Shown: positions 1 to 64,000 of the stretch, piece by piece
Position numbering within the stretch: the first letter of the stretch is position 1
How the letters are laid out: each line of letters opens with the position of its first letter
Origin: an uncultured Bacillota bacterium
Lineage (GTDB): Bacteria > Bacillota > Clostridia > Christensenellales > UBA1242
DNA: 64,000 nt
Assembly (NCBI GenBank): GCA_949292985.1
Contig: CASFBF010000010.1
Span: 77,485-141,484 of the forward strand
Reading direction: 5' to 3'
Position numbers and translations under genes: made by a program
The notes under the pieces: model-generated
The model's database searches: none
Seen by the model: the letters and a program-made list of their open reading frames with translations, nothing else
Told to the model about the DNA's origin: nothing

Positions 1-456
1 CTGTAAAGCTTGTTCCGAAGAAACGCCAAAATCTTTAGATTTATTTACCAAATTTGCGGTTAAATCTCCACAAACAATTTCTATTTTTTCATTGCCAGTT
101 AATTTTGTTTCTAAATCTGCCATATGTTTTCCAGTTCTATAATTAAATTCTAAAAGCACATCTTTCTCTTCACCATCAATAATTATTTTACACAACTCTG
201 TCTCGCAAGAATTTAGTTGTGCAACAATCAAAGCGAAGTTTACTTTTTCTGTACTTTTGCCATCATACTTAAAGTCATCCTCTCTTTGTCCTGATGCCAA
301 AGATACTTTTAAATCCTCGTTATCTGAAAAAAAATAAACGTTCGTAATTTCTGACATATTGTTTTTTACAAGCGAAAGGTTATCCATATCTCCACAACCT
401 GCCAGTCCAATAATAGGCACCAAACATAACAGCCCTAAAAACAATTTTTTTAACAT
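1..456 (-). CDS. Putative lipoprotein, C-terminus beyond the window
   Basis: Reading the minus strand from 456 gives 152 codons with no stop before the window edge, so the gene is truncated at its 3' end. The protein starts with MLKKLFLGLLCLVPIIGLAG followed by Cys, a lysine-rich n-region, hydrophobic core and LAGC lipobox, so it should be exported and lipid-anchored. The mature part is soluble, rich in charged residues and has no domain I recognise. The start is set by an AGGAGG ribosome binding site at 461-466, about four bases from the ATG. It is divergent from fba. Function unknown. Confidence 0.8.
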   Translation of the reverse strand, partial: MLKKLFLGLLCLVPIIGLAGCGDMDNLSLVKNNMSEITNVYFFSDNEDLKVSLASGQREDDFKYDGKSTEKVNFALIVAQLNSCETELCKIIIDGEEKDVLLEFNYRTGKHMADLETKLTGNEKIEIVCGDLTANLVNKSKDFGVSSEQALQ

Positions 457-505
457 AATTTCCTCCTTTGCCTTAATTTATGTTTTGCAAAATGCGAAAA
501 TGTGA

Positions 506-511
506 TATAAT
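506..511 (+). promoter_or_regulatory. Extended -10 promoter of fba, leaderless arrangement
   Basis: TATAAT preceded by TG one base upstream (extended -10) ends 7 nt before the fba ATG at 519. The -35 is weak (TTTTGC at 483-488). No Shine-Dalgarno sequence fits between the -10 box and the ATG. Confidence 0.6.
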
Positions 512-518
512 TTGTCAT

Positions 519-1439
519 ATGAAAAATTTATCTTATTACTATAAAAAAGCAATCAAAGAAGGCTTTGCAGTTGGTGCATTTAATTTTTCGAATTTAGAAA
601 CATTAAAGGCAATTTGTTCTGCTGCACAAAAAACAAACAGCCCAGTAATAATAGCAATAACAGAAGGCGCATTAAATTACTTCGGCATTGACTTTGTTGT
701 AGCAATAACCAAAACTGCAAAAAAACAATATTCCACCCCTATTTTTTTACATTTAGACCATGGTCAGAGTTTTGAAACTTGCGCTCTTGCCGTCGACAAT
801 GGCTTTGACAGTGTTATGATAGATGCAAGTTCTCTTGCTTTTGAAGAAAACATAAAACTCACAAAACAAGTGGTTGATTATGCCCATAAAAAAGGTGTGC
901 TTGTTGAAGGTGAACTTGGTCAAATTAAAGGCATTGAAGACAATCTTTCTAATGAGCAAAATCATTTCACAGCCCCTTTACAAGCAAAAGAATTTGTTGA
1001 AAAAACCCGAGTTGATAGCCTTGCAGTTGCAATAGGCACAAGCCATGGTGCTTACAAGTTTAATGGCGAAAGTAAATTAAGATTTGATATTTTAAGTGAA
1101 ATAGAAAAACAATTGCCAGCATTTCCCCTTGTTCTTCATGGCGCATCAGCAGTAAATCAGGAATTTGTTAACGAGGTCAATCTTTATGGTGGAAAATTAG
1201 GATACCCAAAAGGCGTAGATGAAAAATTAACCAACATTGCAGTAACAAAACACAATATTGTAAAAATAAATATTGACACCGATTTAAGAATTGCCTTCAC
1301 GGCTGGCGTGCGTAAATCACTCAAAGATAACCCTGAAAACTTTGATGCACGAAAATATTTAAAATCAGGTCAGGAAAATGTTGAGAGCGTTGTAACTCAT
1401 AAAATTAAAAATGTTTTAAACAGTTATTCAAAAATTTAA
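519..1439 (+). CDS. fba: Class II fructose-1,6-bisphosphate aldolase
   Basis: A 306-aa zinc-dependent aldolase of glycolysis and gluconeogenesis that interconverts fructose-1,6-bisphosphate with glyceraldehyde-3-phosphate and dihydroxyacetone phosphate. The metal and substrate motif HLDHG lies near residue 78. GELG, the VAIGTSHG loop, LHGAS and the phosphate-binding KINIDTDLR stretch follow in family order, and the length is normal for this TIM-barrel family. A longer frame reaches back to 480, but that extension would contain the promoter -10 box. The ATG at 519 begins the conserved N-terminus and sits where transcription should start. GatY/KbaY-type tagatose aldolases share the fold and cannot be fully excluded. 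Confidence 0.9.
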   Translation: MKNLSYYYKKAIKEGFAVGAFNFSNLETLKAICSAAQKTNSPVIIAITEGALNYFGIDFVVAITKTAKKQYSTPIFLHLDHGQSFETCALAVDNGFDSVMIDASSLAFEENIKLTKQVVDYAHKKGVLVEGELGQIKGIEDNLSNEQNHFTAPLQAKEFVEKTRVDSLAVAIGTSHGAYKFNGESKLRFDILSEIEKQLPAFPLVLHGASAVNQEFVNEVNLYGGKLGYPKGVDEKLTNIAVTKHNIVKINIDTDLRIAFTAGVRKSLKDNPENFDARKYLKSGQENVESVVTHKIKNVLNSYSKI

Positions 1440-1440
1440 A

Positions 1441-1468
1441 AAAAGCAAGCGCATATTCGCTTGCTTTT
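1441..1468. terminator. Bidirectional terminator between convergent genes
   Basis: An 11-bp perfect stem with A/T tails on both sides (AAAAGCAAGCG, 6-nt loop, CGCTTGCTTTT) separates fba from the convergent 597-aa gene. It can act in both directions. Confidence 0.85.
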
Positions 1469-3260
1469 ATCGTCCCAATGTCTTACCAGCATCTTTCCCT
1501 GCCTGAACCGCATTTTGTGCAAGTTCTTTTGCTTTTGCTTTTGTTGCTTCACTATCTTTCAAAACTTGCTCTCTGTCTGTTTTTAACAACATTTGAGCAT
1601 CAAATTTTTGTAACTCTGAAATAATGTTTGCATATTCCTTATAAATTTCATCAAAAACCGCAAATTTTGCTTCACTATCTACATCTGCAATTTGCATTTC
1701 TGCAACATTTTGTCCAAAGTCGTTGCCTTTAAATTTGCTATTGTTTAGATATCCAATTGTTAATGTAATCGCTTCTCTAAGTTCATTTGATTTTCCAAGC
1801 GATTTTTCTTTATATAAACCCTTTTTGTTCCCCTGAGCATACAACTCTTTAACAATCAATTTCCTAAACTTTTCTGCTTCTTGCTTTGATTTAAATTGAG
1901 ATTTCCCGTAATTTGCATACTTGTCAGCAGAAAGTACGTTTAATTTTTTTACATCTTCAAGTGCGGTATCTTGGATCTGTTTTATCTCTTTTGCTTCAAT
2001 CGAGTCCATACACTGAATAAGTGGAAGAATAAACATTTGTTGATATACTTTTTTGCCAGAATCATTCATTCCACAGTTTTCAAGCATAATCAAGTTTGCA
2101 AGCATTACTTCTGCAATTTCTTCTGGTGTATCTATAATTTTATCTTCTTTGTTTTCAAATATCTCTTTATCTAAATAAGCAAAAGCGCCTAATGCCGAAC
2201 CAACATTCCCTAATTCAGCATATGCTTTCTCTACATCTTCAAAACTTGGGACTTCTGTTGGTTTAACAAGTGAAATACCGTTGTCTTTTATTATTATAAA
2301 AGGATAATTAGAGCCTTGGTTTGTTATACGAACAGCAAGATCATTAACCTTTTCAATACTTCTATGCAACTGTTGCTCTAAAACTAAATCATAGAAGAGA
2401 GCACCTGCATCTGTGTTATAATTCCCGCCGTTACTGTTTAATTGTTCAAGTCTGGCTTTGCAAAGTTTTACTGCTTCTTCTCTTACAATTCCATTATCGA
2501 TATCAAAAATTCTTTCACTAATACTTTTTCTTAAAGGAATTGTCAAAGTTTTTAAAATTTGATTATAACTTTCGTCATCTTTAATAATGCTTCTCAAAGT
2601 TAAAATTGTTGCTAAATATACTACTGGCATTTTCAAATCAAATTCCTCACCAGATGTTTTTTTCTCAACAACAAATTTTGGGCATTTGTTAACTATAAAA
2701 TCATTAAGTAACGAGCAAACCAAAAATTTAGATCCCTCTTCTCTTGAAATAGGCGTACTAAATTCTTTGTCAGCAGTCATATTAAATTTAAAAGAGCGTT
2801 CACCATCTTTAACTTCTTCATGAACTTCACCCATTTTTCTTACAATATCGTAGTACTTGTCTACGTCTTCTTTCATTTGATCACTTGAAGGCAGTTGTTT
2901 GATCCAAGCATAAATTTTACCAAAATCACCTTCACCTTCTTGATATAACCTTTCGCTCTCTTGCTTTCTTTTTTCAGCATTGTCGCCAAACATACCCATG
3001 TTTGCCATCTGATCTAAATCTTTTAAAACTCCACCGAGGGTTCTTCCACCAAAAACACGCCTATATTCCAAACCATCTCTTTCCATTTTAACCTGTTTTG
3101 CAATAAATGGAAATAAAACCGCAACTTCTTCACGTGAAAAATCATGATTAGTTTTTTTCAGCGATTTTTTAGCGCTTGAAACCAAATCTCTTTTTGTGAT
3201 CGTGCTTGTTCCATTGTAAATTTTATCAATATATTCAGAAATGTTTTTTACTTTAAACAT
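1467..3260 (-). CDS. Uncharacterised 597-aa cytoplasmic protein
   Basis: I do not recognise this protein. It has no signal peptide and no membrane segment. It is mostly predicted helical and charged, with a basic, SAKKSLKKT-containing N-terminal 60 residues. The last 60 residues are Ala/Lys/Glu-rich, like a coiled coil or late-embryogenesis-abundant-type tail (repeated KA, EA, AGKDAGK motifs). The start at 3260 is supported by a G-rich ribosome binding site (GGGGG) about 5 nt upstream and by a good promoter at 3285-3313. It is monocistronic, converging on fba and following htrA on the same strand. A structural or storage role is possible, but nothing in the sequence shows it. Confidence 0.75.
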   Translation of the reverse strand: MFKVKNISEYIDKIYNGTSTITKRDLVSSAKKSLKKTNHDFSREEVAVLFPFIAKQVKMERDGLEYRRVFGGRTLGGVLKDLDQMANMGMFGDNAEKRKQESERLYQEGEGDFGKIYAWIKQLPSSDQMKEDVDKYYDIVRKMGEVHEEVKDGERSFKFNMTADKEFSTPISREEGSKFLVCSLLNDFIVNKCPKFVVEKKTSGEEFDLKMPVVYLATILTLRSIIKDDESYNQILKTLTIPLRKSISERIFDIDNGIVREEAVKLCKARLEQLNSNGGNYNTDAGALFYDLVLEQQLHRSIEKVNDLAVRITNQGSNYPFIIIKDNGISLVKPTEVPSFEDVEKAYAELGNVGSALGAFAYLDKEIFENKEDKIIDTPEEIAEVMLANLIMLENCGMNDSGKKVYQQMFILPLIQCMDSIEAKEIKQIQDTALEDVKKLNVLSADKYANYGKSQFKSKQEAEKFRKLIVKELYAQGNKKGLYKEKSLGKSNELREAITLTIGYLNNSKFKGNDFGQNVAEMQIADVDSEAKFAVFDEIYKEYANIISELQKFDAQMLLKTDREQVLKDSEATKAKAKELAQNAVQAGKDAGKTLGR

Positions 3261-3284
3261 ACTGTCCCCCTCATTACTTGTATG

Positions 3285-3313
3285 ATTATATCACTTTTGG
3301 AGACAAAATTCAA
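3285..3313 (-). promoter_or_regulatory. Sigma-A promoter of the 597-aa gene
   Basis: On the minus strand TTGAAT (3308-3313) and TATAAT (3285-3290) are separated by 17 nt. The promoter lies upstream of a normal leader carrying a ribosome binding site. Confidence 0.7.
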
Positions 3314-3328
3314 TAGGTAACATAAAAA

Positions 3329-4336
3329 TTATTGTAAAATTACCATTGTTTCTTTCGTAATGCCACTTCTGTAAAAATTAACAACAACGGCATCGCCCTG
3401 GTTATAGGACAACACTGCTTTTCTTAAATCCAGCAAATTATGAACTTCCATTCCGCCGAATTGATAAATTAAATCTCCTTTTTGTAATCCCGCTTCGGTG
3501 GCAGGCCCATCGGTTGAAATGACATAAACGCCATCACCATCTAACTTCTCACCATAAGCAAGGGCTATGTCACTATCAAATCCAAATACGCCTAAGTATG
3601 GTGAAACATAATTGGTGTTTTCTCTTATTTTTTCTGTTACTATACTTCCAATTTCAATAGGAATGGCAAAACCGATGCCTTCGCCTTCTGTGGCTTTAAG
3701 TGTGTTTATTCCTATAACCTGACCAGCACTGTTAATAAGTGGTCCACCAGAATTGCCAGGATTGATTGCTGCATCATGCTGAATTAAACTTTGTAAAAAA
3801 CTAGCGCCTTCACTACTTTGTGTTTCAAGCGTTCTGTTAGTTGCACTGATTATCCCATGAGTAACGGTGTGTTTAAATTCAAGCGTTAACGGCGTGCCAA
3901 GAGCAAAAACTTCTTGCCCGATATAAACATCACCAGTGTTGACACCCAAATATGGAATTTCCCTAGATGAACGAACAACAGCCAAATCTAAACCTGGTTC
4001 TGTCCACAAAAGTTTGCCTGTTCCTGTGGTTTTATCAGCATAATATAAAGTTATGTTGCTTCCGCCTTCTACAACATGATTGTTTGTTAATATTAAACCA
4101 TCATCGGTTATAGCAAAACCGCTTCCTATCGCATAACCATCAGGCAAATCCACTGAAATACCAACAACGGCACTTCTAGCCTGAGAAAGCATATCACTAA
4201 GCGATGTGGTGCTTTCAGTTGCTATGCGCCTTACGCTCATATCAACACTTGGATCGCCCGTTTGAGTTCCACAACCTGCGAGTAAAATAGGAATAATTAA
4301 GATAAAACTAAACAAAAAACAAAAAAATTTCTTCAT
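3329..4336 (-). CDS. htrA: HtrA/DegP-like serine protease with PDZ domain, lipoprotein
   Basis: A 335-aa extracytoplasmic quality-control protease that degrades or refolds misfolded exported proteins. The N-terminus is a lipoprotein signal (ILLAGC lipobox), rather than the single membrane anchor common in Bacillus HtrA. The chymotrypsin-like triad is visible: His in TNNHVV (about residue 87), Asp in LDLAVV (about 117) and Ser in GNSGGP (about 195). One C-terminal PDZ domain (about 240-335) contains the YLGV-type entry and the GLQKGDLIYQFGG loop. It lies 34 nt downstream of walJ, with its own GGAGA ribosome binding site. The walJ-htrA neighbourhood is conserved in Bacillota (yycJ-yycK). Confident. 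Confidence 0.92.
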   Translation of the reverse strand: MKKFFCFLFSFILIIPILLAGCGTQTGDPSVDMSVRRIATESTTSLSDMLSQARSAVVGISVDLPDGYAIGSGFAITDDGLILTNNHVVEGGSNITLYYADKTTGTGKLLWTEPGLDLAVVRSSREIPYLGVNTGDVYIGQEVFALGTPLTLEFKHTVTHGIISATNRTLETQSSEGASFLQSLIQHDAAINPGNSGGPLINSAGQVIGINTLKATEGEGIGFAIPIEIGSIVTEKIRENTNYVSPYLGVFGFDSDIALAYGEKLDGDGVYVISTDGPATEAGLQKGDLIYQFGGMEVHNLLDLRKAVLSYNQGDAVVVNFYRSGITKETMVILQ

Positions 4337-4370
4337 AAACTCTCCTTTTTTGAGAAGTCATGAAGAAATC

Positions 4371-5153
4371 TTAAAGTCTAAACATCGTTCCAGGATTAGG
4401 ACTTGCCACATCAATTTTAACATGCACCCCTTCAATAATTCCATAATCTCTAAGTTTTTGAGAGATGTATGAATATGCTAAATCAGGAGTGTTATTTTCC
4501 CTGCTTAAATGCGACAGCACTATTTGTCTGCTTCCACTTTCAACAAGATATCTAATCAAAAGAGCGGATTCGTCATTTGATAGATGTCCTCTGCCCCCTG
4601 AAATTCTATGTTTTAGTGCAAGCGGATAGCGTTTGCCTTCTTTAAGCATAGTTTTATCATAGTTGGCTTCAAGATATACTAACTGACTTCCCCGAATACT
4701 GTCTAGTATTCTGTCGTTAGTATGCCCAACATCTGTTAAAATACTAATTTTTGCTCCATTATTTTCAAAAGAATATCCAAAACTAGGCACATCGTGTGGA
4801 ACTTCAATGGCATGAACCACTATATCACGCAAAGTAAAGGTGTCTGTTTCATAAAATCTTCGATTTTTAGATGGTGTTTTCACCAACTTAAATTTTAAAT
4901 TATCCCAAACGCTTTTATGTGCAAAAATTGGCTTATCAAATTTATACGAAAATGCGTCCACGCCTTTTATATGGTCGTTATGTTCATGGGTAACTAAAAT
5001 GGCATCAATATCATCTGGGGAAACATTGATAAGGCTTAATCGTTTAACCGCCTCTGCACAAGAAAGACCAATGTCAACCAAAATCTTGACATTTTCACTT
5101 TCAACATATGTCATATTCCCGTCACTGCCAGACGCCAAACATATAATACGCAT
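4371..5153 (-). CDS. walJ: WalJ/YycJ-type metallo-beta-lactamase-fold hydrolase
   Basis: A 260-aa MBL-fold protein of the YycJ family, presumed cytoplasmic; family members act as 5'-3' exonucleases or cell-wall/division coordinators. The opening CLASGSDGN and the metal motif HEHNDH (residues about 58-63) are typical. Later ligands are TDVGHT, the GHLSN histidine and the C-terminal SHLSRENN motif. Usually the gene lies downstream of the walRK two-component genes. Here only htrA follows, and uvrA is upstream on the same strand. It has no Shine-Dalgarno sequence. A promoter with a -10 box six bases before the ATG makes it a leaderless candidate. Confidence 0.88.
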   Translation of the reverse strand: MRIICLASGSDGNMTYVESENVKILVDIGLSCAEAVKRLSLINVSPDDIDAILVTHEHNDHIKGVDAFSYKFDKPIFAHKSVWDNLKFKLVKTPSKNRRFYETDTFTLRDIVVHAIEVPHDVPSFGYSFENNGAKISILTDVGHTNDRILDSIRGSQLVYLEANYDKTMLKEGKRYPLALKHRISGGRGHLSNDESALLIRYLVESGSRQIVLSHLSRENNTPDLAYSYISQKLRDYGIIEGVHVKIDVASPNPGTMFRL

Positions 5154-5159
5154 GGCAAT

Positions 5160-5188
5160 ATTTTATCACTTTATACAACTTTTTGCAA
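5160..5188 (-). promoter_or_regulatory. Leaderless-type promoter of walJ
   Basis: TTGCAA (5183-5188), 17-nt spacer, TAAAAT (5160-5165) with upstream TG. The -10 box ends six bases before the walJ ATG. The promoter lies in the short gap behind the uvrA stop codon. Confidence 0.7.
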
Positions 5189-5192
5189 GATT

Positions 5193-8030
5193 TTATTTAT
5201 TTGCCAAAATCTTTTTCAAAAACATGCCAGTAAATGATTTAGGATTTTCTGCAACCTGTTCCGGAGTTCCTGTGGCAACAACTTCGCCTCCGCCAGAGCC
5301 TCCCTCTGGTCCTAAATCAATTATTTGATCGGCACACTTAATCACATCTAAGTTATGCTCAATAACAACAACCGTGTTTCCGTTGCCAACAAGCCTGTTT
5401 AAAATATTTATAAGTTTTTTTACATCATACATATGAAGTCCGGTTGTTGGCTCATCTAAAATATAAAAAGTTTTGCCCGTTTCTCGTTTAGCAAGTTCAG
5501 TTGCAAGTTTAACCCTTTGTGCTTCACCGCCTGAAAGCGTTGTGGCAGGCTGGCCAAGTTTAATGTAAGAAAGCCCAACATCATAAAGCGCCTGCAATTT
5601 ATTTTTAATACTTGGAATAGAAGCAAAAAATTCAAGTGCCTCTTCAACCGTCATATCTAAAACATCGGTAATAGTTTTGCCCTTATATTTAACTTCCAAA
5701 GTTTCACGGTTGTATCTTTTGCCCTTGCATACTTCGCATGGAACAGATATGTCTGGCAAGAAATACATTTCAATTTCTTTTACTCCTGCGCCATCACACG
5801 CTTCACATCGTCCGCCATGCACATTAAATGAAAACCTGCTTGCAGTAAATCCCCTCATTTTTGCATCAGGTGTTGAAGCAAAAAGTTCTCTTATTGGAGT
5901 AAACACACCCGTATATGTTGCAGGGTTGCTTCGTGGAGTTCTGCCAATAGGCGCTTGGTCTATGCAAATTACTTTGTCAAGTTGCTCAACTCCCTCAATT
6001 TTATCAAATTTGCCAAGTTCCAACTTACTTGCATTTAAAGAATTTGATAAATATGGATAAACTACTTCATTGATTAAACTAGACTTTCCACTTCCCGAAA
6101 CACCTGTAACAACTGTAAGAACACCAAGCGGGATATCTACATTCATTTTTTTCAAGTTATTTTCTGCCGCACCACGCACTTTCAAAAATCCAGAAGGTTG
6201 TTTGCGTGAAGATGGAATTTCAATTTTTTCCTCACCCCGCAAAAATTTCGCAGTTACAGAATTTGGACTTTTAAGAACTTCTTGTAGTGGACCGTTTGCC
6301 ACAATTTCTCCACCATGCACGCCTGCATATGGTCCAACATCAACAATCCAATCTGCCTCACGCATAGTGTCTTCGTCATGTTCAACAACAATCAAAGTAT
6401 TTCCTAAATCACGCAGGTTTTTTAAAGTGGCAAGCAATTTTTCATTATCTCGCTGGTGCAAACCTATGCTTGGCTCATCTAAAATATACAAAACACCAAC
6501 AAGTCCTGAACCTATTTGTGTGGCAAGTCTAATTCTTTGCGCCTCCCCGCCAGACAAAGTTTCTGCCGAGCGTGAAAGAGTAAGATAGCCAAGTCCAACA
6601 TCAGAAAGAAATTTAAGCCTTGCAATTATTTCTTTTAAAATGCTTTCAGCCACCACCATTTTATACTTTGCAAGTTTAAGGTTTTGCATATACGGCAAAA
6701 GTTCGCTTACAGGCATATCACAAATATCAATAATATCTTTTCCATTTATTTTAATTGAAAGTGCCGATTCATTTAGTCTTTTCCCGTGGCAAACCTTACA
6801 AGTTTGATTTCTTAAAAACTTGCCAATTTCAAAGCGCATGAATTCGCTTTTAGTTTCAGCAAGTCTGCGTTTAAGGTTGTTTATAAGCCCTTCAAAACTT
6901 AGCGCATGCGAACCCCTAAAACGCTCTTCCATTTTATTTCTATGCTCGCTTTTAAAAATATCCAGTTTTTCCCCATTGTTTCCATATAAAAGAATTTGAA
7001 TATCCTTTTTTGGCAAATCTTTTACAGGCTTATCAAGAGCAATTCCGTATTTTTCACTGAGCGCATCAAAATAAAGTTTAGCCATGCTTCCCTGTTCATA
7101 TTTCCAGCCAGTTATGTTAAATGCCCCTTGTTCAATTGTTAAATGTGAATTTTTTAGCACAAGCGATTCATCTATATCCGCAATTTCTCCTAAACCCGAA
7201 CAATTTGGACAAGCGCCGAATGGCGCATTAAAAGAAAACAATCTTGGCGTGATCTCTTCCAAAGTCCAACCGCACGTTGGGCATGAATAGTTTGTAGAGT
7301 AAAGTTCTTCTTGACCATCAAAATCAACAACTGCAAGCCCTTCTGCAAGTTTAATTGCAGTTTCCAAACTTTCGGTTAATCTTGCTTGAACTCCTTCTTT
7401 TAAAATAAGCCTGTCAATCACAACTTTTATTTCGTGCTTAATGTTTTTGTCAAGATTTATTTCTTCATCTAGCGTATACATAATTCCATCAACCAGCACA
7501 CGAACATATCCGCTTTTTCTAAGCGAATCAAAAAGTTTTGCAAAGGCACCTTTTTCGGTTCTAACAACTGGGCTTAAAATTGTAAGTTTTTCGCCCTCTG
7601 GATGCGACATAACATCATCAACAATTTGGTCAATCGTTTGCCTTGAAATAGCCTTGTGGCAATTTGGGCAATATGCTTCTCCCACCCTTGCAAACAACAA
7701 CCTTAAATAATCATAAATTTCTGTTACCGTTCCCACGGTGGAACGAGGGTTATGGTTTGTGGTTTTTTGGTCAATAGAAATGGCTGGCGACAATCCTTCA
7801 ATTGCCTCCACATCAGGTTTTTGTGCTTGTCCCAAAAACATTCTTGCATATGAAGAAAGGCTTTCAATATATCGTCTTTGCCCTTCTGCAAAAATAGTTC
7901 CAAAAGCAAGAGAAGTTTTACCTGAGCCACTCACACCAGTAAAAACAATTAACTTTTCTCTTGGAATAGTTAAACTGATGTTTTTTAAATTATTTTCTTT
8001 TGCTTCAATAATTTTAATAGTTGTATTCAT
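5193..8030 (-). CDS. uvrA: Excinuclease ABC subunit A
   Basis: A damage-recognition ATPase of nucleotide excision repair (945 aa, normal length), acting as a dimer with UvrB. It has two ABC ATPase halves: Walker A GVSGSGKTS near residue 32 and again near 640, with two LSGGEAQR signatures and ILDEPSIGL/ILDEPTTGL Walker B motifs. Cys-rich zinc modules include CPNC, CPTC-CPNC, CKVC and CEAC-CEVC. The frame extends to 8048, but the ATG at 8030 starts the conserved TIKIIEAKENNLKN region and has a -10 box exactly six bases upstream. No Shine-Dalgarno is present. uvrB lies upstream with one small gene between. Confidence 0.96.
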   Translation of the reverse strand: MNTTIKIIEAKENNLKNISLTIPREKLIVFTGVSGSGKTSLAFGTIFAEGQRRYIESLSSYARMFLGQAQKPDVEAIEGLSPAISIDQKTTNHNPRSTVGTVTEIYDYLRLLFARVGEAYCPNCHKAISRQTIDQIVDDVMSHPEGEKLTILSPVVRTEKGAFAKLFDSLRKSGYVRVLVDGIMYTLDEEINLDKNIKHEIKVVIDRLILKEGVQARLTESLETAIKLAEGLAVVDFDGQEELYSTNYSCPTCGWTLEEITPRLFSFNAPFGACPNCSGLGEIADIDESLVLKNSHLTIEQGAFNITGWKYEQGSMAKLYFDALSEKYGIALDKPVKDLPKKDIQILLYGNNGEKLDIFKSEHRNKMEERFRGSHALSFEGLINNLKRRLAETKSEFMRFEIGKFLRNQTCKVCHGKRLNESALSIKINGKDIIDICDMPVSELLPYMQNLKLAKYKMVVAESILKEIIARLKFLSDVGLGYLTLSRSAETLSGGEAQRIRLATQIGSGLVGVLYILDEPSIGLHQRDNEKLLATLKNLRDLGNTLIVVEHDEDTMREADWIVDVGPYAGVHGGEIVANGPLQEVLKSPNSVTAKFLRGEEKIEIPSSRKQPSGFLKVRGAAENNLKKMNVDIPLGVLTVVTGVSGSGKSSLINEVVYPYLSNSLNASKLELGKFDKIEGVEQLDKVICIDQAPIGRTPRSNPATYTGVFTPIRELFASTPDAKMRGFTASRFSFNVHGGRCEACDGAGVKEIEMYFLPDISVPCEVCKGKRYNRETLEVKYKGKTITDVLDMTVEEALEFFASIPSIKNKLQALYDVGLSYIKLGQPATTLSGGEAQRVKLATELAKRETGKTFYILDEPTTGLHMYDVKKLINILNRLVGNGNTVVVIEHNLDVIKCADQIIDLGPEGGSGGGEVVATGTPEQVAENPKSFTGMFLKKILANK

Positions 8031-8036
8031 AGATAA

Positions 8037-8042
8037 ATTATA
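8037..8042 (-). promoter_or_regulatory. Extended -10 promoter of uvrA, leaderless arrangement
   Basis: TATAAT with an upstream TG (extended -10) ends six bases before the uvrA ATG at 8030. A weak -35 (TTTATA) lies 17 nt upstream. Confidence 0.6.
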
Positions 8043-8094
8043 ACACAATGCTAAAAAATTATAAAGAAAAAAATAATAGGTGAACCTATCATCT

Positions 8095-8556
8095 TTACAT
8101 ACTCATCTTTTCAAAAATTTCTTTTGCTATTTTTAACTGTTTGATATCTTTTTCTTGTTCTTCAAATGGCAATTCACTGAAACTTTTTCCTAAAACTGGG
8201 TCATCTTTTGCCCAATTATTCCTTTTAAGCCATTCATCATGAATAATTTCCCCAGCTTCTTCCCTGCTTAATTCTTTGCCACTTTCAACAATGCTGGCAA
8301 CAACTTCTGCCGCTGCTTTGTTCTCCGCCTTCCAATCTTCACTCAACTCAAAATATGTGCTATTAGCAATATCTATTTCCACATTATCATTATCTATTAT
8401 TCTAACATTATGTGGTAAGTTTGAAAAATCTAATGCTTCCACAAACGTTAAGTCTTTAACTTTTTTCCATCTTGGCTCATATACACTATCACCTTGTTGC
8501 ATTGTTTTTCTCCAATCTTCGTGCAATGCACTAGCAATTTTTTCACTTAATTTCAT
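8095..8556 (-). CDS. Small RyR-like protein between uvrB and uvrA
   Basis: A 153-aa soluble acidic protein. Two segments share an [A/I]-H-[ED]-[DE]-W pattern: ALHEDWRK at residues about 10-17 and IIHDEWLKRNNW at about 104-115. The second is followed by LGKSFSELPFEEQEKDI, which resembles the bacterial RyR (ryanodine-receptor-repeat) domain layout of His-Trp, a short linker, a proline-hinged loop and a helix. The stretch VEIDIANSTYFELSEDW followed by ENKAAAEVV looks like a recurrent theme in uncharacterised bacterial proteins. The ATG has a GAGGAG ribosome binding site. The RyR assignment is inference from pattern only; function unknown. Confidence 0.75.
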   Translation of the reverse strand: MKLSEKIASALHEDWRKTMQQGDSVYEPRWKKVKDLTFVEALDFSNLPHNVRIIDNDNVEIDIANSTYFELSEDWKAENKAAAEVVASIVESGKELSREEAGEIIHDEWLKRNNWAKDDPVLGKSFSELPFEEQEKDIKQLKIAKEIFEKMSM

Positions 8557-8614
8557 ACTTTCTCCTCATATCATGAATTTTATAACCATTTTTTGCTGTC
8601 ATAAATAAATATTT

Positions 8615-10576
8615 TTATTTAATTTTTTTACCCAATTTTTTCTTTAAATTTAGTATTTTATTCCTTATTTCAATTGCTCTTTCAAAATCAAGAGAGTTCG
8701 ACGCCAACTTCATCATCGAAGTAAGTCTTTCAATTTCGGCAGGAATATCCTTTTTAGGAATATCTTCACCATCAAGTTTCTTGGTGATTTCCAAAGTGTT
8801 TTTAACAAGTTTTTTAATAGTTTTTGGCGAGATGTTGTGTTCTTTGTTATATTGCATTTGAATTTCACGCCTACGCTGTGTTTCATCAATTGCACGCCTC
8901 ATAGAGTCGGTTATTTCATCTGCATACATAATCGCTCTGCCATTCTCATTTCTGGCAACTCTGCCGATAGTTTGAATTAAAGCACCTTCGCTTCGCAAGA
9001 ACCCTTCTTTATCCGCATCTAAAATTGCAACAAGTTCCACTTCTGGCATATCCAAACCTTCGCGCAAAAGATTTATGCCCACAAGAACATCAAACTCTCC
9101 ACTTCTTAAACCATTTATAATCTCCACTCTTTCCATAGTGTCAATTTCGGAATGAAGATATTTCACCTTAAACTTTCTATCGCCCAAGTAAGTTGTTAAA
9201 CTTTCAGCCATTTTTTTGGTTAATGTTGTAACAAGCACCCTGGCATTGCGTGAAATTGTTTTGTTGATTTCACTTATTAAATCGTCAATCTGCCCTTTTG
9301 AAGGTCTTACTTCTATGGTTGGGTCTAAAAGACCAGTTGGCCTAAGTAACTGTTCTACCACTTGTCCCGCACGGGATAGTTCATATTTTGCAGGTGTTGC
9401 AGAAACATAAAGCGTTTGACCCAATCTTTCATTGAATTCATCAAATTTTAAAGGTCTGTTATCCCTTGCTGCTTCTAATCTAAAACCATACTCAACCAGA
9501 TTATCTTTTCTAGCCTTATCACCATTATACATTGCCCGAATTTGAGGTAAAGTCATATGACTTTCATCAATAATAGTTAAAAATCCTTTTGGAAAATAAT
9601 CTAGCAAGGTAAATGGTGGTTCACCCGGTTGTCTTCCGTCAAAATATCTTGAATAATTTTCAATACCGTTGCAATATCCAAGTTCACTCATCATTTCAAG
9701 GTCATACGCTACTCGCTGTCCTATTCTCTCCGCTTCCAAGGGCTTGCCTTCGTCATTAAATTTTTTAATGGCTTTTTCTCTATCTTCGCTGATCTGCGCT
9801 ATTGCCCTTTTTAACCTTTCGTTGCCAACAGCATAATGAGTGGCAGGATAAATGGCCGCATAACTCACCTCGTTAAGCATATTGCCAGTTATTGGGTCAA
9901 ACTCATATATTTTTTCAATTTCATCACCAAAGAAACGAACTCTGATTGCCATTTCAGATTGGTTGGCTGGAAAAATATCCAAAGTATCGCCTTTCGCTCT
10001 AAAAGTTGAGCGTTTAAAATCAATTTCATTCCTTGTGTACTGAATGTCAATAAGCCGTTTTATAATATCGTCCCTATCAACAATATCACCTTTTCTTAAT
10101 GAAATGTGAAGGTTATAGTACTCCTCAGGGCTACCTAAACCATAAATACACGAAACTGATGCCACAACAATAGTATCATTTCTTTCCAACAAAGAAGATG
10201 TGGCAGAAGAGCGAAGTTTATCAATTTCATCGTTTATTGACATATCTTTTTCAATATAGGTGTCAGTTGAAACAATATAAGCCTCTGGCTGATAATAATC
10301 ATAATAAGAAACAAAATATTCAACTCTGTTCTCAGGGAAAAACTCTCTAAACTCATTACAAAGTTGCGCCGCCAAAGTTTTGTTATGTGCAATAACCAAA
10401 GTAGGCCTGTTTAGTTTTGCAATTATATTAGCCATGGTAAAAGTTTTGCCACTGCCTGTAACACCAAGCAAAACCTGCTCTTTCAACCCCTCGTCAAAAC
10501 CTTCCACAAGTTTTTCAATTGCTTGCGGTTGATCGCCAGACGCAGAAAAAGGTGCTTTTAACTTAAATTTATCCAT
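8615..10576 (-). CDS. uvrB: Excinuclease ABC subunit B
   Basis: A 653-aa helicase-like damage-verification subunit of nucleotide excision repair. Walker [10 protein letters not shown] is near residue 39. The beta-hairpin [10 protein letters not shown] inserts into DNA, and the DESHM box and the YVSATP motif follow. Motif VI (QTIGRVARN) is intact, and a C-terminal UVR motif ([14 protein letters not shown]) contacts UvrC. It starts two bases after a small upstream gene, with an AAGGAT ribosome binding site, so the two are co-transcribed. Usually uvrA follows directly; here a 153-aa gene intervenes and uvrA has its own promoter. Confidence 0.97.
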
Positions 10577-10578
10577 AG

Positions 10579-10938
10579 TTATCCTTTAAAAATCATTTTT
10601 AACACAAGTCCAAAAATAAAACTGACGGTCGCCAAAAACAAACTTCTTAAAATCAACAATCCAAAAGTTTTTTTCTGGCGCTTTGTATCAACTAAAAATG
10701 CCTGACCTTTCTTTTTTAATGTTACACAATAATAATACCCCATTTTGCTTTCTGAAACAACAAAATCAATATAGTTTTCGTTTGAAAGTTCGCTCATAAT
10801 TTCATCTAGTTCTGAAATAGATAAAACAAATTTTTTAGATAAAGCCGCTGCAATTTCACCCGGCGAAACAAGGCATGTTCTTTTTTTAGGACACACCTTG
10901 CACAAATATCCCATGACAAGTTTTTCTTTACGCGTCAA
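10579..10938 (-). CDS. Winged-helix-like small membrane protein, upstream of uvrB
   Basis: A 119-aa protein with a possible winged-helix-like N-terminal domain (about residues 1-80, including [12 protein letters not shown] and a following [17 protein letters not shown] helix), a basic linker (TKRQKKT) and one C-terminal membrane segment (about 92-115). An N-terminal Cys pair motif ([10 protein letters not shown]) could bind metal. The start is a TTG with AGGTGAG six bases upstream; an ATG eight codons later is the alternative. The architecture matches the 120-aa product at 11668-12030, so the two may be paralogues. The stop codon is two bases from the uvrB start, indicating an operon. Confidence 0.7.
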
Positions 10939-10996
10939 AAAGTCTCACCTCATAAAAGGGCTTCAACTTTTTATTTCCTAAATGTCAAATTTTTAC

Positions 10997-11024
10997 ACAA
11001 AAAAAGCCAGTTATAAACTGGCTT
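10997..11024 (-). terminator. Terminator of the 176-aa gene, overlapping its stop codon
   Basis: On the minus strand AAGCCAG pairs with CTGGCTT followed by seven T. The loop contains the stop codon of the upstream gene. Confidence 0.75.
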
Positions 11025-11541
11025 GTGCACTTTTTAGAAATGCGCTTGATCTTTTTCTTAATTTTAAATTGTTTTCTATTGCGTCTCTTTTTTGTTCACA
11101 TCTTTCAAGTTCGCTTTCTTCCCTGCTCACATCATAATCATAATCATAAGGGCTGTCTAATAAATCTGATATTTTTTCATCGATATCGTGTATCTGCTTA
11201 TCAAGTTCTTGCTTATCTTTAACAAGAGGAAATATGCTTTTCAAATATTCAGTTGCAATATCCTTATCTAAATTAAAACCTTTGTAAAACATTTTAATAA
11301 ATCTGTCATCAAGTTTTTTAAAAGATTGTTCAAAATCTTCCATTGTGGTGTATCCAACTTTTCTAAATCCCTTTTTCAATTCGTCAGTAACATCACAAAA
11401 TCTATCACATAACAAATCTTCAAAAATTTTTGCTAATTCATATTTTTCTTTTTCGAATATTATATCAACTTCATCTTTTTCAAATCCAAAAACTTCCATC
11501 CAATTTTCAGGCATATTCTCATACCCGCTTTGTATTTTCAT
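11011..11541 (-). CDS. Uncharacterised 176-aa charged, coiled-coil-tailed protein
   Basis: No family recognised. It is a soluble, strongly acidic helical protein. The last 65 residues (LDKQIHDIDEKISDLL through ELERCEQKRDAIE) have the heptad pattern of a coiled-coil hairpin, interrupted by a YDYDYD stretch. Residues 12-20 (NWMEVFGFE) form an aromatic patch. The start is set by a GGGAGGGG ribosome binding site and a strong sigma-A promoter at 11565-11593. The neighbours are the two winged-helix/membrane mini-proteins. It is monocistronic, with its own terminator. Confidence 0.72.
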   Translation of the reverse strand: MKIQSGYENMPENWMEVFGFEKDEVDIIFEKEKYELAKIFEDLLCDRFCDVTDELKKGFRKVGYTTMEDFEQSFKKLDDRFIKMFYKGFNLDKDIATEYLKSIFPLVKDKQELDKQIHDIDEKISDLLDSPYDYDYDVSREESELERCEQKRDAIENNLKLRKRSSAFLKSAQASL

Positions 11542-11564
11542 TGTCCCCTCCCAAATACATTTTT

Positions 11565-11593
11565 ATTTTACTATAACGTTGCTCACAAGTCAA
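11565..11593 (-). promoter_or_regulatory. Sigma-A promoter of the 176-aa gene
   Basis: On the minus strand TTGACT (11588-11593), 17-nt spacer, TAAAAT (11565-11570), followed by a conventional leader with a G-rich ribosome binding site. Confidence 0.75.
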
Positions 11594-11632
11594 TACATAA
11601 GATTTATTTTGTCTAAAAATGTCGATAATATG

Positions 11633-11662
11633 TTGCAAAAAAAGTTAAAAATTACAAATAAT
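11633..11662 (+). promoter_or_regulatory. Leaderless-type promoter of the 120-aa gene
   Basis: TTGCAA (11633-11638), 18-nt spacer, AATAAT (11657-11662), ending five bases before the ATG at 11668. No Shine-Dalgarno is present. Confidence 0.5.
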
Positions 11663-11667
11663 AATAC

Positions 11668-12030
11668 ATGCTTGATTTAAAGTCCAATTTAGTATTAAAA
11701 ATATTGCAAAAAGAATGTCATGGCTCGGGATATAAAGTTATCGATAAAGCAGACATAATTTCTTCCATGCCTGCAAAATACAGAGTGGACGAAGATGGTC
11801 TGGAAAACATAATAACTTTTTTAGAAAGAAATGAATGTATTCATGTTAAATATGATGACGACAATGTTTACTGCCTTTGCATTTTGCCAATTGGAAATCA
11901 AATAACTGAAAATCAAATAGTTCAAAAAAAGCAAAAACCAAATTACTTGATTTTTGCTGTTCTTTGTTTTGTTTTTGCTTTTGTAGGTGGCTTGGTTGGC
12001 TCAATTATTGCAAAATTTATAAATTTTTAA
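11668..12030 (+). CDS. Winged-helix-like small membrane protein (possible paralogue of the uvrB-linked one)
   Basis: A 120-aa protein with an N-terminal helical region that may form a winged helix (about residues 1-75; the helix IISSMPAKYRVDEDGLENII precedes FLERNECIHV and a beta hairpin). A Q/K-rich linker and a single C-terminal membrane helix (about 92-115, with GGLVGS) follow. Layout and length match the product at 10579-10938, suggesting a duplicated family of membrane-tethered DNA- or protein-binding modules. It has no ribosome binding site; a -10-like box ends five bases before the ATG. Its stop codon overlaps that of the convergent radC remnant (TTAA shared). Confidence 0.7.
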   Translation: MLDLKSNLVLKILQKECHGSGYKVIDKADIISSMPAKYRVDEDGLENIITFLERNECIHVKYDDDNVYCLCILPIGNQITENQIVQKKQKPNYLIFAVLCFVFAFVGGLVGSIIAKFINF

Positions 12031-12731
12031 TAGTTTTCAAAAGTTCTGTAAAATTCATTATTTTTCATTCCAAATACACCGTCTATTCCAACAATAATAT
12101 GGTCAACAAGAGGAACACCCAAAGTTTTTAAAAGGTTTTCAATATTTCTTGTTCCAATCACATCTTCTTCCGACGGCTTAGCCTTGCCTTGTGGATGATT
12201 GTGTGCCAAAAGCACATACATTGGTTTGCAATTTGAAATAAAGTTGACTATTTCAAAAGGATTTATTCCTACACTTTTAATTCCGCCAACAGCAAGTTTA
12301 ATCTTAGCCTTAACTCTATTTGAAGCATCTACGCCAACTATGTAAGAAGTTTCAACATTTTTAAACCTTAATCATTCTTCAAAGAAGTCAGCAATGTTTG
12401 AACGGTAAGCAAACTCATATTTTTTGTCCAAAGATACTTCTGTATAATAATTAAAGATATCAACAAAGCAGTGTAACTTTTTGGCTGAAACTTCCCCCAT
12501 TCCTTTCACATCTTTTGTCTACATCCAATCTGCGTTTAAAACATTTGCAATGCTTCCAAACTTATCCAAAAGTCTGTGCGCTATTTTATTTGTATCACAC
12601 CTTGGAATTACATATGTTAAAATAAATTCAAGAGCGACAATTTCACTCATGTTTTCAATTCCAGCACGACAAATTTGATTTAGCAACCTAACTCTGTGCC
12701 CTGCGTGCATATTTGATTCTTCTTTTTCCAT
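12027..12731 (-). pseudogene. radC: RadC/JAMM-family protein gene with two in-frame stops
   Basis: The frame reads as one RadC-like protein of about 234 residues (HxH-type JAMM motif HNHPQGKAKPSEED, followed by VPLVDHIIVG and the FYRTFENY end). A TAG at 12519-12521 and a TGA at 12372-12374 interrupt it without any frameshift. The segments before, between and after (MHAGHRVRLLNQ, then VKGMGEVSAKKL, then SYIVGVDASNRVK) are all recognisable and collinear. The metal-site residues are retained. RadC has a nuclease-like fold of uncertain cellular role. An AAGGAAAA ribosome binding site and a TATAAT remain upstream. Recent inactivation is the simplest reading; sequencing error or readthrough is possible. 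Confidence 0.8.
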
Positions 12732-12842
12732 AGTTTTCCTTCAAAAATCTATTATAATTTCAACTAATTTTAACAAATTTTGATGAAATATACAAATAAA
12801 ACTTGACCCAAAGTAAATTTTATAATCTTGAAAAAACTTAAT

Positions 12843-12870
12843 AAAAAACGGCTAAGTTTAGCCGTTTTTT
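12843..12870 (-). terminator. Terminator of the giant lipoprotein gene
   Basis: A stem AAAAAACGGCTAA / TTAGCCGTTTTTT lies just downstream of the stop codon of the 18-kb gene, with U-tracts on both strands. Confidence 0.85.
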
Positions 12871-12871
12871 A

Positions 12872-15800
12872 TTAGATTGCTTCGCCATTTGAATCATAAC
12901 ATAGCGCGCTGGTGATACCTCCAACAACAAAGAAATATTCTTTATGCCAATCAAAATCTACTCTCCATATTCCAAAATCAACTCGAGCACCATAGTAAGT
13001 ATACAAAATATTCCCTGTTGGTGACAATATATTTGTGCCTTCAATCTTTTTTCCTGCTGTATTAAATTTGCCTATAAATGTTATCCTATCTCCATTCCAT
13101 CCGGTTGATTGTTTTTTTGCTATACCCACATCTATACCCGCTATAATTTCCCCATTAGTAGTATTTTGAATGTTGCTAACCGATCCATTTCTATAAGCAT
13201 TTAGATTTGCATGATATGTCCAATTGTTCTCGTCCACATCTATTCGGTTTTCTGGCCCGTCATGTTTTTCAAAATTTAAATATAAATTCAATCCTCCCCA
13301 ACCGTCATTACCTCTAGAGCCATCATAAAGACCATCCAAGCCATCACGCAATGTTCCAGATATAACATAAGGTTCCTGTTCTGAAGCAGTATGAGTATTT
13401 TTATTTGTGGCAAAGTAGTATGCTTTGCCTGCTTCTCCTTTTTTACCTCCTTCAGTTGCTCCGAATGTGCCATTAGTAGGGGCTGTTCCATTTGTTTTAT
13501 CAGTTCCACCTTGTCCATCAGCACCGCGTCGACCATTGCCACCATCGCCTGCTTTAACTATACCAAAGTTATAGATGTTCACAGAATTAGACTCTATGTT
13601 AACGTGAGAAATGGCATAAACATCTTGCCCTTTTTGTCCATCTTCACCCGCACTTGCTCCATCTGCACCTCTTACGCCTATGATTGTCCCATAATTGCAA
13701 AGCGAACCTGAAACATTTTTCAATTCAGTTGTGCCTGATCCTGCAATACCAGCCATATCACTTTCATAAATCGTATTGGAAAATGATGTAAAATTACTTA
13801 TATTCGATAATGATGAACTAATTATTCCTGCCACACCACCGGCTTTAATCCCAGATAAATGTTTTGCTGTACTTATTGTACCAAAAGTTTTTACGTTCTT
13901 TAAGTTTGAATTAAGACTTACAGCCAACATACCTGCTTCTACGTGTGATGAGTCAGAAACAATTATTGAACCTGCAATAGATATATCTTTAACAAATTGA
14001 GAACTAATATTTTCGAAAAGTGCATTGTTGGAAATAGAAGTATAATTTATTACATTATCGTTTGTTGATGTTAAATTTAAATTTAAAACATAATTCTGAT
14101 CTATATTTTTAACATTTATATCTTTTGTTATAACAACTCCTTGATAATTGGTTCTATTTTCTCCACCAAAACTAACTCCCACTGTTTGTGCACCTGATTC
14201 TTTATCGTTGTAAGTTGCAGTAATTCTTATTTCTGCGTCATAAGTAAATGGTCCTACTGACGTCTCAGTTGTGTTAGCAGGTGATTGTCCATTAATTGTA
14301 TACGTTGCGCTCCCTAACAAATCCGCATTATCTTTTACCGGTACATTTGCAAAAACAGAATTTATTTTATTATTTTCAAGCAAGATGTTAACATTTGTTT
14401 CTATTGCATGAGTTTTAATACTAAATATTATATATTGGTTCGCTTTCAAAGTCGTATCGTTATATATAAATTTTGAAGAACCATTATCATCACTTATTTC
14501 AAATTTCCCGCCTTCTGTATTCGCTTTTACTGGTTCGCTTTCAGTAGTAAAATCTTCAAGCCGATAACTAACGCCTCCAATAACAACTATTCTTTTTTCT
14601 CCTTGAGTCGTAATTGTAAAACCAATAAATTCTAAACTTCCGCCTTCTTTTAATTTGTAACTATAATTGTTTCCTTTTACATTTATAACGCAATTTGACC
14701 CCTTATAAGTTTCAAATATTTGCAAAGAGTATGTTTTGTTTTCCTCGTCTTCAACTATATTATAATAGAAATAGTTGTTTTTATTTTCAATGAAAGTAAT
14801 CCCTTCATTTATTTCCCAGACATTTTCCCCTTGTTTAAAAGATGTAAGAACCCCATCTGAATTTATTTCAAAATTGTAAGTGATACCACCAAACTCAACT
14901 GTTCCTGGACCACCTGTAGTAGAATTTATTACATCACTTTGTGCATAAGAATTTTCGTTTATCAAAATTGGGTCTTGCGTGTATACAACAGCCGTTGTAG
15001 CATTATCTCCGTCTAAAATTAAGTCATCATAATTATAATCATATGTTGTCGACTGCGACCCAGAAATTTTGAACACCGTTTTTACTAAACTTGAACTAGT
15101 TCCATTCAAATTACTAAATGGAATTGGTTTTTTACTGTCGCTTGTTATCACTCCTACGCTATTTGTTCCATAACTATATTCAACCCACTGATTCTCAGCA
15201 ACATTTATTGAAATGTTATCTAGTCTATAATTTCGAGTATAATAGTAATTTTCATAGTTTATGGTTGAGTTTTTCCCCGCGCCACTTCTTGAACTTGATG
15301 AAACATATTTATTAGCATTGCCATTAGCAATATATGTAGCAGATATCTCATCATCTTCTGCTGCGTAAGTTTTTGTTTCAGTTGAACCAAAAGGTGAATC
15401 CACATAAGAATTATCAAATTTGTATGTTATAGTAACAGCACTCCAGTCTTTTTTTAAGTTATCAGCAACAGAACGAAGATTTCTATACAAATACAATGTT
15501 AGGTGTGTTGTATTAGAACCTTGGTCGTACGTAAAATTAGTTGCCATAACATAACCTTTGCCTGTAGCGTGCGTAAATTCAATTTGAGTCGAAGTATCAC
15601 CTAAACTAATAGTTTTATTACTTGAATCCCAATTTAATCCACCATCTAACGATATTGAAGCTACTTTCCCCTGTATAACTCTGGTTAAAGTAATTTTAAT
15701 CCGTTCATTACCTACGCTTCCCAAATCAGTTACTTGCCTTGAGGATAAGATCACATCTCTTGCACTATCATCATTTGTGTTATTTTCAGCCACATACTGA

Positions 15801-18800
15801 GTAATGCGCTCATAAGTAGAACTAGTATTTGTATATGTACCCTGTATACTTTGAGACCAGTTATTTGATGAAGTATGGTTCAAATATAAAGTTTTCTGCT
15901 CAGTAGAGATTTCTCCTTCGTTAAGATTTAAAGTGATAGTTTTCCCATTTAAGTCGTTTAAAACAGCATCGTTGTTTGTCCCTTGATAGACTAAATCCGT
16001 CCCGTTATATTGGAATTGATATGTACTCGTGCCTTTTACAGAATAATTGTTTCCACTTGTTAAATTGTATTCACCGTTAAGTTTTATTTTTAAATTACTT
16101 CCTACAACAACCAAATTACTAGCATTAAGTTTAATTGTTTCAACATAGTTTTCCCTATACGCAGAAACTGTATATTCAACATCACTGCTTCCTGATTCAG
16201 TGAAACTATAATTTATAGTTACATAAACTTTTTCATCTCTGTATTCCGCTCTTCCTGAAACATTATCAATACCGTCACCATAACTTTCAACATTTACAAC
16301 AAATTTGTAACCAGCGTCGTAAAGAGTTTCAACATCAATCCCACCTATTGTTGATATTCCATTATCATCTTGTTTGGTAGCCATATTGCTTGTCAATACC
16401 GCTTTTAACTCAGCCCCATTTTCTACAAACGCATATGGTTCAGAGCCAATATAAATCGTCTTTATGTTACTCGTTTCAGTATTTCTGGTTTTGATTAAAG
16501 TTAATGAGTCTATAGAGGCAACTGGCTGAATCCATGCTCTGTCAGCATATGTATTTTCAACCTGCTTAACTTCCCAATAACGAGTTTGAGTTTTAGTAAC
16601 AGAATCATTGTAAGTTATGCTTCTTGTAGTTTTAACGTAATACTTACTTATCCCACCTAATTCATCAAGTTCTGCTACAACAAATTGAGGCTCGTTTGAT
16701 GAATCCATATCAATTTTTAACTCTGCACTTATATCCAGTTTGGTATGAGTAAAATCATTACCTTCTTTTGTTTTCGAAAAACTTGGTTCATTTTCAGGAA
16801 CATTTATGTTTTCTTCAAAATCTGCACTACCGTACAAGCCATTTCGATATGCTTTTTCTGCATTTTTACAATTTGTTGCTGTAATATTTACACCACTCGC
16901 GTCTAGACCTATTTCAGAAACAAAAACATTTATTATGTTGTCAATATTGGCTTTAAATTTAACGGTCCCCTGTTGACTTTCACGTGTATAAACAATTTCT
17001 GCGTAATCGTTTTTCATATTGCCTGTATTTCCTAACGCTTCGATGAACCCCGAATTTTCGCAACCACTAACATTTGTTCCTTGCGCAACAATGCCAGCCG
17101 CATAAGCAACGCCTTTATTATTCCCCGATGATGAATTGCCATCTGCGTTTATATTTTTGTTACCTGCCTTAACCATTGAAGTGTTATAACAACTTGTAAT
17201 AGTTGTGGCTTTCCCTGCAATACCACCAGCATAGTAGTTGCCTGAAACTGTTGCGGTATAACCATTAAATACTGTATTTTCGTTTCCACAAGAACTTAAT
17301 TCCTTTGCTTGACCCGCTATTCCTCCAACATAACTTTCTGCTACATTAACATTTATTGGGGCATAATTAAAACAATTTTCTATTTTATTGGAACCTTCAC
17401 TTGTAATCAAACTTCCAATAATCCCACCTACATATGTATTTGAAGTAGATGTATCTGAAGTAGAACTAGTGACAGTTACAGCCACATAATTTTTACAATT
17501 AGAAATTTCAGTGCTAACATTACCATTACCAAACAATCCGCCGATGTTTGTTCCAGAACCAGTCAATGTTCCCGAAGCGATAATGTTGTCAGCGCTCCCT
17601 GTAACCGTGCTTGCAACAACCGCATCTCTTGTTACCTCTGCATTAGTAACACGTAAATTTTTAATGGTTGCAACAGAAGAGAATAAAGTAGCCTTAAGCC
17701 CGTTTATCGTGTGCCCATCACCATCAATAATTGCAGAATTTTCTTCTACACCTGGCCAAGTAGAAACATAACTACTTGTTTTGGATAAATCAATATCACG
17801 AACTAGTTTGTAATTTTTACTTTTATCGGTTGAAATCAAAGCAAGTTTGGTTGCGTTAGGGATTAAGTAAAATTTTATATTGTCAATTGTTTCGGTAGTA
17901 GAAATATTGAATGCAGCAAAATTTCTTGTTGGATATGCGTAGTTAAATTCAATGTTTTGCTTCCAGCCATTAATAGAGGTTTCAGCGGTATTATTGTAAT
18001 TTAAGGTTTTTCCACTTGTTGTATTTGTTGCGCTAGCGCCAACATTTTCTTGAACCTCAGTTGCGTTTCCATCATACCAGTTAGATTCTAATGAAGACGC
18101 ACTGCCAAACACACCAGTTGTGCCGGTTACATTTTCTTGTGTGTAGTCTTTTTGGTTTACTTTGCTTATGGTATAACAGTCGCTTGCTGTTGAATTAAGG
18201 CCATTTGTGAACGCATAAACATCAGCGCTGATGTATGAAGCCACTTCGCCAGTTGAATATGTTTTGCTGAAATAATTGTATTTGGTGTTGTCTGTTGAAG
18301 CGATGCCTGAAACGGTTCCTAAATCTGTGCCTGATTTACCTGCACGATAAACAATATTGACCGATGATGTGCTTTCAGCAATGAGTCCACCTTGCATCAA
18401 TCCAACCAAACCGCCGATATTTTTTGCACCATTTCCACCAACCGACAGTGTTCCTGTTGCGCTACTTGCAAAAATAATTCCGCCATTAAGGTTATTTACT
18501 AAACCACCAACTTGTGAAACATCATTGTAAGTATCGCTTACATCATTAAAATTATTATTTACGATAAGACCAGAAACAAAACTATGTTCACCAACTGTTG
18601 AAATTGGTTGTGTTTTTGTTGCAAAATCTCCAATGTAAGCAAAATTAGTTGCATCGTCAGAAGGATAAACCCCAGCATAATAAGTTATGCCATTAGTATT
18701 AGTCACACCAGCAGTTTGTTCTGTGGTAATAGGATTAAATTTTGTACCTTCATCTCCTGAAATATAACGATTAAGGATATCAATCATTGAATTATTGGTT

Positions 18801-21800
18801 TTATTAACTGTGCTAAAACCTGAGAAATTTGTAGTCATAACATAACCAGTGTCAAGCATCTTTTCATCATCACTTACAGCAAGCACTAGTTGAGATGAAT
18901 AGTAATTGTTGTTTGTTAAACTTGCACTTCCCCCATCACCTATAAGTGCGCTTGTTATGTATGCTGATGAAGCAAGTCGTGGATTATTATTTGTAAATGC
19001 TATTATATTGCCTTCTGCTGTAATGTTTGGTGTCTCCGCATCGTTCCCAGATTGTCCTACGATACCACCAAAATAGTATTTATCTACCTGAGAAGCACTG
19101 TCCCCGCTATCAGTATATGAATAAATCACATCTCCATAGTTTACAGTGTTTTTAACTGATATTGCGCCTGCATTCCCGTCAAATATTTGGCCGATAATTC
19201 CCCCAATAGAATGTGTTTTGTTTGTGTTTGGAACACTGAATTTAAAAGCACCACCAAACACAACATTTTGAATTGTTTTGCTTGTGGTATCACTTATGTT
19301 ATTAACGGACCCAATAAATCCACCTGCATTTACATTATTTTGTGTATTGATAAAGAAGTTTGAAAGAACTTTAATGCTATAATTTGATGAATCTCCCTTG
19401 ATTGATATTCCTTGATTATCCGCATTAGCATAAGAAGAACTGCCTATCACTCCACCAATGTTTATGGTTCCATTAGTTCCCTCAGTAGTCGAGATAGATG
19501 TGATACTATTTGACTCAAAACTTTCAACTTTAACACTATTACCTTGATTGCTTCCTATTAAATCACCTACATTTAATGCGGTTGTTGTTTTAGCCACAAA
19601 GCCAACATAATTATCTCCGTCAAAATTGTAAGTGTTATTGTTTCCATTAGAATCTGAAACCAAATTCACGCTTGAATAGTTAATCCCAATGAAGCCACCA
19701 AAATTCATGCTTTCAACATCAATAGAGTTAGTACTATTTGCTACAAAAACGGTTTTGCTTAATGAAGCCTTATTATTTTTGAAAGCGTCAAAACTTACAT
19801 CAACATTCGAAACAACACCCAGCGTCGCGTTGTTCTCACCAATAAGTCCGCCAATTGAAAGTTGTCCATCAAACTCTGAGTAAGTATCTTCAGCACTGAA
19901 TGTTTGCAATGTGCCATTTACATCAAGATTTTGAACATTGAACGAGCCTTCTGCCTTCCCAAACAATAATCCAAAGTTTGTATTTGTTAATTTATAATTT
20001 GTAGCGTTGATGTTACCTAATTGTATTAAAGTCGATATTGAACTATCCCTAGTAGAAGTGTTGCTTACTTCAAAATTTTGAAGTATTGCACTTCCTGCAA
20101 TACCGCCAATTTGAGCGCTAGAAGCAGAAGTGTTAACACTTAAAACAACCGTTTGAGAATATGATTGTTTTGTTGTAAGTGTTAATCTTGCATTTTGTGA
20201 AGAAATTTCACCAAAATATCCACCTAAGTTGAGTGTTCCTGTACTTCCAGCAATGCTTATTGAAGAAGTTAAAGTTGAGCCTTCCGTTACAGTACCAGTA
20301 AGTTCTGGTGCTTTTACTTCAATAACCATGCCTGCATAATTTTGCACTGGCGTTGTAGGCTCAGACGGCTCGGTTGGCGTACCATCATCAGTTGAAGCAC
20401 TTTTTACATTTTCATTAAGCGAACCCACATACAAACCAGCATAAATATTTCCACTGGTTGTTGCATTTACTTGGAATACATTTTCTCCGTGTTCTAAATT
20501 AGGATGTTTAATTGTAATATCTTGAATTCTAAGTGCTTCAAAAATAGAATTTTGTGAAACACTACCTGCAAGTAATCCGGCATTGTTACTATTAAATTGT
20601 ATATAGCTTGAACCGCTTCCGTTATCACCACTATTTCCAGCATTACAACAGAAAATAAATTGTATACTTTTGAACGAAGTATTAACGGCACTAGGAACAA
20701 GCAGTCCCGCACTTGAAGCGACAGACTCAATAATTATAGGCGAACGAACATAAAGTTTAACGCCTTCAATATTTGCATCGGTAACGCCTGCAGAGGAAAT
20801 TACACCTCCACTGATTTTTTGCGTTTGTTGATTTTGTTCGAAAACGATATTTAAGTTTTTAACATTTAAGCCTGAACCAGTAGTACCAAATAAAGGTTTA
20901 TCTATTATAATTCCTGGATAGCCTGAGCCTGATGCTCCTCCAATTTCCTCATAGTAAGATGTTCCAATAATAGTTGGAGAATTATCTACACCCCAATCAG
21001 AAGAAGTTGTGTACCCTACAATTATTCCTGAGAAACCTTCAATGTTAAAATCATAGTTTCTTAAATCAACCATGCCATAACTATCGCTGTCGGCATATCT
21101 TCCCCTAACCCTTACTTCAACTGACGAATTTTGCATTCTAGCAAGAACGATTTCAACATTGTTTTGGTCGAGATAAATATAATTTACGCTATTAACAAAT
21201 TTGATTTCAGGGTAGAGTTTTCCTGTTGTATGAATCCAATTTTCATTACTCCAAGCCTTTGAGTTAATAAACGCACCGTTTGTAATTGTAAAGCCCTCAT
21301 TTTCAGATGTAAAAGTTGAAACAGAAGGGATAACAAAATAATATTCCAAATCTGATGCTTCAGAATAATTTTCATACGGTACAACATTGATTTTTACACC
21401 ATTTGCAGAGTAAGACTTCATATACCCAAAGGATTTAAGTGATGTGATTTCACTTGCCCCAACACCTTCTGAACTGCTGATTGCGGTTGTTGAAGGCATA
21501 ACAACAATTGTCGCACCATTTTTAACAAAGCCAGCCACAGCATAAACATTTGCTGTTGTTGTGTCTACGGCTGATTGTAAATAATAAGGATTATCAATAA
21601 CACCATAATGAGCAAATGAGTTAACTGATGACATAACTAACTTAGCGTTTTCTTCAACAACACCAAACAAGCCACCGAAAGAATGTTCTGCAGTTTGTGT
21701 TATTGCACCACTGCCATTATATTGACCACCATAAGCGAACACATCGCCGATTGAATAAACTTCTTGCAAATAAAGGTTAGTAGAGATTCTTAATTGTGTA

Positions 21801-24800
21801 GCATTGTTATCAATATAGTAATTATTCCCAGCAATCAAAGCACCAGCAATACCACCTGCATATGAAACGCCATCAGAAGTATAATTGATTGCGTTCAGTT
21901 TGTTATACCCCACATAAATTGATCCAGAAGCCATAACGCCCATCAGTCCGCCTACGTATTTTGGATAATATCGATACTCGCTGGTCCCTGCTTGACCTTT
22001 GTATTTAAACAAATCAAGCACGCCCCTTTCTGTTGTGTTAGCGCCGTTTATATAATAATTATTTGTGTTTGCCTCAATGTTGTTTTGAACATTTTCTTCG
22101 TGCTCTGAATAAAGTTGATAGAATTGGCCATTTGCTAATCCTGCAATTCCGCCTGCAAAATAGTTGTATGAAAGAATATTTGCATAAGTATTTTCACCCT
22201 TTGCAATAACTATTCCAATATCTTGTGCCTTGGTTTGATAGCCTGTGTAACCAAATACGCCACCTGCTATTTCACCACGAACATCAACTGAACCTTGCGT
22301 TAAAAGTTTAGACACAGTATAATCAATGCCCGCATCGCTTGTATAAACAAAACCTGTATAAGTTGCTTCTAAAGAATTATAAATATCCAAATAACCAACT
22401 ATTCCACCAGCGAGCGAAACTTGTCCTACTCCACCATTGTTCAAGTTGTTTGAATAGAAATTATTTATATTTTGACGCTGGCTGTTTCTAATATTAGACG
22501 GATTAAAGCCACTTCTATACAACATACTTGACAATGAAGAATTAGAATTATCATTATCGTCATAGTAAGAGGCTTGCACAATAATATCATTCACTGTCAA
22601 GCCTTTAAGTGTTGTCTGCCCAAATGCAGCGCCGATAATACCACCTGCGATATTTCTTCCCAACACACCAACGCCAGAAGATGTGCTGTCTGGTTCACTT
22701 TGTGACAAATCAATGTTGAAAATAGTAGAATTTTGAACAAGTCCTACAAGTCCACCTACGACATATGAATTTGAAGCGGTAACATTATCCATCAGCAAAT
22801 CAATATTTTTAATAACTGCATTTTTGGCTTGCATAAACAGACCTGCCGAATTATTAGAAGAGCGAATCGAAACATTATTAACCGAGAAACCATTTCCGTC
22901 TAATATTCCAGTGAAAGTTTTATCTATTGATTTGACTTCGGCATTTCCTTGTGCATTGTTGAGTTCAGATAAATCAATATCTGCAACAAACCTATAAGCA
23001 CCAAATATTTCACTGCTATTAAAGTATGCACTTACGTAAGTGGAAGTGGAATCACCCATTGCATTTTTAAAATCAGTAGCCGAACCAATTAAAATAGGAT
23101 TTATGGCATTACCATATGCAGTATTATATTTTATTGCAGAAGAATCGGAAGTGTTTTCTAAAATAGCATAAGGCAAGAAATACACATCTTTATCACTAGG
23201 ATCCACGACATAATATCTATGGCTGACAGTTAAAGTTTGAGTGCTTACAAGTTGTGGACCATAATCAGTCATCAACCAAACGCCATCATCTGTTGAATTT
23301 TCACTTGCGAAAATAAAACCATAATAAGCATTTTCTGATTTAATTTCATTTTTATCCACAAGCGACGCTTGATTTGAAATTACATTTTGAACATCGCTTG
23401 AAGAATCGTCATTGTAATTTTCATTTATATAATATGACAATTCTATTTTGCCAGTATTTAAACTATTCCCGTTTTTATCAACACCTGAAAAACTTAACTG
23501 TAACAAGTCTGCCATTTCTATATAAGAAGCAGATAGAGAATTTTCAATAAATCCTTGGTTTGTGTAAACAAAACCTGCACTTGATCTACTTTTAAGTTCT
23601 GTATCATTTTTGATTAAAATATTTGAGTAGCCATCAGAAATAGTTCCACTTACTAAATTATTAACAACGAAACCTGAAACAACACCTCTTGAAGAAATGT
23701 TCGTTTGTTTTAAATGAACAGAAGTAATTTCTTCGCCTTGTTTTTGTTGTCCTGCTGCCTGAACATAAGAAGTTCTTATCTCTCCTGAATTGCTAATTAC
23801 AAATCCTGCTGTTTGCGATGAAGTTAAAGAAGCGCTGTTTGTGATTTGAATATTCTTAACACCTGAGGATGCGATCTCTCCTGAATTTGTAATCACAAAC
23901 CCTGCCATTTGCCCCTGAGCCGAGAGCACGAAATTAGGCAATGATAGAGTGGAATAAGTTGTTCGATTGGTATCTTCAATTTGTTCACCAATAACGATAA
24001 TTTCATCTCCGCCTACTTTTGAATTTGTAATACTACCAGCATTGGTAATCACGAACCCTGCAACGTTGCTTACTATTGAAGAATCACCTATATAATATGG
24101 AGTTGAACCTTTAACGAAATTTACAATAATTCCCACATCTCCGCTAGTAACCGTGGCATTATCATTTTCATAAGCGATTACCTCGCAATTAGTAATTACC
24201 CCGTTGTTAGTAATAGCAAAACCTGCAATATTGATAGTACTATAACCTGAAGAAGTGGTATCTACGGTAATCTTGCCCCCACTATAATAATCAACTTTTG
24301 TATTTTTAATGGTTGAAGTAGTTGGTATGTCTGTGAAAAGCGCCAAATTTAAAGTACCCGAACCCTGTGTGTTAAATGATTGAATATGAATAGTATGTCC
24401 ATTTCCATCAAGGTTTTTAAAGTTGGTGGCAGAAATTGGAGTATAATTTTGTAAATAAATATCATTTAAAAGTATATAATCTTGCGCTGTGCCTTCTTGC
24501 GCAACTTGCAAGAAATCTTCAGCGTTTTCAATTAAAAGAGGCAAATCCAAATAAGATAAAACATTAACATTTACAGCAAATGTGGTGGTAATTGGATATG
24601 AAACATTTTTATTTGAAAGGGAAATTACATCTTTTAATGTTATCTGAATTGGAGTAGAAGTTGTTACTAAACCTAATACAGTCAAAATACCATTAGAATT
24701 TTCATCTGATTGTTTATATGTTAATCGGAAATTAGCATTTGAGTATGTCCATACCCCATCACTTGTTGGCTCAAATTTTAGTTTTTGATTGTTGATGTAC

Positions 24801-27800
24801 AGGCGTTCGTAAATTGGAATTGGGTTGTTATTTTGATAGTTTATGGCAAAAGTTTGATCTTCATTTATATAACTTCCTTTTTCTGAGAAATCATTTCTTG
24901 CTCTATAAAGGTTGTTTGCCAATTCAACTTCGTCTGGATTAGAGTAGTCATATGAATAAGTTTCAGGGGTAAAATTATAATCGAAATCTATAGTTATAGG
25001 AATACCTATGTACGCATCAAGAACGTCCAAGTTTAAATTGTCGTTATGAGATGCTCCATAAACTTCTGCGCTAGTAGGCAAGAAATCAACAATGGTAATA
25101 TACGCATACGAAGTTTTAATTTCTTGAACACCATTTATTGTTCTAGAAACCTGTGCACGAACAGAGAACTCACCATTCTTTACAACTGGTTCTTCATTTT
25201 CAATTAAACCTGTTAAAATACCGGCATCTAATTTTGCATACAAATTTACATACAAAGTATATGTACCATTTCCGTTATCAAATTTTTCCCAAGTATTTTC
25301 AGGTGCGATAGTAATTCCTGATGTGTTTTCAGGAATAAGAGCATCTAATGTTTGATCATTTCTAAGTAAAATTGAAAGTTGAAGATTTCCACCTTTCGCA
25401 ATAAGCGCACTAACATCTCCATCAATAGTGATTTCTGCTTCAGGCAAAAAGGAAATATATAATTCAAAATCAGAAGTTTGACAAACCAAATCGCCGTTTG
25501 CATCATAGAAATTAGCAGAGATAACAAACTTTGTATCCTGAGCAATATTTCCAGCGGCTGTTAATCTGAAAGCGAAGAAACCATCATCTACTCTGCCAAT
25601 GCGAACACCATTTGCGATATAAATAACATTAGAAGAAGAGTCTGTTGTATATTGAGATGTGGATTGCTCAAATCTGTTCATCTTTGTTATACCAAGTACA
25701 GCGCCATCGGAATTTTGATATGTCAAAGTCATATATTCGTAATATGCAAAGTCAGGGTCTATTACAACTTCCATAATAGAACTACGGCCAGGCGATATAA
25801 CTGAAACCACTTCATCTGTTCTCGAATAAACATTTACACCATTTTTTGAGGTTGTGTTATCTGACTTATAATTTGTAATATCAATATGATTTATTGGCTG
25901 ACTTGATAATGTTAAATCAATCTTTGAGTTTTCTTTATTCGTAGTTCCTGTTTTAGACGAAACAAACAAACTATAATATTCATCGTCCATTATAGTTGAT
26001 CGATAATTGTTGGCAATAGAAATTGTCAGTTTATATGAAATAGAAGTTGTTGTAATATTATAAGCGAGTTTAGAAACGTGAATATTTATGATGTCTTCGC
26101 CAGCGAATGAATAAACAAAGTTATCACCTTGTTGTAGTGAAGATAGAAATGCTTGTGATTGATTTTTCATTATGGAAAGAACCAAATCATCATTTGGCTC
26201 ATCGGTTACAAGCACAACATCAAGAACAGAATCGTAGGCTGGTACAATATTGAGTGAATCAGCGCTTATTCGAATATCATTTGCGCCCAAAACAGGCGTG
26301 ATAGAAATTTCGCGTAAAGTTGATTCCATAATAGCATTGTTATATTCTTCAGCCAAATTATTAACTGAAATTTGAGCCTTTACAGTAAATGAAGTTTGAT
26401 TTTCTAATGCTTCTTTTGTACCTGACTTTACTGTAATGTTCCCCACCATACCATTAGTGGACAATTCTACATAATTTTTTAAATTATCATTGTCCAAAGT
26501 CATGTTTATTTTGGTGGAGTTCAACATTAGATTAAAGGCTTGGCCACGCAAATAAACAATGTTCGTGGTGGAAAAATTAACGATGTCAGTTTTACCTTCT
26601 TGAATAGTAAATCCTGATGTTTCAATATTATTATGTTCAACAGTGAAATCTTCTATCAAATACAAAATTTTTATAGCGAAAGGTTTGTTTTGAGTATAGT
26701 TCTGTTTTGAAGATATAGTTAAATTGAAATCTCCTATATCTTTTAGAATTATATTGCTTCCAACAACTTCCGCAATATTGCTGTTGCTACTTACAGCCAC
26801 CAATTTATTCCCACTTTCTCCAAACAATTTAGTCAATGAAATAGTGTTATATGATGTAAGTTCACTATTTTGACTATCTGAGAGATTTGAAGAATTGCGT
26901 AATTTATAAAAATACAATATGCCACTGTTATCGTTTACCTTAACAGACTGATTTGTATCTTCAATATTAAAATTAAGAACGCTTTCAGTGTATTCATTCT
27001 GGTAGAAAGTTAAATGTGCTTCGCCATTTCTAACATATTCTTTAAAATTGGTTGTATCACCAGTAAAAATCCAATTCTGCAAGTTATTTTGGCTCTGATA
27101 ATTGATTCCATTTCCCCAATAAACATCAAAATTATCAAGATTTCCCTTTCCTTTTTCAGCAATGCCATTATAAATCATGGAGAAAGAGTTTACAACACTT
27201 CCACTTTCTGCATATCCCACAAAAGCGCCTATTGTAGCGTTTTCAACATTTAATAATGGATTTTTTGTTGATGAACTGTTGTCAAAGTCGTAATTATACA
27301 CATAACTGTGGCTAATTTCTCCACCTACCATATACCCAACAAATCCACCTGCATATTCGGCAGTGATTAAATTGGTGATATTAGTAGTAACCGTTTCCCC
27401 ATCTATTTCTTGTGATGATAGAGCGAACACATAAAACTCCGCATAAGCATTTGAAATTGTTCCGCTGTTATATCCTGCAATTAAACCTGCATATGTCATT
27501 GTGTCTGCTAATTCAATGCTTGCGCCTTCCACTCTTACATCACTGATGGAGCCTGTGTTATAACCAGCAACTGCACCTCCAAAAATATTACCGTCTTTTT
27601 CAAAACCGCCAGCAACTTTACTAGGTGAAACAGTAGTCTGTGTACTGTTTACGGAAATTGTAATATTACTCAATGTTCCTGCATTTGAATTTGCAACAAA
27701 ACCTCCGCCTGTAACATTACCTACAAAGGTCAATTGTTTTACAGTACCTTGTCCTGCTATATTCTCGAACAGTGGTTTAGATTCGCCAGTAAAATTGATT

Positions 27801-30800
27801 ACAACGTTCTGATCATACCCCTTTAACGAACCTGTTAAAGATGAAAGTGAAGCCCAATTATTTAAATTCAAAGAATTCATCAAAACATAGTGTTTGTTTG
27901 TTTCTATATTTTTTAGTTGGGTTTCAGTATAAATTCTTGTTGCAGTTGCCTCACTTAAACCATCGGCAACAACAACTTCAATGCGTTTTATAAATTGGTT
28001 GTAATAAACTTTTGTTTGAGTTGTGCCCTCTATTTTATTGTAGTAACCCAAACATATTTCTTCATAATTGTTATGCAGTTCTGTCAGTGGAGTCAATTTA
28101 GTAACTGCGGTTTTTCCTTCGTCAACAAAATAAACGAACTGTTCGATACCTTTTTTAACTCTAACAGCATCTTTTGGATAAATATAGATATAACCTGTCC
28201 CTCCAATTGTAGCCCCCGCTTTAATGCTAACAACACCTAAATCACTAATTTCTACCAAATCTGGTTGTGTGCCTGCATTAGGAACAAAAGAATATGCAAT
28301 GTCAGTATTATGAGCATCACTTGGTTGTACGTCTGTTATAAGTGGATAAGTTTTATCAGAAGTAGAACTACCATATATGTCAAGATAAATTATGCCATCA
28401 CTTGAAGAGTTTTCCCAATCTATACTTTCAACTCTGTCAGCATTTTCAATAACTAAATCGATAGTGGCATAGTAAGTGGTGTTAAAAACTGTATATTGAA
28501 TTTCAATTTGATCAACAAATGAATGATAGCCATTGGTAGTTTTAGCAGAAACATCAAAAGTAATATTTTTGTTGGTAATAACAATGTTTTCAATATCATA
28601 GTTATCAAATTGAATATAATCGGAACCATTCACTCCATTTTGTTCAATAACTGAAACAAAAGATAAGAAATCGTTACCAAAATATGTCACATTATTGCCA
28701 TCATTTCTATAAGAAATAGTAACTTTTGAAGTTGCCAAATCTTTTTCTTCTTGTGCAACAGAATCAAGAGCAGTTAATACTAAATTGGTTGGATTTGCGG
28801 ATAATTTAGTAGGAGACGTATAACTTTCAAGATAGAAAATTCTGTATGCTAAAATTTGTCCATGCGCTTGATCATAACCTGTAAATGTAAAGAGTACATA
28901 ACCTTTAAAATCGTTAGAAGCCAAAGTAAGTCTGTTTGTAGAATAATCAAAAGTTGCGTATTTATCTTGTTCGGTTTCAGCGTTAACAAACAAACCTAAA
29001 ATTTCATCAAGGTTATCCGCACTGATGTTTTCAGGGCTGGCTTCATCAAAATATCTGAACGCGAAAGAAATTCCTGTTGCAGAATTGGTATTTAAATTTA
29101 ACGTAACACTGCTTCCAAGTTTCATGATCAAAGATTGAAGAGAATAATTGGAATTTAAAGCACCAAAATCTTGATTTTGGTATTGCACTTGTGAAATTGA
29201 GGTACTAGATTGTCCCTGATGAGTTACAGAGGCTTCGACCATAGGCAAATAAGGTGCAACGACAATGTTTTCAATAGATCTGAAACCATTTTCGTGAGTA
29301 ATATACAGCGTTATAGTCAAATTTTCGTTGGAAATGTTTTGTTTAATATTTGAAACATTAAAACTAACTGTTCCTGTTCCTGAGTTAAAAGCAAAATTTG
29401 AAACTTTAAATAAATCACTTTCAACTTCATTTAAAGCCAAACCTTTGTTTATCCCTATAAGTGAATTGGAACTAACTTCAACTTGAATTGTGTTTTCCCC
29501 ATATGTAGAAACATATCTAATATCTTGACTTCCTATGCTAAAATTAGTGTTTGGCGAACGATAACAAACTAATTTTGTTTCCAAACAAACGGTTGGTGAT
29601 TGTTGCGAAACAAATTTACAGTTAATTTGTGTTTCTTCAACAAAATTTTCGGCAGTTTTTATATAAATAAGCGAATTGTTTGCAATTCCTTCTGCAATAT
29701 AAACACCATTTTTTTCTTGTAAAGTAATTTGCTGGCCTCTGTCATTATAAAGGCGAATGTAATTATTTATATTTTGTCCACCATCAGCATACAATTCAAC
29801 ATCAAAAAGTGCTTTATCATTTGCTACCGTATCAGGCCCTAAATTAACCACAAAAGGACGACCAAACTGAAAAGAACTGTCGCCGTTGTAATTATCGTAT
29901 ATATCAAGAATATCACCCGAAGTTACAATTTGGTTGTTTGATGTAACCTCAATTCTGTCGATAACATCAACAAGATTGATTTTAAAGTTAACCGAAGATT
30001 TTATATAACTAAAACCGTCATACCCTACATCGAAACTTACATCGAGAACTTCTGGTGCAAGATTTGAATCATTGGCTTTTGTTTTAATTTTATAGATAAT
30101 TTGAGTAGAAGTTTCTGAAACTGACGTGTTATATGTTGTAATGCTGATTCTATCACTTGCCTCGCCGATAGAATTTTTGACATTTCTACTTACAGTCAAT
30201 TCTGGCAAATCCCCACCTGTTGGCGCATTAACAACCATTTTTACATAACCAACAGCTTCTTCTTGCGAATCGTCATTTTTAACCAAATTGAAAGTTTCAT
30301 TTTCTGTTATTTCATCACTAAAAGCATCAGGATTTCTTGAAAATTCAAGTTGAACATTTGGCAAAGCATTTATTACCGTCAAATTTACATCTGCATAAAA
30401 TTCTGGCTTATATACTGAAACGGCTTTAAGCAGAACATTTGTTAAGGAGCATTCTTCGCCAACAAACAGCACGTTGCCCTGCAATGAAATATTTTCATCT
30501 ATACTTACAAGTTCCCATTCAACGTCTTTGCGATTACTCTCTCCACCTTCTCTTGAAGTAAAAGACAAAAATCTATCACTGTCAAGAATTGTGGTTTCGC
30601 CCTTAACTACATACTGATTACTGAATTCACTTGAATCTTGCTTTTGCTTAACGCCAAGGATATCACTGTAAACATAAATGTTAATAACTTTCTGTCCATT
30701 TCCTTCATAGGATCGCAATACAATGGACGCATTGCCTTCACTTTTGCCTACGATGCTGATTGTGGTTGAATTGGTATTTTGATTGTAAACAGCGGTGGTT

Positions 30801-31051
30801 GAAATTATGCTTTGATAGTCATTATTAACTTCTACTTTGCCTGAAGAAACACCCTCTACGGTTGCGATTATTTGTGCAGAAGTTTTATCAGAGCCTAAAT
30901 CAATTTCAATACAATCTTCACTAACAAAATCTTGGGAAGAAACAACGATGTTAGCCTTAGGTGTTTCACCGCAAGCGGTAAAAATCACCCCCCCAAACAG
31001 CAGGAATGTGCTTAACAATGCAACGAAAAATTTTGACAATTTATTTTTCAT
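12872..31051 (-). CDS. Giant 6059-aa surface lipoprotein with Ig-like and GLUG-like repeats
   Basis: One intact frame of 18.2 kb. Residues 1-27 are a lipoprotein signal ending in FTAC, so the protein should be anchored to the outer face of the membrane. Residues about 30-1000 are repeated beta-strand-rich segments resembling bacterial Ig-like domains. From about residue 1050 come modules that each open with a D-I/L-D/Y-L strand motif and an L/I-DGxGHxI-type motif (near 2195, 2690 and 4420, a diverged one near 1055, and a weaker one near 5650). These are followed by many GGxxG/AGxxxxNxG turns of GLUG type, suggesting long beta-solenoids. A Gly-rich collagen-like stretch lies near 5795-5880. 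There is no LPXTG motif or cell-wall-binding domain. It may be an adhesin or carbohydrate-contacting stalk. The start is fixed by a GGGAGG ribosome binding site. Confidence 0.9.
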   Translation of the reverse strand: MKNKLSKFFVALLSTFLLFGGVIFTACGETPKANIVVSSQDFVSEDCIEIDLGSDKTSAQIIATVEGVSSGKVEVNNDYQSIISTTAVYNQNTNSTTISIVGKSEGNASIVLRSYEGNGQKVINIYVYSDILGVKQKQDSSEFSNQYVVKGETTILDSDRFLSFTSREGGESNRKDVEWELVSIDENISLQGNVLFVGEECSLTNVLLKAVSVYKPEFYADVNLTVINALPNVQLEFSRNPDAFSDEITENETFNLVKNDDSQEEAVGYVKMVVNAPTGGDLPELTVSRNVKNSIGEASDRISITTYNTSVSETSTQIIYKIKTKANDSNLAPEVLDVSFDVGYDGFSYIKSSVNFKINLVDVIDRIEVTSNNQIVTSGDILDIYDNYNGDSSFQFGRPFVVNLGPDTVANDKALFDVELYADGGQNINNYIRLYNDRGQQITLQEKNGVYIAEGIANNSLIYIKTAENFVEETQINCKFVSQQSPTVCLETKLVCYRSPNTNFSIGSQDIRYVSTYGENTIQVEVSSNSLIGINKGLALNEVESDLFKVSNFAFNSGTGTVSFNVSNIKQNISNENLTITLYITHENGFRSIENIVVAPYLPMVEASVTHQGQSSTSISQVQYQNQDFGALNSNYSLQSLIMKLGSSVTLNLNTNSATGISFAFRYFDEASPENISADNLDEILGLFVNAETEQDKYATFDYSTNRLTLASNDFKGYVLFTFTGYDQAHGQILAYRIFYLESYTSPTKLSANPTNLVLTALDSVAQEEKDLATSKVTISYRNDGNNVTYFGNDFLSFVSVIEQNGVNGSDYIQFDNYDIENIVITNKNITFDVSAKTTNGYHSFVDQIEIQYTVFNTTYYATIDLVIENADRVESIDWENSSSDGIIYLDIYGSSTSDKTYPLITDVQPSDAHNTDIAYSFVPNAGTQPDLVEISDLGVVSIKAGATIGGTGYIYIYPKDAVRVKKGIEQFVYFVDEGKTAVTKLTPLTELHNNYEEICLGYYNKIEGTTQTKVYYNQFIKRIEVVVADGLSEATATRIYTETQLKNIETNKHYVLMNSLNLNNWASLSSLTGSLKGYDQNVVINFTGESKPLFENIAGQGTVKQLTFVGNVTGGGFVANSNAGTLSNITISVNSTQTTVSPSKVAGGFEKDGNIFGGAVAGYNTGSISDVRVEGASIELADTMTYAGLIAGYNSGTISNAYAEFYVFALSSQEIDGETVTTNITNLITAEYAGGFVGYMVGGEISHSYVYNYDFDNSSSTKNPLLNVENATIGAFVGYAESGSVVNSFSMIYNGIAEKGKGNLDNFDVYWGNGINYQSQNNLQNWIFTGDTTNFKEYVRNGEAHLTFYQNEYTESVLNFNIEDTNQSVKVNDNSGILYFYKLRNSSNLSDSQNSELTSYNTISLTKLFGESGNKLVAVSSNSNIAEVVGSNIILKDIGDFNLTISSKQNYTQNKPFAIKILYLIEDFTVEHNNIETSGFTIQEGKTDIVNFSTTNIVYLRGQAFNLMLNSTKINMTLDNDNLKNYVELSTNGMVGNITVKSGTKEALENQTSFTVKAQISVNNLAEEYNNAIMESTLREISITPVLGANDIRISADSLNIVPAYDSVLDVVLVTDEPNDDLVLSIMKNQSQAFLSSLQQGDNFVYSFAGEDIINIHVSKLAYNITTTSISYKLTISIANNYRSTIMDDEYYSLFVSSKTGTTNKENSKIDLTLSSQPINHIDITNYKSDNTTSKNGVNVYSRTDEVVSVISPGRSSIMEVVIDPDFAYYEYMTLTYQNSDGAVLGITKMNRFEQSTSQYTTDSSSNVIYIANGVRIGRVDDGFFAFRLTAAGNIAQDTKFVISANFYDANGDLVCQTSDFELYISFLPEAEITIDGDVSALIAKGGNLQLSILLRNDQTLDALIPENTSGITIAPENTWEKFDNGNGTYTLYVNLYAKLDAGILTGLIENEEPVVKNGEFSVRAQVSRTINGVQEIKTSYAYITIVDFLPTSAEVYGASHNDNLNLDVLDAYIGIPITIDFDYNFTPETYSYDYSNPDEVELANNLYRARNDFSEKGSYINEDQTFAINYQNNNPIPIYERLYINNQKLKFEPTSDGVWTYSNANFRLTYKQSDENSNGILTVLGLVTTSTPIQITLKDVISLSNKNVSYPITTTFAVNVNVLSYLDLPLLIENAEDFLQVAQEGTAQDYILLNDIYLQNYTPISATNFKNLDGNGHTIHIQSFNTQGSGTLNLALFTDIPTTSTIKNTKVDYYSGGKITVDTTSSGYSTINIAGFAITNNGVITNCEVIAYENDNATVTSGDVGIIVNFVKGSTPYYIGDSSIVSNVAGFVITNAGSITNSKVGGDEIIVIGEQIEDTNRTTYSTLSLPNFVLSAQGQMAGFVITNSGEIASSGVKNIQITNSASLTSSQTAGFVISNSGEIRTSYVQAAGQQKQGEEITSVHLKQTNISSRGVVSGFVVNNLVSGTISDGYSNILIKNDTELKSRSSAGFVYTNQGFIENSLSASYIEMADLLQLSFSGVDKNGNSLNTGKIELSYYINENYNDDSSSDVQNVISNQASLVDKNEIKSENAYYGFIFASENSTDDGVWLMTDYGPQLVSTQTLTVSHRYYVVDPSDKDVYFLPYAILENTSDSSAIKYNTAYGNAINPILIGSATDFKNAMGDSTSTYVSAYFNSSEIFGAYRFVADIDLSELNNAQGNAEVKSIDKTFTGILDGNGFSVNNVSIRSSNNSAGLFMQAKNAVIKNIDLLMDNVTASNSYVVGGLVGLVQNSTIFNIDLSQSEPDSTSSGVGVLGRNIAGGIIGAAFGQTTLKGLTVNDIIVQASYYDDNDNSNSSLSSMLYRSGFNPSNIRNSQRQNINNFYSNNLNNGGVGQVSLAGGIVGYLDIYNSLEATYTGFVYTSDAGIDYTVSKLLTQGSVDVRGEIAGGVFGYTGYQTKAQDIGIVIAKGENTYANILSYNYFAGGIAGLANGQFYQLYSEHEENVQNNIEANTNNYYINGANTTERGVLDLFKYKGQAGTSEYRYYPKYVGGLMGVMASGSIYVGYNKLNAINYTSDGVSYAGGIAGALIAGNNYYIDNNATQLRISTNLYLQEVYSIGDVFAYGGQYNGSGAITQTAEHSFGGLFGVVEENAKLVMSSVNSFAHYGVIDNPYYLQSAVDTTTANVYAVAGFVKNGATIVVMPSTTAISSSEGVGASEITSLKSFGYMKSYSANGVKINVVPYENYSEASDLEYYFVIPSVSTFTSENEGFTITNGAFINSKAWSNENWIHTTGKLYPEIKFVNSVNYIYLDQNNVEIVLARMQNSSVEVRVRGRYADSDSYGMVDLRNYDFNIEGFSGIIVGYTTSSDWGVDNSPTIIGTSYYEEIGGASGSGYPGIIIDKPLFGTTGSGLNVKNLNIVFEQNQQTQKISGGVISSAGVTDANIEGVKLYVRSPIIIESVASSAGLLVPSAVNTSFKSIQFIFCCNAGNSGDNGSGSSYIQFNSNNAGLLAGSVSQNSIFEALRIQDITIKHPNLEHGENVFQVNATTSGNIYAGLYVGSLNENVKSASTDDGTPTEPSEPTTPVQNYAGMVIEVKAPELTGTVTEGSTLTSSISIAGSTGTLNLGGYFGEISSQNARLTLTTKQSYSQTVVLSVNTSASSAQIGGIAGSAILQNFEVSNTSTRDSSISTLIQLGNINATNYKLTNTNFGLLFGKAEGSFNVQNLDVNGTLQTFSAEDTYSEFDGQLSIGGLIGENNATLGVVSNVDVSFDAFKNNKASLSKTVFVANSTNSIDVESMNFGGFIGINYSSVNLVSDSNGNNNTYNFDGDNYVGFVAKTTTALNVGDLIGSNQGNSVKVESFESNSITSISTTEGTNGTINIGGVIGSSSYANADNQGISIKGDSSNYSIKVLSNFFINTQNNVNAGGFIGSVNNISDTTSKTIQNVVFGGAFKFSVPNTNKTHSIGGIIGQIFDGNAGAISVKNTVNYGDVIYSYTDSGDSASQVDKYYFGGIVGQSGNDAETPNITAEGNIIAFTNNNPRLASSAYITSALIGDGGSASLTNNNYYSSQLVLAVSDDEKMLDTGYVMTTNFSGFSTVNKTNNSMIDILNRYISGDEGTKFNPITTEQTAGVTNTNGITYYAGVYPSDDATNFAYIGDFATKTQPISTVGEHSFVSGLIVNNNFNDVSDTYNDVSQVGGLVNNLNGGIIFASSATGTLSVGGNGAKNIGGLVGLMQGGLIAESTSSVNIVYRAGKSGTDLGTVSGIASTDNTKYNYFSKTYSTGEVASYISADVYAFTNGLNSTASDCYTISKVNQKDYTQENVTGTTGVFGSASSLESNWYDGNATEVQENVGASATNTTSGKTLNYNNTAETSINGWKQNIEFNYAYPTRNFAAFNISTTETIDNIKFYLIPNATKLALISTDKSKNYKLVRDIDLSKTSSYVSTWPGVEENSAIIDGDGHTINGLKATLFSSVATIKNLRVTNAEVTRDAVVASTVTGSADNIIASGTLTGSGTNIGGLFGNGNVSTEISNCKNYVAVTVTSSTSDTSTSNTYVGGIIGSLITSEGSNKIENCFNYAPINVNVAESYVGGIAGQAKELSSCGNENTVFNGYTATVSGNYYAGGIAGKATTITSCYNTSMVKAGNKNINADGNSSSGNNKGVAYAAGIVAQGTNVSGCENSGFIEALGNTGNMKNDYAEIVYTRESQQGTVKFKANIDNIINVFVSEIGLDASGVNITATNCKNAEKAYRNGLYGSADFEENINVPENEPSFSKTKEGNDFTHTKLDISAELKIDMDSSNEPQFVVAELDELGGISKYYVKTTRSITYNDSVTKTQTRYWEVKQVENTYADRAWIQPVASIDSLTLIKTRNTETSNIKTIYIGSEPYAFVENGAELKAVLTSNMATKQDDNGISTIGGIDVETLYDAGYKFVVNVESYGDGIDNVSGRAEYRDEKVYVTINYSFTESGSSDVEYTVSAYRENYVETIKLNASNLVVVGSNLKIKLNGEYNLTSGNNYSVKGTSTYQFQYNGTDLVYQGTNNDAVLNDLNGKTITLNLNEGEISTEQKTLYLNHTSSNNWSQSIQGTYTNTSSTYERITQYVAENNTNDDSARDVILSSRQVTDLGSVGNERIKITLTRVIQGKVASISLDGGLNWDSSNKTISLGDTSTQIEFTHATGKGYVMATNFTYDQGSNTTHLTLYLYRNLRSVADNLKKDWSAVTITYKFDNSYVDSPFGSTETKTYAAEDDEISATYIANGNANKYVSSSSRSGAGKNSTINYENYYYTRNYRLDNISINVAENQWVEYSYGTNSVGVITSDSKKPIPFSNLNGTSSSLVKTVFKISGSQSTTYDYNYDDLILDGDNATTAVVYTQDPILINENSYAQSDVINSTTGGPGTVEFGGITYNFEINSDGVLTSFKQGENVWEINEGITFIENKNNYFYYNIVEDEENKTYSLQIFETYKGSNCVINVKGNNYSYKLKEGGSLEFIGFTITTQGEKRIVVIGGVSYRLEDFTTESEPVKANTEGGKFEISDDNGSSKFIYNDTTLKANQYIIFSIKTHAIETNVNILLENNKINSVFANVPVKDNADLLGSATYTINGQSPANTTETSVGPFTYDAEIRITATYNDKESGAQTVGVSFGGENRTNYQGVVITKDINVKNIDQNYVLNLNLTSTNDNVINYTSISNNALFENISSQFVKDISIAGSIIVSDSSHVEAGMLAVSLNSNLKNVKTFGTISTAKHLSGIKAGGVAGIISSSLSNISNFTSFSNTIYESDMAGIAGSGTTELKNVSGSLCNYGTIIGVRGADGASAGEDGQKGQDVYAISHVNIESNSVNIYNFGIVKAGDGGNGRRGADGQGGTDKTNGTAPTNGTFGATEGGKKGEAGKAYYFATNKNTHTASEQEPYVISGTLRDGLDGLYDGSRGNDGWGGLNLYLNFEKHDGPENRIDVDENNWTYHANLNAYRNGSVSNIQNTTNGEIIAGIDVGIAKKQSTGWNGDRITFIGKFNTAGKKIEGTNILSPTGNILYTYYGARVDFGIWRVDFDWHKEYFFVVGGITSALCYDSNGEAI
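13430..13665 (-). repeat. Gly-rich, collagen-like segment inside the giant protein
   Basis: This part of the gene encodes two runs of Gly-X-Y-like sequence (GADGASAGEDGQKGQD and GDGGNGRRGADGQGGTD, then GATEGGKKGEAGK), separated by a beta-rich stretch. It is distinct in composition from the Asn/Ser/Thr-rich remainder. Confidence 0.7.
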
Positions 31052-31078
31052 TTATTCCTCCCAATTATTATTTTTAAA

Positions 31079-31107
31079 TTGTGAAAAAATATAAATTTTT
31101 ATCACAA
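31079..31107. promoter_or_regulatory. Inverted repeat upstream of the giant gene
   Basis: TTGTGA (31079-31084) and TCACAA (31102-31107) form an inverted repeat around an A/T core, 28 bp upstream of the giant gene start. It could be an operator. The half-site resembles Crp/Fnr-family boxes, but the spacing is wider than usual. Confidence 0.3.
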
Positions 31108-31186
31108 AAAAATAATAATATTTAATATAAAAGAATTATAAAACAAAAAATCGAAATTTGTCAATTAAATTGCAATGTAAAACAAC

Positions 31187-31215
31187 TTTACAAAAAAATA
31201 AATTTTTGATATTAT
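31187..31215 (+). promoter_or_regulatory. Leaderless-type promoter of the ttcA-like gene
   Basis: TTTACA (31187-31192), 17-nt spacer ending TGA, TATTAT (31210-31215). The -10 box ends 7 bases before the ATG at 31223, and no Shine-Dalgarno lies between. Confidence 0.7.
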
Positions 31216-31222
31216 TTTTGGC

Positions 31223-31924
31223 ATGAGAAAAATATTATCACTTATGAGAAAACTGATCGAACAAGAAGGATTGATTAAAAATGGCGATAAAATTGCTATT
31301 GGCGTTTCTGGTGGGAAAGATAGTTTAACTTTGCTTACAGCCATGCGAGAATACCAAAAATATATCAACCCAAATTTTGACCTAACAGCAATCGCAATTG
31401 ACCTTTCAAACAGCGAAATGGATTATAGTGAAATAGAAAGTTACTGCAAGCAAATTGATGTGGCTTTTCACCTTGAAAAATCGAATGTTTTTGAGATTTT
31501 GTTTGATGTAAGAAAAGAGAAAAACCCGTGCTCTCTTTGTGCGAATATGCGCAGAGGATTACTAAACACTACCGCCAAAAAATTAGGTTGCAATAAAGTT
31601 GCTTTGGGGCACCATGCTGATGATTTAATAGAAACCTTTTTGCTTAGTTTGTTTTTTGAAGGAAGGCTATATGCACTGCAACCAAAAACTTATTTGTCCC
31701 GAACTGAACTTGAAGTGATTAGGCCTATGTTGTTTGTAGAAGAAAAAGAGATAAAAAAAGCATCAAAAAATATGCCAATAATTAAAAATGTTTGTCCAAA
31801 AGACCATTTTTCTGAGCGAGAAAATGCAAAAAAAATATTAGAAAAATTCACCGAAAATTATCCTGACTGTAAAAATAAAATATTAAAAGCGTTAACTAAT
31901 CCACAAAGAAATAAATTATGGTAA
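31223..31924 (+). CDS. TtcA-like tRNA 2-thiolation PP-loop protein
   Basis: A 233-aa adenylating PP-loop ATPase of the TtcA/TilS superfamily. The ATP-pyrophosphatase loop SGGKDS is at residues 29-34. The TtcA-type cysteines are C103 and C106 (PCSLC) plus C191 (NVCPKD), which would ligate an iron-sulfur cluster. GHHADDLIET is the typical second motif. TtcA thiolates cytidine 32 of tRNA; diverged clostridial members may use other positions, so the exact substrate is uncertain. It is monocistronic, convergent with spoIIID, and the mRNA is probably leaderless. Confidence 0.82.
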   Translation: MRKILSLMRKLIEQEGLIKNGDKIAIGVSGGKDSLTLLTAMREYQKYINPNFDLTAIAIDLSNSEMDYSEIESYCKQIDVAFHLEKSNVFEILFDVRKEKNPCSLCANMRRGLLNTTAKKLGCNKVALGHHADDLIETFLLSLFFEGRLYALQPKTYLSRTELEVIRPMLFVEEKEIKKASKNMPIIKNVCPKDHFSERENAKKILEKFTENYPDCKNKILKALTNPQRNKLW

Positions 31925-31930
31925 AAAAAT

Positions 31931-31963
31931 AATTATTCGCCTTATAAAATAAGGCGAATAATT
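31931..31963. terminator. Bidirectional terminator between the ttcA-like gene and spoIIID
   Basis: A 15-bp perfect stem with a 3-nt loop (left arm AATTATTCGCCTTAT) with A/T flanks on both sides serves the two convergent genes. Confidence 0.85.
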
Positions 31964-32212
31964 TTATGCTGTTAAATATTTTTCTTTTGTTGCTTGACCA
32001 CCTCTAATATGTTTTTCTGCAAAATTTATTTGCAATATTTTTTCTATTTTTTGGTATTTTTTTCCATTTATTTTTCTAAGTCTGTTCGACATATCTACAT
32101 GAACTGTGCTTTTACTAACTCCGAACAAGTCGGCTGTTTGTCGTAAAGTGCTGTGAGTTGAGATGATATATTCTGCTTCAAGTAAAACTCTTTTTGTGAT
32201 GTCATCTTTCAC
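31964..32212 (-). CDS. spoIIID: Sporulation transcription factor SpoIIID
   Basis: An 82-aa DNA-binding regulator of the mother cell. It has the full-length helix-turn-helix LRQTADLFGVSKSTVHVD (about residues 23-40), followed by the basic RLRKINGKKYQ and the C-terminal IRGGQATKEKY typical of the family. In endospore formers it modulates sigma-E and sigma-K genes. The start is GTG with AAGGAGG eight bases upstream. It lies close to the SpoIIQ-like gene, as in clostridia, but acpP stands between them. Strong evidence that the lineage sporulates or recently did. Confidence 0.95.
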   Translation of the reverse strand: MKDDITKRVLLEAEYIISTHSTLRQTADLFGVSKSTVHVDMSNRLRKINGKKYQKIEKILQINFAEKHIRGGQATKEKYLTA

Positions 32213-32272
32213 GGCAAAATCCTCCTTGTAGTAAACTATTCGGAATTTTGTCGTTTTATGTCAAAATTTGAA

Positions 32273-32296
32273 TAAAAAAACAGGGCGTGTGCCCTG
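32273..32296 (-). terminator. Terminator of acpP
   Basis: On the minus strand CAGGGC, a 4-nt loop and GCCCTG are followed by seven T. Confidence 0.85.
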
Positions 32297-32301
32297 CCTC
32301 A

Positions 32302-32532
32302 TTATTTTTTCTTATTACTTTCAATAATTTCACAAATTGCATTTACGGACCTTATTTTATTAACTTGGTCATCTTTCAACTTTATTCCAAACTCATCTTC
32401 CAAAGTCATAAGCATTTCTACAACATCAAGTGAGTCTGCACCCAAATCTACAACAATATCTGCATCATCTGCAATATCATCAGGTGAAATGCAAAGTTGG
32501 TCTGCAATAAGTTCTTTAACCTTTTCTCTCAT
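32302..32532 (-). CDS. acpP: Acyl carrier protein
   Basis: A 76-aa acidic carrier whose phosphopantetheinylated Ser34, in the GADSLD motif, shuttles acyl chains in fatty-acid synthesis. The helix II sequence DSLDVVEMLMTLEDEFGI is canonical. The frame extends four codons further, but GGAGGC six bases before the ATG at 32532 fixes the start. A promoter lies at 32552-32581. No fatty-acid genes adjoin it; it is flanked by two sporulation-type genes. Confidence 0.95.
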   Translation of the reverse strand: MREKVKELIADQLCISPDDIADDADIVVDLGADSLDVVEMLMTLEDEFGIKLKDDQVNKIRSVNAICEIIESNKKK

Positions 32533-32551
32533 GTTTGCCTCCACTTGCTAC

Positions 32552-32581
32552 ATTATATCATAACTAGTATGGTTTTAGCAA
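32552..32581 (-). promoter_or_regulatory. Sigma-A promoter of acpP
   Basis: On the minus strand TTGCTA (32576-32581), 18-nt spacer, TATAAT (32552-32557), followed by a leader with a Shine-Dalgarno sequence. Confidence 0.7.
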
Positions 32582-32587
32582 ACAAAT

Positions 32588-33160
32588 TCATTTATTTTGA
32601 AGTGAAATATAATCATTTGGGTCAACTTCTTCACCGTTTTGTAACAAACTGAAATCCAAGTGTGCCCCATAAGTTGCTTCGCCCGCTGCGGTTGTTGACA
32701 TTTCACCAATTTTCTGTCCCTTTGTTACTGCATCTCCCTCTGCAACAGCAACATTTTCAGCAAGCGAACTATAAACGCTTACAAATCCGTCGGCATGCTC
32801 AATTGTAACTGTATAACCTGTCATATATTTATACGACACATCGGTTACCGTTCCGTCCAAAACAGCCATAACAGTTGGGTCTTCACTGGCTAGGTCAACT
32901 GAGAAATGCGCTTCCCATTTATTGAGCGTTTCATTATATTGCAACTTGGTGTCAGAATAATCTTTTATCACCGTTGCATCAAGTGCAGGCAAACCAAAAC
33001 TTAATGGTTGTGTGCCAACATCAACAGGTGAATCCTGTTTAGTCAAAACCCCAACCAAAGTTGCAGTAATTGCAATAATTACAACTGCCACCCCTGCAAT
33101 AATGTAAAGCCCAAATTTTTTGACGAAAGCGTGAAACTTGTTCTCCTTTCTGATTTCCAT
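32588..33160 (-). CDS. SpoIIQ-like membrane-anchored M23 (LytM) domain protein
   Basis: A 190-aa bitopic membrane protein. The cytosolic tail is residues 1-15 and the membrane helix is about 16-40. A LytM-type beta domain follows (VAEGDAVTKGQKIGEMSTT and GAHLDFSLL). The first zinc motif is present as HFSVD, but the usual HxH reads HLD, so the metal site is incomplete. This parallels the catalytically dead SpoIIQ of Bacillus. In sporulators SpoIIQ (forespore) pairs with SpoIIIAH (mother cell). The location two genes upstream of spoIIID supports the assignment. The start has AAGGAGG. A generic M23 endopeptidase-like protein is the alternative. Confidence 0.75.
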   Translation of the reverse strand: MEIRKENKFHAFVKKFGLYIIAGVAVVIIAITATLVGVLTKQDSPVDVGTQPLSFGLPALDATVIKDYSDTKLQYNETLNKWEAHFSVDLASEDPTVMAVLDGTVTDVSYKYMTGYTVTIEHADGFVSVYSSLAENVAVAEGDAVTKGQKIGEMSTTAAGEATYGAHLDFSLLQNGEEVDPNDYISLQNK

Positions 33161-33217
33161 ATCTTTTCCTCCTTGACAACTTTATTGACACAATTTTTTT
33201 GTTTATACATATTTTTT

Positions 33218-33670
33218 TTAAAAACCTGTCATAATCAGTGGAAACCCCACCAAAATTTGATTTTCGTCTAAAACAATTTGAACATTTATTTTTTTGCCTT
33301 CAATAAACTCACATTTATCAAATTTAGATGTGTAGCCATAAATGATTGTTTTGTCCTGCAAAGATTGAGTATAAAAATTGGTCATGTTTAAATAGTTTTT
33401 TAAATTATTCATCTGGTCACATTCAAGAGTCATAACTATACATTTTGGGTGCAAAGAATTATAAAATTCTTGTGCGTTTGCTGGCTCGACCTCTACAATC
33501 GCATCGCCACCATTTGGAGTATATTCCAGCCCAAGATTTTGCACACTTTGCACATCTGCCACAAAACTTATTGCTTTTACATTTTCAATTCCAAAAACAC
33601 TTTGTTTTGGCAAAAATGAGCAAAAACACACTGCAAAAATTACAAAAATAAAAACCATCAACTTTTTCAC
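33218..33670 (-). CDS. Secreted protein upstream of the SpoIIQ-like gene, possibly YwmB-like
   Basis: A 150-aa exported protein with a signal peptide (about residues 1-26; core LMVFIFVIFAVCFCSF). The rest is an alpha/beta domain ending in VQIVLDENQILVGFPLIMT. In several Bacillota, genes of the YwmB family precede spoIID/spoIIQ, and the C-terminal pattern of a strand, VG-PLI and an aromatic end resembles them. This is inference from layout and a short motif only. The start is GTG, without a clear ribosome binding site; it may be coupled to the gene 28 nt upstream. Confidence 0.6.
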   Translation of the reverse strand: MKKLMVFIFVIFAVCFCSFLPKQSVFGIENVKAISFVADVQSVQNLGLEYTPNGGDAIVEVEPANAQEFYNSLHPKCIVMTLECDQMNNLKNYLNMTNFYTQSLQDKTIIYGYTSKFDKCEFIEGKKINVQIVLDENQILVGFPLIMTGF

Positions 33671-33698
33671 AACAATGTTATTGACGGTTTTTTAATTT

Positions 33699-34232
33699 TT
33701 AATAGCCCCAAATTTCAGTTTTGTCTAAACTTGCATCAAGTGCTTCAACTATAATTGTTACAACATAACTTTTATTCGAATTGTAATATTCATCATCTAA
33801 CAACTTAATATATGTTGCAAAAGCAATTTTATTTGATTGCAAAAGAGGTTCATCGAAATAATAATATTCATTCTCCTGCGTCCAATGGTCGCTAATTCCC
33901 ACTTCCAAATTTGTTTCACTTTGCTCATGACTAAACACCACTGCTTTGGCACGAATATAAAGGTCGGTATCAGCATTATTGGTTATGTTAATATATTGAG
34001 GCAGTTTTTGCCCAGGTAAATACGAGCCTGGAAAAGTGAAAGACACGGCTTTGGACTCAGTTTTTTGCATGGATATATTCACTGTTTGACCAAGTTCTAA
34101 ATCAGATTGCAATGATGTTACATTTGAAAAAAACCAGCCCGAAATTCCTAAATACAGACTTATTCCAAGCAGAATGACCAAAACAACAATAGCAAAAATA
34201 AAACCATAAGTAGATTTTGATATCTTTCTCAT
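33699..34232 (-). CDS. Membrane-anchored beta-sandwich-like protein
   Basis: A 177-aa protein with a short basic cytosolic tail (MRKISKST), one membrane helix (about residues 10-32, ending GISGWFF) and an extracellular domain rich in beta-strands. The pattern of FPGSYLPGQ, then YINITNNADTDLYIRAKA, resembles TasA/camelysin-type or immunoglobulin-like extracellular domains. No catalytic motif was seen. The frame opens with a TTG at 34256; the ATG at 34232 is preferred because it begins the basic tail. It follows the flippase gene by 34 nt on the same strand. Function unknown. Confidence 0.6.
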   Translation of the reverse strand: MRKISKSTYGFIFAIVVLVILLGISLYLGISGWFFSNVTSLQSDLELGQTVNISMQKTESKAVSFTFPGSYLPGQKLPQYINITNNADTDLYIRAKAVVFSHEQSETNLEVGISDHWTQENEYYYFDEPLLQSNKIAFATYIKLLDDEYYNSNKSYVVTIIVEALDASLDKTEIWGY

Positions 34233-34266
34233 GGTTTTATATTTTGCAAATAACAATTTAATATTC

Positions 34267-35553
34267 TTAATTCTTTTTTAGTTGTCTTTTGCGCCTGTAA
34301 GCCCGCTCTTGCCTAAAAGACGAAATTTGTTTGTCTTTAAATTCCTTACTTTCGAGTTGAAGTTTACGCTCTACTTTTAGCCAGCGATACTTTCTATTGC
34401 CATATGCTACATCATATGTCATCATTCCAAAACCTAAAATCAAGTATAAGTAATAGGTGAAAAATCTCCACAACAGCATAGCCCAAACAATTGATCCCCC
34501 CGTGAAGTAAGGGGCAAATATTGCAAGGAAGGAAACTTCATTCATTCCTGTTCCGCCTGGCAATGGGATAAAACTTGAAGCCAAATCAACCAATACACCC
34601 ATTACAAAAAATGTTCCATAAAGTTCTGGCGCATAACCATTAAATACGCAATAAATGAAGAACGGTAGTGAGTAAATTAAAACTGTTCTAATGGCCATTG
34701 TCATAAACATAATAAAGAAGTCTTTTTTGTTTTTAACATATTGGCGCATTATGTTTTGGTAATCTTCAACATAGTTAGAAACTCGCTGATATTGTTTTTC
34801 GTAATTTTTAACAATTTTCATTTTTTGTAAAAGTTTGAGCGTTTTTGCCACAAGTTTTTTACCCACACTTTTACTAACCGAAAGAAAAATAGTAAGAAAT
34901 AACATTGCAAATGTAAGCACAAAACCAATGTAAGAAGAAATATTTACAAGTGAATTAAACGAAGAATAATTTACAAAAGAAACAATAAGGGCAATCGACG
35001 AAGCAATAAACCACGCCAACTGTTGAAAAAACAATTTTGCTATTGGAATTGATAGCGCCGAAGTTGAAGGCACATCTCTGCCCATCAAATAAACAACTTG
35101 GAAAGGTTGCCCCCCTGTTGAAAGAGGTGTTATTGCATCATAATATCTTCCACAAATATTGGTTTTATAACCTAATGCAAACCTTGGTCTTTTGCATGCT
35201 TTCCTAATTAGGTAAGATATGGATATTGTATCGAAAAATAAAGCAAAGCAGAATATAAGAATACATACAAAAAGGAAACCAATATCAACCGAAATTTCTG
35301 TAAGAGAAACAAAATCTCCTGCCAAAATTTGATAAATGAAAATGCCAGCAATGACACAAATATTTATCAAGAACATGACAACATTCCAAATTTTCTTTTT
35401 CTTTCCGCTTCTTTTTGAAACCGCTTGCTGTGAAGCATCTAATTTGGCTTTGTCTTCTTCTGTCTGCTGAGGAATTTCAATTTGCATTTGAGAAAAATTA
35501 GAGCCATTAGGCTCTTGTTCTAATTGCTGATTGTTTTCCTGCATATTTTCCAC
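34267..35553 (-). CDS. AglD/MprF-type lysylphosphatidylglycerol synthase membrane-domain (flippase-like) protein
   Basis: A 428-aa multi-pass protein (about eight membrane helices) of the UPF0104/LPG_synthase_TM family. The family signatures are visible: TPLSTGGQPFQVVYLMGR in the first half and SFIPLPGGTGMNEVSFLAIF in the second. Hydrophilic N- and C-terminal tails are rich in Gln and Lys/Arg. Family members move or make lipid-linked molecules; the substrate here is unknown. The start is GTG at 35553, directly downstream of a consensus promoter. An in-frame ATG three codons later is possible. No Shine-Dalgarno is present. The leader is essentially absent. Confidence 0.85.
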   Translation of the reverse strand: MENMQENNQQLEQEPNGSNFSQMQIEIPQQTEEDKAKLDASQQAVSKRSGKKKKIWNVVMFLINICVIAGIFIYQILAGDFVSLTEISVDIGFLFVCILIFCFALFFDTISISYLIRKACKRPRFALGYKTNICGRYYDAITPLSTGGQPFQVVYLMGRDVPSTSALSIPIAKLFFQQLAWFIASSIALIVSFVNYSSFNSLVNISSYIGFVLTFAMLFLTIFLSVSKSVGKKLVAKTLKLLQKMKIVKNYEKQYQRVSNYVEDYQNIMRQYVKNKKDFFIMFMTMAIRTVLIYSLPFFIYCVFNGYAPELYGTFFVMGVLVDLASSFIPLPGGTGMNEVSFLAIFAPYFTGGSIVWAMLLWRFFTYYLYLILGFGMMTYDVAYGNRKYRWLKVERKLQLESKEFKDKQISSFRQERAYRRKRQLKKN

Positions 35554-35559
35554 GGTAAA

Positions 35560-35588
35560 ATATTAGCAAATTAAAAAACTCTTGTCAA
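35560..35588 (-). promoter_or_regulatory. Leaderless promoter of the flippase gene with GTG start
   Basis: TTGACA (35583-35588), 17-nt spacer, TAATAT (35560-35565), then six bases to the GTG. The -35 hexamer lies inside the terminator hairpin of the upstream foldase gene. Confidence 0.8.
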
Positions 35589-35604
35589 TCAAAACAAGAG
35601 TTTT
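35573..35604 (-). terminator. Terminator of the prsA-like gene, overlapping the next promoter
   Basis: On the minus strand CTCTTG, a 10-nt loop and CAAGAG are followed by six T. The right arm and loop contain the -35 box of the flippase promoter. Confidence 0.8.
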
Positions 35605-35608
35605 ATTG

Positions 35609-37420
35609 TTAAATCAAGTCTTTGTAAGCATCTGGATAGTATTCAATGCTGACTTGGCTTCTCAAAAATTGTAAATCCATGTTTTCGAATATGGAGAAAT
35701 TATCTTTATTTAATTCATCGAAAATAACATCAAACACGGTTTTATCTACGCCCGCTTTAAGCCTTGCTTCTTTGCTGTCTAAAACTTGAATATCGTTAAC
35801 TGTTAGAGTAAAATCTTGGTTAATTCCTGTGAAAAGATTTTGAACTTTGCCTTCATACACCATTATATGCAAACCATATTCTGTTCTAATTAAACCAGAA
35901 GCATAATCTCCATCAGTTTGCATATAAATATCGCCTATTTGTGCATTGCCTTGATTATAAAGTGAAATTGCAGCATTAGTAAAGTTTTCCACCATGTTTG
36001 AATAGATTGTGTAAGATGTTCCATTTTCAGTATCTGGTGTAGTGTAATCTATTCCTATAATATAGTTACGGTCAGAATTAAACATTCCGTCATCTTGATT
36101 ATACTTGTAAATAAATTCTTCAAAATATTCTGCTTTTAAATATTCGTTGTCGCCTGCTGTGGCAAGTTTAAGTGCAACTTCTTCCATAACTGCTGCGGCT
36201 GACTTTGTTACTGTTTGTCCATTTTCACCCTTAATTTCTACCCACTCGCCATCTGAATTTTTCTCTCTAACTGGGAATGAAAGGTTGTTGTAAAGGTCTT
36301 CAATTTTTGCTTGTGCCTCACCAATTGTTTCTGGCCCGTCACTTTCTCCGTTAACGATTGCTGTAAGTCTATCATATTCAGCCTGTTGTTCATCAGTAAA
36401 CTTCGCCAATATGTGTGAAACATAGAAAAACTGAGTTCCTGTTGTTTTAAAGTAATTTATTTTTGAAACATCTTCCAAAACATCATCTTCATAAGTTGAA
36501 GCATTTTCAGTTACATATTTGTTGTAATCGGAAACCACACGGTTGGTGTAAACATCTAAAATATTTGCTATTGTAACGCTGGAATTGCTACCCTGGTTTT
36601 GCTCTTGATAAAGGTCAACCATAAAACTATCATACAGCACGCCATAAACACGCATAATTTCTCGCTGGAAAACCGATTTGTTATCAGTTGAAAGTCTCAT
36701 GCCTTCTTCGGAAGATTTTGCTTGACTTAAATATTTGTTAAAAGCCTGTGTATAAGTTGGGTTTTCTCTAACAAAAGTTAAAACATAATTATATAAAGCG
36801 TCTAAATCATTTTGAGTATTGATATCTCTATCCGCCCCACTCCAATAATCGTGGGAATCAACATCTGATGTCGTTGTTTGTTCTAAAACTATTGAATATG
36901 TTCCGTCATTATTTGAAACAATGTTTGCAGTTGGGTTATAAACTTCTTGGCTTACAACCCCATCATCAGAAGTTTCTTCTTCATCTTCTTTAATATTGTT
37001 TAAATCGTTATGATAACTTATTATATTGTCTTCAATTGCCTCATAGGTTGTTTCCCAAAGGTATGTTTTTTGCTTTGTAGTTAAAACTTCACCGCCATTT
37101 GCTTGGCTAGCCTTTTCCTCAGCCGAATTTATAACCAACTTTTGATTTATAACTGCATCTAATGTGTATTTATAAGCCTCGCTTAAACTCATGCCATAAT
37201 TTTGATAATATTGATAACCATATGAATTAAATGCAGTGATTAACTCTTTTTTTGTTACTTCTTCTTTTTCGCCATTTTCATATGTGAAAGAAGCAACTGG
37301 GGTATTGTAATACTTTGACATGTCAGTTGTAACAAGAGAACATCCCGCAACAAGCGAGACGCAAGTCAAAAGGCACATACAAACCGACATGAAAAGTGCA
37401 GTAAATTTATTTTTCTTCAT
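35609..37420 (-). CDS. Long PrsA-like foldase lipoprotein with split parvulin domain
   Basis: A 603-aa exported lipoprotein (signal ending LVAGC). The N-terminal part has the KKELITAFNSYGYQYYQNYG helix and VINQKLVINSAEEKA typical of SurA/PrsA-type chaperones. Parvulin-like pieces are present: FYVSHILAKF near residue 330, and LIRTEYGLHIMVYEG near 535. About 190 residues lie between them, far more than the roughly 60 of a normal PpiC domain. Presumed role: assisting the folding of secreted proteins, perhaps the giant lipoprotein. It is the first gene of a segment with its own promoter and an AAGGAAGGG ribosome binding site. Confidence 0.75.
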   Translation of the reverse strand: MKKNKFTALFMSVCMCLLTCVSLVAGCSLVTTDMSKYYNTPVASFTYENGEKEEVTKKELITAFNSYGYQYYQNYGMSLSEAYKYTLDAVINQKLVINSAEEKASQANGGEVLTTKQKTYLWETTYEAIEDNIISYHNDLNNIKEDEEETSDDGVVSQEVYNPTANIVSNNDGTYSIVLEQTTTSDVDSHDYWSGADRDINTQNDLDALYNYVLTFVRENPTYTQAFNKYLSQAKSSEEGMRLSTDNKSVFQREIMRVYGVLYDSFMVDLYQEQNQGSNSSVTIANILDVYTNRVVSDYNKYVTENASTYEDDVLEDVSKINYFKTTGTQFFYVSHILAKFTDEQQAEYDRLTAIVNGESDGPETIGEAQAKIEDLYNNLSFPVREKNSDGEWVEIKGENGQTVTKSAAAVMEEVALKLATAGDNEYLKAEYFEEFIYKYNQDDGMFNSDRNYIIGIDYTTPDTENGTSYTIYSNMVENFTNAAISLYNQGNAQIGDIYMQTDGDYASGLIRTEYGLHIMVYEGKVQNLFTGINQDFTLTVNDIQVLDSKEARLKAGVDKTVFDVIFDELNKDNFSIFENMDLQFLRSQVSIEYYPDAYKDLI

Positions 37421-37450
37421 AGCCCTTCCTTAATTGAAAATACTTGTAAT

Positions 37451-37479
37451 AGTATATAATAATCAAACTTAATTTTCAA
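37451..37479 (-). promoter_or_regulatory. Sigma-A promoter of the prsA-like gene
   Basis: On the minus strand TTGAAA (37474-37479), 17-nt spacer, TATACT (37451-37456), immediately downstream of the mfd stop codon. Confidence 0.7.
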
Positions 37480-37484
37480 GCAAA

Positions 37485-40400
37485 TTAAGCCTGTTTTTTA
37501 GAATTTTCATCTTTTGCTTCACTAAACATATCTATAATTTTATCCAAAAGTTTGTTTAAAGGTCTGTCTTTAACAACTTTTATTATCGGCAAGTTTTCAA
37601 ATCTTAAACTTGCATCATACTTATTTAAAACACTTAATAATCTTTCATCAACAACTTTATCTGATTTATAAAGTTCCATTATAACTGAGTTGTCATATTT
37701 GATTGATTTTACATCAAACTGCCCTGCAAGATTTTTGATGAGAGCAATTTTTGCTAAATTTACAACACTTTGCGGAACTTGGCCAAAGCCCTCCGCCAAG
37801 GATTGTAATAAACTTTCTAAGCCCTCTTTATTTTCTTGTTCTGAAATTTGCATGTAATATGAAATTCTATCTTCGCTGTTTTCAATATAATTTTCTGGAA
37901 TGAAAGCATCAAGTGGTAAATCAATTCTAATTGGTTTAATTTCTTTAACAGTTTTACCCTGCAACTGCGTGATTGCTTCGTTCAACAATTTTACATACAT
38001 ATCATAGCCAACTTTTTCAATATGCCCGTGCTGTTGTTTGCCGAACACACTTCCCGCGCCTCTAATTTCTAAATCACGCATAGAAATTTTAAAGCCACTT
38101 CCCAGTTCTTTAAATTCTTTGATTGCTTCCAACCTTTTGTATGCTTCGTCGGTCAATGCCTTGCCGTGTTTAAAAAATAGATACGCATAACTTAATTTAT
38201 CACTTCTGCCAATTCTTCCTCTCAGTTGATAAAGTTGTCCCAAGCCAAGCCTATCGGCGTCATAAATTATCATAGTGTTTGCAGAAGGCATATCAATTCC
38301 ATTTTCAATAAGTGTTGTGGAAATAAAAACATTGTATTCCCCTTTAAAAAGCCTGTCCACAACATTTTGCAGATTGCGTTCGGTCATTTGACCATGCGCA
38401 ACACCTATTCTAGCCTCTGGAACTAGGCTTGCAATATGACCAGCAACTAAGTCAATGCTTTGAACCCTGTTATAAATAATAAAAACTTTGCCACCTCGTG
38501 CCAATTCTCTTTTAATTACAGACGCTGCCACTTCATCATCTTCACCTGTCACATAGGTTTGAATTGGAAGTCTGTCTCTTGGCGGAGTAGTTATAACCGA
38601 TATATCTCTTATCCCCGAAAGCGACATGTGCAAAGTTCTAGGAATAGGTGTGGCAGAAAGAGCAAGCACATCAATATTGCGTTTTAAATTTTTAATTTTT
38701 TCTTTATCTGCAACCCCAAAACGCTGTTCTTCATCAATTATAAGCAAGCCTAAATCTTCAAATTTAACATTCTCGTTTAAGATTTTATGAGTTCCAATCA
38801 ATATATCGATTTCACCATTTTTTAATCTTTGTAAAATTGCATTTATTTCACTTGGCTTTTTAAATCGGTTAAGCACTTCAATTCTAACACCAAAATCTTT
38901 CATTCTTTTTCTTGCAGACGCCAAGTGTTGTTCGCTTAATATCGTTGTTGGGCAAAGAAACGCCACTTGCTTTGAATTTATCACCGCCCTAAATGCAGCC
39001 CTAAAAGCAACCTCGGTTTTGCCAAACCCTACATCACCACAAAGCAACCTATCCATAACTTTTTCGCTTTCCATATCCGACAGAACTTCTTTGATGGCTT
39101 GTGCTTGGTCGGCGGTTTCTTCAAACTCAAAAGCATTTGCGAAAGCATTTTCCAAAAACTCTTCTTTTGCAAACTTAAAACCTTTGGATTTTTCCCTCTC
39201 CTTATAGGCTTGCATAAGTTCAAGAGCAAACCCTTCCAACTTTTCTTTAACCTTACTTTTTAAATGTTCAAACTCTTTTCCGCCAAGAGTGTTCATTCTT
39301 GGTTGCTGTTCGCCGATATAAGCCGAAAGTGAACTTGCTTGCTCGCTTGGCAGATACAACATTCCACCATTGCGATATTCAACAACAAAGTAGTCTTTTT
39401 CGAAATCCCCAATTTTCATGCGTTCAATTTTTACGCATTTGCCTATGCCATGGAACTCATGAACAACATATTCGCCAATTTGCGGACGATAAAAAGCCTG
39501 CTTTTTTGATTTTGATAAAAGTGTTGGTTTTTGTTTTGTAAGGTTGTCGCTTCCTATTGCAAAAATGTTAAATTGCGGAAATGAAAAAGAATTTGGATAA
39601 TAAAAACTTGAAACATAAATTCCATTCTTTTCAAAATCGCATTGCTCAAAATCGAAAAACGCTATTTCTTTGCCTAATAGAAAATTTTTTATTCGCTGTT
39701 TTGCCGGTTCGTCTCCTGCGAAAAGCAACATCTTTTTATTTACGCTGTCAAAAATTTTAAGGTCTTCACCTAACTCAGAAAAATTATGAATGTAACTTAT
39801 CTCTGCCCCAGAGCCAATATCATAACCACCCGACAATGTGAATGACAAATCTATTTTTAATTCATCAAAAGTTGCAAAATCTTGCTTTTTAAACTCGCTC
39901 ATCACTTCAAAACTTTTAAGCAGAAGTTCAATTTGCCCTTCTAATCTTTCTGTTTTGTCGGCAACGCAAAATTCGCAAATATCGCTAACATTATTTTCGC
40001 CCATCAATAATTTTGCAGGAAAAACAACAAAATTTTCAATTTTTTCAATGGTTTTCATGGAATTTGGGTCAAATATTGAAACTTGCTCAATGATATCATC
40101 AAAAAAATCACACCTTATGGGCATGGCTTCACCGATAGGAAAAATATCTAAAATGTCGCCACGCAGGGCAAACTCGCCCTGAACCGACACCAAACTTACT
40201 CGCTCATAGCCGTTTTTAACAAGTTCTTCACAAAGCGATGGAATTTCTTTTCTTTGCCCTTTTTCAATAAAAATTGGATTTTTAAAAATTTCAAGGTTGA
40301 ACTTTGTAACAATTGCGTTAGGAAGAAAAATAATGTGCTGCAATTTTTTATTAAGAAATTTAGATAGTGCTCCCGCAAAATCTTGAAGGTTGTCGTCATC

Positions 40401-40622
40401 AAATTTGCCAACCTCTCTTCCTACCGAAACAATTTCACATGACTTGCCAAGTGCGTTAAGGTTTCTTTTTAACTTTACCGCTTCAACAAAGTCAGCAGAA
40501 AAAATAATGCCGCGCCCACGCGAGGCAATAATTAAGGCTTTTTCACCCTCTTTTACTCCACTTATTTGCTTTGGCAAATTTAGATTTCTGAGTTTATCAA
40601 TTATTTTAGTTATTGAAGCCAT
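37485..40622 (-). CDS. mfd: Transcription-repair coupling factor Mfd
   Basis: A 1045-aa RecG-like translocase that removes stalled RNA polymerase and recruits UvrA. The domains run in order: a UvrB-like N-terminal module (about 120-290), the RNA-polymerase interaction domain (about 370-440, IGEYVVHEFHGIGK), the helicase core with Walker A GDVGFGKTE near 538 and DEEQRFG near 633, and the C-terminal TRCF domain. The length is about 100 residues below the common size, mostly in the N-terminal module. The start overlaps the pth coding end. Together with uvrA and uvrB this completes most of the transcription-coupled repair set in one window. Confidence 0.96.
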   Translation of the reverse strand: MASITKIIDKLRNLNLPKQISGVKEGEKALIIASRGRGIIFSADFVEAVKLKRNLNALGKSCEIVSVGREVGKFDDDNLQDFAGALSKFLNKKLQHIIFLPNAIVTKFNLEIFKNPIFIEKGQRKEIPSLCEELVKNGYERVSLVSVQGEFALRGDILDIFPIGEAMPIRCDFFDDIIEQVSIFDPNSMKTIEKIENFVVFPAKLLMGENNVSDICEFCVADKTERLEGQIELLLKSFEVMSEFKKQDFATFDELKIDLSFTLSGGYDIGSGAEISYIHNFSELGEDLKIFDSVNKKMLLFAGDEPAKQRIKNFLLGKEIAFFDFEQCDFEKNGIYVSSFYYPNSFSFPQFNIFAIGSDNLTKQKPTLLSKSKKQAFYRPQIGEYVVHEFHGIGKCVKIERMKIGDFEKDYFVVEYRNGGMLYLPSEQASSLSAYIGEQQPRMNTLGGKEFEHLKSKVKEKLEGFALELMQAYKEREKSKGFKFAKEEFLENAFANAFEFEETADQAQAIKEVLSDMESEKVMDRLLCGDVGFGKTEVAFRAAFRAVINSKQVAFLCPTTILSEQHLASARKRMKDFGVRIEVLNRFKKPSEINAILQRLKNGEIDILIGTHKILNENVKFEDLGLLIIDEEQRFGVADKEKIKNLKRNIDVLALSATPIPRTLHMSLSGIRDISVITTPPRDRLPIQTYVTGEDDEVAASVIKRELARGGKVFIIYNRVQSIDLVAGHIASLVPEARIGVAHGQMTERNLQNVVDRLFKGEYNVFISTTLIENGIDMPSANTMIIYDADRLGLGQLYQLRGRIGRSDKLSYAYLFFKHGKALTDEAYKRLEAIKEFKELGSGFKISMRDLEIRGAGSVFGKQQHGHIEKVGYDMYVKLLNEAITQLQGKTVKEIKPIRIDLPLDAFIPENYIENSEDRISYYMQISEQENKEGLESLLQSLAEGFGQVPQSVVNLAKIALIKNLAGQFDVKSIKYDNSVIMELYKSDKVVDERLLSVLNKYDASLRFENLPIIKVVKDRPLNKLLDKIIDMFSEAKDENSKKQA

Positions 40623-41110
40623 CGTTCAATTCTTTCAATCCCTTGACTAATCAAACTTTGTTGCAGTTGAGGGTCAAGATTACCAAGAACAAAATCTTTT
40701 AAATCTCCCTCTGGCTTACCTACGCCAAATTTTAACCTTTCAAAATCTGTCCCAATCGTTTCAACAATATTTCTAAGACCATTATGCGTTCCGCCACTGC
40801 CTTTTTCACGATATCTTATTGTGCCTTTTTGAGTATCAATATCATCAACCAAAACCAAAAATTTTGCGTCTTTAAATTTTTTCTTTAATAATAGCAATGC
40901 TTCGCCGGATAGATTCATGTAAGTTTGAGGTTTAACCAGCAAAATTTTTTCACCGTTAATTTTACCTTCACCGTAAATTGATTTGAAGCCTTTTTTTGAA
41001 AACTGTATGTTTTGTTGTTTTGCAAATTCGTCTAAAACTTTAAAACCTATGTTATGAGCATTATTTTCATACTGCTTTCCCGGATTGCCCAACCCCACTA
41101 AAATTTTCAT
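40610..41110 (-). CDS. pth: Peptidyl-tRNA hydrolase
   Basis: A 166-aa enzyme that frees peptides from stalled peptidyl-tRNA. The N-terminal GLGNPGKQYENNAHNIGF contains the catalytic His; the usual Thr-Arg before it is Asn-Ala here. YMNLSGEALL, VLVDDID and the GSGGTHNGLRNI motif follow in order. It overlaps the upstream GlmU-like gene by an ATGA and overlaps mfd by 13 bp, so it is translationally coupled on both sides. The gene order matches the classical spoVC(pth)-mfd arrangement of Bacillota. Confidence 0.95.
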   Translation of the reverse strand: MKILVGLGNPGKQYENNAHNIGFKVLDEFAKQQNIQFSKKGFKSIYGEGKINGEKILLVKPQTYMNLSGEALLLLKKKFKDAKFLVLVDDIDTQKGTIRYREKGSGGTHNGLRNIVETIGTDFERLKFGVGKPEGDLKDFVLGNLDPQLQQSLISQGIERIERWLQ

Positions 41111-41865
41111 ACCTCTTCACCACCAACAATACTTTTACCAAGCAAAATTGCTCCGCTTTTTATTACGCTATCTTCAATATAATTACCGCTTTTAAGCACA
41201 ACATTCTGCTCTAACACGCTTTCACCTTTAATAACATTCATAGGCTCTATAACAACGCCCGCTTCAATTTGCACATCTGCGTCAATAAAAATAGTGTTTT
41301 CGCCTTTTAAAATAACCCCGTTTTGTTTATGAAATTCACGAATGCGTTTGTAAATTACATCGCATGCGTGAGCGATATCAACAGCGTTTGAAATTTCTCT
41401 AAATTCTTCTGGCGCAAAATTCTTTCGTGCTGGCGAAAAAATTTGTGAAGTTTCACTTAAATAATCAACTTTAAAAACAAAACCTTTTGGTAAAATCAGC
41501 GCTTTCATGTCCTTAGAACAAAAATAATCAAGGATGTTTAATATGGTTTTTTGTTGTAAAAGTGGCGTGTTCGAATAAAGCACAAGTATAATTTTTTTGC
41601 CTTCCGCATTGTTTTTTATTGTTTCAAGTAAAACTTCGTCTGCTGGTTCATCCAATATCTTTACAGGCATTTTAACGCAAGCAAGTTTAACCCAGTCAAT
41701 CATGCTTTTCCCGCAAATATCAAAATTGGAATTTTCTGAGCGGAAAATAACAGTCATAACCTCTTCTTCTATCCAGTCATAACTTTTAGAAGCAACAATG
41801 GTTTTGTTAAAAATGTTGCTTTCCTCTTCTTCCACAATTTCTTGTTCTAAAATCATTTCTTCCAT
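41107..41865 (-). CDS. Shortened GlmU-like protein lacking the nucleotide-binding loop
   Basis: A 252-aa protein at the position where glmU normally starts the glmU-pth-mfd operon. Residues about 45-135 follow the GlmU pyrophosphorylase order: FDICGKSMIDWV corresponds to the usual ICGKPML strand, and IILVLYSNTPLLQQKTI to the DTPLLT segment. The N-terminal LAAGxGTRMKS loop is absent, replaced by an acidic stretch. Residues about 185-252 give NGVILKGENTIFIDADVQIE and roughly four left-handed-helix turns, then stop, instead of the 200 residues of a complete acetyltransferase domain. Probably catalytically inactive; possibly a regulator or scaffold. Leaderless promoter. Confidence 0.75.
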   Translation of the reverse strand: MEEMILEQEIVEEEESNIFNKTIVASKSYDWIEEEVMTVIFRSENSNFDICGKSMIDWVKLACVKMPVKILDEPADEVLLETIKNNAEGKKIILVLYSNTPLLQQKTILNILDYFCSKDMKALILPKGFVFKVDYLSETSQIFSPARKNFAPEEFREISNAVDIAHACDVIYKRIREFHKQNGVILKGENTIFIDADVQIEAGVVIEPMNVIKGESVLEQNVVLKSGNYIEDSVIKSGAILLGKSIVGGEEV

Positions 41866-41871
41866 GTTCTA

Positions 41872-41900
41872 ATTATAAAATTTATCGTTTTTATTGTCAA
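41872..41900 (-). promoter_or_regulatory. Perfect-consensus leaderless promoter of the glmU-like/pth/mfd operon
   Basis: TTGACA (41895-41900), 17-nt spacer, TATAAT (41872-41877), then exactly six bases to the ATG. Both hexamers are full consensus. No Shine-Dalgarno is present. Confidence 0.85.
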
Positions 41901-42024
41901 CAAAAAGAAAGACTATGCCGACCTTGGATTTAAAAAATTAAACATATATTTTTTTAAAATACGGCAAAAATATTTTCGTTAAAAAATATTTTATGATATA
42001 CTTGGCTTATTAAGAGAGGTGAAC

Positions 42025-43128
42025 ATGAGCACAACAAAAACTAAAATTTTTGTTTTAACAGGCATAATTTTATTGTCAGTTTTACTTGTTTTGACGTTTG
42101 TTTTTGCAATGCCTGCTTTTTCTAGCAATGCTGAACTACTTATTACTAATAGTTTTTCAGATAAAATAACTGCAAAGGCATACGATGAAAACGGGAATGA
42201 ACAAACAACTACTGCAACACCTATATCTTTAACCACCCCTTCATCAATAATCGAAAATTATAACAGTTATTCTTTTGCATGGTTTAAAATTAAGTATTTT
42301 GAAATAAATCTTGACACATCTTCTCTTGTAGATGCACAAGAATATAAGTATAGTTACAGCGTAACATGGTCACCAGCAACAATAGAAGATTCTGCAATAA
42401 GTTTTGCAACAGCACACACCTTACAACTTGAATTATTTTCTGAAACAGTTGAAAATAAAGAGGATATAACAACAAATTTTAAATTCTATATAGAAACTAA
42501 AGATGGTCAAGAAATTAACACTGGTGATTTTGTAGGTGAAGATGTTTTTGGCGACTCATTCAAAGAATATGGTGGTTGGGGTGTATATATGTTCAGTTTT
42601 ACTTTCCAAGACCAAATGCAAACTGCAATTTTTGAATTAAAACCAGATGATGTTTATACAATAGGCAGAGCGCCAATTTTAAGTTACGAAATACAACCAA
42701 GCACCACAGGTCTTAAAAACGCCTATTTGTTTTCAGTAGATGAGGCATATAAATACGTAAATGGCTACCAAATAAATTGGTACGTTGAGGGCAAGGCTGA
42801 AGATGGAAGAGCATTTGTACTTTTGCCAAGTGATATTGATGATCCAAACACACAAAATTCGTTATATGGCGCTGACTCACAAGATTTAAGAACAGGTCAC
42901 ACATTTTTGTTTGATCCTCCTGTTGAAGGAGCATGGGAAATTAAATGCGAGATATTAGAGCCAAATCTAGAAACCGTAGCGTTCACTGCTGTGAGCGAGC
43001 AGTTATCAACTGTTAACGGTTTTGATACTATGACTATTGTTTGGATTGTAATTGGCGCTGCCACAGTCATTGCAATAATAGTTGGAATAGTGATTTATGT
43101 TTCAATAAAGAAAGAACGCGTATATTAA
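42025..43128 (+). CDS. Uncharacterised type I membrane protein
   Basis: A 367-aa protein. An N-terminal signal or anchor helix (about residues 8-32, FVLTGIILLSVLLVLTFVF) is followed by about 290 residues of extracellular beta-rich sequence with no recognisable motif. A C-terminal membrane helix (about 335-360, with VIGAATVIAIIVGIVIYV) and a short basic tail end the protein. The start is the ATG at 42025, preceded by GAGAGG; a GTG two codons upstream is less likely. It is monocistronic, with a strong terminator. Two Ig-like units are conceivable; the protein may be a receptor-like or envelope component. Function unknown. Confidence 0.75.
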   Translation: MSTTKTKIFVLTGIILLSVLLVLTFVFAMPAFSSNAELLITNSFSDKITAKAYDENGNEQTTTATPISLTTPSSIIENYNSYSFAWFKIKYFEINLDTSSLVDAQEYKYSYSVTWSPATIEDSAISFATAHTLQLELFSETVENKEDITTNFKFYIETKDGQEINTGDFVGEDVFGDSFKEYGGWGVYMFSFTFQDQMQTAIFELKPDDVYTIGRAPILSYEIQPSTTGLKNAYLFSVDEAYKYVNGYQINWYVEGKAEDGRAFVLLPSDIDDPNTQNSLYGADSQDLRTGHTFLFDPPVEGAWEIKCEILEPNLETVAFTAVSEQLSTVNGFDTMTIVWIVIGAATVIAIIVGIVIYVSIKKERVY

Positions 43129-43152
43129 AAATCGGCTGTAAAGCCGATTTTT
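43127..43152. terminator. Bidirectional terminator
   Basis: A stem AAAATCGGCT / AGCCGATTTT with T-tracts on both sides ends the type I membrane protein gene and the convergent DUF4363 gene. Confidence 0.85.
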
Positions 43153-43548
43153 TTATAATACATTATGCAAATTTGCTCCCATAAAATGTAAATAACTTTG
43201 ACTATAAAACTTTATAGAATCTAAACATGCCCTAAATTCTTTTAGGTCATTTTCTTTTTGATAAACTTTTAATTTACTAATTTCAAGACCAATCTCCTGA
43301 ATGTTTTTATGGTTTACCAAATAACACATTGCACTTTCGTTGTTTTTCCAGTGATATTCAAGGTCATCTACCGCCAAAGCAATTTGCAAAGTTCTAACAT
43401 CTTCCTTTTCGTCAGTTAAGTTTTCTAAATAAAGGCAATCTGTCATTGCATCACACAAACCACCAGTTACTACAACTTCTTCTACTATTGAAATTGCAAT
43501 TAGAAATAAAAAAATAATCACAAGCATAACTTTCGAAAAAATCCTCAT
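43153..43548 (-). CDS. DUF4363-like membrane-anchored protein
   Basis: A 131-aa protein with one N-terminal membrane helix (about residues 7-27) followed by an extracellular helical bundle. It matches the DUF4363 pattern by size, topology (anchor, then a DLEYHWK helix and a DSIKFYSQSY helix) and position. DUF4363 genes are typically found beside DUF421 genes in clostridia, as here. Its ATG overlaps the end of the DUF421 gene (ATGA), so the two are translationally coupled. Role unknown. Confidence 0.75.
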   Translation of the reverse strand: MRIFSKVMLVIIFLFLIAISIVEEVVVTGGLCDAMTDCLYLENLTDEKEDVRTLQIALAVDDLEYHWKNNESAMCYLVNHKNIQEIGLEISKLKVYQKENDLKEFRACLDSIKFYSQSYLHFMGANLHNVL

Positions 43549-44255
43549 GCCGCCCTCACATTTTCAAAAGTTTGCTTAGAGCCTTGTTTAAGTTGCAAAT
43601 AAACTAAACCATTATCGTCAATAGTCATAACGAGAACATCTTTTATTTTTGCTTTGCCAACTTTATTTTTTAAAAACTTTTCAATAAAGTTTTCATCAAT
43701 GTTTGCCAAAAGCATGTTGTCTTTTAAAATTTTTCCTTCGCTTATGATATTTATTGGAATAACCGATTTTTCAACCTCTGCCCCAACGCTTTGATTGGTT
43801 GCAGGCGCATGCTCTGCTTTTGGCAAAACACTAATTTTCCCATTTGTCTCCATTATGGCATAATCAACTTGCTCCAAAGAAAAATAGCCCAAGCCACGCA
43901 TTGCTTCAAAAAGATCGTCAATAGTAAGGCTCAATTTTTTCATTGCTTTATAATCTAAACCATTTGGATTGATTACAATAACAGGCTTACCACTTACAAC
44001 TGCTGAAAATTTCGAACTAAACCTTGTAAGCAATGTAAGCACAAAATGCAAAATCACAAGTGTGAAAAGAGGCACAATACCATGCAATACAGGCACAGAA
44101 ATTTCCGCCATTGGAATAGTTGCTAAGTCTGCAATAATCAATGTTAAAACAAGTTCAAAGGGTTGCATCTGACCAAGTTGACGCTTGCCCATTATTCTGA
44201 ACACAAACAATACAATAAGATAAATTATAATCGATCTTAAAACAATAGTTAACAT
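43545..44255 (-). CDS. DUF421 (YetF-type) membrane protein
   Basis: A 236-aa protein with three N-terminal membrane helices containing FRIMGKRQLGQMQPFELVL, a hallmark of the DUF421/YetF family. A cytoplasmic-type domain follows, with the conserved VSGKPVIVINPNG motif. It is often linked to sporulation and germination or to membrane stress in Bacillota. The frame opens with a TTG at 44291, but the ATG at 44255 begins the first helix and lies six bases after a TATACT box. No Shine-Dalgarno is present. Confidence 0.85.
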   Translation of the reverse strand: MLTIVLRSIIIYLIVLFVFRIMGKRQLGQMQPFELVLTLIIADLATIPMAEISVPVLHGIVPLFTLVILHFVLTLLTRFSSKFSAVVSGKPVIVINPNGLDYKAMKKLSLTIDDLFEAMRGLGYFSLEQVDYAIMETNGKISVLPKAEHAPATNQSVGAEVEKSVIPINIISEGKILKDNMLLANIDENFIEKFLKNKVGKAKIKDVLVMTIDDNGLVYLQLKQGSKQTFENVRAA

Positions 44256-44261
44256 GTGCTT

Positions 44262-44291
44262 AGTATAAGCAACAATGTTTTTTTTACGCAA
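44262..44291 (-). promoter_or_regulatory. Leaderless-type promoter of the DUF421-DUF4363 pair
   Basis: TTGCGT (44286-44291), 18-nt spacer, TATACT (44262-44267), six bases before the ATG. It begins just past the stop codon of the SpoVB-like gene. Confidence 0.55.
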
Positions 44292-44294
44292 AAT

Positions 44295-45827
44295 TTATGC
44301 TTTTTTAACTTTTTTAACTCTTTTTGGCTTAAATTTAGATGAAACTTGAACAAAATATCCCTTAACATCAACAACATTAAACACCATGCAAAGAAGTAAA
44401 TAAAACACAAAACCAATGCCACATGAAATTAAAATTGAAATAATTGAAGGCATTACAAAGGCGCATAATTTAGCAATAAAAGTAACCAGCGCAGCGCACG
44501 GAATGGTAATCAAAACCAACGAAATAAGAGGTTTCAAAATTCTTAATTTAACGCCAGTTTTTCTTTTCAACATAAAAAAGTTTAGAACCGCTGTTACGCT
44601 CATGCAAAGCCCCATTCCCCAGAACAAGGAATTGATACCACACAGCGCAGGTAAAAACCAAATTGAAAGGAACATGAAAATGGCGCCTATAAAATAGTTA
44701 ACACAAGAGCGCACTTCATACCCAAGAGAATTAAGAAGTGATGAAGTGATGTTATTTAATCCCATTGGTATCATAATCCATGCTGCCGAAGCCAAGATTG
44801 CTCCGCTAAGAGAATCGTCATAAAGAAATTCACCAATCAAATCTCCTGCACCTATAAAAAGCGGAACAACCATTGCTGAAACGAACAAGGCAAAAATAAC
44901 AGCAGAACGAATTCTTGATTCAATATGGGTTTTGTCATCTTTTACCACCGCCATTGATATATCTGGTACAAGTGCAGTGGATAGCGAACCTATTAAAGTT
45001 GAAGGAATAAACAATAGTGGCAGACTCATTCCCACTGCAACGCCAAACAAACTCATTGCTTGTGAAGAACTGTAACCAACCGCAATAAGTCGGGCTGGCA
45101 CAATTAAAGCAACCAATGGTTGAGCCAAACTGCCTGCAACCCTTACGCCTGTTATAGGCGTAGACCTACGCAAAATTTGCTTATATTCTTTTCCTGGCTT
45201 GGAAATTTTTCCGCCATAAATAAAATACAAAAGAACAACAAAAACCATAGACATTGCACACGCAATAGTCAGTGACCAACCCACATTAACTGCATTTGAA
45301 ATAGCGCTTGCAGTTGGAGCAAGCATTAAAACACATAAAAAAATTCTAACGATTTGTTCGTATAGTTCACTGATGCATAATGCGAAATAATTATCCTGTC
45401 CCCACAACGCACCTCTAAAAACGCTATAAACCGAAGAAAAAACAAGCGCCGGCAACAAAGCAATTAAAATCATAATACATGCTGGGTCGGTGAAAATTCC
45501 AGCAAAAACCTTGCGGAAAATTAAAATAATTACACAAAGCAATAAACTAACAACCAACCCTATAATCAAAGCCGAAGAAAGCACTTTGCCCTGACTTTTT
45601 TTATTACCATCAACTCTATATCTCGCTGTTAACCTGGATATTATAAAAGGAAGCCCACTTGACACAACAGTTAAAAGCACCATAAAAATTGAAAAAGCCA
45701 CTTGATAAAGCCCCAATGCTTCTGCACCAATAGTGCGTGATAAAAATATTCTAAATAAAAAACCTATTATTCTGGTTAAAATAGAAAATCCCGTTATAAT
45801 TACCACTGTTTTGACAAGAGATCTCAT
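44295..45827 (-). CDS. SpoVB-like MOP-superfamily flippase
   Basis: A 510-aa membrane protein with about 14 helices of the MurJ/SpoVB/RfbX exporter superfamily. The N-terminal FSILTRIIGFLFRIFLSRTIGAEALG is the characteristic SpoVB/YtgP opening, and FRGALWGQDNY and PGKEYKQILRRSTPITG are typical. Such proteins flip lipid-linked cell-wall or cortex precursors. Sporulation-specific use is inferred only from family and neighbours; vegetative YtgP-type members look similar. A GGAGG ribosome binding site precedes the ATG. It shares a symmetric intergenic region with the LysM gene. Confidence 0.88.
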   Translation of the reverse strand: MRSLVKTVVIITGFSILTRIIGFLFRIFLSRTIGAEALGLYQVAFSIFMVLLTVVSSGLPFIISRLTARYRVDGNKKSQGKVLSSALIIGLVVSLLLCVIILIFRKVFAGIFTDPACIMILIALLPALVFSSVYSVFRGALWGQDNYFALCISELYEQIVRIFLCVLMLAPTASAISNAVNVGWSLTIACAMSMVFVVLLYFIYGGKISKPGKEYKQILRRSTPITGVRVAGSLAQPLVALIVPARLIAVGYSSSQAMSLFGVAVGMSLPLLFIPSTLIGSLSTALVPDISMAVVKDDKTHIESRIRSAVIFALFVSAMVVPLFIGAGDLIGEFLYDDSLSGAILASAAWIMIPMGLNNITSSLLNSLGYEVRSCVNYFIGAIFMFLSIWFLPALCGINSLFWGMGLCMSVTAVLNFFMLKRKTGVKLRILKPLISLVLITIPCAALVTFIAKLCAFVMPSIISILISCGIGFVFYLLLCMVFNVVDVKGYFVQVSSKFKPKRVKKVKKA

Positions 45828-45841
45828 TTTTCCTCCAAAAA

Positions 45842-45876
45842 TATTGTATTAGTCTTCTTGTCCATTTAATACAATA
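45842..45876. promoter_or_regulatory. Mirror-symmetric divergent promoter between spoVB-like and LysM genes
   Basis: TATTGTATTA and TAATACAATA form a 10-bp perfect inverted repeat with 15 bases between. On each strand TTGTAT serves as a -35 and TAATAC as a -10 with a 17-nt spacer, so each arm doubles as the -35 of one promoter and the -10 of the other. Confidence 0.5.
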
Positions 45877-45893
45877 AGATAAGAGAGGTAAAA

Positions 45894-46055
45894 ATGAAAA
45901 AAATCTTTGCACCATATTATATTGTCAAGAAAGGCGACACCCTTGCTTCAATCGCACAAAAGTTTGATATAAGTCCCACACAAATATTAGTAGAAAACTA
46001 TTTAACGCCTAGCTCAATAAAAGAAGGCACAATTCTTTCTATTACCAAAAAGTGA
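45894..46055 (+). CDS. 53-aa stand-alone LysM protein
   Basis: A tiny protein composed of a single LysM repeat. PYYIVKKGDTLASIAQKFDI is the classical opening (residues about 7-26), followed by SPTQILVEN and the closing IKEGTILSI. It has no signal peptide or membrane anchor. LysM modules bind peptidoglycan or chitin-like glycans; single-domain spore-associated examples exist in Bacillota. The start has a GAGAGG ribosome binding site, and the stop is TGA. It is divergent from the SpoVB-like gene, which makes a spore-envelope role plausible but unproven. Confidence 0.85.
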   Translation: MKKIFAPYYIVKKGDTLASIAQKFDISPTQILVENYLTPSSIKEGTILSITKK

Positions 46056-46101
46056 TTGTTTTTTGTTTAAGTGTATGCTAAACTTTTGTAAAGGAGCAAG
46101 C

Positions 46102-46809
46102 ATGTATTTAGCACGAGAACATTGGACAACCTTTGACGGAGAAGAATTCAAAAAATATTTATTAACATTCAGCAAGGGCGCAGAAAAATCCGCATGGGAA
46201 AAGAGAATTATAAACACTTCTCTTGACTGCATTGCTGTTGACAGCAAGAAATTAAATGAAATTGCAAAACAGATTGCAAAAGGAAATTTCTTGGAATTTT
46301 TAAATTTAAAACTTCGAGATAATTATTCTCTATTTGCGTTAAATGGAATGCTAATTTCTAAAATTAAAGATTTTGAAACTATGAAAAATTTTCTTGACGA
46401 CTATGCAAACAATTGTGATAACTGGGCATGTTGCGATATTTTAAAATTTCCAATTTCAAAAAATAAAAAGTTGTTTTTTGAATGGGCTAAGGAATATATT
46501 GCAAGCGATAAAACATTTATAAAACGAATTGGAATAAGAATATTATTTGGATATGTCAAAGACGAAGAATACTTGCCAGAAATCTTCAACATTCTTAATA
46601 GTTTTAAAGAAGAAACACAATATTATGTAAACATGGCAAACGCTTGGCTTGTTTGCGAACTGTTTACAAAACATCGAAATGCAACATTAAAATTTTTGCA
46701 AAACAACAATTTAAACGATTTTACAATAAACAAATCCATTCAAAAATGTAGAGACAGTTTCAGAGTAAGCCAAGAAGATAAACAACTTTTACTGAATTTC
46801 AGGAGGTAA
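46102..46809 (+). CDS. AlkD-family DNA alkylation repair protein
   Basis: A 235-aa HEAT-like-repeat DNA glycosylase of the AlkD type, which removes bulky or positively charged alkylated purines. The family motifs NWACCDILKF (near residue 105) and FIKRIGIRILFGYVKDEEYL, and the C-terminal YVNMANAWLVCELF through DFTINKSIQKCRDS, are all in order. The frame opens earlier, at 46063, but AAGGAG seven bases before the ATG at 46102 and the family N-terminus fix the start. The last two sense codons (AGG AGG) are the ribosome binding site of the next gene. Confidence 0.88.
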   Translation: MYLAREHWTTFDGEEFKKYLLTFSKGAEKSAWEKRIINTSLDCIAVDSKKLNEIAKQIAKGNFLEFLNLKLRDNYSLFALNGMLISKIKDFETMKNFLDDYANNCDNWACCDILKFPISKNKKLFFEWAKEYIASDKTFIKRIGIRILFGYVKDEEYLPEIFNILNSFKEETQYYVNMANAWLVCELFTKHRNATLKFLQNNNLNDFTINKSIQKCRDSFRVSQEDKQLLLNFRR

Positions 46810-46811
46810 AA

Positions 46812-47558
46812 ATGGACAAAATCACACAATTACATAATTTAATAAATCAATCACAAAATATTGTTTTTTTAACGGGTGCAGGCGTTTCAACTCCAAGTGG
46901 AATAACCGATTTTGAAACTATATACTCTCAAAGGTTTATGGGATTTGAAACTATTGATATTATGACAAGCGGATTTTTAGATGAATATCCCGATGTTTTT
47001 TGGAAGTTTATAAAAAAATATTTTTCACAAAGTGTTGAACCAAACTCTTGCCATAAATACATTTCTTTATTACAACAAAATAAAAATGTAACCGTCATTA
47101 CTCAGAACATAGATAATCTACACCAAAAAGCAGGAACTAAAAATGTTATTGAACTTCATGGTACTTTTCAAAAATGGCATTGCTCATCGTGCCACCAAAA
47201 TTACAACTTTAAAGAAGTTTTAGAAAATGACAGCCTTTTATGCCCATTTGATTATGGCATCATAAGACCGAACGCAGTTTTTTACAATGAAGAAATATCA
47301 AGGCTAACAATTTACAATGCCCAAAGAAGTGTTGAGAATGCTGACACGCTGATAGTGGCAGGAACAAGTTTGCAAACAGAACTTCCTGTTTATTTAATTA
47401 AAAAATTTGTTGGTAAAAATTTGGTAGTGATAAATAGAAATCATGTTAAACTTGACACTACAATAAATTTAGAAATAAATGACGACATTAAAACGGTTTT
47501 TGATAAACTTACCTTTTTAAATGAAAGCAAAACCGAAAATATCATAGAATTTAAATAA
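46812..47558 (+). CDS. Sir2-family NAD-dependent deacylase-like protein, atypical
   Basis: A 248-aa sirtuin-fold protein. The NAD loop GAGVSTPSGITDF, TQNIDNLH and the catalytic His in ELHGTF are present. Two features are unusual. The Arg that normally follows GIxDF is Glu, and the second zinc Cys pair is reduced to a single Cys (CPFDYG instead of CPxCG), while the first pair (CSSC) remains. RPNAVFYNE and AGTSLQ are conserved. Deacylase or ADP-ribosylase activity cannot be read from sequence. It is co-transcribed two bases after alkD. Confidence 0.85.
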   Translation: MDKITQLHNLINQSQNIVFLTGAGVSTPSGITDFETIYSQRFMGFETIDIMTSGFLDEYPDVFWKFIKKYFSQSVEPNSCHKYISLLQQNKNVTVITQNIDNLHQKAGTKNVIELHGTFQKWHCSSCHQNYNFKEVLENDSLLCPFDYGIIRPNAVFYNEEISRLTIYNAQRSVENADTLIVAGTSLQTELPVYLIKKFVGKNLVVINRNHVKLDTTINLEINDDIKTVFDKLTFLNESKTENIIEFK

Positions 47559-47583
47559 AAAACGGCATGAAAGCCGTTTTTTT
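47557..47583 (+). terminator. Terminator of the alkD-sir2 operon
   Basis: A stem AAAAAACGGC, 6-nt loop, GCCGTTTTTTT directly behind the Sir2 stop codon. Confidence 0.9.
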
Positions 47584-47594
47584 ACTTAAACAAT

Positions 47595-47622
47595 TTGATA
47601 AATTTGAAAATTAAGATATAAT
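47595..47622 (+). promoter_or_regulatory. Leaderless-type promoter before the 158-aa gene and comF
   Basis: TTGATA (47595-47600), 16-nt spacer, TATAAT (47617-47622), then six bases to the ATG at 47629. No Shine-Dalgarno is present. Confidence 0.75.
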
Positions 47623-47628
47623 AAAAAT

Positions 47629-48105
47629 ATGAGAACAATAGAAGTTAATTTAGAAAACATAAAAGATATTTATAACGAATATAACTTCAAAACCGTAAAT
47701 GACGATTTTGAAAATTACATATTAAAACAAACAAAAAACTTACATAAAAATGAAAACGCAAGCATTCAAATCACATGCAAAGAACCACCATCTAAAATAG
47801 AAAAAGAAGAGGCGGTTAAAGCCATAAAAGCAAATTTTGAAGAAGAAAACATAGAAATTCGAAATCGTGTAAAAAAGTTTTACATAATAGGCATAGTGTT
47901 ATTTTTGATAGGCTGTTTGTTTTTAATTCCAATACATTTTTTACATGTCTATAATGCGCCCGAAGTTATATCTGTAATTTTCGAAATAGTAACTTGGGTT
48001 TTTATTTGGGAATTTGTTGAATGCGTATCTTTTAGAACTTTTAGTGAACGCTTAAAAAAACGACGGGTAGATAAAATTTTAAAAGGCGAAATTATTTTTA
48101 AATGA
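47629..48105 (+). CDS. Uncharacterised two-helix membrane protein upstream of comF
   Basis: A 158-aa protein. Residues 1-80 are cytosolic and charged, and two membrane segments follow (about 85-107 and 113-135). A short basic tail (RLKKRRVDKILKG) ends it. No family recognised. It overlaps comF by four bases (ATGA), so the two are coupled. It begins at a leaderless-type promoter. Confidence 0.75.
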   Translation: MRTIEVNLENIKDIYNEYNFKTVNDDFENYILKQTKNLHKNENASIQITCKEPPSKIEKEEAVKAIKANFEEENIEIRNRVKKFYIIGIVLFLIGCLFLIPIHFLHVYNAPEVISVIFEIVTWVFIWEFVECVSFRTFSERLKKRRVDKILKGEIIFK

Positions 48106-48851
48106 AATTTAACGAGATCAAAAAAGCCATAATTAAATATTGGAATAGTTTTTTAGAGGTGCTTTTTCCTACAAATTTAAAGTGCCTGTTTTGTAATAAC
48201 GATATTCCTGACCATGATAAACAAGTTTATTGCGAAGAGTGCAAAACATCCGCACCTTTCAACAATGGCAAACGCTGTAAAATATGTGATTGCATTATGG
48301 AAGGCGAAAATGAAATTTGTGATGCTTGCTTAGAATATAAAAAACATTTTGATAAAGCGGTTGCTCCAATGAAATATGAAGGCGTTGCTAAATCGTTAAT
48401 ATTAAAATTAAAAAACGACGGCGCAACATATCTTGCTCCTGATATGGCAAGGCTTATGAGCGATAGGCTTAATCAAGAAAATTTTTCTTTTGATTTAATA
48501 ATCCCCGTTCCACTTTCACCTAAATCTTTGGCAAAGCGCAAATATAATCAATCCAAACTTTTAGCCGATGGACTTGGGAAAATTTATAACAAACCAGTAG
48601 ACAACACAAGTTTAAATAAAATTGTTGAAACCAAACATCAAAAAGACTTAAACCTAACCGAAAGAAAAACAAACTTGAAAGGTGCATTTAAAGTTGTGGA
48701 TAAAAGTCAGGTGTTTGGTAAAAATATTTTGCTTGTTGATGATGTAGTAACCACGGGTGCAACTGCAAATGAATGTTCTTTGGCTTTAAAAAAGTATGCA
48801 AACCATGTGTATGTAATAAGTTTTGCACGCAATCCATTAAAAAATAAATAA
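48102..48851 (+). CDS. comF: ComF-family phosphoribosyltransferase-like protein
   Basis: A 249-aa protein with an N-terminal zinc-finger-like Cys array (CLFC, CEEC, CKIC, CDAC within residues about 25-85). A type I PRTase domain with the PRPP loop NILLVDDVVTTGAT occupies the C-terminal third. ComF proteins participate in DNA uptake during competence, but also occur in non-competent bacteria with an unknown role. IIPVPLSPKSLAKRKYNQS is the usual central motif. Translation is coupled to the upstream membrane protein. Confidence 0.9.
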   Translation: MKFNEIKKAIIKYWNSFLEVLFPTNLKCLFCNNDIPDHDKQVYCEECKTSAPFNNGKRCKICDCIMEGENEICDACLEYKKHFDKAVAPMKYEGVAKSLILKLKNDGATYLAPDMARLMSDRLNQENFSFDLIIPVPLSPKSLAKRKYNQSKLLADGLGKIYNKPVDNTSLNKIVETKHQKDLNLTERKTNLKGAFKVVDKSQVFGKNILLVDDVVTTGATANECSLALKKYANHVYVISFARNPLKNK

Positions 48852-48866
48852 AAATCGCAAAAATGC

Positions 48867-48895
48867 TTGACTTTATAACATTTTTCACATATAAT
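48867..48895 (+). promoter_or_regulatory. Promoter of tRNA-Glu
   Basis: TTGACT (48867-48872), 17-nt spacer, TATAAT (48890-48895), about 30 bases before the mature tRNA. Confidence 0.8.
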
Positions 48896-48925
48896 CAAAA
48901 GCGTCTCTATCAAAGAGCGTTTTGT

Positions 48926-49000
48926 GGCCTCATGGTCAATCGGTTAAGACGCCGCCCTTTCACGGCGGAATGAGGGGTTCGACTCCCCTTGAGGCTACCA
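48926..49000 (+). tRNA. tRNA-Glu (anticodon TTC)
   Basis: A 75-nt cloverleaf. The acceptor stem is GGCCTCA with TGAGGCT (G-U first pair), and the anticodon stem CCGCC/GGCGG closes a CTTTCAC loop giving anticodon TTC. The T-arm is GGGGTTCGACTCCCC, and CCA is encoded. It is a single-gene transcript, with its own promoter and terminator. Confidence 0.95.
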
Positions 49001-49033
49001 ATAGATCAAACGAAGAATTTGTCTTCGTTTTTT
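48984..49033 (+). repeat. tRNA-Glu 3' end plus terminator, copy 1
   Basis: From 48984 the tRNA 3' half and its downstream hairpin terminator (CGAAGA, loop, TCTTCG, T-run at 49011-49033) recur almost identically at 49113-49160. About 36 bases match exactly before the first indel. Confidence 0.85.
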
Positions 49034-49218
49034 TATTTTAATTAAGCAGAAAAAGTCGAACCCTTGGGTTCGCGGGTTCCCTGAAAATGATTTATCATTT
49101 TTAGGGTGTGGTTCCCCTTGAGGCTACCAATAGATCAAACGAAGAATTGTCTTCGTTTTTAATTTTATAAAACAAAAAGGGACACCCCCTTTTTGAATTA
49201 TTTAAACTTAAGCGTTTT
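49034..49218. repeat. Duplicated tRNA 3' end and intervening palindromes
   Basis: A non-coding stretch. It holds a perfect 16-nt palindrome (CGAACCCTTGGGTTCG near 49055-49070), a long hairpin (CCCTGAAAATGAT with its complement, near 49079-49105) and copy 2 of the tRNA-Glu 3' end with terminator (49113-49160). The terminator of the collagen-like gene follows (49173-49195). No complete second tRNA can be folded. I see no protein-coding frame. Confidence 0.75.
49173..49195 (-). terminator. Terminator of the collagen-like gene
   Basis: CAAAAAGGG, 5-nt loop, CCCTTTTTG, symmetric and usable on either strand. It lies just downstream of the minus-strand stop codon at 49219. Confidence 0.75.
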
Positions 49219-50175
49219 TTATCTTTGGTCACTAATATTTGCATTGCTGTTGTTTTGTTGCAATTGCGTAACATTGTCATATGGAACACCCGAAGTTGTT
49301 CCCGAAAGCAAAGCAATATCTACGGCATTTGCAGGGCTTCCCCACGAGTTGCCACTAAATTGCATCAACGCTTGGTCTACAACCCAACCCCGTGTATTAA
49401 ATACAACATTGTGTGTTACAAATCCGCTTGAATTTGGATTAAAATATCCCGCTTGGCGTAAAGAATACAGAATGTTTCCATCAATCCAGTTATTAGTTGT
49501 TGATGTTTGAGTAACTATTCCTCTATTTACTATCCAAGTATCTGAACCACCTGATTGCGTAGGTCCAAATATGATGTTGTTTCTGACTATATTGTCGTTA
49601 CTGCCCAACTGTATAAATTCCACTGGGTAAGGATTATCACTTGTAAAAGTAAGCCCTTCAATAGTATTGCCAACTCCTGTGACTAAAAAAGGCACAACAT
49701 CGGCAGTAAGATAAATTACCGCACCAGGTCTTCCAATAATACTTATATAATTTTTGTTTATATTCATTGTTTCAGAATATGGATAGAAACCTGCATCAAC
49801 ATATATATACCCACCAGTTTTTACAACAGCCAAAGCGTCTTCTATGCTAGGTAAAGGATTATCTTGCGTGCCTATGCCACCAATAGTTCCACTTTTAACA
49901 TAAAGCATAGAATTGTTAACCCCCAAAACACCAGTTGCACCAGTTGCTCCCGTTGCACCAGTCGCTCCCGTAGGTCCCGTTGCGCCTGTCGGACCAGTTG
50001 GCCCCGTCGCACCTGTTGGACCTGTTATGCTTAAACCAGTTGCACCTGTTGCCCCCGTCGCTCCTGTCGCTCCCGTTGCACCGGTTGGACCTGTCGGTCC
50101 TAAAACAAACTTTACAGGTACAGCGCACCTATTGCATCTGCAATTATTTTTTAAATTACAAAATATATTGTACAT
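49219..50175 (-). CDS. BclA-like collagen-repeat protein with C-terminal beta-helix
   Basis: A 318-aa protein. A Cys-rich N-terminus ([12 protein letters not shown], no signal peptide) precedes about 25 Gly-X-Y triplets of the GPTGATG/GATGPTG type (residues about 26-86). A roughly 230-residue domain follows whose motifs ([48 protein letters not shown]) are those of a right-handed parallel beta-helix of the pectate-lyase type. This N-terminal plus collagen layout is that of exosporium BclA/BclB proteins, except that the tip is not TNF-like. Likely a spore-surface filament. The start at 50175 uses AGGAGA; 50199 is an alternative. Confidence 0.8.
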
Positions 50176-50185
50176 AATATAAAAG

Positions 50186-50214
50186 TCTCCTAAATTCATG
50201 TTATGAAATTTAGG
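50186..50214 (-). promoter_or_regulatory. Hairpin overlapping the ribosome binding site of the collagen-like gene
   Basis: In the transcript CCUAAAUUUCAU and AUGAAUUUAGG form an 11-12 bp stem with a 3-nt loop. The AGG of the AGGAGA ribosome binding site lies in its 3' arm. It could control translation or be a DNA operator. Confidence 0.45.
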
Positions 50215-50251
50215 TCAATTTGTACACTTTTACATCAAAATCTATTTTAAG

Positions 50252-50279
50252 AAAAAACCAAGACTTCATGCCTTGGCTT
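50252..50279 (-). terminator. Probable terminator of the gtrA-ASCH gene
   Basis: On the minus strand CCAAG, a 9-nt loop and CTTGG are followed by six T; the stem overlaps the 3' end of the coding region. Confidence 0.6.
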
Positions 50280-51084
50280 TGTTTTTATTAAATTTTACTT
50301 CAATTGCAAGCACACCATCTTTCATGTCTTCTTGTGAATAATATTGGCGCATATCTTCTGGTGAAGCCTGCTGATTGCTTTCGTAACCTAAATCTTTTTT
50401 ATCATAATGATTGTATAACTCTTCAAAACTATCAAATTTGGTTATATCAACAATTGTTGCTTTAAAAAATTTGCTTTCATCATCTCGATTTTTAAAAATA
50501 ATATGGTCGCCTTTCAAAAGAGTTTTGCGTTTTTCATCATTAACTCTCATTTCAATTTTTTTGTCGCCATTTACAAAACTGTTAAACGCACTGGTGCTAA
50601 GTTTCATCTCAACAGTTTTAGGCAATGGTTTTGTGTTAATGCTTTTTCTAAACACAAAATATCTTTGCCATAAAAATTCAGTAACGAAATTTATAACCAT
50701 CATAATAAAAGTTACAAGCGTTCCATTCCAACCTATATCTTCCAACGCCCTACCACCAAAAACCGAGATTGGAATAAATGCAGCATAATACAGCAAGGTC
50801 CAAGCCATTGCTATTGGCACATTATTTGCAGATTTAAATGTGAATTTTCTGTTAAAAGTGAAATTCCAAATAACCGACAAAACAATTGATATTAAATAAC
50901 TTGGCCACCAAAACCAGCCAATTGCATCATACAAAATTTCAAACGAAACAATTTGAATTACGCCTGCTGAAATTGAAAAACCAAGAAATTTAAGCGCTCT
51001 AAAAATTTCATCTTTATTTAACTTTTTTGCTTTTACATTGGTTTTTTCTGTGCTAACTTCGCTTTGTGAAACTGTCTTCTTCAT
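50266..51084 (-). CDS. GtrA-like membrane protein fused to an ASCH domain
   Basis: A 272-aa protein. Residues about 28-145 are a GtrA-family domain with four membrane helices (FLGFSISAGVIQIVSFEIL, WNFTFNRKFTFKS, and the WQRYFVFRK end). Residues about 155-270 are a cytosolic ASCH-type domain: EMKLSTSAFNSFVNGDKKIEMRVND, KGDHIIFKNRDD, and then VDITKFDSFEELYN. GtrA proteins move polyprenyl-phosphate-linked sugars; ASCH domains bind RNA or nucleotides. I know of no common protein with this pairing. It starts at a leaderless-type promoter. Confidence 0.78.
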   Translation of the reverse strand: MKKTVSQSEVSTEKTNVKAKKLNKDEIFRALKFLGFSISAGVIQIVSFEILYDAIGWFWWPSYLISIVLSVIWNFTFNRKFTFKSANNVPIAMAWTLLYYAAFIPISVFGGRALEDIGWNGTLVTFIMMVINFVTEFLWQRYFVFRKSINTKPLPKTVEMKLSTSAFNSFVNGDKKIEMRVNDEKRKTLLKGDHIIFKNRDDESKFFKATIVDITKFDSFEELYNHYDKKDLGYESNQQASPEDMRQYYSQEDMKDGVLAIEVKFNKNKAKA

Positions 51085-51091
51085 GGAAGTT

Positions 51092-51121
51092 ATTATAACA
51101 TAAACTGAAATTATGTTGTAA
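51092..51121 (-). promoter_or_regulatory. Leaderless-type promoter of the gtrA-ASCH gene
   Basis: TTACAA (51116-51121), 18-nt spacer, TATAAT (51092-51097), seven bases before the ATG. No Shine-Dalgarno is present. Confidence 0.6.
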
Positions 51122-51208
51122 CAAATTTTCGTTTTTTTTAACTTATATTTTTAAAATCTTCAAGCACACAATTTTCTTATCAACCAAACTTATTATGGCC
51201 AGCAATCT

Positions 51209-51703
51209 TTATTCATTTGGTCCCAAAAATTTTGTGCCATCTGCAATTTTAATTTTATAAATTTGAGCCTGTGCTTCCTGGGTCCATGTAACTTTAACTT
51301 CAAACTCTCTGTTAGTTTCACTTACCAAAGGCGTCAAAACAAAGTAATTCATTACTTGACCGTATACAGTTTGCATAAATGCCCCGCCTGTTATTTCTTC
51401 ACCTTGAAAATTAAGTTTTGCTTTGCTGTAATCGGTCACATCGCAAGGCGCATAAATTTTAAAACCAATTCTATTCCCTGCTATTTTTCCCAGACTTTCA
51501 TCAGCCTCATAATATAAAACCGCCTCACCTAAGCCTCCAAATGTTGCGGTATGTGTAACCTCATCATACACGAAAGAAAGATTCCCGCCAGTCAACGAAT
51601 TATCTCTTTCGACCTTGCCATATGTATATTCTCGCCCACAACCCGTCAAAATCAACGGTATAAGCATCACCAGCGAGAAAATAACGATTAAACTTTTTTT
51701 CAT
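51209..51703 (-). CDS. Uncharacterised lipoprotein
   Basis: A 164-aa exported protein with a typical lipobox (LILTGC) at residues 18-23. The mature part is a single beta-rich domain containing FVYDEVTHTATFGGLGEAV and a C-terminal VTWTQEAQAQIYKIKI. No family recognised; the pattern resembles small Ig-like substrate-binding or envelope proteins. The ATG is preceded by GGAGAAC. It is followed on the same strand by the gtrA-ASCH gene, which has its own promoter. Confidence 0.75.
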   Translation of the reverse strand: MKKSLIVIFSLVMLIPLILTGCGREYTYGKVERDNSLTGGNLSFVYDEVTHTATFGGLGEAVLYYEADESLGKIAGNRIGFKIYAPCDVTDYSKAKLNFQGEEITGGAFMQTVYGQVMNYFVLTPLVSETNREFEVKVTWTQEAQAQIYKIKIADGTKFLGPNE

Positions 51704-51769
51704 GATGTTCTCCTGTTTTTAGATTGCGCTATATTAAAAATAAATATACTTAGCGCAAAAAAAAGACAA

Positions 51770-53233
51770 TCATTTAGAAGCATCTAAATCGTGATTTTTT
51801 TGATCATTTACAAAATTTTTGCCTTCTGCAATTTTCATCTGCGCTTTTAAAACATCCGCCCTTTTGATTTTATACCTTGAAAAAATCAAAATCGCACAAG
51901 CAAGCGCTATCGAACAGCCACAAAAAACTATTGTGCCAAGACCTGTTTGAACACTTAACGCCTGAATAGGCTGAGAAGAATCAAACTTTATCGCATCTAA
52001 TAGTATTCCTATTATCAAAAGCGAAATCGAGTTTGAAAGGTTATATGTGAATGAATAATATCCTAAATAAGAACCTGCTTTGTTTTCACCAATTTTGTAT
52101 TGTTCAAGTGTAACAACATCGGCATACATTGATATTGGCAATGATTGCATTGCTCCAATTCCAAATCCACAAATAAAAATGCAAACAATGACAAAATAAT
52201 AAATAAAGTTTGATGGCACATATTGCCTAAACACAAATGAAATAAGCGTCAACCCAATACCCAGTAAAATTAAAGACAGCGCAGAAATCAATGCTCCCTT
52301 TTTATCTATACGTTTTGAAAGCGCAACCCAAAATGGTTGCGATATGATTGCACCCGCAAACAGCAAGATGAGTAACAAAGATATTTGAGCAGTGCTAAAA
52401 TGATAACAGTATGTGAATAAATGCATACCAACCGAAGTTAAAAAAGAGGTGGCTATTTGTGCTATAGAATATCCTGCGATAACACATGCAAAGCCTGAGT
52501 TTTTAAAAACTTCAAAATATCCCAGCATCAATTTTTTGAAATTATGTTGTTCAGTTTTAACCTGCGAATATTTAACATGGGTTTGCACTCTTTTTAAACT
52601 ACCAAAAATGGTTATCAGCCCAAAAAATATAACCAAAAGTGAATTTACAAGCGCTATTGTAATAAACCCTGATTGATTAGCCTCAGTAGAATTTGCGCCC
52701 AACGATAATGATGGCATGATAAAAAACATTAAAATACTTGGCAAAATCATGCCAACAATATTAAATGCGGTTTTATAAGATTGAATTTTTGATTGCTCGT
52801 TATAATCTGGTGCCATATCAAGTGCCAGTGCAGAATAAGGCGTTGACCAAAATGTGTTTGCTGTTTCAAGCAACAATAAAAAGAATAAAAGCCAGCAAAA
52901 CATAAAACCTTGCGAACCTTTTGGCATACTCCATAACAACACATTGCAAATCCCTATCAAAAATATAGCCACAACCATGAATTTCAACCGTTTGCCAAAA
53001 CGGCCATTTTTTGCTCTGTCTGAAATGTTGCCTACAAGCGGGTCGCTTATCCCGTCCCAAAGTGACGCAATACCAATCGCAATTCCAACCAAAGTTCCCG
53101 ACAACCCCATTATTGAAGTGCAAAAAAACATTAAAAAAGAACCTATGGTTTGTCCGAGACTGTTATATCCTAACCCACCTATTCCATAGCAAACTTTATT
53201 TTTGAAAGGCAAAGCATTTGAGTTTTTTTTCAC
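51770..53233 (-). CDS. GPH-family (MelB-like) sugar:cation symporter
   Basis: A 487-aa major-facilitator transporter with 12 predicted helices. The diagnostic GPH motif is the loop 2-3 sequence DGISDPLVGNISDRAKNGRFG, followed by WSTPYSALALDMAPDYNEQS. These symporters import glycosides with sodium or protons; no substrate can be read and no glycosidase gene is nearby. The start appears to be a GTG at 53233 with no clear ribosome binding site; a weak TAAGAT box lies six bases upstream, in keeping with the leaderless pattern. Confidence 0.88.
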   Translation of the reverse strand: MKKNSNALPFKNKVCYGIGGLGYNSLGQTIGSFLMFFCTSIMGLSGTLVGIAIGIASLWDGISDPLVGNISDRAKNGRFGKRLKFMVVAIFLIGICNVLLWSMPKGSQGFMFCWLLFFLLLLETANTFWSTPYSALALDMAPDYNEQSKIQSYKTAFNIVGMILPSILMFFIMPSLSLGANSTEANQSGFITIALVNSLLVIFFGLITIFGSLKRVQTHVKYSQVKTEQHNFKKLMLGYFEVFKNSGFACVIAGYSIAQIATSFLTSVGMHLFTYCYHFSTAQISLLLILLFAGAIISQPFWVALSKRIDKKGALISALSLILLGIGLTLISFVFRQYVPSNFIYYFVIVCIFICGFGIGAMQSLPISMYADVVTLEQYKIGENKAGSYLGYYSFTYNLSNSISLLIIGILLDAIKFDSSQPIQALSVQTGLGTIVFCGCSIALACAILIFSRYKIKRADVLKAQMKIAEGKNFVNDQKNHDLDASK

Positions 53234-53307
53234 AAACTTATCTTATGCTAAGCCCAAACAAAAAAGGACAAGTTAATTGACTTATATTTTATTATCAATT
53301 AAATTGC

Positions 53308-53766
53308 TTATTCCTTGATGTGAATGAATTCACATTTATAAAATTTATATTCAGTTAGTTTACGATTTTTTGCAGGATTTGAATGGGCACAAACATAAAT
53401 TTCATCGTCCTCAATTTTGCTTATAAACAATGAATGATAATATCTTTTTCCATTATTTAAAAAAATTATATCACCTTCTTGAATTTCATCACGCCCAACA
53501 ATTTCACCATTGGGGGCTTTTTCAAAATTAAGCAAATAATTCCTAAAAAATTCAACGCCCGACCAACTTGCTGACCGAAAATTAGGATTAACATAAAACC
53601 AACCTTCAAAATCGTGATAAACCATATCAAATCCGCCAGCATATAAACATTGACTTACAAAATTTGTGCAGTCTCCGCCTATACCGCCAAAATAATAAAA
53701 GTCTGGATTTTTTCCCAAGGCATATTGGTTTGCATACCAAATAGCATTTTGTCTGTTATATTTCAT
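53308..53766 (-). CDS. Putative amidase-domain (Amidase_6) protein
   Basis: A 152-aa protein with the NlpC/P60-like amidase fold called Amidase_6. The catalytic Cys is in GGDCTNFVSQCL, and the His motif is RYYHSLFISKIE. WFYVNPNFRSASW is a characteristic stretch. No export signal is seen, whereas most relatives are secreted. The frame extends to a TTG at 53811; the ATG at 53766 begins the conserved KYNRQNAIWYANQYA helix and is preferred. No Shine-Dalgarno is present. Substrate unknown, probably a peptide or peptidoglycan fragment. Confidence 0.78.
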   Translation of the reverse strand: MKYNRQNAIWYANQYALGKNPDFYYFGGIGGDCTNFVSQCLYAGGFDMVYHDFEGWFYVNPNFRSASWSGVEFFRNYLLNFEKAPNGEIVGRDEIQEGDIIFLNNGKRYYHSLFISKIEDDEIYVCAHSNPAKNRKLTEYKFYKCEFIHIKE

Positions 53767-53905
53767 GTAATTTTTTATTCCAATAAGACATTTTATGTGA
53801 AAAATAGTCAAAAAACGCCATATTTTTGATAAATTTTAAAAAATTATAATTGACACGAAACAAGTACTATGGTATCATTGCTTTCACTAGTGAAAGGAGG
53901 AAGCC

Positions 53906-54094
53906 ATGGAAAGCATAATTAACCTTACTGAAAGTAAAGAAACAATAGAAGCATTAAAATTCTTTTCAGACCCTAAAAATGACCCTCTATACCAAAAAAT
54001 GACTGAGGAAAATAGAGTCTTCGAAGATTTAAAAATAGAAGTTTCTAAAAACAAAAAAAGTAAGCCTGCTTTAAATCTGATTCTTGAAAGATAA
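53906..54094 (+). CDS. 62-aa charged hypothetical protein
   Basis: A small soluble helical protein (MESIINLTESKETIEALKFF opening, ending in KKSKPALNLILER). It has an excellent AAAGGAGG ribosome binding site and a terminator directly behind it. It resembles neither a known antitoxin nor a regulator closely enough to name. The size and expression signals support it being real. Possible roles include a small regulator or the antitoxin part of an unrecognised pair; no partner gene overlaps. Confidence 0.65.
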   Translation: MESIINLTESKETIEALKFFSDPKNDPLYQKMTEENRVFEDLKIEVSKNKKSKPALNLILER

Positions 54095-54123
54095 AAACTA
54101 AGCAATAAATGCTTAGTTTTTTT
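54094..54123. terminator. Bidirectional terminator
   Basis: A stem AAAAACTAAGCA, 5-nt loop, TGCTTAGTTTTT with T-runs on both strands serves the small gene and the convergent recD2. Confidence 0.85.
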
Positions 54124-56359
54124 AATTAAAAAGTTCACTGATTGTTTTTTGCTGATTTATCAACAAGTCTGTTAACAAAGTAAATCTCTTAACAGTGTAA
54201 GCGTTTGAAACCATTCTCTTTAAATTTTTCTTTTCCCCAACAAGCACCACCATTTTCTTCGCACGAGTTACAGCAGTATAAATCAAATTTCTTGTTAAGA
54301 TTAAACTTGTGCCAGCGATAATAGGAATAACAACAACATCGAATTCAGAACCCTGAGACTTGTGAATTGTTATTGCATACGCAAGTGATAATTCCCCAAC
54401 ATCTGCCCTAGAATAAGTGCAACGCCTGCCATCTTCAAATAGCACCCTAGTTTCGCCAGTTTGATAATCTATGTTTTCTATCTGGCCAATATCTCCATTG
54501 AAAACTCCTTCGCCCTCTTCATCTATAAACCCGTTGCGCTTGTGCCAAACCAGATTATAATCATTTGAGGTTTGCATAACTTTGTCGCCCTCTCTGAATA
54601 TTGTTGAACCAACCACTATCTCCATTTTATATTGAGCAGGCGGATTAAGCATTTCTTGCAATGTTTTGTTTAAATTATCAATTCCGCACACCCCTGCTTT
54701 AAGTGGAGCCAACACTTGTATTTGCATAGGGTCGAGTTTTGTAAAAGATGGAATTCTTGATGTAACCATTTCAATAACCGACTTATGAATATCTGTTAAC
54801 TCAGATTTTTGCTCAAAGAAAAAGTCCTTTGATTTGTTATCAATAACTGGCATACTTCCACTATTTATAAGGTGAGCATTGGTGATAATTAAACTTTCAT
54901 AACTCTGCCTGTAAATTTTTGTAAGCATAGTAACAGGAAACTGCCCACATTTTAAAATATCGCCAAGCACATTTCCTGCGCCCACGCTTGGAAGTTGGTC
55001 TTTATCTCCCACCAAAATCAATCTTGCATCTCGTGGCATGGCTTTTAATAAACTGCTCATAAGCATAACATCAACCATACTCACTTCGTCCACAATCACC
55101 GCATTTACTTTTAATGTGTTGTTTTCGTTGTGCACAAATCTGTTTGCACCCGAAGCAAATTCTCCATTAACTTCCAACGCTCTGTGAATGGTTTTCGCCT
55201 CCGCCCCAGTGCTGTCTGAAAGCCTTTTCGCCGCTCTGCCTGTTGGAGCAAGCAACAACACCTCTTCTTTATTTTGTTTGAGAAGTTCAATAATGCATTT
55301 AACAATGGTGGTTTTGCCAGTCCCAGGTCCACCAGTAATAACCGAAACACCACAGTTCACCGCCTGCTCAATGGCTTTCTTTTGTTCGTCATGAAAACTC
55401 ATTTTATTTCTAGTTTCAAAATCTTCAACCTCACGAGAGATATCCAATTTCTTTTCTTGAATAGAATTGTTAAGTAAACATAGTTTTTGAGCAATGGTGT
55501 ATTCATAACGATAGTATTTCGTCAGCATAACAATTTCACTGCCATTATGCCAAAAATCCATGCAACTTTTATCTGCTGTCAAGCCGTCCAAAGCATTTGC
55601 AAAAACTTCCTCATTTTCAAGTTCGTCTAATTCTAAAATTTGCGCCGTTTGGGTAAACAACATGCTTTTAGGCAAAAATGTGTTACCGTTTTTTTCTGTT
55701 GCGTTGTTTAAACAATGCACAAGCCCCGCTCTAATTCTAAACTCACTGTTAAAAGGAATGCCCAAATTTTTCGCTATTTTATCCGCAGTTAAAAAACCAA
55801 TTCCGTCAATATCTTCAACCAGTTTATACGGATTTCTTTTAACAATATCAATGGTTTTTGCTCCGTAAGCCTCAAAAATTTTCAAAGCCATATTTACGGT
55901 GATGTTGTATTGTTGCAAAAACATAACCGCATTTTGAATGTTTTTAATTTCACTAAACTTACTTGCAATTTCAAATGCCTTAGTTTTGCTTATGCCTTTA
56001 ACTTCACTAAGTCTCTCAGGCGCCATTTCGATTACTGTCAACGTGTCCTGTTTAAAAACATTGACAATATTTTTTGCTGTAACTGGTCCAACACCCTTTA
56101 TCAGTCCTGATGACAAAAACTTTTCTATTCCTGCCAAAGTTTTTGGCAAAACCACCTCATATGACGAAAACGCAAACTGATAACCAAATTTTTTATTGTT
56201 TACATATTCCCCTTCTAAACTAAGGTTTTCCCCTACATTTGCACTTACTAATTTACCGACTATCGTTACGGGTGTGTCGTTGTATGATAAAATACCAACG
56301 GTGTAACCGTTATCTTCATTTCTAAAAATAATTTCTTCAAGCGGGCCCTGAATATTCAT
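54122..56359 (-). CDS. recD2: RecD2-type 5'-3' DNA helicase
   Basis: A 745-aa superfamily 1B helicase that acts without RecBC, in replication-fork and mismatch-repair support. An N-terminal OB-like region and helix-hairpin-helix repeats (about residues 75-185, with LIKGVGPVTAKNIV and GIGFLTADKIAKNLG) precede the helicase core. The core has Walker A TGGPGTGKTT near residue 340, VDEVSMVD near 425, and the UvrD-like C-terminal AYAITIHKSQGSEFD. The length is normal for the YrrC/RecD2 family. No Shine-Dalgarno is present; the -10 box ends six bases before the ATG. Confidence 0.95.
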   Translation of the reverse strand: MNIQGPLEEIIFRNEDNGYTVGILSYNDTPVTIVGKLVSANVGENLSLEGEYVNNKKFGYQFAFSSYEVVLPKTLAGIEKFLSSGLIKGVGPVTAKNIVNVFKQDTLTVIEMAPERLSEVKGISKTKAFEIASKFSEIKNIQNAVMFLQQYNITVNMALKIFEAYGAKTIDIVKRNPYKLVEDIDGIGFLTADKIAKNLGIPFNSEFRIRAGLVHCLNNATEKNGNTFLPKSMLFTQTAQILELDELENEEVFANALDGLTADKSCMDFWHNGSEIVMLTKYYRYEYTIAQKLCLLNNSIQEKKLDISREVEDFETRNKMSFHDEQKKAIEQAVNCGVSVITGGPGTGKTTIVKCIIELLKQNKEEVLLLAPTGRAAKRLSDSTGAEAKTIHRALEVNGEFASGANRFVHNENNTLKVNAVIVDEVSMVDVMLMSSLLKAMPRDARLILVGDKDQLPSVGAGNVLGDILKCGQFPVTMLTKIYRQSYESLIITNAHLINSGSMPVIDNKSKDFFFEQKSELTDIHKSVIEMVTSRIPSFTKLDPMQIQVLAPLKAGVCGIDNLNKTLQEMLNPPAQYKMEIVVGSTIFREGDKVMQTSNDYNLVWHKRNGFIDEEGEGVFNGDIGQIENIDYQTGETRVLFEDGRRCTYSRADVGELSLAYAITIHKSQGSEFDVVVIPIIAGTSLILTRNLIYTAVTRAKKMVVLVGEKKNLKRMVSNAYTVKRFTLLTDLLINQQKTISELFN

Positions 56360-56365
56360 ATTTAA

Positions 56366-56394
56366 ATTTTATCACCATGCCGAAAGAAAAACAA
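56366..56394 (-). promoter_or_regulatory. Leaderless-type promoter of recD2
   Basis: TTGTTT (56389-56394), 17-nt spacer, TAAAAT (56366-56371) with upstream TG, six bases before the ATG. Confidence 0.7.
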
Positions 56395-56404
56395 GCGAAA
56401 AGAC

Positions 56405-56433
56405 TTGCCTAGCATAAAAAAAAGGTTTATAAT
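56405..56433 (+). promoter_or_regulatory. Promoter of the marR-cysS pair, near-leaderless
   Basis: TTGCCT (56405-56410), 17-nt spacer, TATAAT (56428-56433). It ends 11 bases before the ATG, so the 5' leader should be only about 4-5 nt, too short for a ribosome binding site. Confidence 0.7.
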
Positions 56434-56444
56434 AACTTTTAGTT

Positions 56445-56828
56445 ATGAAAACAGCACAAAAATTTATAGAAATTGAAACTTTAATAGAAAATATGTTAAA
56501 AAAGAAAGCGACTGGCGGATTATTAAAATATAAAGTCCTTTCGTTTGCTGACCAATATGAAAATTTATCAGTAAGCATGATTATTGAAAAACTTGGAATA
56601 AAAAAATCTAATTTTGCCTTGCTTTCCGCAGAATTAGAAAAAGAGGGGCTTCTTGAAATCAAGCACGCTGAAATTGACAGACGATGTCGTTATTTAAAAC
56701 TTACAGCCAAAGGCAGAAAAGCGCTGGAAGATTATTTATCATCACTTGAAGAGTGTTTTAGTATGATGGATATTGACACTGAGCGCGCTCTCGACATATT
56801 AAATAACTATCTAAATAAAAGGATTTAA
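56445..56828 (+). CDS. MarR-family transcriptional regulator
   Basis: A 127-aa winged-helix protein. The recognition region SVSMIIEKLGIKKSNFALLS (about residues 43-62) and the wing IDRRCRYLKLTAKGRKALE (about 79-97) are typical of MarR dimers. The target is unknown. It sits three bases upstream of cysS in one transcript, an unusual partner, so it may regulate itself and cysS. Near-leaderless start. Confidence 0.82.
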   Translation: MKTAQKFIEIETLIENMLKKKATGGLLKYKVLSFADQYENLSVSMIIEKLGIKKSNFALLSAELEKEGLLEIKHAEIDRRCRYLKLTAKGRKALEDYLSSLEECFSMMDIDTERALDILNNYLNKRI

Positions 56829-56831
56829 ACT

Positions 56832-58190
56832 ATGAAAATATTCAACTCTTTAACTAGGCAAAAGCAAGAACTAATCCCACATGAAGAAGGTGTTGTGCGC
56901 ATGTATTCTTGCGGGCCTACTGTTTATTCATACCCACATATTGGAAATATGCGTGCATATCTTTTTATGGACTCTCTTAGGCGTGTTTTAAAATATAACG
57001 GCTACAAAATTGACGGCGTTATGAACATCACTGATGTGGGTCACATGACAAGTGATGAAGATGAAGGCGAAGATAAAATGCTTGTTGCAAGCCAACGCGA
57101 GCATAAATCACCTTGGGAAGTTGCAAAATATTACACCGACATTTTTTTGAATGAAACAAAGCGTCTTAATATTGATATGCCAGAACATATCTGCCCTGCA
57201 ACAAGTGTTATCCCTGAAATTATAGTTTTTGTTAAAACACTTCTTGAAAAAGGCAACGCTTATGAAACCAGCAAAGGCATTTATTTTGACATTGCCACTT
57301 TCCCAGGTTACGGAAAACTTGGCGGAGTTGGCATTGAAAATAAACTTGCTGGCGCAAGAATTGATATTGATGAAGAAAAGCGCCACCCTGCCGATTTTGC
57401 GTTATGGATTAAAGCGCCAAAACAACACATAATGCAATGGGATAGCCCATGGGGAAAAGGCTATCCAGGCTGGCATATTGAATGCAGTGCAATTGGAATA
57501 AAATATCTTGGTGAATACATTGATATTCACACTGGCGGTGTTGAACACCGTCCTGTTCACCACGAAAATGAAATTGCGCAAGATGACTCATATGCATGTC
57601 ATCAAGTAGTAACTAATTGGGTTCACCTTGAACATCTTTTAGTGGACGGTGGCAAAATGAGCAAGTCTCTTGGTAATGTTTATAAACTTGACGACCTTGT
57701 TGCAAAAGGTTTTTCGCCAGAAGATTATAGATATTTCTTCTTCACCGCACATTACTCAAAACAACAAAATTTCACATGGGAAGGGCTTGAAAGTGCAAAA
57801 AATGCATTAAAAAGCCTAAAAAATATATTAAAAGAGCATAAAACAGCCACTCAAAACACAAAAATCAAAATTGACAAAGTTGAAAAAGATTTTCTAGAAG
57901 CAATTAATGATGATCTTAATCTGCCAAAGGCATTGGGCATAGTTTGGACAATATTGAAAATGCCAAGGGATAGAAAAATTTACGACGCAATCATTAAGTT
58001 CAACCAAATTTTTGGATTTGATTTTGAAGGTGACATAATTCCAGAACAAGTGCAAGAACTGGCAAAGGAACGCTGGACGGCAAAACAAAATCGAGATTTT
58101 GCAAAAGCAGACGAACTTAGAAACAAAATTTTACAGTTAGGTTTCACTGTAAAAGACACAAAAGACGGATACGAACTCTCCCGAGTTTAA
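56832..58190 (+). CDS. cysS: Cysteinyl-tRNA synthetase
   Basis: A 452-aa class I aminoacyl-tRNA synthetase that charges tRNA-Cys. The HIGH signature reads HIGN at residues 36-39, KMSKS is near 275, and the zinc-ligand residues C27 (SCGPTVY), C in WHIECSA and the HENEIAQ motif are intact. A DALR-type helical tail closes the protein. The length is slightly short but normal for the family. AAGGAT eight bases upstream serves as the ribosome binding site. No T-box leader is present. Confidence 0.96.
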   Translation: MKIFNSLTRQKQELIPHEEGVVRMYSCGPTVYSYPHIGNMRAYLFMDSLRRVLKYNGYKIDGVMNITDVGHMTSDEDEGEDKMLVASQREHKSPWEVAKYYTDIFLNETKRLNIDMPEHICPATSVIPEIIVFVKTLLEKGNAYETSKGIYFDIATFPGYGKLGGVGIENKLAGARIDIDEEKRHPADFALWIKAPKQHIMQWDSPWGKGYPGWHIECSAIGIKYLGEYIDIHTGGVEHRPVHHENEIAQDDSYACHQVVTNWVHLEHLLVDGGKMSKSLGNVYKLDDLVAKGFSPEDYRYFFFTAHYSKQQNFTWEGLESAKNALKSLKNILKEHKTATQNTKIKIDKVEKDFLEAINDDLNLPKALGIVWTILKMPRDRKIYDAIIKFNQIFGFDFEGDIIPEQVQELAKERWTAKQNRDFAKADELRNKILQLGFTVKDTKDGYELSRV

Positions 58191-58257
58191 CAAACAGTTT
58201 TCATTATCTATTATTAAAAAGACACGCAACCATAAAATGTAAAGATGGAGTGACTTT

Positions 58258-59808
58258 ATGATTTCTTTATCTGATATTCAAAAATCATATGGTGATAAAA
58301 TCATTTTCAAAGATCTTTCTTTGACTATTTATGATGGTGAAAAAATCGGCATCATAGGCGATAACGGTCAAGGAAAAACCACCCTGCTTAAAATTATTAT
58401 GGGCGAAACTGATGTAGATTACGGAACTGTGTATGTTAATGAAAGTATTGGTTATTTAAAGCAAGTTTCAGAATTTAATATAAATGAAATATTAGACAAA
58501 CTTGAAAATCAAGAATTTTCAAAATCGTTTTTTATGCATTTAAAAAAAATGGGAATGAAACATTTTAATTTAGACAACACTTCTCTAACTAATTTAAGTT
58601 GTGGCGAAAAAACTAAGTTAGCGCTTGCTTTTGCGTTTGCACAAAACCCAACCGCACTTATTTTGGACGAGCCTACCAATCATTTAGATATGGAAGCAAA
58701 GAAAGTATTGATTGACCAAATCAATGCATTCCCTGGCACAGTTCTAGTAGTTTCTCACGACACATATTTTTTAAATAACACAATATTCAAAATATTACGA
58801 ATAAAAGATGGTGTTACACAAGAATTCTACGGAAATTATAAAGATTATGAAGATCAAATCAGTAATTTAATAGTATCTCAGCAACGAGAATATGACGCAC
58901 AAAATAAGAAGATAAATAAAATAGAAAATGAAATAGATAAACTAAGACGTTGGGCTGACAAAGCCGATAAAAACGTAAATAGACAAGGTGGGAGCCCATC
59001 AGACAGCAGATTAGCCTCTTTAAGAGGAAATGCAGAGGCCGGCGCCAGAAAAATTAGTAGCGCCGCAAAAAATAAAATTAGCGCTCTTGAAAAAGAACTA
59101 GAAGAACGCCTTGATGCACCTGAAAAGGAACCTATTATTAGATATCGTTTAAAAAAAGATGATATAAAATCCAAAATAGCAATTTCGGTTCAAGATGTTT
59201 CCAAATCTTTTGGAGAGAATGTGTTGTTTCAAGATGTAAATTTTACAATTGAAAGTGGTGAAAAAGTTGCGTTAATTGGTAGAAACGGCTGTGGTAAAAC
59301 AACGCTTATAAATATGATTTTAGGAAAAGAACAACCTACTGCGGGCGTTATAAGAAAAACACCAAGTTTAAAAATAGGTTTAATGAGTCAAGATATTTAC
59401 GATCTTCCCCAAGAAAAAACAATATTTGAACTTGCTACCGAACAAGATAAAGAATATCGAACATTTTTTATCACAAATTTAGTTAACATGAACATTGATA
59501 AAACACGATTTAATACAAAAATCAAAAATCTAAGTTTAGGCGAACAAATGAGAATAAAATTAAGCGAACTTATACTTAGCGATGCGAACATGTTAATATT
59601 GGATGAACCAACAAACCACTTAGATATATCCAATAAAAATTATTTGAAAAAGGTTTTAGAAAATTTCGCTGGAACCTTGTTGATAGTAAGTCACGATCAA
59701 GACTTTTTACAAGGAATAGCCACAACTACTTTAATATTTGAAAATCAAACTGTAAAAAAAAACATGTTAATATGTGATCAAGACAACTTATTACATTTCG
59801 GCAAATAA
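58258..59808 (+). CDS. ABC-F family ATPase, antibiotic-resistance/ribosome-protection type
   Basis: A 516-aa cytosolic protein with two ABC domains and no membrane segment. Walker A motifs are GDNGQGKTT (near residue 35) and GRNGCGKTT (near 343). The signatures are LSCGEK and LSLGEQ, both departing from LSGGE, and both Walker B motifs read LILDEPTNHLD. The linker between domains (about 195-290) is a charged coiled coil with RRWADKADKN and RGNAEAGARKI, comparable to the interdomain linker of Msr/Lsa/Vga-type ribosome-protection factors. Drug specificity cannot be read. A GGAGTG ribosome binding site precedes the ATG. Confidence 0.88.
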   Translation: MISLSDIQKSYGDKIIFKDLSLTIYDGEKIGIIGDNGQGKTTLLKIIMGETDVDYGTVYVNESIGYLKQVSEFNINEILDKLENQEFSKSFFMHLKKMGMKHFNLDNTSLTNLSCGEKTKLALAFAFAQNPTALILDEPTNHLDMEAKKVLIDQINAFPGTVLVVSHDTYFLNNTIFKILRIKDGVTQEFYGNYKDYEDQISNLIVSQQREYDAQNKKINKIENEIDKLRRWADKADKNVNRQGGSPSDSRLASLRGNAEAGARKISSAAKNKISALEKELEERLDAPEKEPIIRYRLKKDDIKSKIAISVQDVSKSFGENVLFQDVNFTIESGEKVALIGRNGCGKTTLINMILGKEQPTAGVIRKTPSLKIGLMSQDIYDLPQEKTIFELATEQDKEYRTFFITNLVNMNIDKTRFNTKIKNLSLGEQMRIKLSELILSDANMLILDEPTNHLDISNKNYLKKVLENFAGTLLIVSHDQDFLQGIATTTLIFENQTVKKNMLICDQDNLLHFGK

Positions 59809-59829
59809 ATTTTATTTTAAGGAGAAAGC

Positions 59830-60426
59830 ATGAAAGTTTTATTGTTTAACGGCAGTCCCAGAGAACATGGTTGCACATTCACAGCATTAAAAATTATTGC
59901 GGATGAATTAAAAAAAGATGATATAGAAAGCGATATCATTTGCGTTGGTAAAGAAAACATATGTGGTGTCGGAACTGACAGCGATGTTTCAAGCAGTTTT
60001 GTTGCTTCTATTTCCAAAAAAATTAAAAACTACGATGGTTTTGTATTTGGCTCACCAGTTTATTATGCCTCCCCGAATGGAACATTTATAAGTTTTTTAG
60101 ATAGGCTTTTTGCTTCCTGCTCTGACTTCATCCAAAAACCTGCTGCCTGCATTGTTTCTTGTAGAAGAGGCGGTGCAACATCGTGTGTTGATGTGCTTAA
60201 CAAATACCCACAATTTTATTCAATGCCACTTGTATCTTCAAATTATTGGAATATGATACATGGCAATTCCCCAGAAGAAGTGATGAAAGATGAAGAAGGT
60301 GTGCAAACCATGCAAGTTTTAGGGAAAAATATGGCATGGCTACTTAAATCAATTCAGGCTGGTAAAAATATTGGAATAACCCCACCCACTCTCCCACAAA
60401 AAATTAAAACAAATTACATTAAGTAA
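59830..60426 (+). CDS. Flavodoxin-fold NAD(P)H-dependent oxidoreductase-like protein
   Basis: A 198-aa flavodoxin-like protein. The FMN phosphate loop is FNGSPREHGCTF (residues 6-17), and GFVFGSPVYYASPNGTFISFLDRL is the second FMN-contact motif. It matches the NADPH-dependent FMN reductase / iron-sulfur flavoprotein group but lacks the compact four-Cys cluster of the latter, so a plain flavin reductase is more likely. An AAGGAG ribosome binding site is seven bases before the ATG. The gene lies 21 nt after the ABC-F gene, so the two may share a transcript. Confidence 0.82.
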   Translation: MKVLLFNGSPREHGCTFTALKIIADELKKDDIESDIICVGKENICGVGTDSDVSSSFVASISKKIKNYDGFVFGSPVYYASPNGTFISFLDRLFASCSDFIQKPAACIVSCRRGGATSCVDVLNKYPQFYSMPLVSSNYWNMIHGNSPEEVMKDEEGVQTMQVLGKNMAWLLKSIQAGKNIGITPPTLPQKIKTNYIK

Positions 60427-60431
60427 AACAA

Positions 60432-60470
60432 AAATAATTTACAGCCAAAAGTTGTAAATTATTTTTTATT
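60432..60470 (+). terminator. Terminator of the flavodoxin-like gene, overlapping the tRNA-Leu promoter
   Basis: A stem AAATAATTTACA with TGTAAATTATTT followed by a T-run. Its 3' arm contains the -35 box of the tRNA-Leu promoter. Confidence 0.75.
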
Positions 60471-60480
60471 ATGCTATAAT
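60452..60480 (+). promoter_or_regulatory. Promoter of tRNA-Leu
   Basis: TTGTAA (60452-60457), 17-nt spacer, TATAAT (60475-60480), 18 bases before the mature tRNA. Confidence 0.8.
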
Positions 60481-60498
60481 ACTTACGCACTTATCTAT

Positions 60499-60581
<83 letters not shown>

Positions 60582-60584
60582 AAC

Positions 60585-60608
60585 TCGCAATCGAATGCGA
60601 GTTTTTTA
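60585..60608 (+). terminator. Terminator of tRNA-Leu
   Basis: CTCGCA, 6-nt loop, TGCGAG followed by six T. Confidence 0.9.
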
Positions 60609-60645
60609 TTTGTCTCAAAATTAAAAAAGATTTATATAATTTTGT

Positions 60646-60673
60646 TTTATAAAAATATTATTTTTGATATAAT
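60646..60673 (+). promoter_or_regulatory. Promoter of the ABC exporter operon, near-leaderless
   Basis: TTTATA (60646-60651), 16-nt spacer, TATAAT (60668-60673) with upstream TG. It ends 10 bases before the ATG, leaving room for a leader of about 4 nt. Confidence 0.6.
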
Positions 60674-60683
60674 TCTTTTATAA

Positions 60684-62402
60684 ATGAAAAAACTTTTTAG
60701 ATTTTTTAAAAACTACAAAAAGGAAATGATTATTTCACCTCTTTTTAAAATTTTTGAAACTGTTTCTGAAATTGTTATCCCTTTACTTGTAGCACAAATG
60801 ATTGATGTCGGTGTCGCTAACCACGATGCAAACTTTATTATTATTTATGGTTGCATTGTTATTGCGCTTTATATAGTTGGTATAGTGTTTGCTATAATTT
60901 CTCAAAAATATTCTGCACGCGCTGCAACAGGAATTTCTTATGAAATAAGAAAAAACATGTATGAACACATAAATACATTTTCTCATCAGGAACTTGATAA
61001 GTTTGGAACCGCAACCTTAAATAACAGAATGACACACGATGTTTCTCGTGTCGAACAAGCCATAGGAAAATTTTTAAGGCTTATTCTAAGATCTCCCCTT
61101 GTCCTTATTGGTGCAATAGTAAGTGCTATGATTATAGATCTTAAACTATCTGTAATTTTTATAGCCATAACTCCAGTAATTGTTGCCATTGTTTTCTTTA
61201 CTCTTAAAATAACCGACCCTTTATATAATAAGGCTCAAAAAAGTCTAGATAAAGTTTCAGAAATCACTCGTGAAAATTTACAAGGAGTGAGAGTCGTTAG
61301 AGCCTTTAATAAACAATCAGATGAAGAAAGACGTTTTACTGTCGCTTCAAAAAATTTAAGAAAAGCAGGTATAAAAGTTACAAATATTTCATCATTGCTA
61401 AGTCCTATAACCACCGCTGTTATAAATTTTTCTATAATAGCAATTATGTGGTTTGGAGGGTTGCAAGTAAACTCAGGCTCGCTCACCCAAGGGGAAATTG
61501 TTGCTTTTGTAAATTATATGACACAAATTTCCACTGCTTTGATAACGGTTGCAAACTTAATAATCTCGTTGATTAAGGCACAAACCTGCGCAAAACGCAT
61601 TAACGAAGTTTTTGAAACAAAGCCAAGCATTATTGAAACTAACTCAACGCCGATAGAAATTTCTTATGACTTAGACACACCAAAAATAGAATTTCAAAAT
61701 GTGAGTTTCGCTTACAATAGTGATGCAAAATATGCAATAAAAAATTTAAATTTAAAAATTATGCCAGGCGAAACAATTGGAATAATAGGCGGGACAGGAA
61801 GTGGTAAAAGCAGTTTAATAAATCTTATTCCCCGATTTTATGACGCCTCGCAAGGTGCAGTGTTTGTTGATGGAGTGAATGTTAAAAATTATAGTTTCCA
61901 TCAACTTCGCTCAAAAATAGGATTAGTTCCACAAAAGGCTGTTTTGTTTAAAGGCTCGTTAAAAGATAATTTACGCTGGCGCAAACAAGATGCTTCTCTT
62001 GAAGAAATGGCAAAAGCAGTAAAAATTTCGCAAAGCGAAGATTTTGTAAATGAACTTGAAGGAAAATTTGATTTTAAAGTTCAATCAGGTGGGAAAAACT
62101 TTTCGGGCGGGCAAAGACAACGCTTGACCATTGCACGAGCACTGGTGGGTGAACCTGAAATTTTGATTTTAGACGACAGCGCAAGTGCACTTGACTTTGC
62201 AACAGATGCGGCGCTTAGAAAAGCAATTAAGGAAAATGTTAAATCTACAATAATTTTGGTTTCACAGCGGGCTGGCACTGTAAGAAATGCAGATAAAATT
62301 GTGGTGCTTGAAAATGGTAATGTTGTGGGCATCGGCAAACACAAAGAGTTGCTTGAAAACTGCCCAGTGTATAAAGAGATTTACGATTCACAAACTAAGT
62401 AA
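60684..62402 (+). CDS. ABC exporter half-transporter, degenerate-site subunit
   Basis: A 572-aa protein: six membrane helices (residues about 15-320) fused to one nucleotide-binding domain. Walker A is GGTGSGKSS near residue 370, the signature is FSGGQRQRL, and Walker B is ILILDDSAS. The catalytic Glu after Walker B is Asp (LDDS), the hallmark of the degenerate subunit of heterodimeric exporters such as the TM287/288 and BmrCD types. The partner follows 12 nt downstream. Likely a drug or lipid exporter; substrate unknown. It has no ribosome binding site. Confidence 0.9.
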   Translation: MKKLFRFFKNYKKEMIISPLFKIFETVSEIVIPLLVAQMIDVGVANHDANFIIIYGCIVIALYIVGIVFAIISQKYSARAATGISYEIRKNMYEHINTFSHQELDKFGTATLNNRMTHDVSRVEQAIGKFLRLILRSPLVLIGAIVSAMIIDLKLSVIFIAITPVIVAIVFFTLKITDPLYNKAQKSLDKVSEITRENLQGVRVVRAFNKQSDEERRFTVASKNLRKAGIKVTNISSLLSPITTAVINFSIIAIMWFGGLQVNSGSLTQGEIVAFVNYMTQISTALITVANLIISLIKAQTCAKRINEVFETKPSIIETNSTPIEISYDLDTPKIEFQNVSFAYNSDAKYAIKNLNLKIMPGETIGIIGGTGSGKSSLINLIPRFYDASQGAVFVDGVNVKNYSFHQLRSKIGLVPQKAVLFKGSLKDNLRWRKQDASLEEMAKAVKISQSEDFVNELEGKFDFKVQSGGKNFSGGQRQRLTIARALVGEPEILILDDSASALDFATDAALRKAIKENVKSTIILVSQRAGTVRNADKIVVLENGNVVGIGKHKELLENCPVYKEIYDSQTK

Positions 62403-62414
62403 AGGAAGAAAAAT

Positions 62415-64000
62415 TTGGAAGAAAAAAAAGTGAACAAAAATAATAAAGATGAAAAACAGTTTAGGAAACTGCAAAAAGCAATCGCATCGCTTCCTAAACC
62501 ATCTTTTAACAACCCCGAAAAAGTTCAACCAGCAAAAAATATTACCGCCCCCACCGCCTTGCCTGCATCTCTTTGGCAAGAATCTGCAAAAGTTTTTAAT
62601 GACAATGAAGACAAACCAACCAGAATTGCAGAATCAGGAATTATTTTAGATAGTGGCGGGAAAAAGATTGAAAGAATTGCAAACACAAAACGACCTAAAA
62701 AGAAAGCCACTATTGCAAGAGTTTTTAAATATGCAAAAAAGCATTGGTATCTATTTGTTCTTTCCATCTTTTTTGGTTTTGCTAATACTATTTTTGAAAT
62801 AGCAATTCCAATTATAATTGGTAAAGGTATAGATAATATTATAGGCGTTGGAGAAGTAAATTTTGAAAACCTTTTAAAATATATTGTAGCGTTAATTATT
62901 TGCATAATTGCTTTTACATTACTAAAATGGCTGACAAATAAAACTGCCAACGATCTTTCTTATAAAATGGAAGAACAAATGCATAATGACTTATTTAAAA
63001 AATTCAACAAAGTTCCTTTAAAAATTATAGATAATTCAAGTCATGGTGATTTGCAAAGCAGAATGGTGAATGATATAGAAAATATAACCGATGGTTTTAT
63101 AACCGGCTTGACAACATTTTTTGACTGCTTTTCAACCATAGCAATGACAATAGTTTTCATGTTTTTAATCAATGTTCCTATTGCAGCAATTATAGTTTGC
63201 ATAACGCCAATATCTTTAATAGCCGCTTTTTATATTGCTCATAAAACAAACAAATTGTTTAAAAGACAGGTAAAAGAACTTGGAGATCTTTCTGGCACAC
63301 TTGTAGAACTTGTAGGCAATCAAAAAATTGTTAAAGCGTTTGAATATGAAAATCGTTCTATAACTCAATTTGATTCAATAAATAAAAAACTTAAAGATAG
63401 TTCTGAAAAATCAACTTTTTATTCAACACTTACCGCCCCGACTTCAAGATTTTTAAACGGAATTTTATATGCAATTGTTGCGATTATGGGTTGCTTTTAT
63501 GCAATAGATGGTGTTCTAACTGTTGGCAGTATCAGTACTTTGTTATCATACGCAAGCCGATACACACGACCATTCAATTCAATTACTGAGGTGTTTTCTG
63601 ATGTTCAAGCCGCTTTTGCGTCTGCGGGCAGGTTATTTGCCGTGCTCGACATTCCAGATGAAATAAGCGATGAAAATCTTCCAGTAATCAAAAGAAATAC
63701 TGGAACTGTGAAGTTTGTAAATGTTGAATTCTCATATGTACCAGACAAAAAACTTATCACCAATTTAAATTTAAATGTTACAAAAGGTCAAAAAGTGGCA
63801 ATAGTTGGTCCTACTGGCTGTGGAAAAAGTACACTAATTAACTTGCTTATGCGTTTTTATGATGTGAATAGTGGCACAATTGAAGTTTGTGGACACGATA
63901 TAAAAAAAGTTAAAAGAAAAAGTTTACGAAATCAATTTGGAATGGTTTTACAAGAAACTTGGTTATTTAACGCAAGCATAAGGGACAACATAGCATACGG
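62415..64000 (+). CDS. ABC exporter half-transporter with long N-terminal extension (partial)
   Basis: Partner of the preceding gene, truncated by the window end (528 complete codons seen). The first 95 or so residues form a charged, Lys-rich cytosolic extension absent from most homologues (NKNNKDEKQFRKLQKAIASL). The six-helix domain then begins at about 105. Walker A GPTGCGKST is near residue 466. The start is TTG at 62415, with AGGAAG six bases upstream; a GTG five codons later is an alternative. The signature and Walker B lie beyond the edge, so the predicted canonical Glu cannot be checked. Confidence 0.88.
   Translation, partial: MEEKKVNKNNKDEKQFRKLQKAIASLPKPSFNNPEKVQPAKNITAPTALPASLWQESAKVFNDNEDKPTRIAESGIILDSGGKKIERIANTKRPKKKATIARVFKYAKKHWYLFVLSIFFGFANTIFEIAIPIIIGKGIDNIIGVGEVNFENLLKYIVALIICIIAFTLLKWLTNKTANDLSYKMEEQMHNDLFKKFNKVPLKIIDNSSHGDLQSRMVNDIENITDGFITGLTTFFDCFSTIAMTIVFMFLINVPIAAIIVCITPISLIAAFYIAHKTNKLFKRQVKELGDLSGTLVELVGNQKIVKAFEYENRSITQFDSINKKLKDSSEKSTFYSTLTAPTSRFLNGILYAIVAIMGCFYAIDGVLTVGSISTLLSYASRYTRPFNSITEVFSDVQAAFASAGRLFAVLDIPDEISDENLPVIKRNTGTVKFVNVEFSYVPDKKLITNLNLNVTKGQKVAIVGPTGCGKSTLINLLMRFYDVNSGTIEVCGHDIKKVKRKSLRNQFGMVLQETWLFNASIRDNIAY

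Follow-up and report, generated by a model that had tools for sequence, protein, structure and literature searches.

The window analysed here, a stretch of 64,000 nucleotides from an uncultured bacterium of the family UBA1242, is dominated by one gene on its minus strand (Table 1). Translation of positions 12872-31051 yields a single open frame of 6,059 codons from ATG to stop with no internal stops; the opposite (plus) strand of the same interval contains 341 stops. A first-pass annotation of this DNA had described an intact single gene of 18.2 kb for 6,059 residues that fills over a quarter of the window. Its coordinates proved exact, and the measured share is 28% of the window and 2% of the host genome (897 kb, 11 contigs, 98.96% complete). 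The encoded protein, hereafter the giant, is rich in serine, asparagine, glycine and threonine (together 39%) and poor in cysteine, tryptophan, histidine and methionine (together 2%), a composition usual among exported proteins.

Table 1. Features of the giant lipoprotein gene and its surroundings (window positions; aa, residues of the giant).
Feature	Position	Strand	Evidence
Intrinsic terminator, 16-bp stem and T tail	12839..12874	-	sequence
Giant lipoprotein gene, 6,059 aa	12872..31051	-	frame and orthologs
Fast-evolving C-terminal part, aa 4701-6059	12875..16951	-	dN 0.87 and 0.63 against same-genus ortholog (dS saturated)
Further GLUG-like block, ~aa 2650-3160	21572..23104	-	five-genome alignment, turn density; model partly confident
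Right-handed beta-helix block, aa 2167-2512, best conserved part	23516..24553	-	AlphaFold; IgA1 protease match
First GLUG-like block, ~aa 1031-1310	27122..27961	-	sequence pattern, common to relatives
N-terminal stalk, aa 30-1030, ~nine Ig-like beta-sandwich domains	27962..30964	-	AlphaFold; Foldseek/VIA
Lipobox cysteine C27 (FTAC)	30971..30973	-	sequence alignment; invariant in 43 rows
Signal peptide, aa 1-26	30974..31051	-	sequence; hydropathy
Ribosome binding site GGGAGG	31057..31062	-	sequence
Long hairpin of the 5' leader	31064..31119	-	folding z -2.7 here
Sigma-A promoter, TTGACA-18-TATAAT, exact consensus	31135..31164	-	pattern scan
ttcA-like gene, divergent neighbour in many genera	31223..31924	+	neighbour comparison
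spoIIID, conserved neighbour	31964..32212	-	TIGR02844 E 2.8e-28, under model cut-off
spoIIQ-like M23 gene, conserved neighbour	32588..33160	-	neighbour comparison

The full-length relatives that were examined all have unbroken frames, of 5,956-6,573 aa, and comparison of the giant with its ortholog in the same genus gives a dN of 0.39 against a dS of 2.5, the latter being saturated. Together with the similar genes in about 125 genomes of the family, this indicates that maintenance of the open frame by selection is real, as had been supposed from the large undamaged frame itself. The shaft is conserved (dN 0.19-0.39 across the first 4,700 residues, dS saturated), and the C-terminal quarter, the tip, is fast-evolving. 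Internal tandem duplication is confined to two tiny arrays at the DNA level. The giant stays open next to a decaying neighbour, a radC-like gene (12027-12752, minus strand) with two in-frame stops (TAG and TGA) in an otherwise intact frame; the corresponding position in a same-genus relative carries an intact copy of 237 aa, to which this radC is 76% identical. The data come from a MAG, and at one ortholog locus (L078) the 5' end is split by a stop, which would fit an assembly artefact or a decaying gene with an accidentally open frame. However, independent assemblies agree on length, order and neighbours, and dN lies well under dS; we consider this reading to be ruled out by the ortholog set.

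The giant begins with the signal MKNKLSKFFVALLSTFLLFGGVIFTAC, its sole hydrophobic segment over the usual hydropathy threshold, and the lipid cysteine follows as residue 27. The 63 aligned orthologs have a lipobox, and nearly all of the remaining loci that are complete at the 5' end show a lipobox-like cysteine. The host genome encodes Lgt and LspA, so that the features of a lipoprotein (signal peptide, lipobox with +1 cysteine, both enzymes) are found together. An LPxTG-type C-terminus is absent from the giant and a sortase from the host genome, which places the protein outside the sortase-anchored class. As Lgt and LspA are present and sortase is absent, lipidation appears to be the main route by which the host anchors exported proteins. 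The lipoprotein signal without a sortase motif, noticed at first pass, is thus confirmed (lipobox FTA-C27, no LPxTG). The anchor had also been called uncommon, which calls for revision: judging from the sequences, a lipid anchor is the rule across the UBA1242 giants and no peculiarity of one protein. The giant would be exported by Sec, lipidated on C27 by Lgt and cleaved by LspA, and the C27 lipid would hold it in the membrane.

Structure prediction with AlphaFold covered 1,838 of the 6,059 residues (aa 1-1060 and 2167-2944). Within this coverage both Ig-like and beta-helix folds are seen, which agrees with the modular build proposed beforehand. For residues 1-1060, modelled with 43 family sequences, a chain of Ig-like beta-sandwiches is predicted at a mean pLDDT of 83.9; structural matches to this stalk (Foldseek, VIA) include invasin, FdeC, SbsC, Sap, DSCAM and titin. 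The model of residues 2167-2944, built with five sequences, has a mean pLDDT of 64, with values of 70-97 in most of its helix part, and a right-handed beta-helix is predicted for aa 2167-2600 only. The best structural match of the latter is the beta-helix of IgA1 protease (Z 24.9, rmsd 3.0, 265 residues), followed by polysaccharide lyases (alginate, fucoidan, rhamnogalacturonan) and phage tailspikes.

Turns of the GLUG-like pattern [AVIST]G[GFLM].. occur 40 times in the giant, against 11.2 +/- 3.5 (maximum 24) in 300 composition shuffles, in line with the many beta-solenoid turns first reported. Neither half of the protein matches a Pfam family at E 0.1, NCBIfam gives no match, and a PDB sequence search with the profile of the central block likewise returned nothing; the giant falls outside the GLUG-repeat class of Pfam, and its likeness to the motif depends on turn counts. 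The DGxGHxI openings described as repeated do recur but are few, the form DG[ND]GxxI/V being found three times (aa 2215, 2718 and 4443). A short collagen-like G-x-y run lies at aa 5837. Elsewhere in the window, a 326-aa protein (49219-50199, minus strand) contains a collagen-like repeat (Pfam Collagen, E 3.9e-7).

A home-made rung profile counted 20 canonical rungs, which is an undercount, and the strand spacing of the model was used instead. At 24 aa per rung over about 2,400 aa of solenoid-like sequence, we estimate about 100 rungs and a length of about 50 nm. The "hundreds of rungs" suggested earlier must be reduced correspondingly, and the picture of a mainly solenoid protein has to be abandoned, as the first 1,000 residues form an Ig stalk and the solenoid blocks alternate with Ig-like stretches. 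The Ig chain is estimated to be about 100 nm long. It would carry the remainder of the giant through the cell wall, and the beta-helix blocks alternating with Ig stretches would form a rod that reaches, by fold geometry, an estimated 0.1-0.2 micrometre. The giant is probably long and rod-like.

The window contains two exact sigma-A consensus sites, against 0.11 expected, and one of them ends 84 bp 5' of the ATG of the giant. A promoter at this place, with at most one mismatch, is found in 56 of 63 orthologs and in one of 63 shuffled sequences. The conserved sigma-A promoter and the terminator after the stop suggest that the giant is probably its own single-gene vegetative transcription unit. 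A very high abundance would be unlikely, as the gene lacks the codon bias of rpoB and rpoC (Asn AAC 0.29 vs 0.59-0.65; Phe TTC 0.28 vs 0.46-0.69). In the leader hairpin, the arms TTGTGA/TCACAA are changed to TTGCGA/TCGCAA in the same-genus ortholog, which is a compensated change. Conservation of the hairpin across the family is only suggestive, and an RNA element conserved in the family was set aside, given a mean z of just -1.1 over 56 leaders; Rfam found nothing in the window beyond two tRNAs. The hairpin may stabilise the long mRNA of the giant.

Relatives of the giant are widespread in UBA1242. The first 1,000 residues, used as a query, retrieve a relative in the same genus (63% identity, 6,339 aa) and others in three further genera (6,475, 6,573 and 5,956 aa), all unbroken; these four full-length relatives are collinear with the giant over most of its length. 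The N-terminal profile matches few distant genera, so that absence was judged by a profile of the central block (aa 2167-2944, five genomes). This profile matches 127 of the 147 family genomes, from 32 of the 38 genera. Most matches lie in open frames of 4,000-8,000 aa; a few of the 127 are weak or in frames truncated at contig ends. Homologues of the central block are thus found in most of the family, a search for homologues having been proposed at the outset; elsewhere in the order Christensenellales the profile gives short, weak matches only. A scan of named genomes yielded 80 loci, all in uncultured Clostridia or relatives, and nearly all with one long frame and a lipobox cysteine, apart from a few cut contigs and the split locus L078. 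One of them (L058, ORF of 5,691 aa) belongs to a genome of Candidatus Caccopulliclostridium, which has been placed in the GTDB family UBA1242 (PMC8035907). On this sequence distribution the giant can be regarded as a hallmark of the family. Six of the 38 genera have no full relative, which implies that the lifestyle does not strictly require the giant.

In about 60 of the 80 loci the giant follows a spoIIQ-like gene, acpP and spoIIID, or faces ttcA. Its identity between genomes tracks that of SpoIIID, TtcA and SpoIIQ (Spearman 0.81, 0.74 and 0.62; none of 500 permutations as high), which points to vertical inheritance with the chromosome and not to mobility. The neighbouring spoIIID, spoIIQ-like M23 and YwmB-like (DUF1779, weak) genes (31964-33670, minus strand) stand in a genome of 0.9 Mb, SpoIVA is found in 145 of the 147 family genomes, and the endospore programme seems to be retained despite genome reduction. 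Sporulation genes have already been remarked upon as unexpected in UBA1242 (PMC12306168). The spoIIQ cluster also includes a conserved 185-aa protein of secreted type (33699-34256, minus strand), somewhat similar to TasA/camelysin by eye, which has no match in Pfam or NCBIfam.

The same genome encodes a second giant lipoprotein, a paralog of 3,382 aa (L024; G000:C10:62151-72299), which adjoins rpoB 5 kb outside the window. In four other genomes examined it has 3,118-3,399 aa, and in three genera it immediately follows the large giant. Both genes together account for 3.2% of the genome.

Genomes without the giant provide insight into its possible origin. In seven of eight such genomes examined, the slot of the giant is filled by a lipoprotein of 330-574 aa, which follows spoIIQ and a pyruvate-kinase-like gene. 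One of the seven has a Big_2 Ig domain. When all ORFs of the eight loci are compared with the first two Ig domains of the mature stalk, two of the seven score best, but weakly (E 1.4e-4 and 3.1e-4); the apparent sequence link between the short lipoprotein and the stalk is weak. At these loci (L111-L118) the short lipoprotein is mostly followed by two conserved genes of secreted type, of roughly 580-960 and 400-590 aa. In the SpoIIQ tree, seven of the giant-less genomes fall on one side of a branch with 99/100 support; the eighth sits on a long branch, and its placement is uncertain. The simplest reading is one transition between the short and the giant form, the direction of which we infer: the giant probably arose through expansion of a short Ig-type lipoprotein, which still holds this slot in the genera without a giant. 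The short lipoprotein of the sister genera would thus form a before-and-after pair for the birth of a giant bacterial gene.

We interpret the giant, with some confidence, as a lipid-tethered surface fibre of Ig and beta-helix modules, vegetatively expressed, that acts as an adhesin or makes contact with partner cells or surfaces. A tethered stalk with a variable outermost tip is a design typical of adhesins. Given this design, and since UBA1242 bacteria are reported to rely on other cells, contact with a partner or a surface is the most likely function. The members of the family are gut bacteria with reduced genomes, without respiration and without standard sugar or amino-acid importers; they are probable symbionts or parasites, dependence on a partner being argued from their metabolism (PMC12306168). 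A more far-reaching version is put forward tentatively and is rather doubtful. In it, both giants constitute the contact apparatus of the entire family, taken as spore-forming gut bacteria that depend on others for nutrients. They would be a lipid-anchored tether or conduit leading to one particular kind of partner cell, with a single origin in an ordinary Ig lipoprotein that grew more than tenfold, and the fast-evolving tip would set the choice of partner. It is also unlikely that both giants make up a structural coat without partner binding, a lipid-anchored counterpart of an S-layer. Ig-like folds similar to those of the S-layer proteins SbsC and Sap, the consensus promoter with its structured leader and the presence through most of the family are in favour of a coat, but the lack of rpoB/rpoC bias in codon usage makes very high expression less likely, Pfam found neither SLH nor another wall-binding domain, and a fast-evolving tip would be unexpected in a lattice-forming part. 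With neither a wall-binding domain nor high-expression codon usage, the giant falls outside the S-layer class.

The second-ranking structural matches of the beta-helix, i.e., alginate, fucoidan and rhamnogalacturonan lyases and phage tailspikes, raise the idea of a tethered machine whose beta-helix blocks capture or degrade polysaccharide. We regard this as improbable: Pfam detects no enzyme family at E 0.1, the best match is a beta-helix of IgA1 protease that does not bear the active site of that enzyme, HExxH is absent, and UBA1242 bacteria are reported to have no standard sugar uptake (PMC12306168). A protease was likewise rejected, as the giant lacks the HExxH zinc site of IgA1 protease (M26). 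Somewhat less probable still is a sporulation or spore-surface protein, a role suggested by the position beside spoIIQ and spoIIID. The adjacency is conserved and SpoIVA is nearly universal in the family, yet orthologs share a promoter with the vegetative sigma-A consensus, genomes without the giant retain SpoIVA and SpoIIQ, and with acpP and ttcA in the same cluster the neighbourhood is not purely sporulation-related; on the first two of these grounds this reading was set aside.

Giant surface proteins as such are known from Apilactobacillus (PMC12863079) and nanohaloarchaea (PMC10266531). Giant1-5 of Apilactobacillus kunkeei, an animal-associated Firmicute with a small genome, are extracellular proteins of 3,000-8,000 aa, and share with the UBA1242 giants their occurrence as several per genome and their beta-solenoid domains (PMC12863079). 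In A. kunkeei, however, the beta-solenoid is N-terminal (Giant1-4) and followed by mostly alpha-helical repeats (Giant1-3), the C-terminus carries an SH3b-like wall-binding domain, a lipid anchor is not described, and such Giants are limited to a few fructophilic genera (PMC12863079). The UBA1242 giant, found in most of its family, has a lipid anchor, an N-terminus predicted by AlphaFold to be Ig-like, and internal beta-helix blocks; Pfam finds no match to an alpha-helical shaft or SH3b, the C-terminal part lying outside the modelled stretches. The nanohaloarchaeal SPEARE proteins (~9,000 residues) resemble the giant in being membrane-anchored, with tandem Ig-like domains, and encoded in tiny, partner-dependent genomes, but are archaeal and possess a VirB4/TraG-like ATPase domain (PMC10266531), which Pfam does not detect in either half of the giant at E 0.1. 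The beta-helix of IgA1 protease from Streptococcus and Gemella (PDB 6xja, 7uvk) superposes on aa 2167-2600 (Z 23-25, ~3 A over ~260 residues, 14-18% identity); the giant differs by its far larger size and the absence of HExxH and LPxTG. Invasin, FdeC and similar proteins have a tandem bacterial Ig-like stalk as well (Z 9-10, high rmsd), a likeness that in the models is one of common architecture only. These proteins reside in the Gram-negative outer membrane, whereas the giant has a predicted lipid anchor in a one-membrane bacterium. Our literature search, which fell short of most subscription papers and all bioRxiv preprints, found UBA1242 giants unreported. To this extent, what is new is a giant with a lipid anchor and leading Ig domains that characterises most of a family of reduced-genome Clostridia and has a short counterpart in sister genera.

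Bacteria of UBA1242 are common in animal guts, have genomes mostly of 0.8-1.4 Mb and are believed to rely on other cells. The parts with which they make contact are unnamed so far, the published account mentioning hypothetical membrane proteins only (PMC12306168). In our preferred reading as an adhesin, the variable far end of the giant would bind partner bacteria, mucus or polysaccharide, and the giant would give a bacterium largely devoid of biosynthesis and sugar uptake a fibre for making contact. A giant gene at one locus, kept through most of a family that has shed so much of its metabolism, is a specific and testable contact candidate. Since a similar protein is kept at the same gene position across the family, we consider the giant a strong candidate for the means by which these dependent bacteria come into contact with other cells or surfaces.

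Follow-up and report, generated by a model that had tools for sequence, protein, structure and literature searches.

Introduction

The closest described relatives of the protein analyzed here fall into two groups. Proteins of the GtrA/GtcA family (PF04138) are known from CsbB-GtcA-YfhO and GtrA-GtrB-type glycosylation. ASCH domains are widespread, and a function has been assigned to few of them (PMC6972931). ASCH and PUA domains have been described as binding nucleic acids and as being associated with translation (PMC7641849), and GxKxxxxR has been named as the ASCH motif (PMC5615036). ZmASCH cleaves single-stranded RNA, and the residues given for it are Tyr47, Lys53 and Ser128 (PMC5615036). 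Escherichia coli YqfB, an N4-acetylcytidine amidohydrolase with the ASCH fold, requires Lys21, Thr24 and Arg26, and strongly Glu74 (PMC6972931), and YqfB-type enzymes showed no binding to nucleic acid (PMC9599836).

Other described ASCH proteins with solved structures (PH0355, PF0455 and PF0469), whose entries assign them no function, are free-standing chains of 109-113 residues, whereas the ASCH domain described below forms the tail of a membrane protein. PH0355 is the nearest of these to our domain by sequence and by structure, and PH0355 and PF0455 have a KKIExRxxDEKR...GD core in common with it. The EVE domain, which is PUA-like, is likewise found at the C-terminus of other proteins, including acetyltransferases. 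It represents another domain within the superfamily, and the source text covered here names no GtrA, Tmk or SDR partner for it.

A GtrA-ASCH fusion protein

The window, which is the whole 64,000-nucleotide stretch of DNA that we analyzed, contains a gene in which these two families are joined. The features of the gene and of two conserved neighbors are as follows.

50266..51084, minus strand: GtrA-ASCH fusion gene, 272 aa, ATG start
50650..50991, minus strand: GtrA_DPMS_TM domain, residues 32-145 (Pfam), with four predicted membrane helices
50293..50598, minus strand: ASCH domain, residues 163-264 (Pfam, PH0355 match, PHROG 19935)
50545..50568, minus strand: ASCH signature GxKxxExR (G173, K175, E178, R180), from the sequence and the clade alignment
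50611..50649, minus strand: junction RKSINTKPLPKTV, residues 146-158, from the GtrA tail into the first ASCH strand (alignment, unfused GtrA tails)
50254..50280, minus strand: hairpin overlapping the stop codon, with a T run after it (RNA fold)
51209..51703, minus strand: lipoprotein-like gene upstream, no Pfam family; conserved neighbor, identity read from the sequence
51770..53233, minus strand: MFS_2 sugar-transporter-type gene (Pfam); conserved neighbor by synteny

An initial annotation had read the 272-aa chain as a GtrA domain joined to an ASCH domain, and both Pfam cut-offs were passed. GtrA_DPMS_TM (PF04138) matched with E = 4.9e-9 and 36.8 bits (cut-off 26.1). ASCH (PF04266) matched with E = 3.6e-6 and 28.1 bits (cut-off 21.2), confirming the ASCH assignment by profile search. 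The best solved relative by sequence was the ASCH protein PH0355 (2z0t; E = 2.3e-5), and PHROG 19935, a viral family annotated 'RNA-binding protein', matched the ASCH half by profile (E = 7.6e-21). The fusion protein had no match in a search of NCBIfam.

We used AlphaFold2 with six sequences to obtain a model of modest quality (pLDDT 69.5, pTM 0.45). It has four long helices (residues 24-55, 59-82, 86-116 and 121-149) followed by strands, and hydropathy agrees in placing four membrane helices in the GtrA half. In Foldseek searches with this model, the C-terminal half matched PH0355 (2z0t, E = 2.9e-5), indicating an ASCH/PUA-like fold, and weakly matched YqfB (9kyf, E = 1.4e-2) and its complex with ac4C (9kyh, E = 3.6e-2). 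The N-terminal half had a weak match to dolichyl-phosphate-mannose synthase (9ep0, E = 1.3e-2, prob 1.00). Two chains of PH0355 were the only matches to reach E = 1e-3.

Distribution of the fusion

Matches to the fusion protein were present in 97 of 112 genomes of the genus and extended across both domains in 11. A twelfth genome (G033) has the fusion in a gene interrupted by the end of a contig. In the alignment of the 11 fusions, identity to the window protein ranged from 79 to 49 percent. Because the fusion is in frame in 11 separate genomes, an assembly artefact, one of the hazards named beforehand, was ruled out. GtrA-ASCH is a real and conserved domain pairing, and both of its component families were already known.

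There was no full-length match outside the genus among the matches listed, best first, for 297 genomes of the family (42 genera), nor among 391 genomes of the class in a search limited to E = 1e-28; these searches would miss fusions with a very different ASCH or a canonical GtrA. The carriers are one genus of small-genome Clostridia, and we rejected the idea that GtrA-ASCH is a general clostridial architecture, since it was seen only in that genus in the family and class searches. A scan of viral contigs with the fusion profile detected one relative, which was GtrA-only. In the literature searched, which did not include the ASCH superfamily survey of Iyer et al., 'ASCH domain' and 'GtrA' occurred together in no paper, and among the titles and abstract openings listed, neither a GtrA-ASCH nor a Tmk-ASCH fusion was named.

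Junction, topology and neighborhood

The boundary between the two halves is as clean as the initial annotation had claimed. In some unfused GtrAs the chain closes with a tail like FRKSINTNSLAK or FRKSIDTNNLAK, and the fusions read FRKSINTKPLPK directly into TVEMKL, the first ASCH strand. At the position of TVEMKL, GNAT-ASCH relatives have KKYVMKL. Lysines and arginines number nine in the N-terminus, three in the second loop and five in the tail, compared to zero and one in the other loops. By this positive-inside pattern, the N-terminus, the second loop and the C-terminal tail would be cytosolic.

We compared 12 fusion loci, including the window and the interrupted gene of G033, with nine unfused loci. 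An MFS_2 transporter gene lies no more than two genes from the fusion in all 12 fusion loci, 11 of these loci also have a small lipoprotein-like gene, and in nine the three genes are contiguous and co-directional. In all nine unfused loci, gtrA adjoins a gene that reads as gyrB from its sequence; the fused form therefore occupies a different place in the genome. A YfhO gene is directly downstream of the fusion in two genomes, G045 and G047 (Pfam E = 8.7e-84 and 1.5e-81).

A neighboring ASCH gene as the source of the fusion was not seen. None of 35 unfused gtrA loci (L013-L030 and L128-L144, whose flanks extend for roughly 1.5 kb at most) has a separate ASCH gene beside gtrA, and no gtrA was seen beside an ASCH gene in the stand-alone ASCH loci.

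The GtrA half belongs to a non-canonical subfamily

The window GtrA resembles the described family in its profile match, its four predicted helices and two phenylalanines. We compared five positions of Listeria GtcA that have a published phenotype (R95, K121, N132, F74 and F91), with the numbering transferred by motif spacing and not via the GtcA sequence. F74 and F91 are kept as F83 and F103, whereas R95, K121 and N132 are replaced by S107, T125 and E136. The statement that both parts of the chain retain their motifs thus stood for the ASCH half, which has G173, K175 and R180, and failed for the GtrA half at three of these five positions.

Six window-type GtrAs have S or Q, T or L, and E in the columns of R95, K121 and N132, and keep both phenylalanines. 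In contrast, among 19 canonical clostridial GtrAs (those of 30 fetched loci that remained after filters removed 11), K is present in 17 at K121 and N in 16 at N132; R is present in only six at R95. From these residues, we place the window GtrA in a subfamily apart from canonical GtrA/GtcA.

The usual partner enzymes were also sought, with PF00535 and PF09586 as the profiles. In the window genome, we found neither a GtrB-like GT2 nor a YfhO (PF09586). Its single PF00535 match lies in a 368-aa ORF that reads as a GT2 with repeats rather than as GtrB, and it spans positions 1-118 of the 168-position profile. Some PF00535 match was present in 17 of 21 genomes scanned. Frames of GtrB-like length (309-321 aa), as judged by length and span alone, were present in three of the 21 (G030, G028 and G045), and YfhO exceeded the cut-off in two, with weak matches below it in three more. 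The fusion also exposes a GtrA subfamily, common in the genus, in which key residues differ and for which the usual partner enzymes are mostly missing from the genomes scanned.

The ASCH half and its possible chemistry

The signature residues are retained in 10 of the 11 fusions. In an alignment of 11 rows from the ASCH clade, the pocket signature is the best-conserved part: a Glu is invariant at E178, and conservation also extends to a YY pair and, within the DEKR stretch, to its D, K and R. Basic residues are not in excess in the ASCH half (21 K+R and 22 D+E). ZmASCH cuts RNA, YqfB-type enzymes bound none, and the charge of the window domain is balanced; binding of a nucleoside or RNA by this domain is therefore a reasoned guess. 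A role in binding some ligand is possible for the ASCH half itself.

By motif spacing, K175 and R180 fall at the positions of K21 and R26 of YqfB, and E178 falls at that of Thr24. The window domain has the ASCH fold and the signature K and R in common with YqfB, but it has Glu in place of the nucleophile. The published Lys21-Thr24-Glu74 triad is therefore absent, YqfB-type amidohydrolase chemistry is not expected, and we do not count the domain as a member of that group.

Related ASCH domains have unrelated partners

ASCH is present in 70 of the 112 genomes of the genus. Related ASCHs are the C-terminal tails of GNAT acetyltransferases, of thymidylate kinase (two genomes) and of a short-chain dehydrogenase (one genome). 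A separate ASCH type follows VOC/glyoxalase domains, and there is one ASCH-ASCH tandem. These identities were assigned by Pfam on representatives. GtrA-ASCH and GNAT-ASCH occur together in one genome (G046). The kinase fusions are in G044 and G048 (L048, 773-1735, plus strand; L050, 1314-2252, minus strand), and that of L048 scored above the NCBIfam cut-off for dTMP kinase.

Three of 72,556 plasmid records matched, and two of them were inspected. One, a plasmid of Mycoplasmopsis gallopavonis (NZ_LR215033.1; L239, 2459-3634, plus strand), encodes an ASCH at the N-terminus of a Cof-type HAD hydrolase, and a gene annotated dcm adjoins it. None of 50,697 phage records matched at E = 1e-3, and on this basis we rejected a phage origin of the domain, though the viral family PHROG 19935 matches by profile. 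A role in anti-phage defense was likewise rejected, as PADLOC gave no match for four proteins.

Our profile found 73 ASCHs, and we built a tree of 71, excluding two (L112 and L119) with fewer than 80 matched residues. In the set of 73, identical proteins were merged and L081-L084 were omitted; the VOC-fused type was missed by the profile and is absent from the trees. Two labels need qualification: 'GNATb' (L045-like rows) rests on likeness to L090, Pfam detecting no GNAT in L045, and 'alone' is unsure for L103 because its contig begins inside it. The 11 GtrA-fused ASCHs form one side of a branch with support 90/89 (not starred). They fall within a starred clade of 33 rows that also contains 15 GNAT-fused and seven stand-alone ASCHs, and the kinase-fused and dehydrogenase-fused ASCHs fall outside it. 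The partner labels require 11 changes on the tree, where shuffled labels average 34.

A single clade of fused GtrA halves is rejected when it has to contain G091 (p-AU 0.00018), since the GtrA of this genome is of the insert-bearing type. Its ASCH groups with the other fused ASCHs (support 91/91, not starred, with L010 omitted), and its linker and neighbors match those at the other fusion loci. This is most simply explained by a single fusion and a later replacement of the GtrA half in G091; two fusions of closely related ASCHs would also fit.

Both halves appear to be constrained, with one exception. Comparing the window with L002, dN/dS was 0.071 for GtrA and 0.064 for ASCH at a dS of 2.3, which is near saturation; comparing L005 with L007, it was 0.028 and 0.154. 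Many synonymous distances in these pairs were saturated. In every pair without G058 that yielded a value, dN/dS of the ASCH half was no higher than 0.44, and in most pairs this half changed faster than the GtrA half at the amino-acid level. The codon changes are consistent with purifying selection on both halves. In G058, the ASCH motif and Pfam match are lost, the branch is 3.24 changes per column long, and the GtrA half is conserved; our own profile still detects the domain (E = 9.7e-16). The motif loss implies that the module is dispensable in this genome. A type IV secretion coupling-protein (TraG-like) gene (L156, 4993-6981, plus strand) lies directly downstream of the decayed fusion, and a mobile element may therefore have landed there.

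Stand-alone ASCHs often adjoin translation genes

We identified the neighbors of all 11 stand-alone ASCHs from other genera of the family (three genera) among the matches listed. Eight have an RNA or translation gene next door, and tsaD is one gene away in two more; these are raw counts, and the loci are not independent events. The adjoining genes in the eight are mnmE and mnmG, tsaD, yhbY or obg with pheS, and jag. The ASCH of L223 (4507-4848) lies between mnmG and mnmE. In L226, L228 and L232, it lies between obg/yhbY and pheS, and in L227 (5373-5711) between yidC and jag, as in L230, where the upstream gene is cut. tsaD adjoins ASCH in L224 and L225 and is one gene off in L229 and L231. In L233, ASCH (740-1072) is beside parA. 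For each of MnmE, MnmG, TsaD, YhbY, Obg, PheS, YidC, Jag and the ParA-type ATPase, Pfam confirmed one or more representatives, and the remaining genes were named by likeness.

In the genus of the window, four of seven stand-alone loci of the ASCH clade have such neighbors and three do not. ASCH is between mnmE and mnmG in L035 (1272-1655) and beside mnmG in L100, and in L080 and L092 it faces, in convergent orientation, an apparent trpS gene. The stand-alone ASCHs of L223, L035, L227 and L233 occupy different slots of one apparent gene cluster, which we take to be of the yidC-jag-mnmE-mnmG-rsmG-parA-parB type. An ASCH group that is attached to unrelated proteins and whose free members often lie beside mnmE/mnmG, tsaD, obg-yhbY-pheS and yidC-jag offers concrete leads on the ASCH ligand.

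Interpretation

Our preferred reading, to which we give a probability of roughly 0.4, is that the ASCH half is a putative nucleoside- or RNA-binding module, mobile and linked to translation, that was added to the predicted cytosolic tail of a membrane protein and works there largely on its own. The recipient would be a member of the non-canonical GtrA subfamily, extended by the module where its C-terminal tail ends. The module would bind a nucleoside, a nucleotide or RNA and have its own translation- or tRNA-linked job, and the four-helix GtrA half would tether it to the cytosolic side of the membrane. The halves would be largely independent, with regulation of either by the other secondary.

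We favor this reading because the GtrA-fused ASCHs share a starred clade with GNAT-fused and stand-alone ones; because the partners of related ASCHs are unrelated, and include a HAD hydrolase in M. gallopavonis; and because eight of the 11 listed stand-alone relatives, as a raw count, adjoin RNA or translation genes. The apparent constraint on the ASCH half, the grouping of the G091 ASCH with fused ASCHs while its GtrA half differs, the annotation of PHROG 19935 as RNA-binding and the published description of ASCH/PUA domains as nucleic-acid binders (PMC7641849) point the same way. Several results weigh against it. The ASCH half is not basic, and its motif is lost in G058. The stand-alone loci are non-independent, and of the four of seven in the window genus that count, two do so through convergent trpS only. 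The conserved envelope-type neighborhood (MFS_2 and lipoprotein-like genes) would fit a role tied to GtrA. A bolder form seems unlikely to us: a membrane-anchored reader of RNA or tRNA nucleosides, in which GtrA is no longer a flippase, would link RNA or nucleoside state to the envelope, with ASCH as a mobile module that would be attached to GtrA, GNAT, Tmk, SDR and HAD proteins in small-genome bacteria.

The initial annotation had proposed a flippase that senses a cytosolic ligand. A flippase for lipid-linked sugars, gated by an ASCH domain that binds a ligand such as a nucleotide or nucleotide-sugar, would be compatible with the predicted cytosolic position of ASCH, the conserved MFS_2 sugar-transporter neighbor, retention of the signature in 10 of 11 fusions, and the YfhO gene downstream in G045 and G047, as in CsbB-GtcA-YfhO (PMC7389260). 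We consider it weakly supported and doubtful. The GtcA residues R95, K121 and N132 are replaced, the window genome had no GtrB-like GT2 or YfhO in our searches, and a GT2 of GtrB-like length is present in three of 21 genomes. Moreover, relatives of the domain are found on acetyltransferases, more distant ones on a kinase and a dehydrogenase, and others alone by translation genes, and it is therefore not a GtrA-specific sensor. The same clade supplies the GNAT-fused and stand-alone forms, and in G058 the ASCH decayed and the GtrA was maintained.

That decay, the confinement of the fusion to one genus in the genomes searched, the faster amino-acid change of the ASCH half in most pairs and the several unrelated partners of related ASCHs would also be expected if the domain had been added nearly neutrally. 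A lost stop codon or recombination would then have left an ASCH that folds, is weakly needed and has no special role at the membrane. This seems rather unlikely, given that the signature is kept in 10 of 11 fusions, that dN/dS of the ASCH half is at most 0.44 in all valued pairs without G058, and that ASCH is maintained in G091 while the GtrA half differs.

Still less probable is that the ASCH half is a docking or stabilizing tail, for binding a partner protein or for forming dimers, and one among several tails carried by GtrA. Several unfused window-type GtrAs do have long, charged, predicted cytosolic tails, three of them with the motif LG[QK]INYD, but the pocket signature is the part best kept in the clade alignment. 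Finally, a membrane-tethered enzyme, either a YqfB-like amidohydrolase acting on a modified nucleoside or a ZmASCH-like ribonuclease, is very improbable: it accords with the weak Foldseek matches to YqfB and its ac4C complex 9kyh (E = 3.6e-2), and with the motif spacing, which aligns K175 and R180 with K21 and R26, but the Thr24 nucleophile is an invariant Glu (E178) in the 11 clade rows.

Additional features of the loci

The unfused GtrAs with the LG[QK]INYD motif in their C-terminal tails are L028, L132 and L133 (genomes G098, G072 and G102), with two copies in L133. Pfam assigned no family to the tails of L132 and L133. In the window, the fusion is followed closely downstream by a collagen-like gene with GPTGATG repeats (49219-50199, minus strand; Pfam Collagen, E = 3.9e-7), which has no clustered relative in the other compared loci. 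An operon with this gene is unlikely, given the terminator-like hairpin at the stop codon of the fusion and the lack of a relative elsewhere. This hairpin, which is absent from the list produced by a terminator consensus scan, has a folding energy of -13.2 kcal/mol (z = -3.3, equalled by one of 200 shuffles), and together with the T run it is likely to be the intrinsic terminator of the fusion gene.
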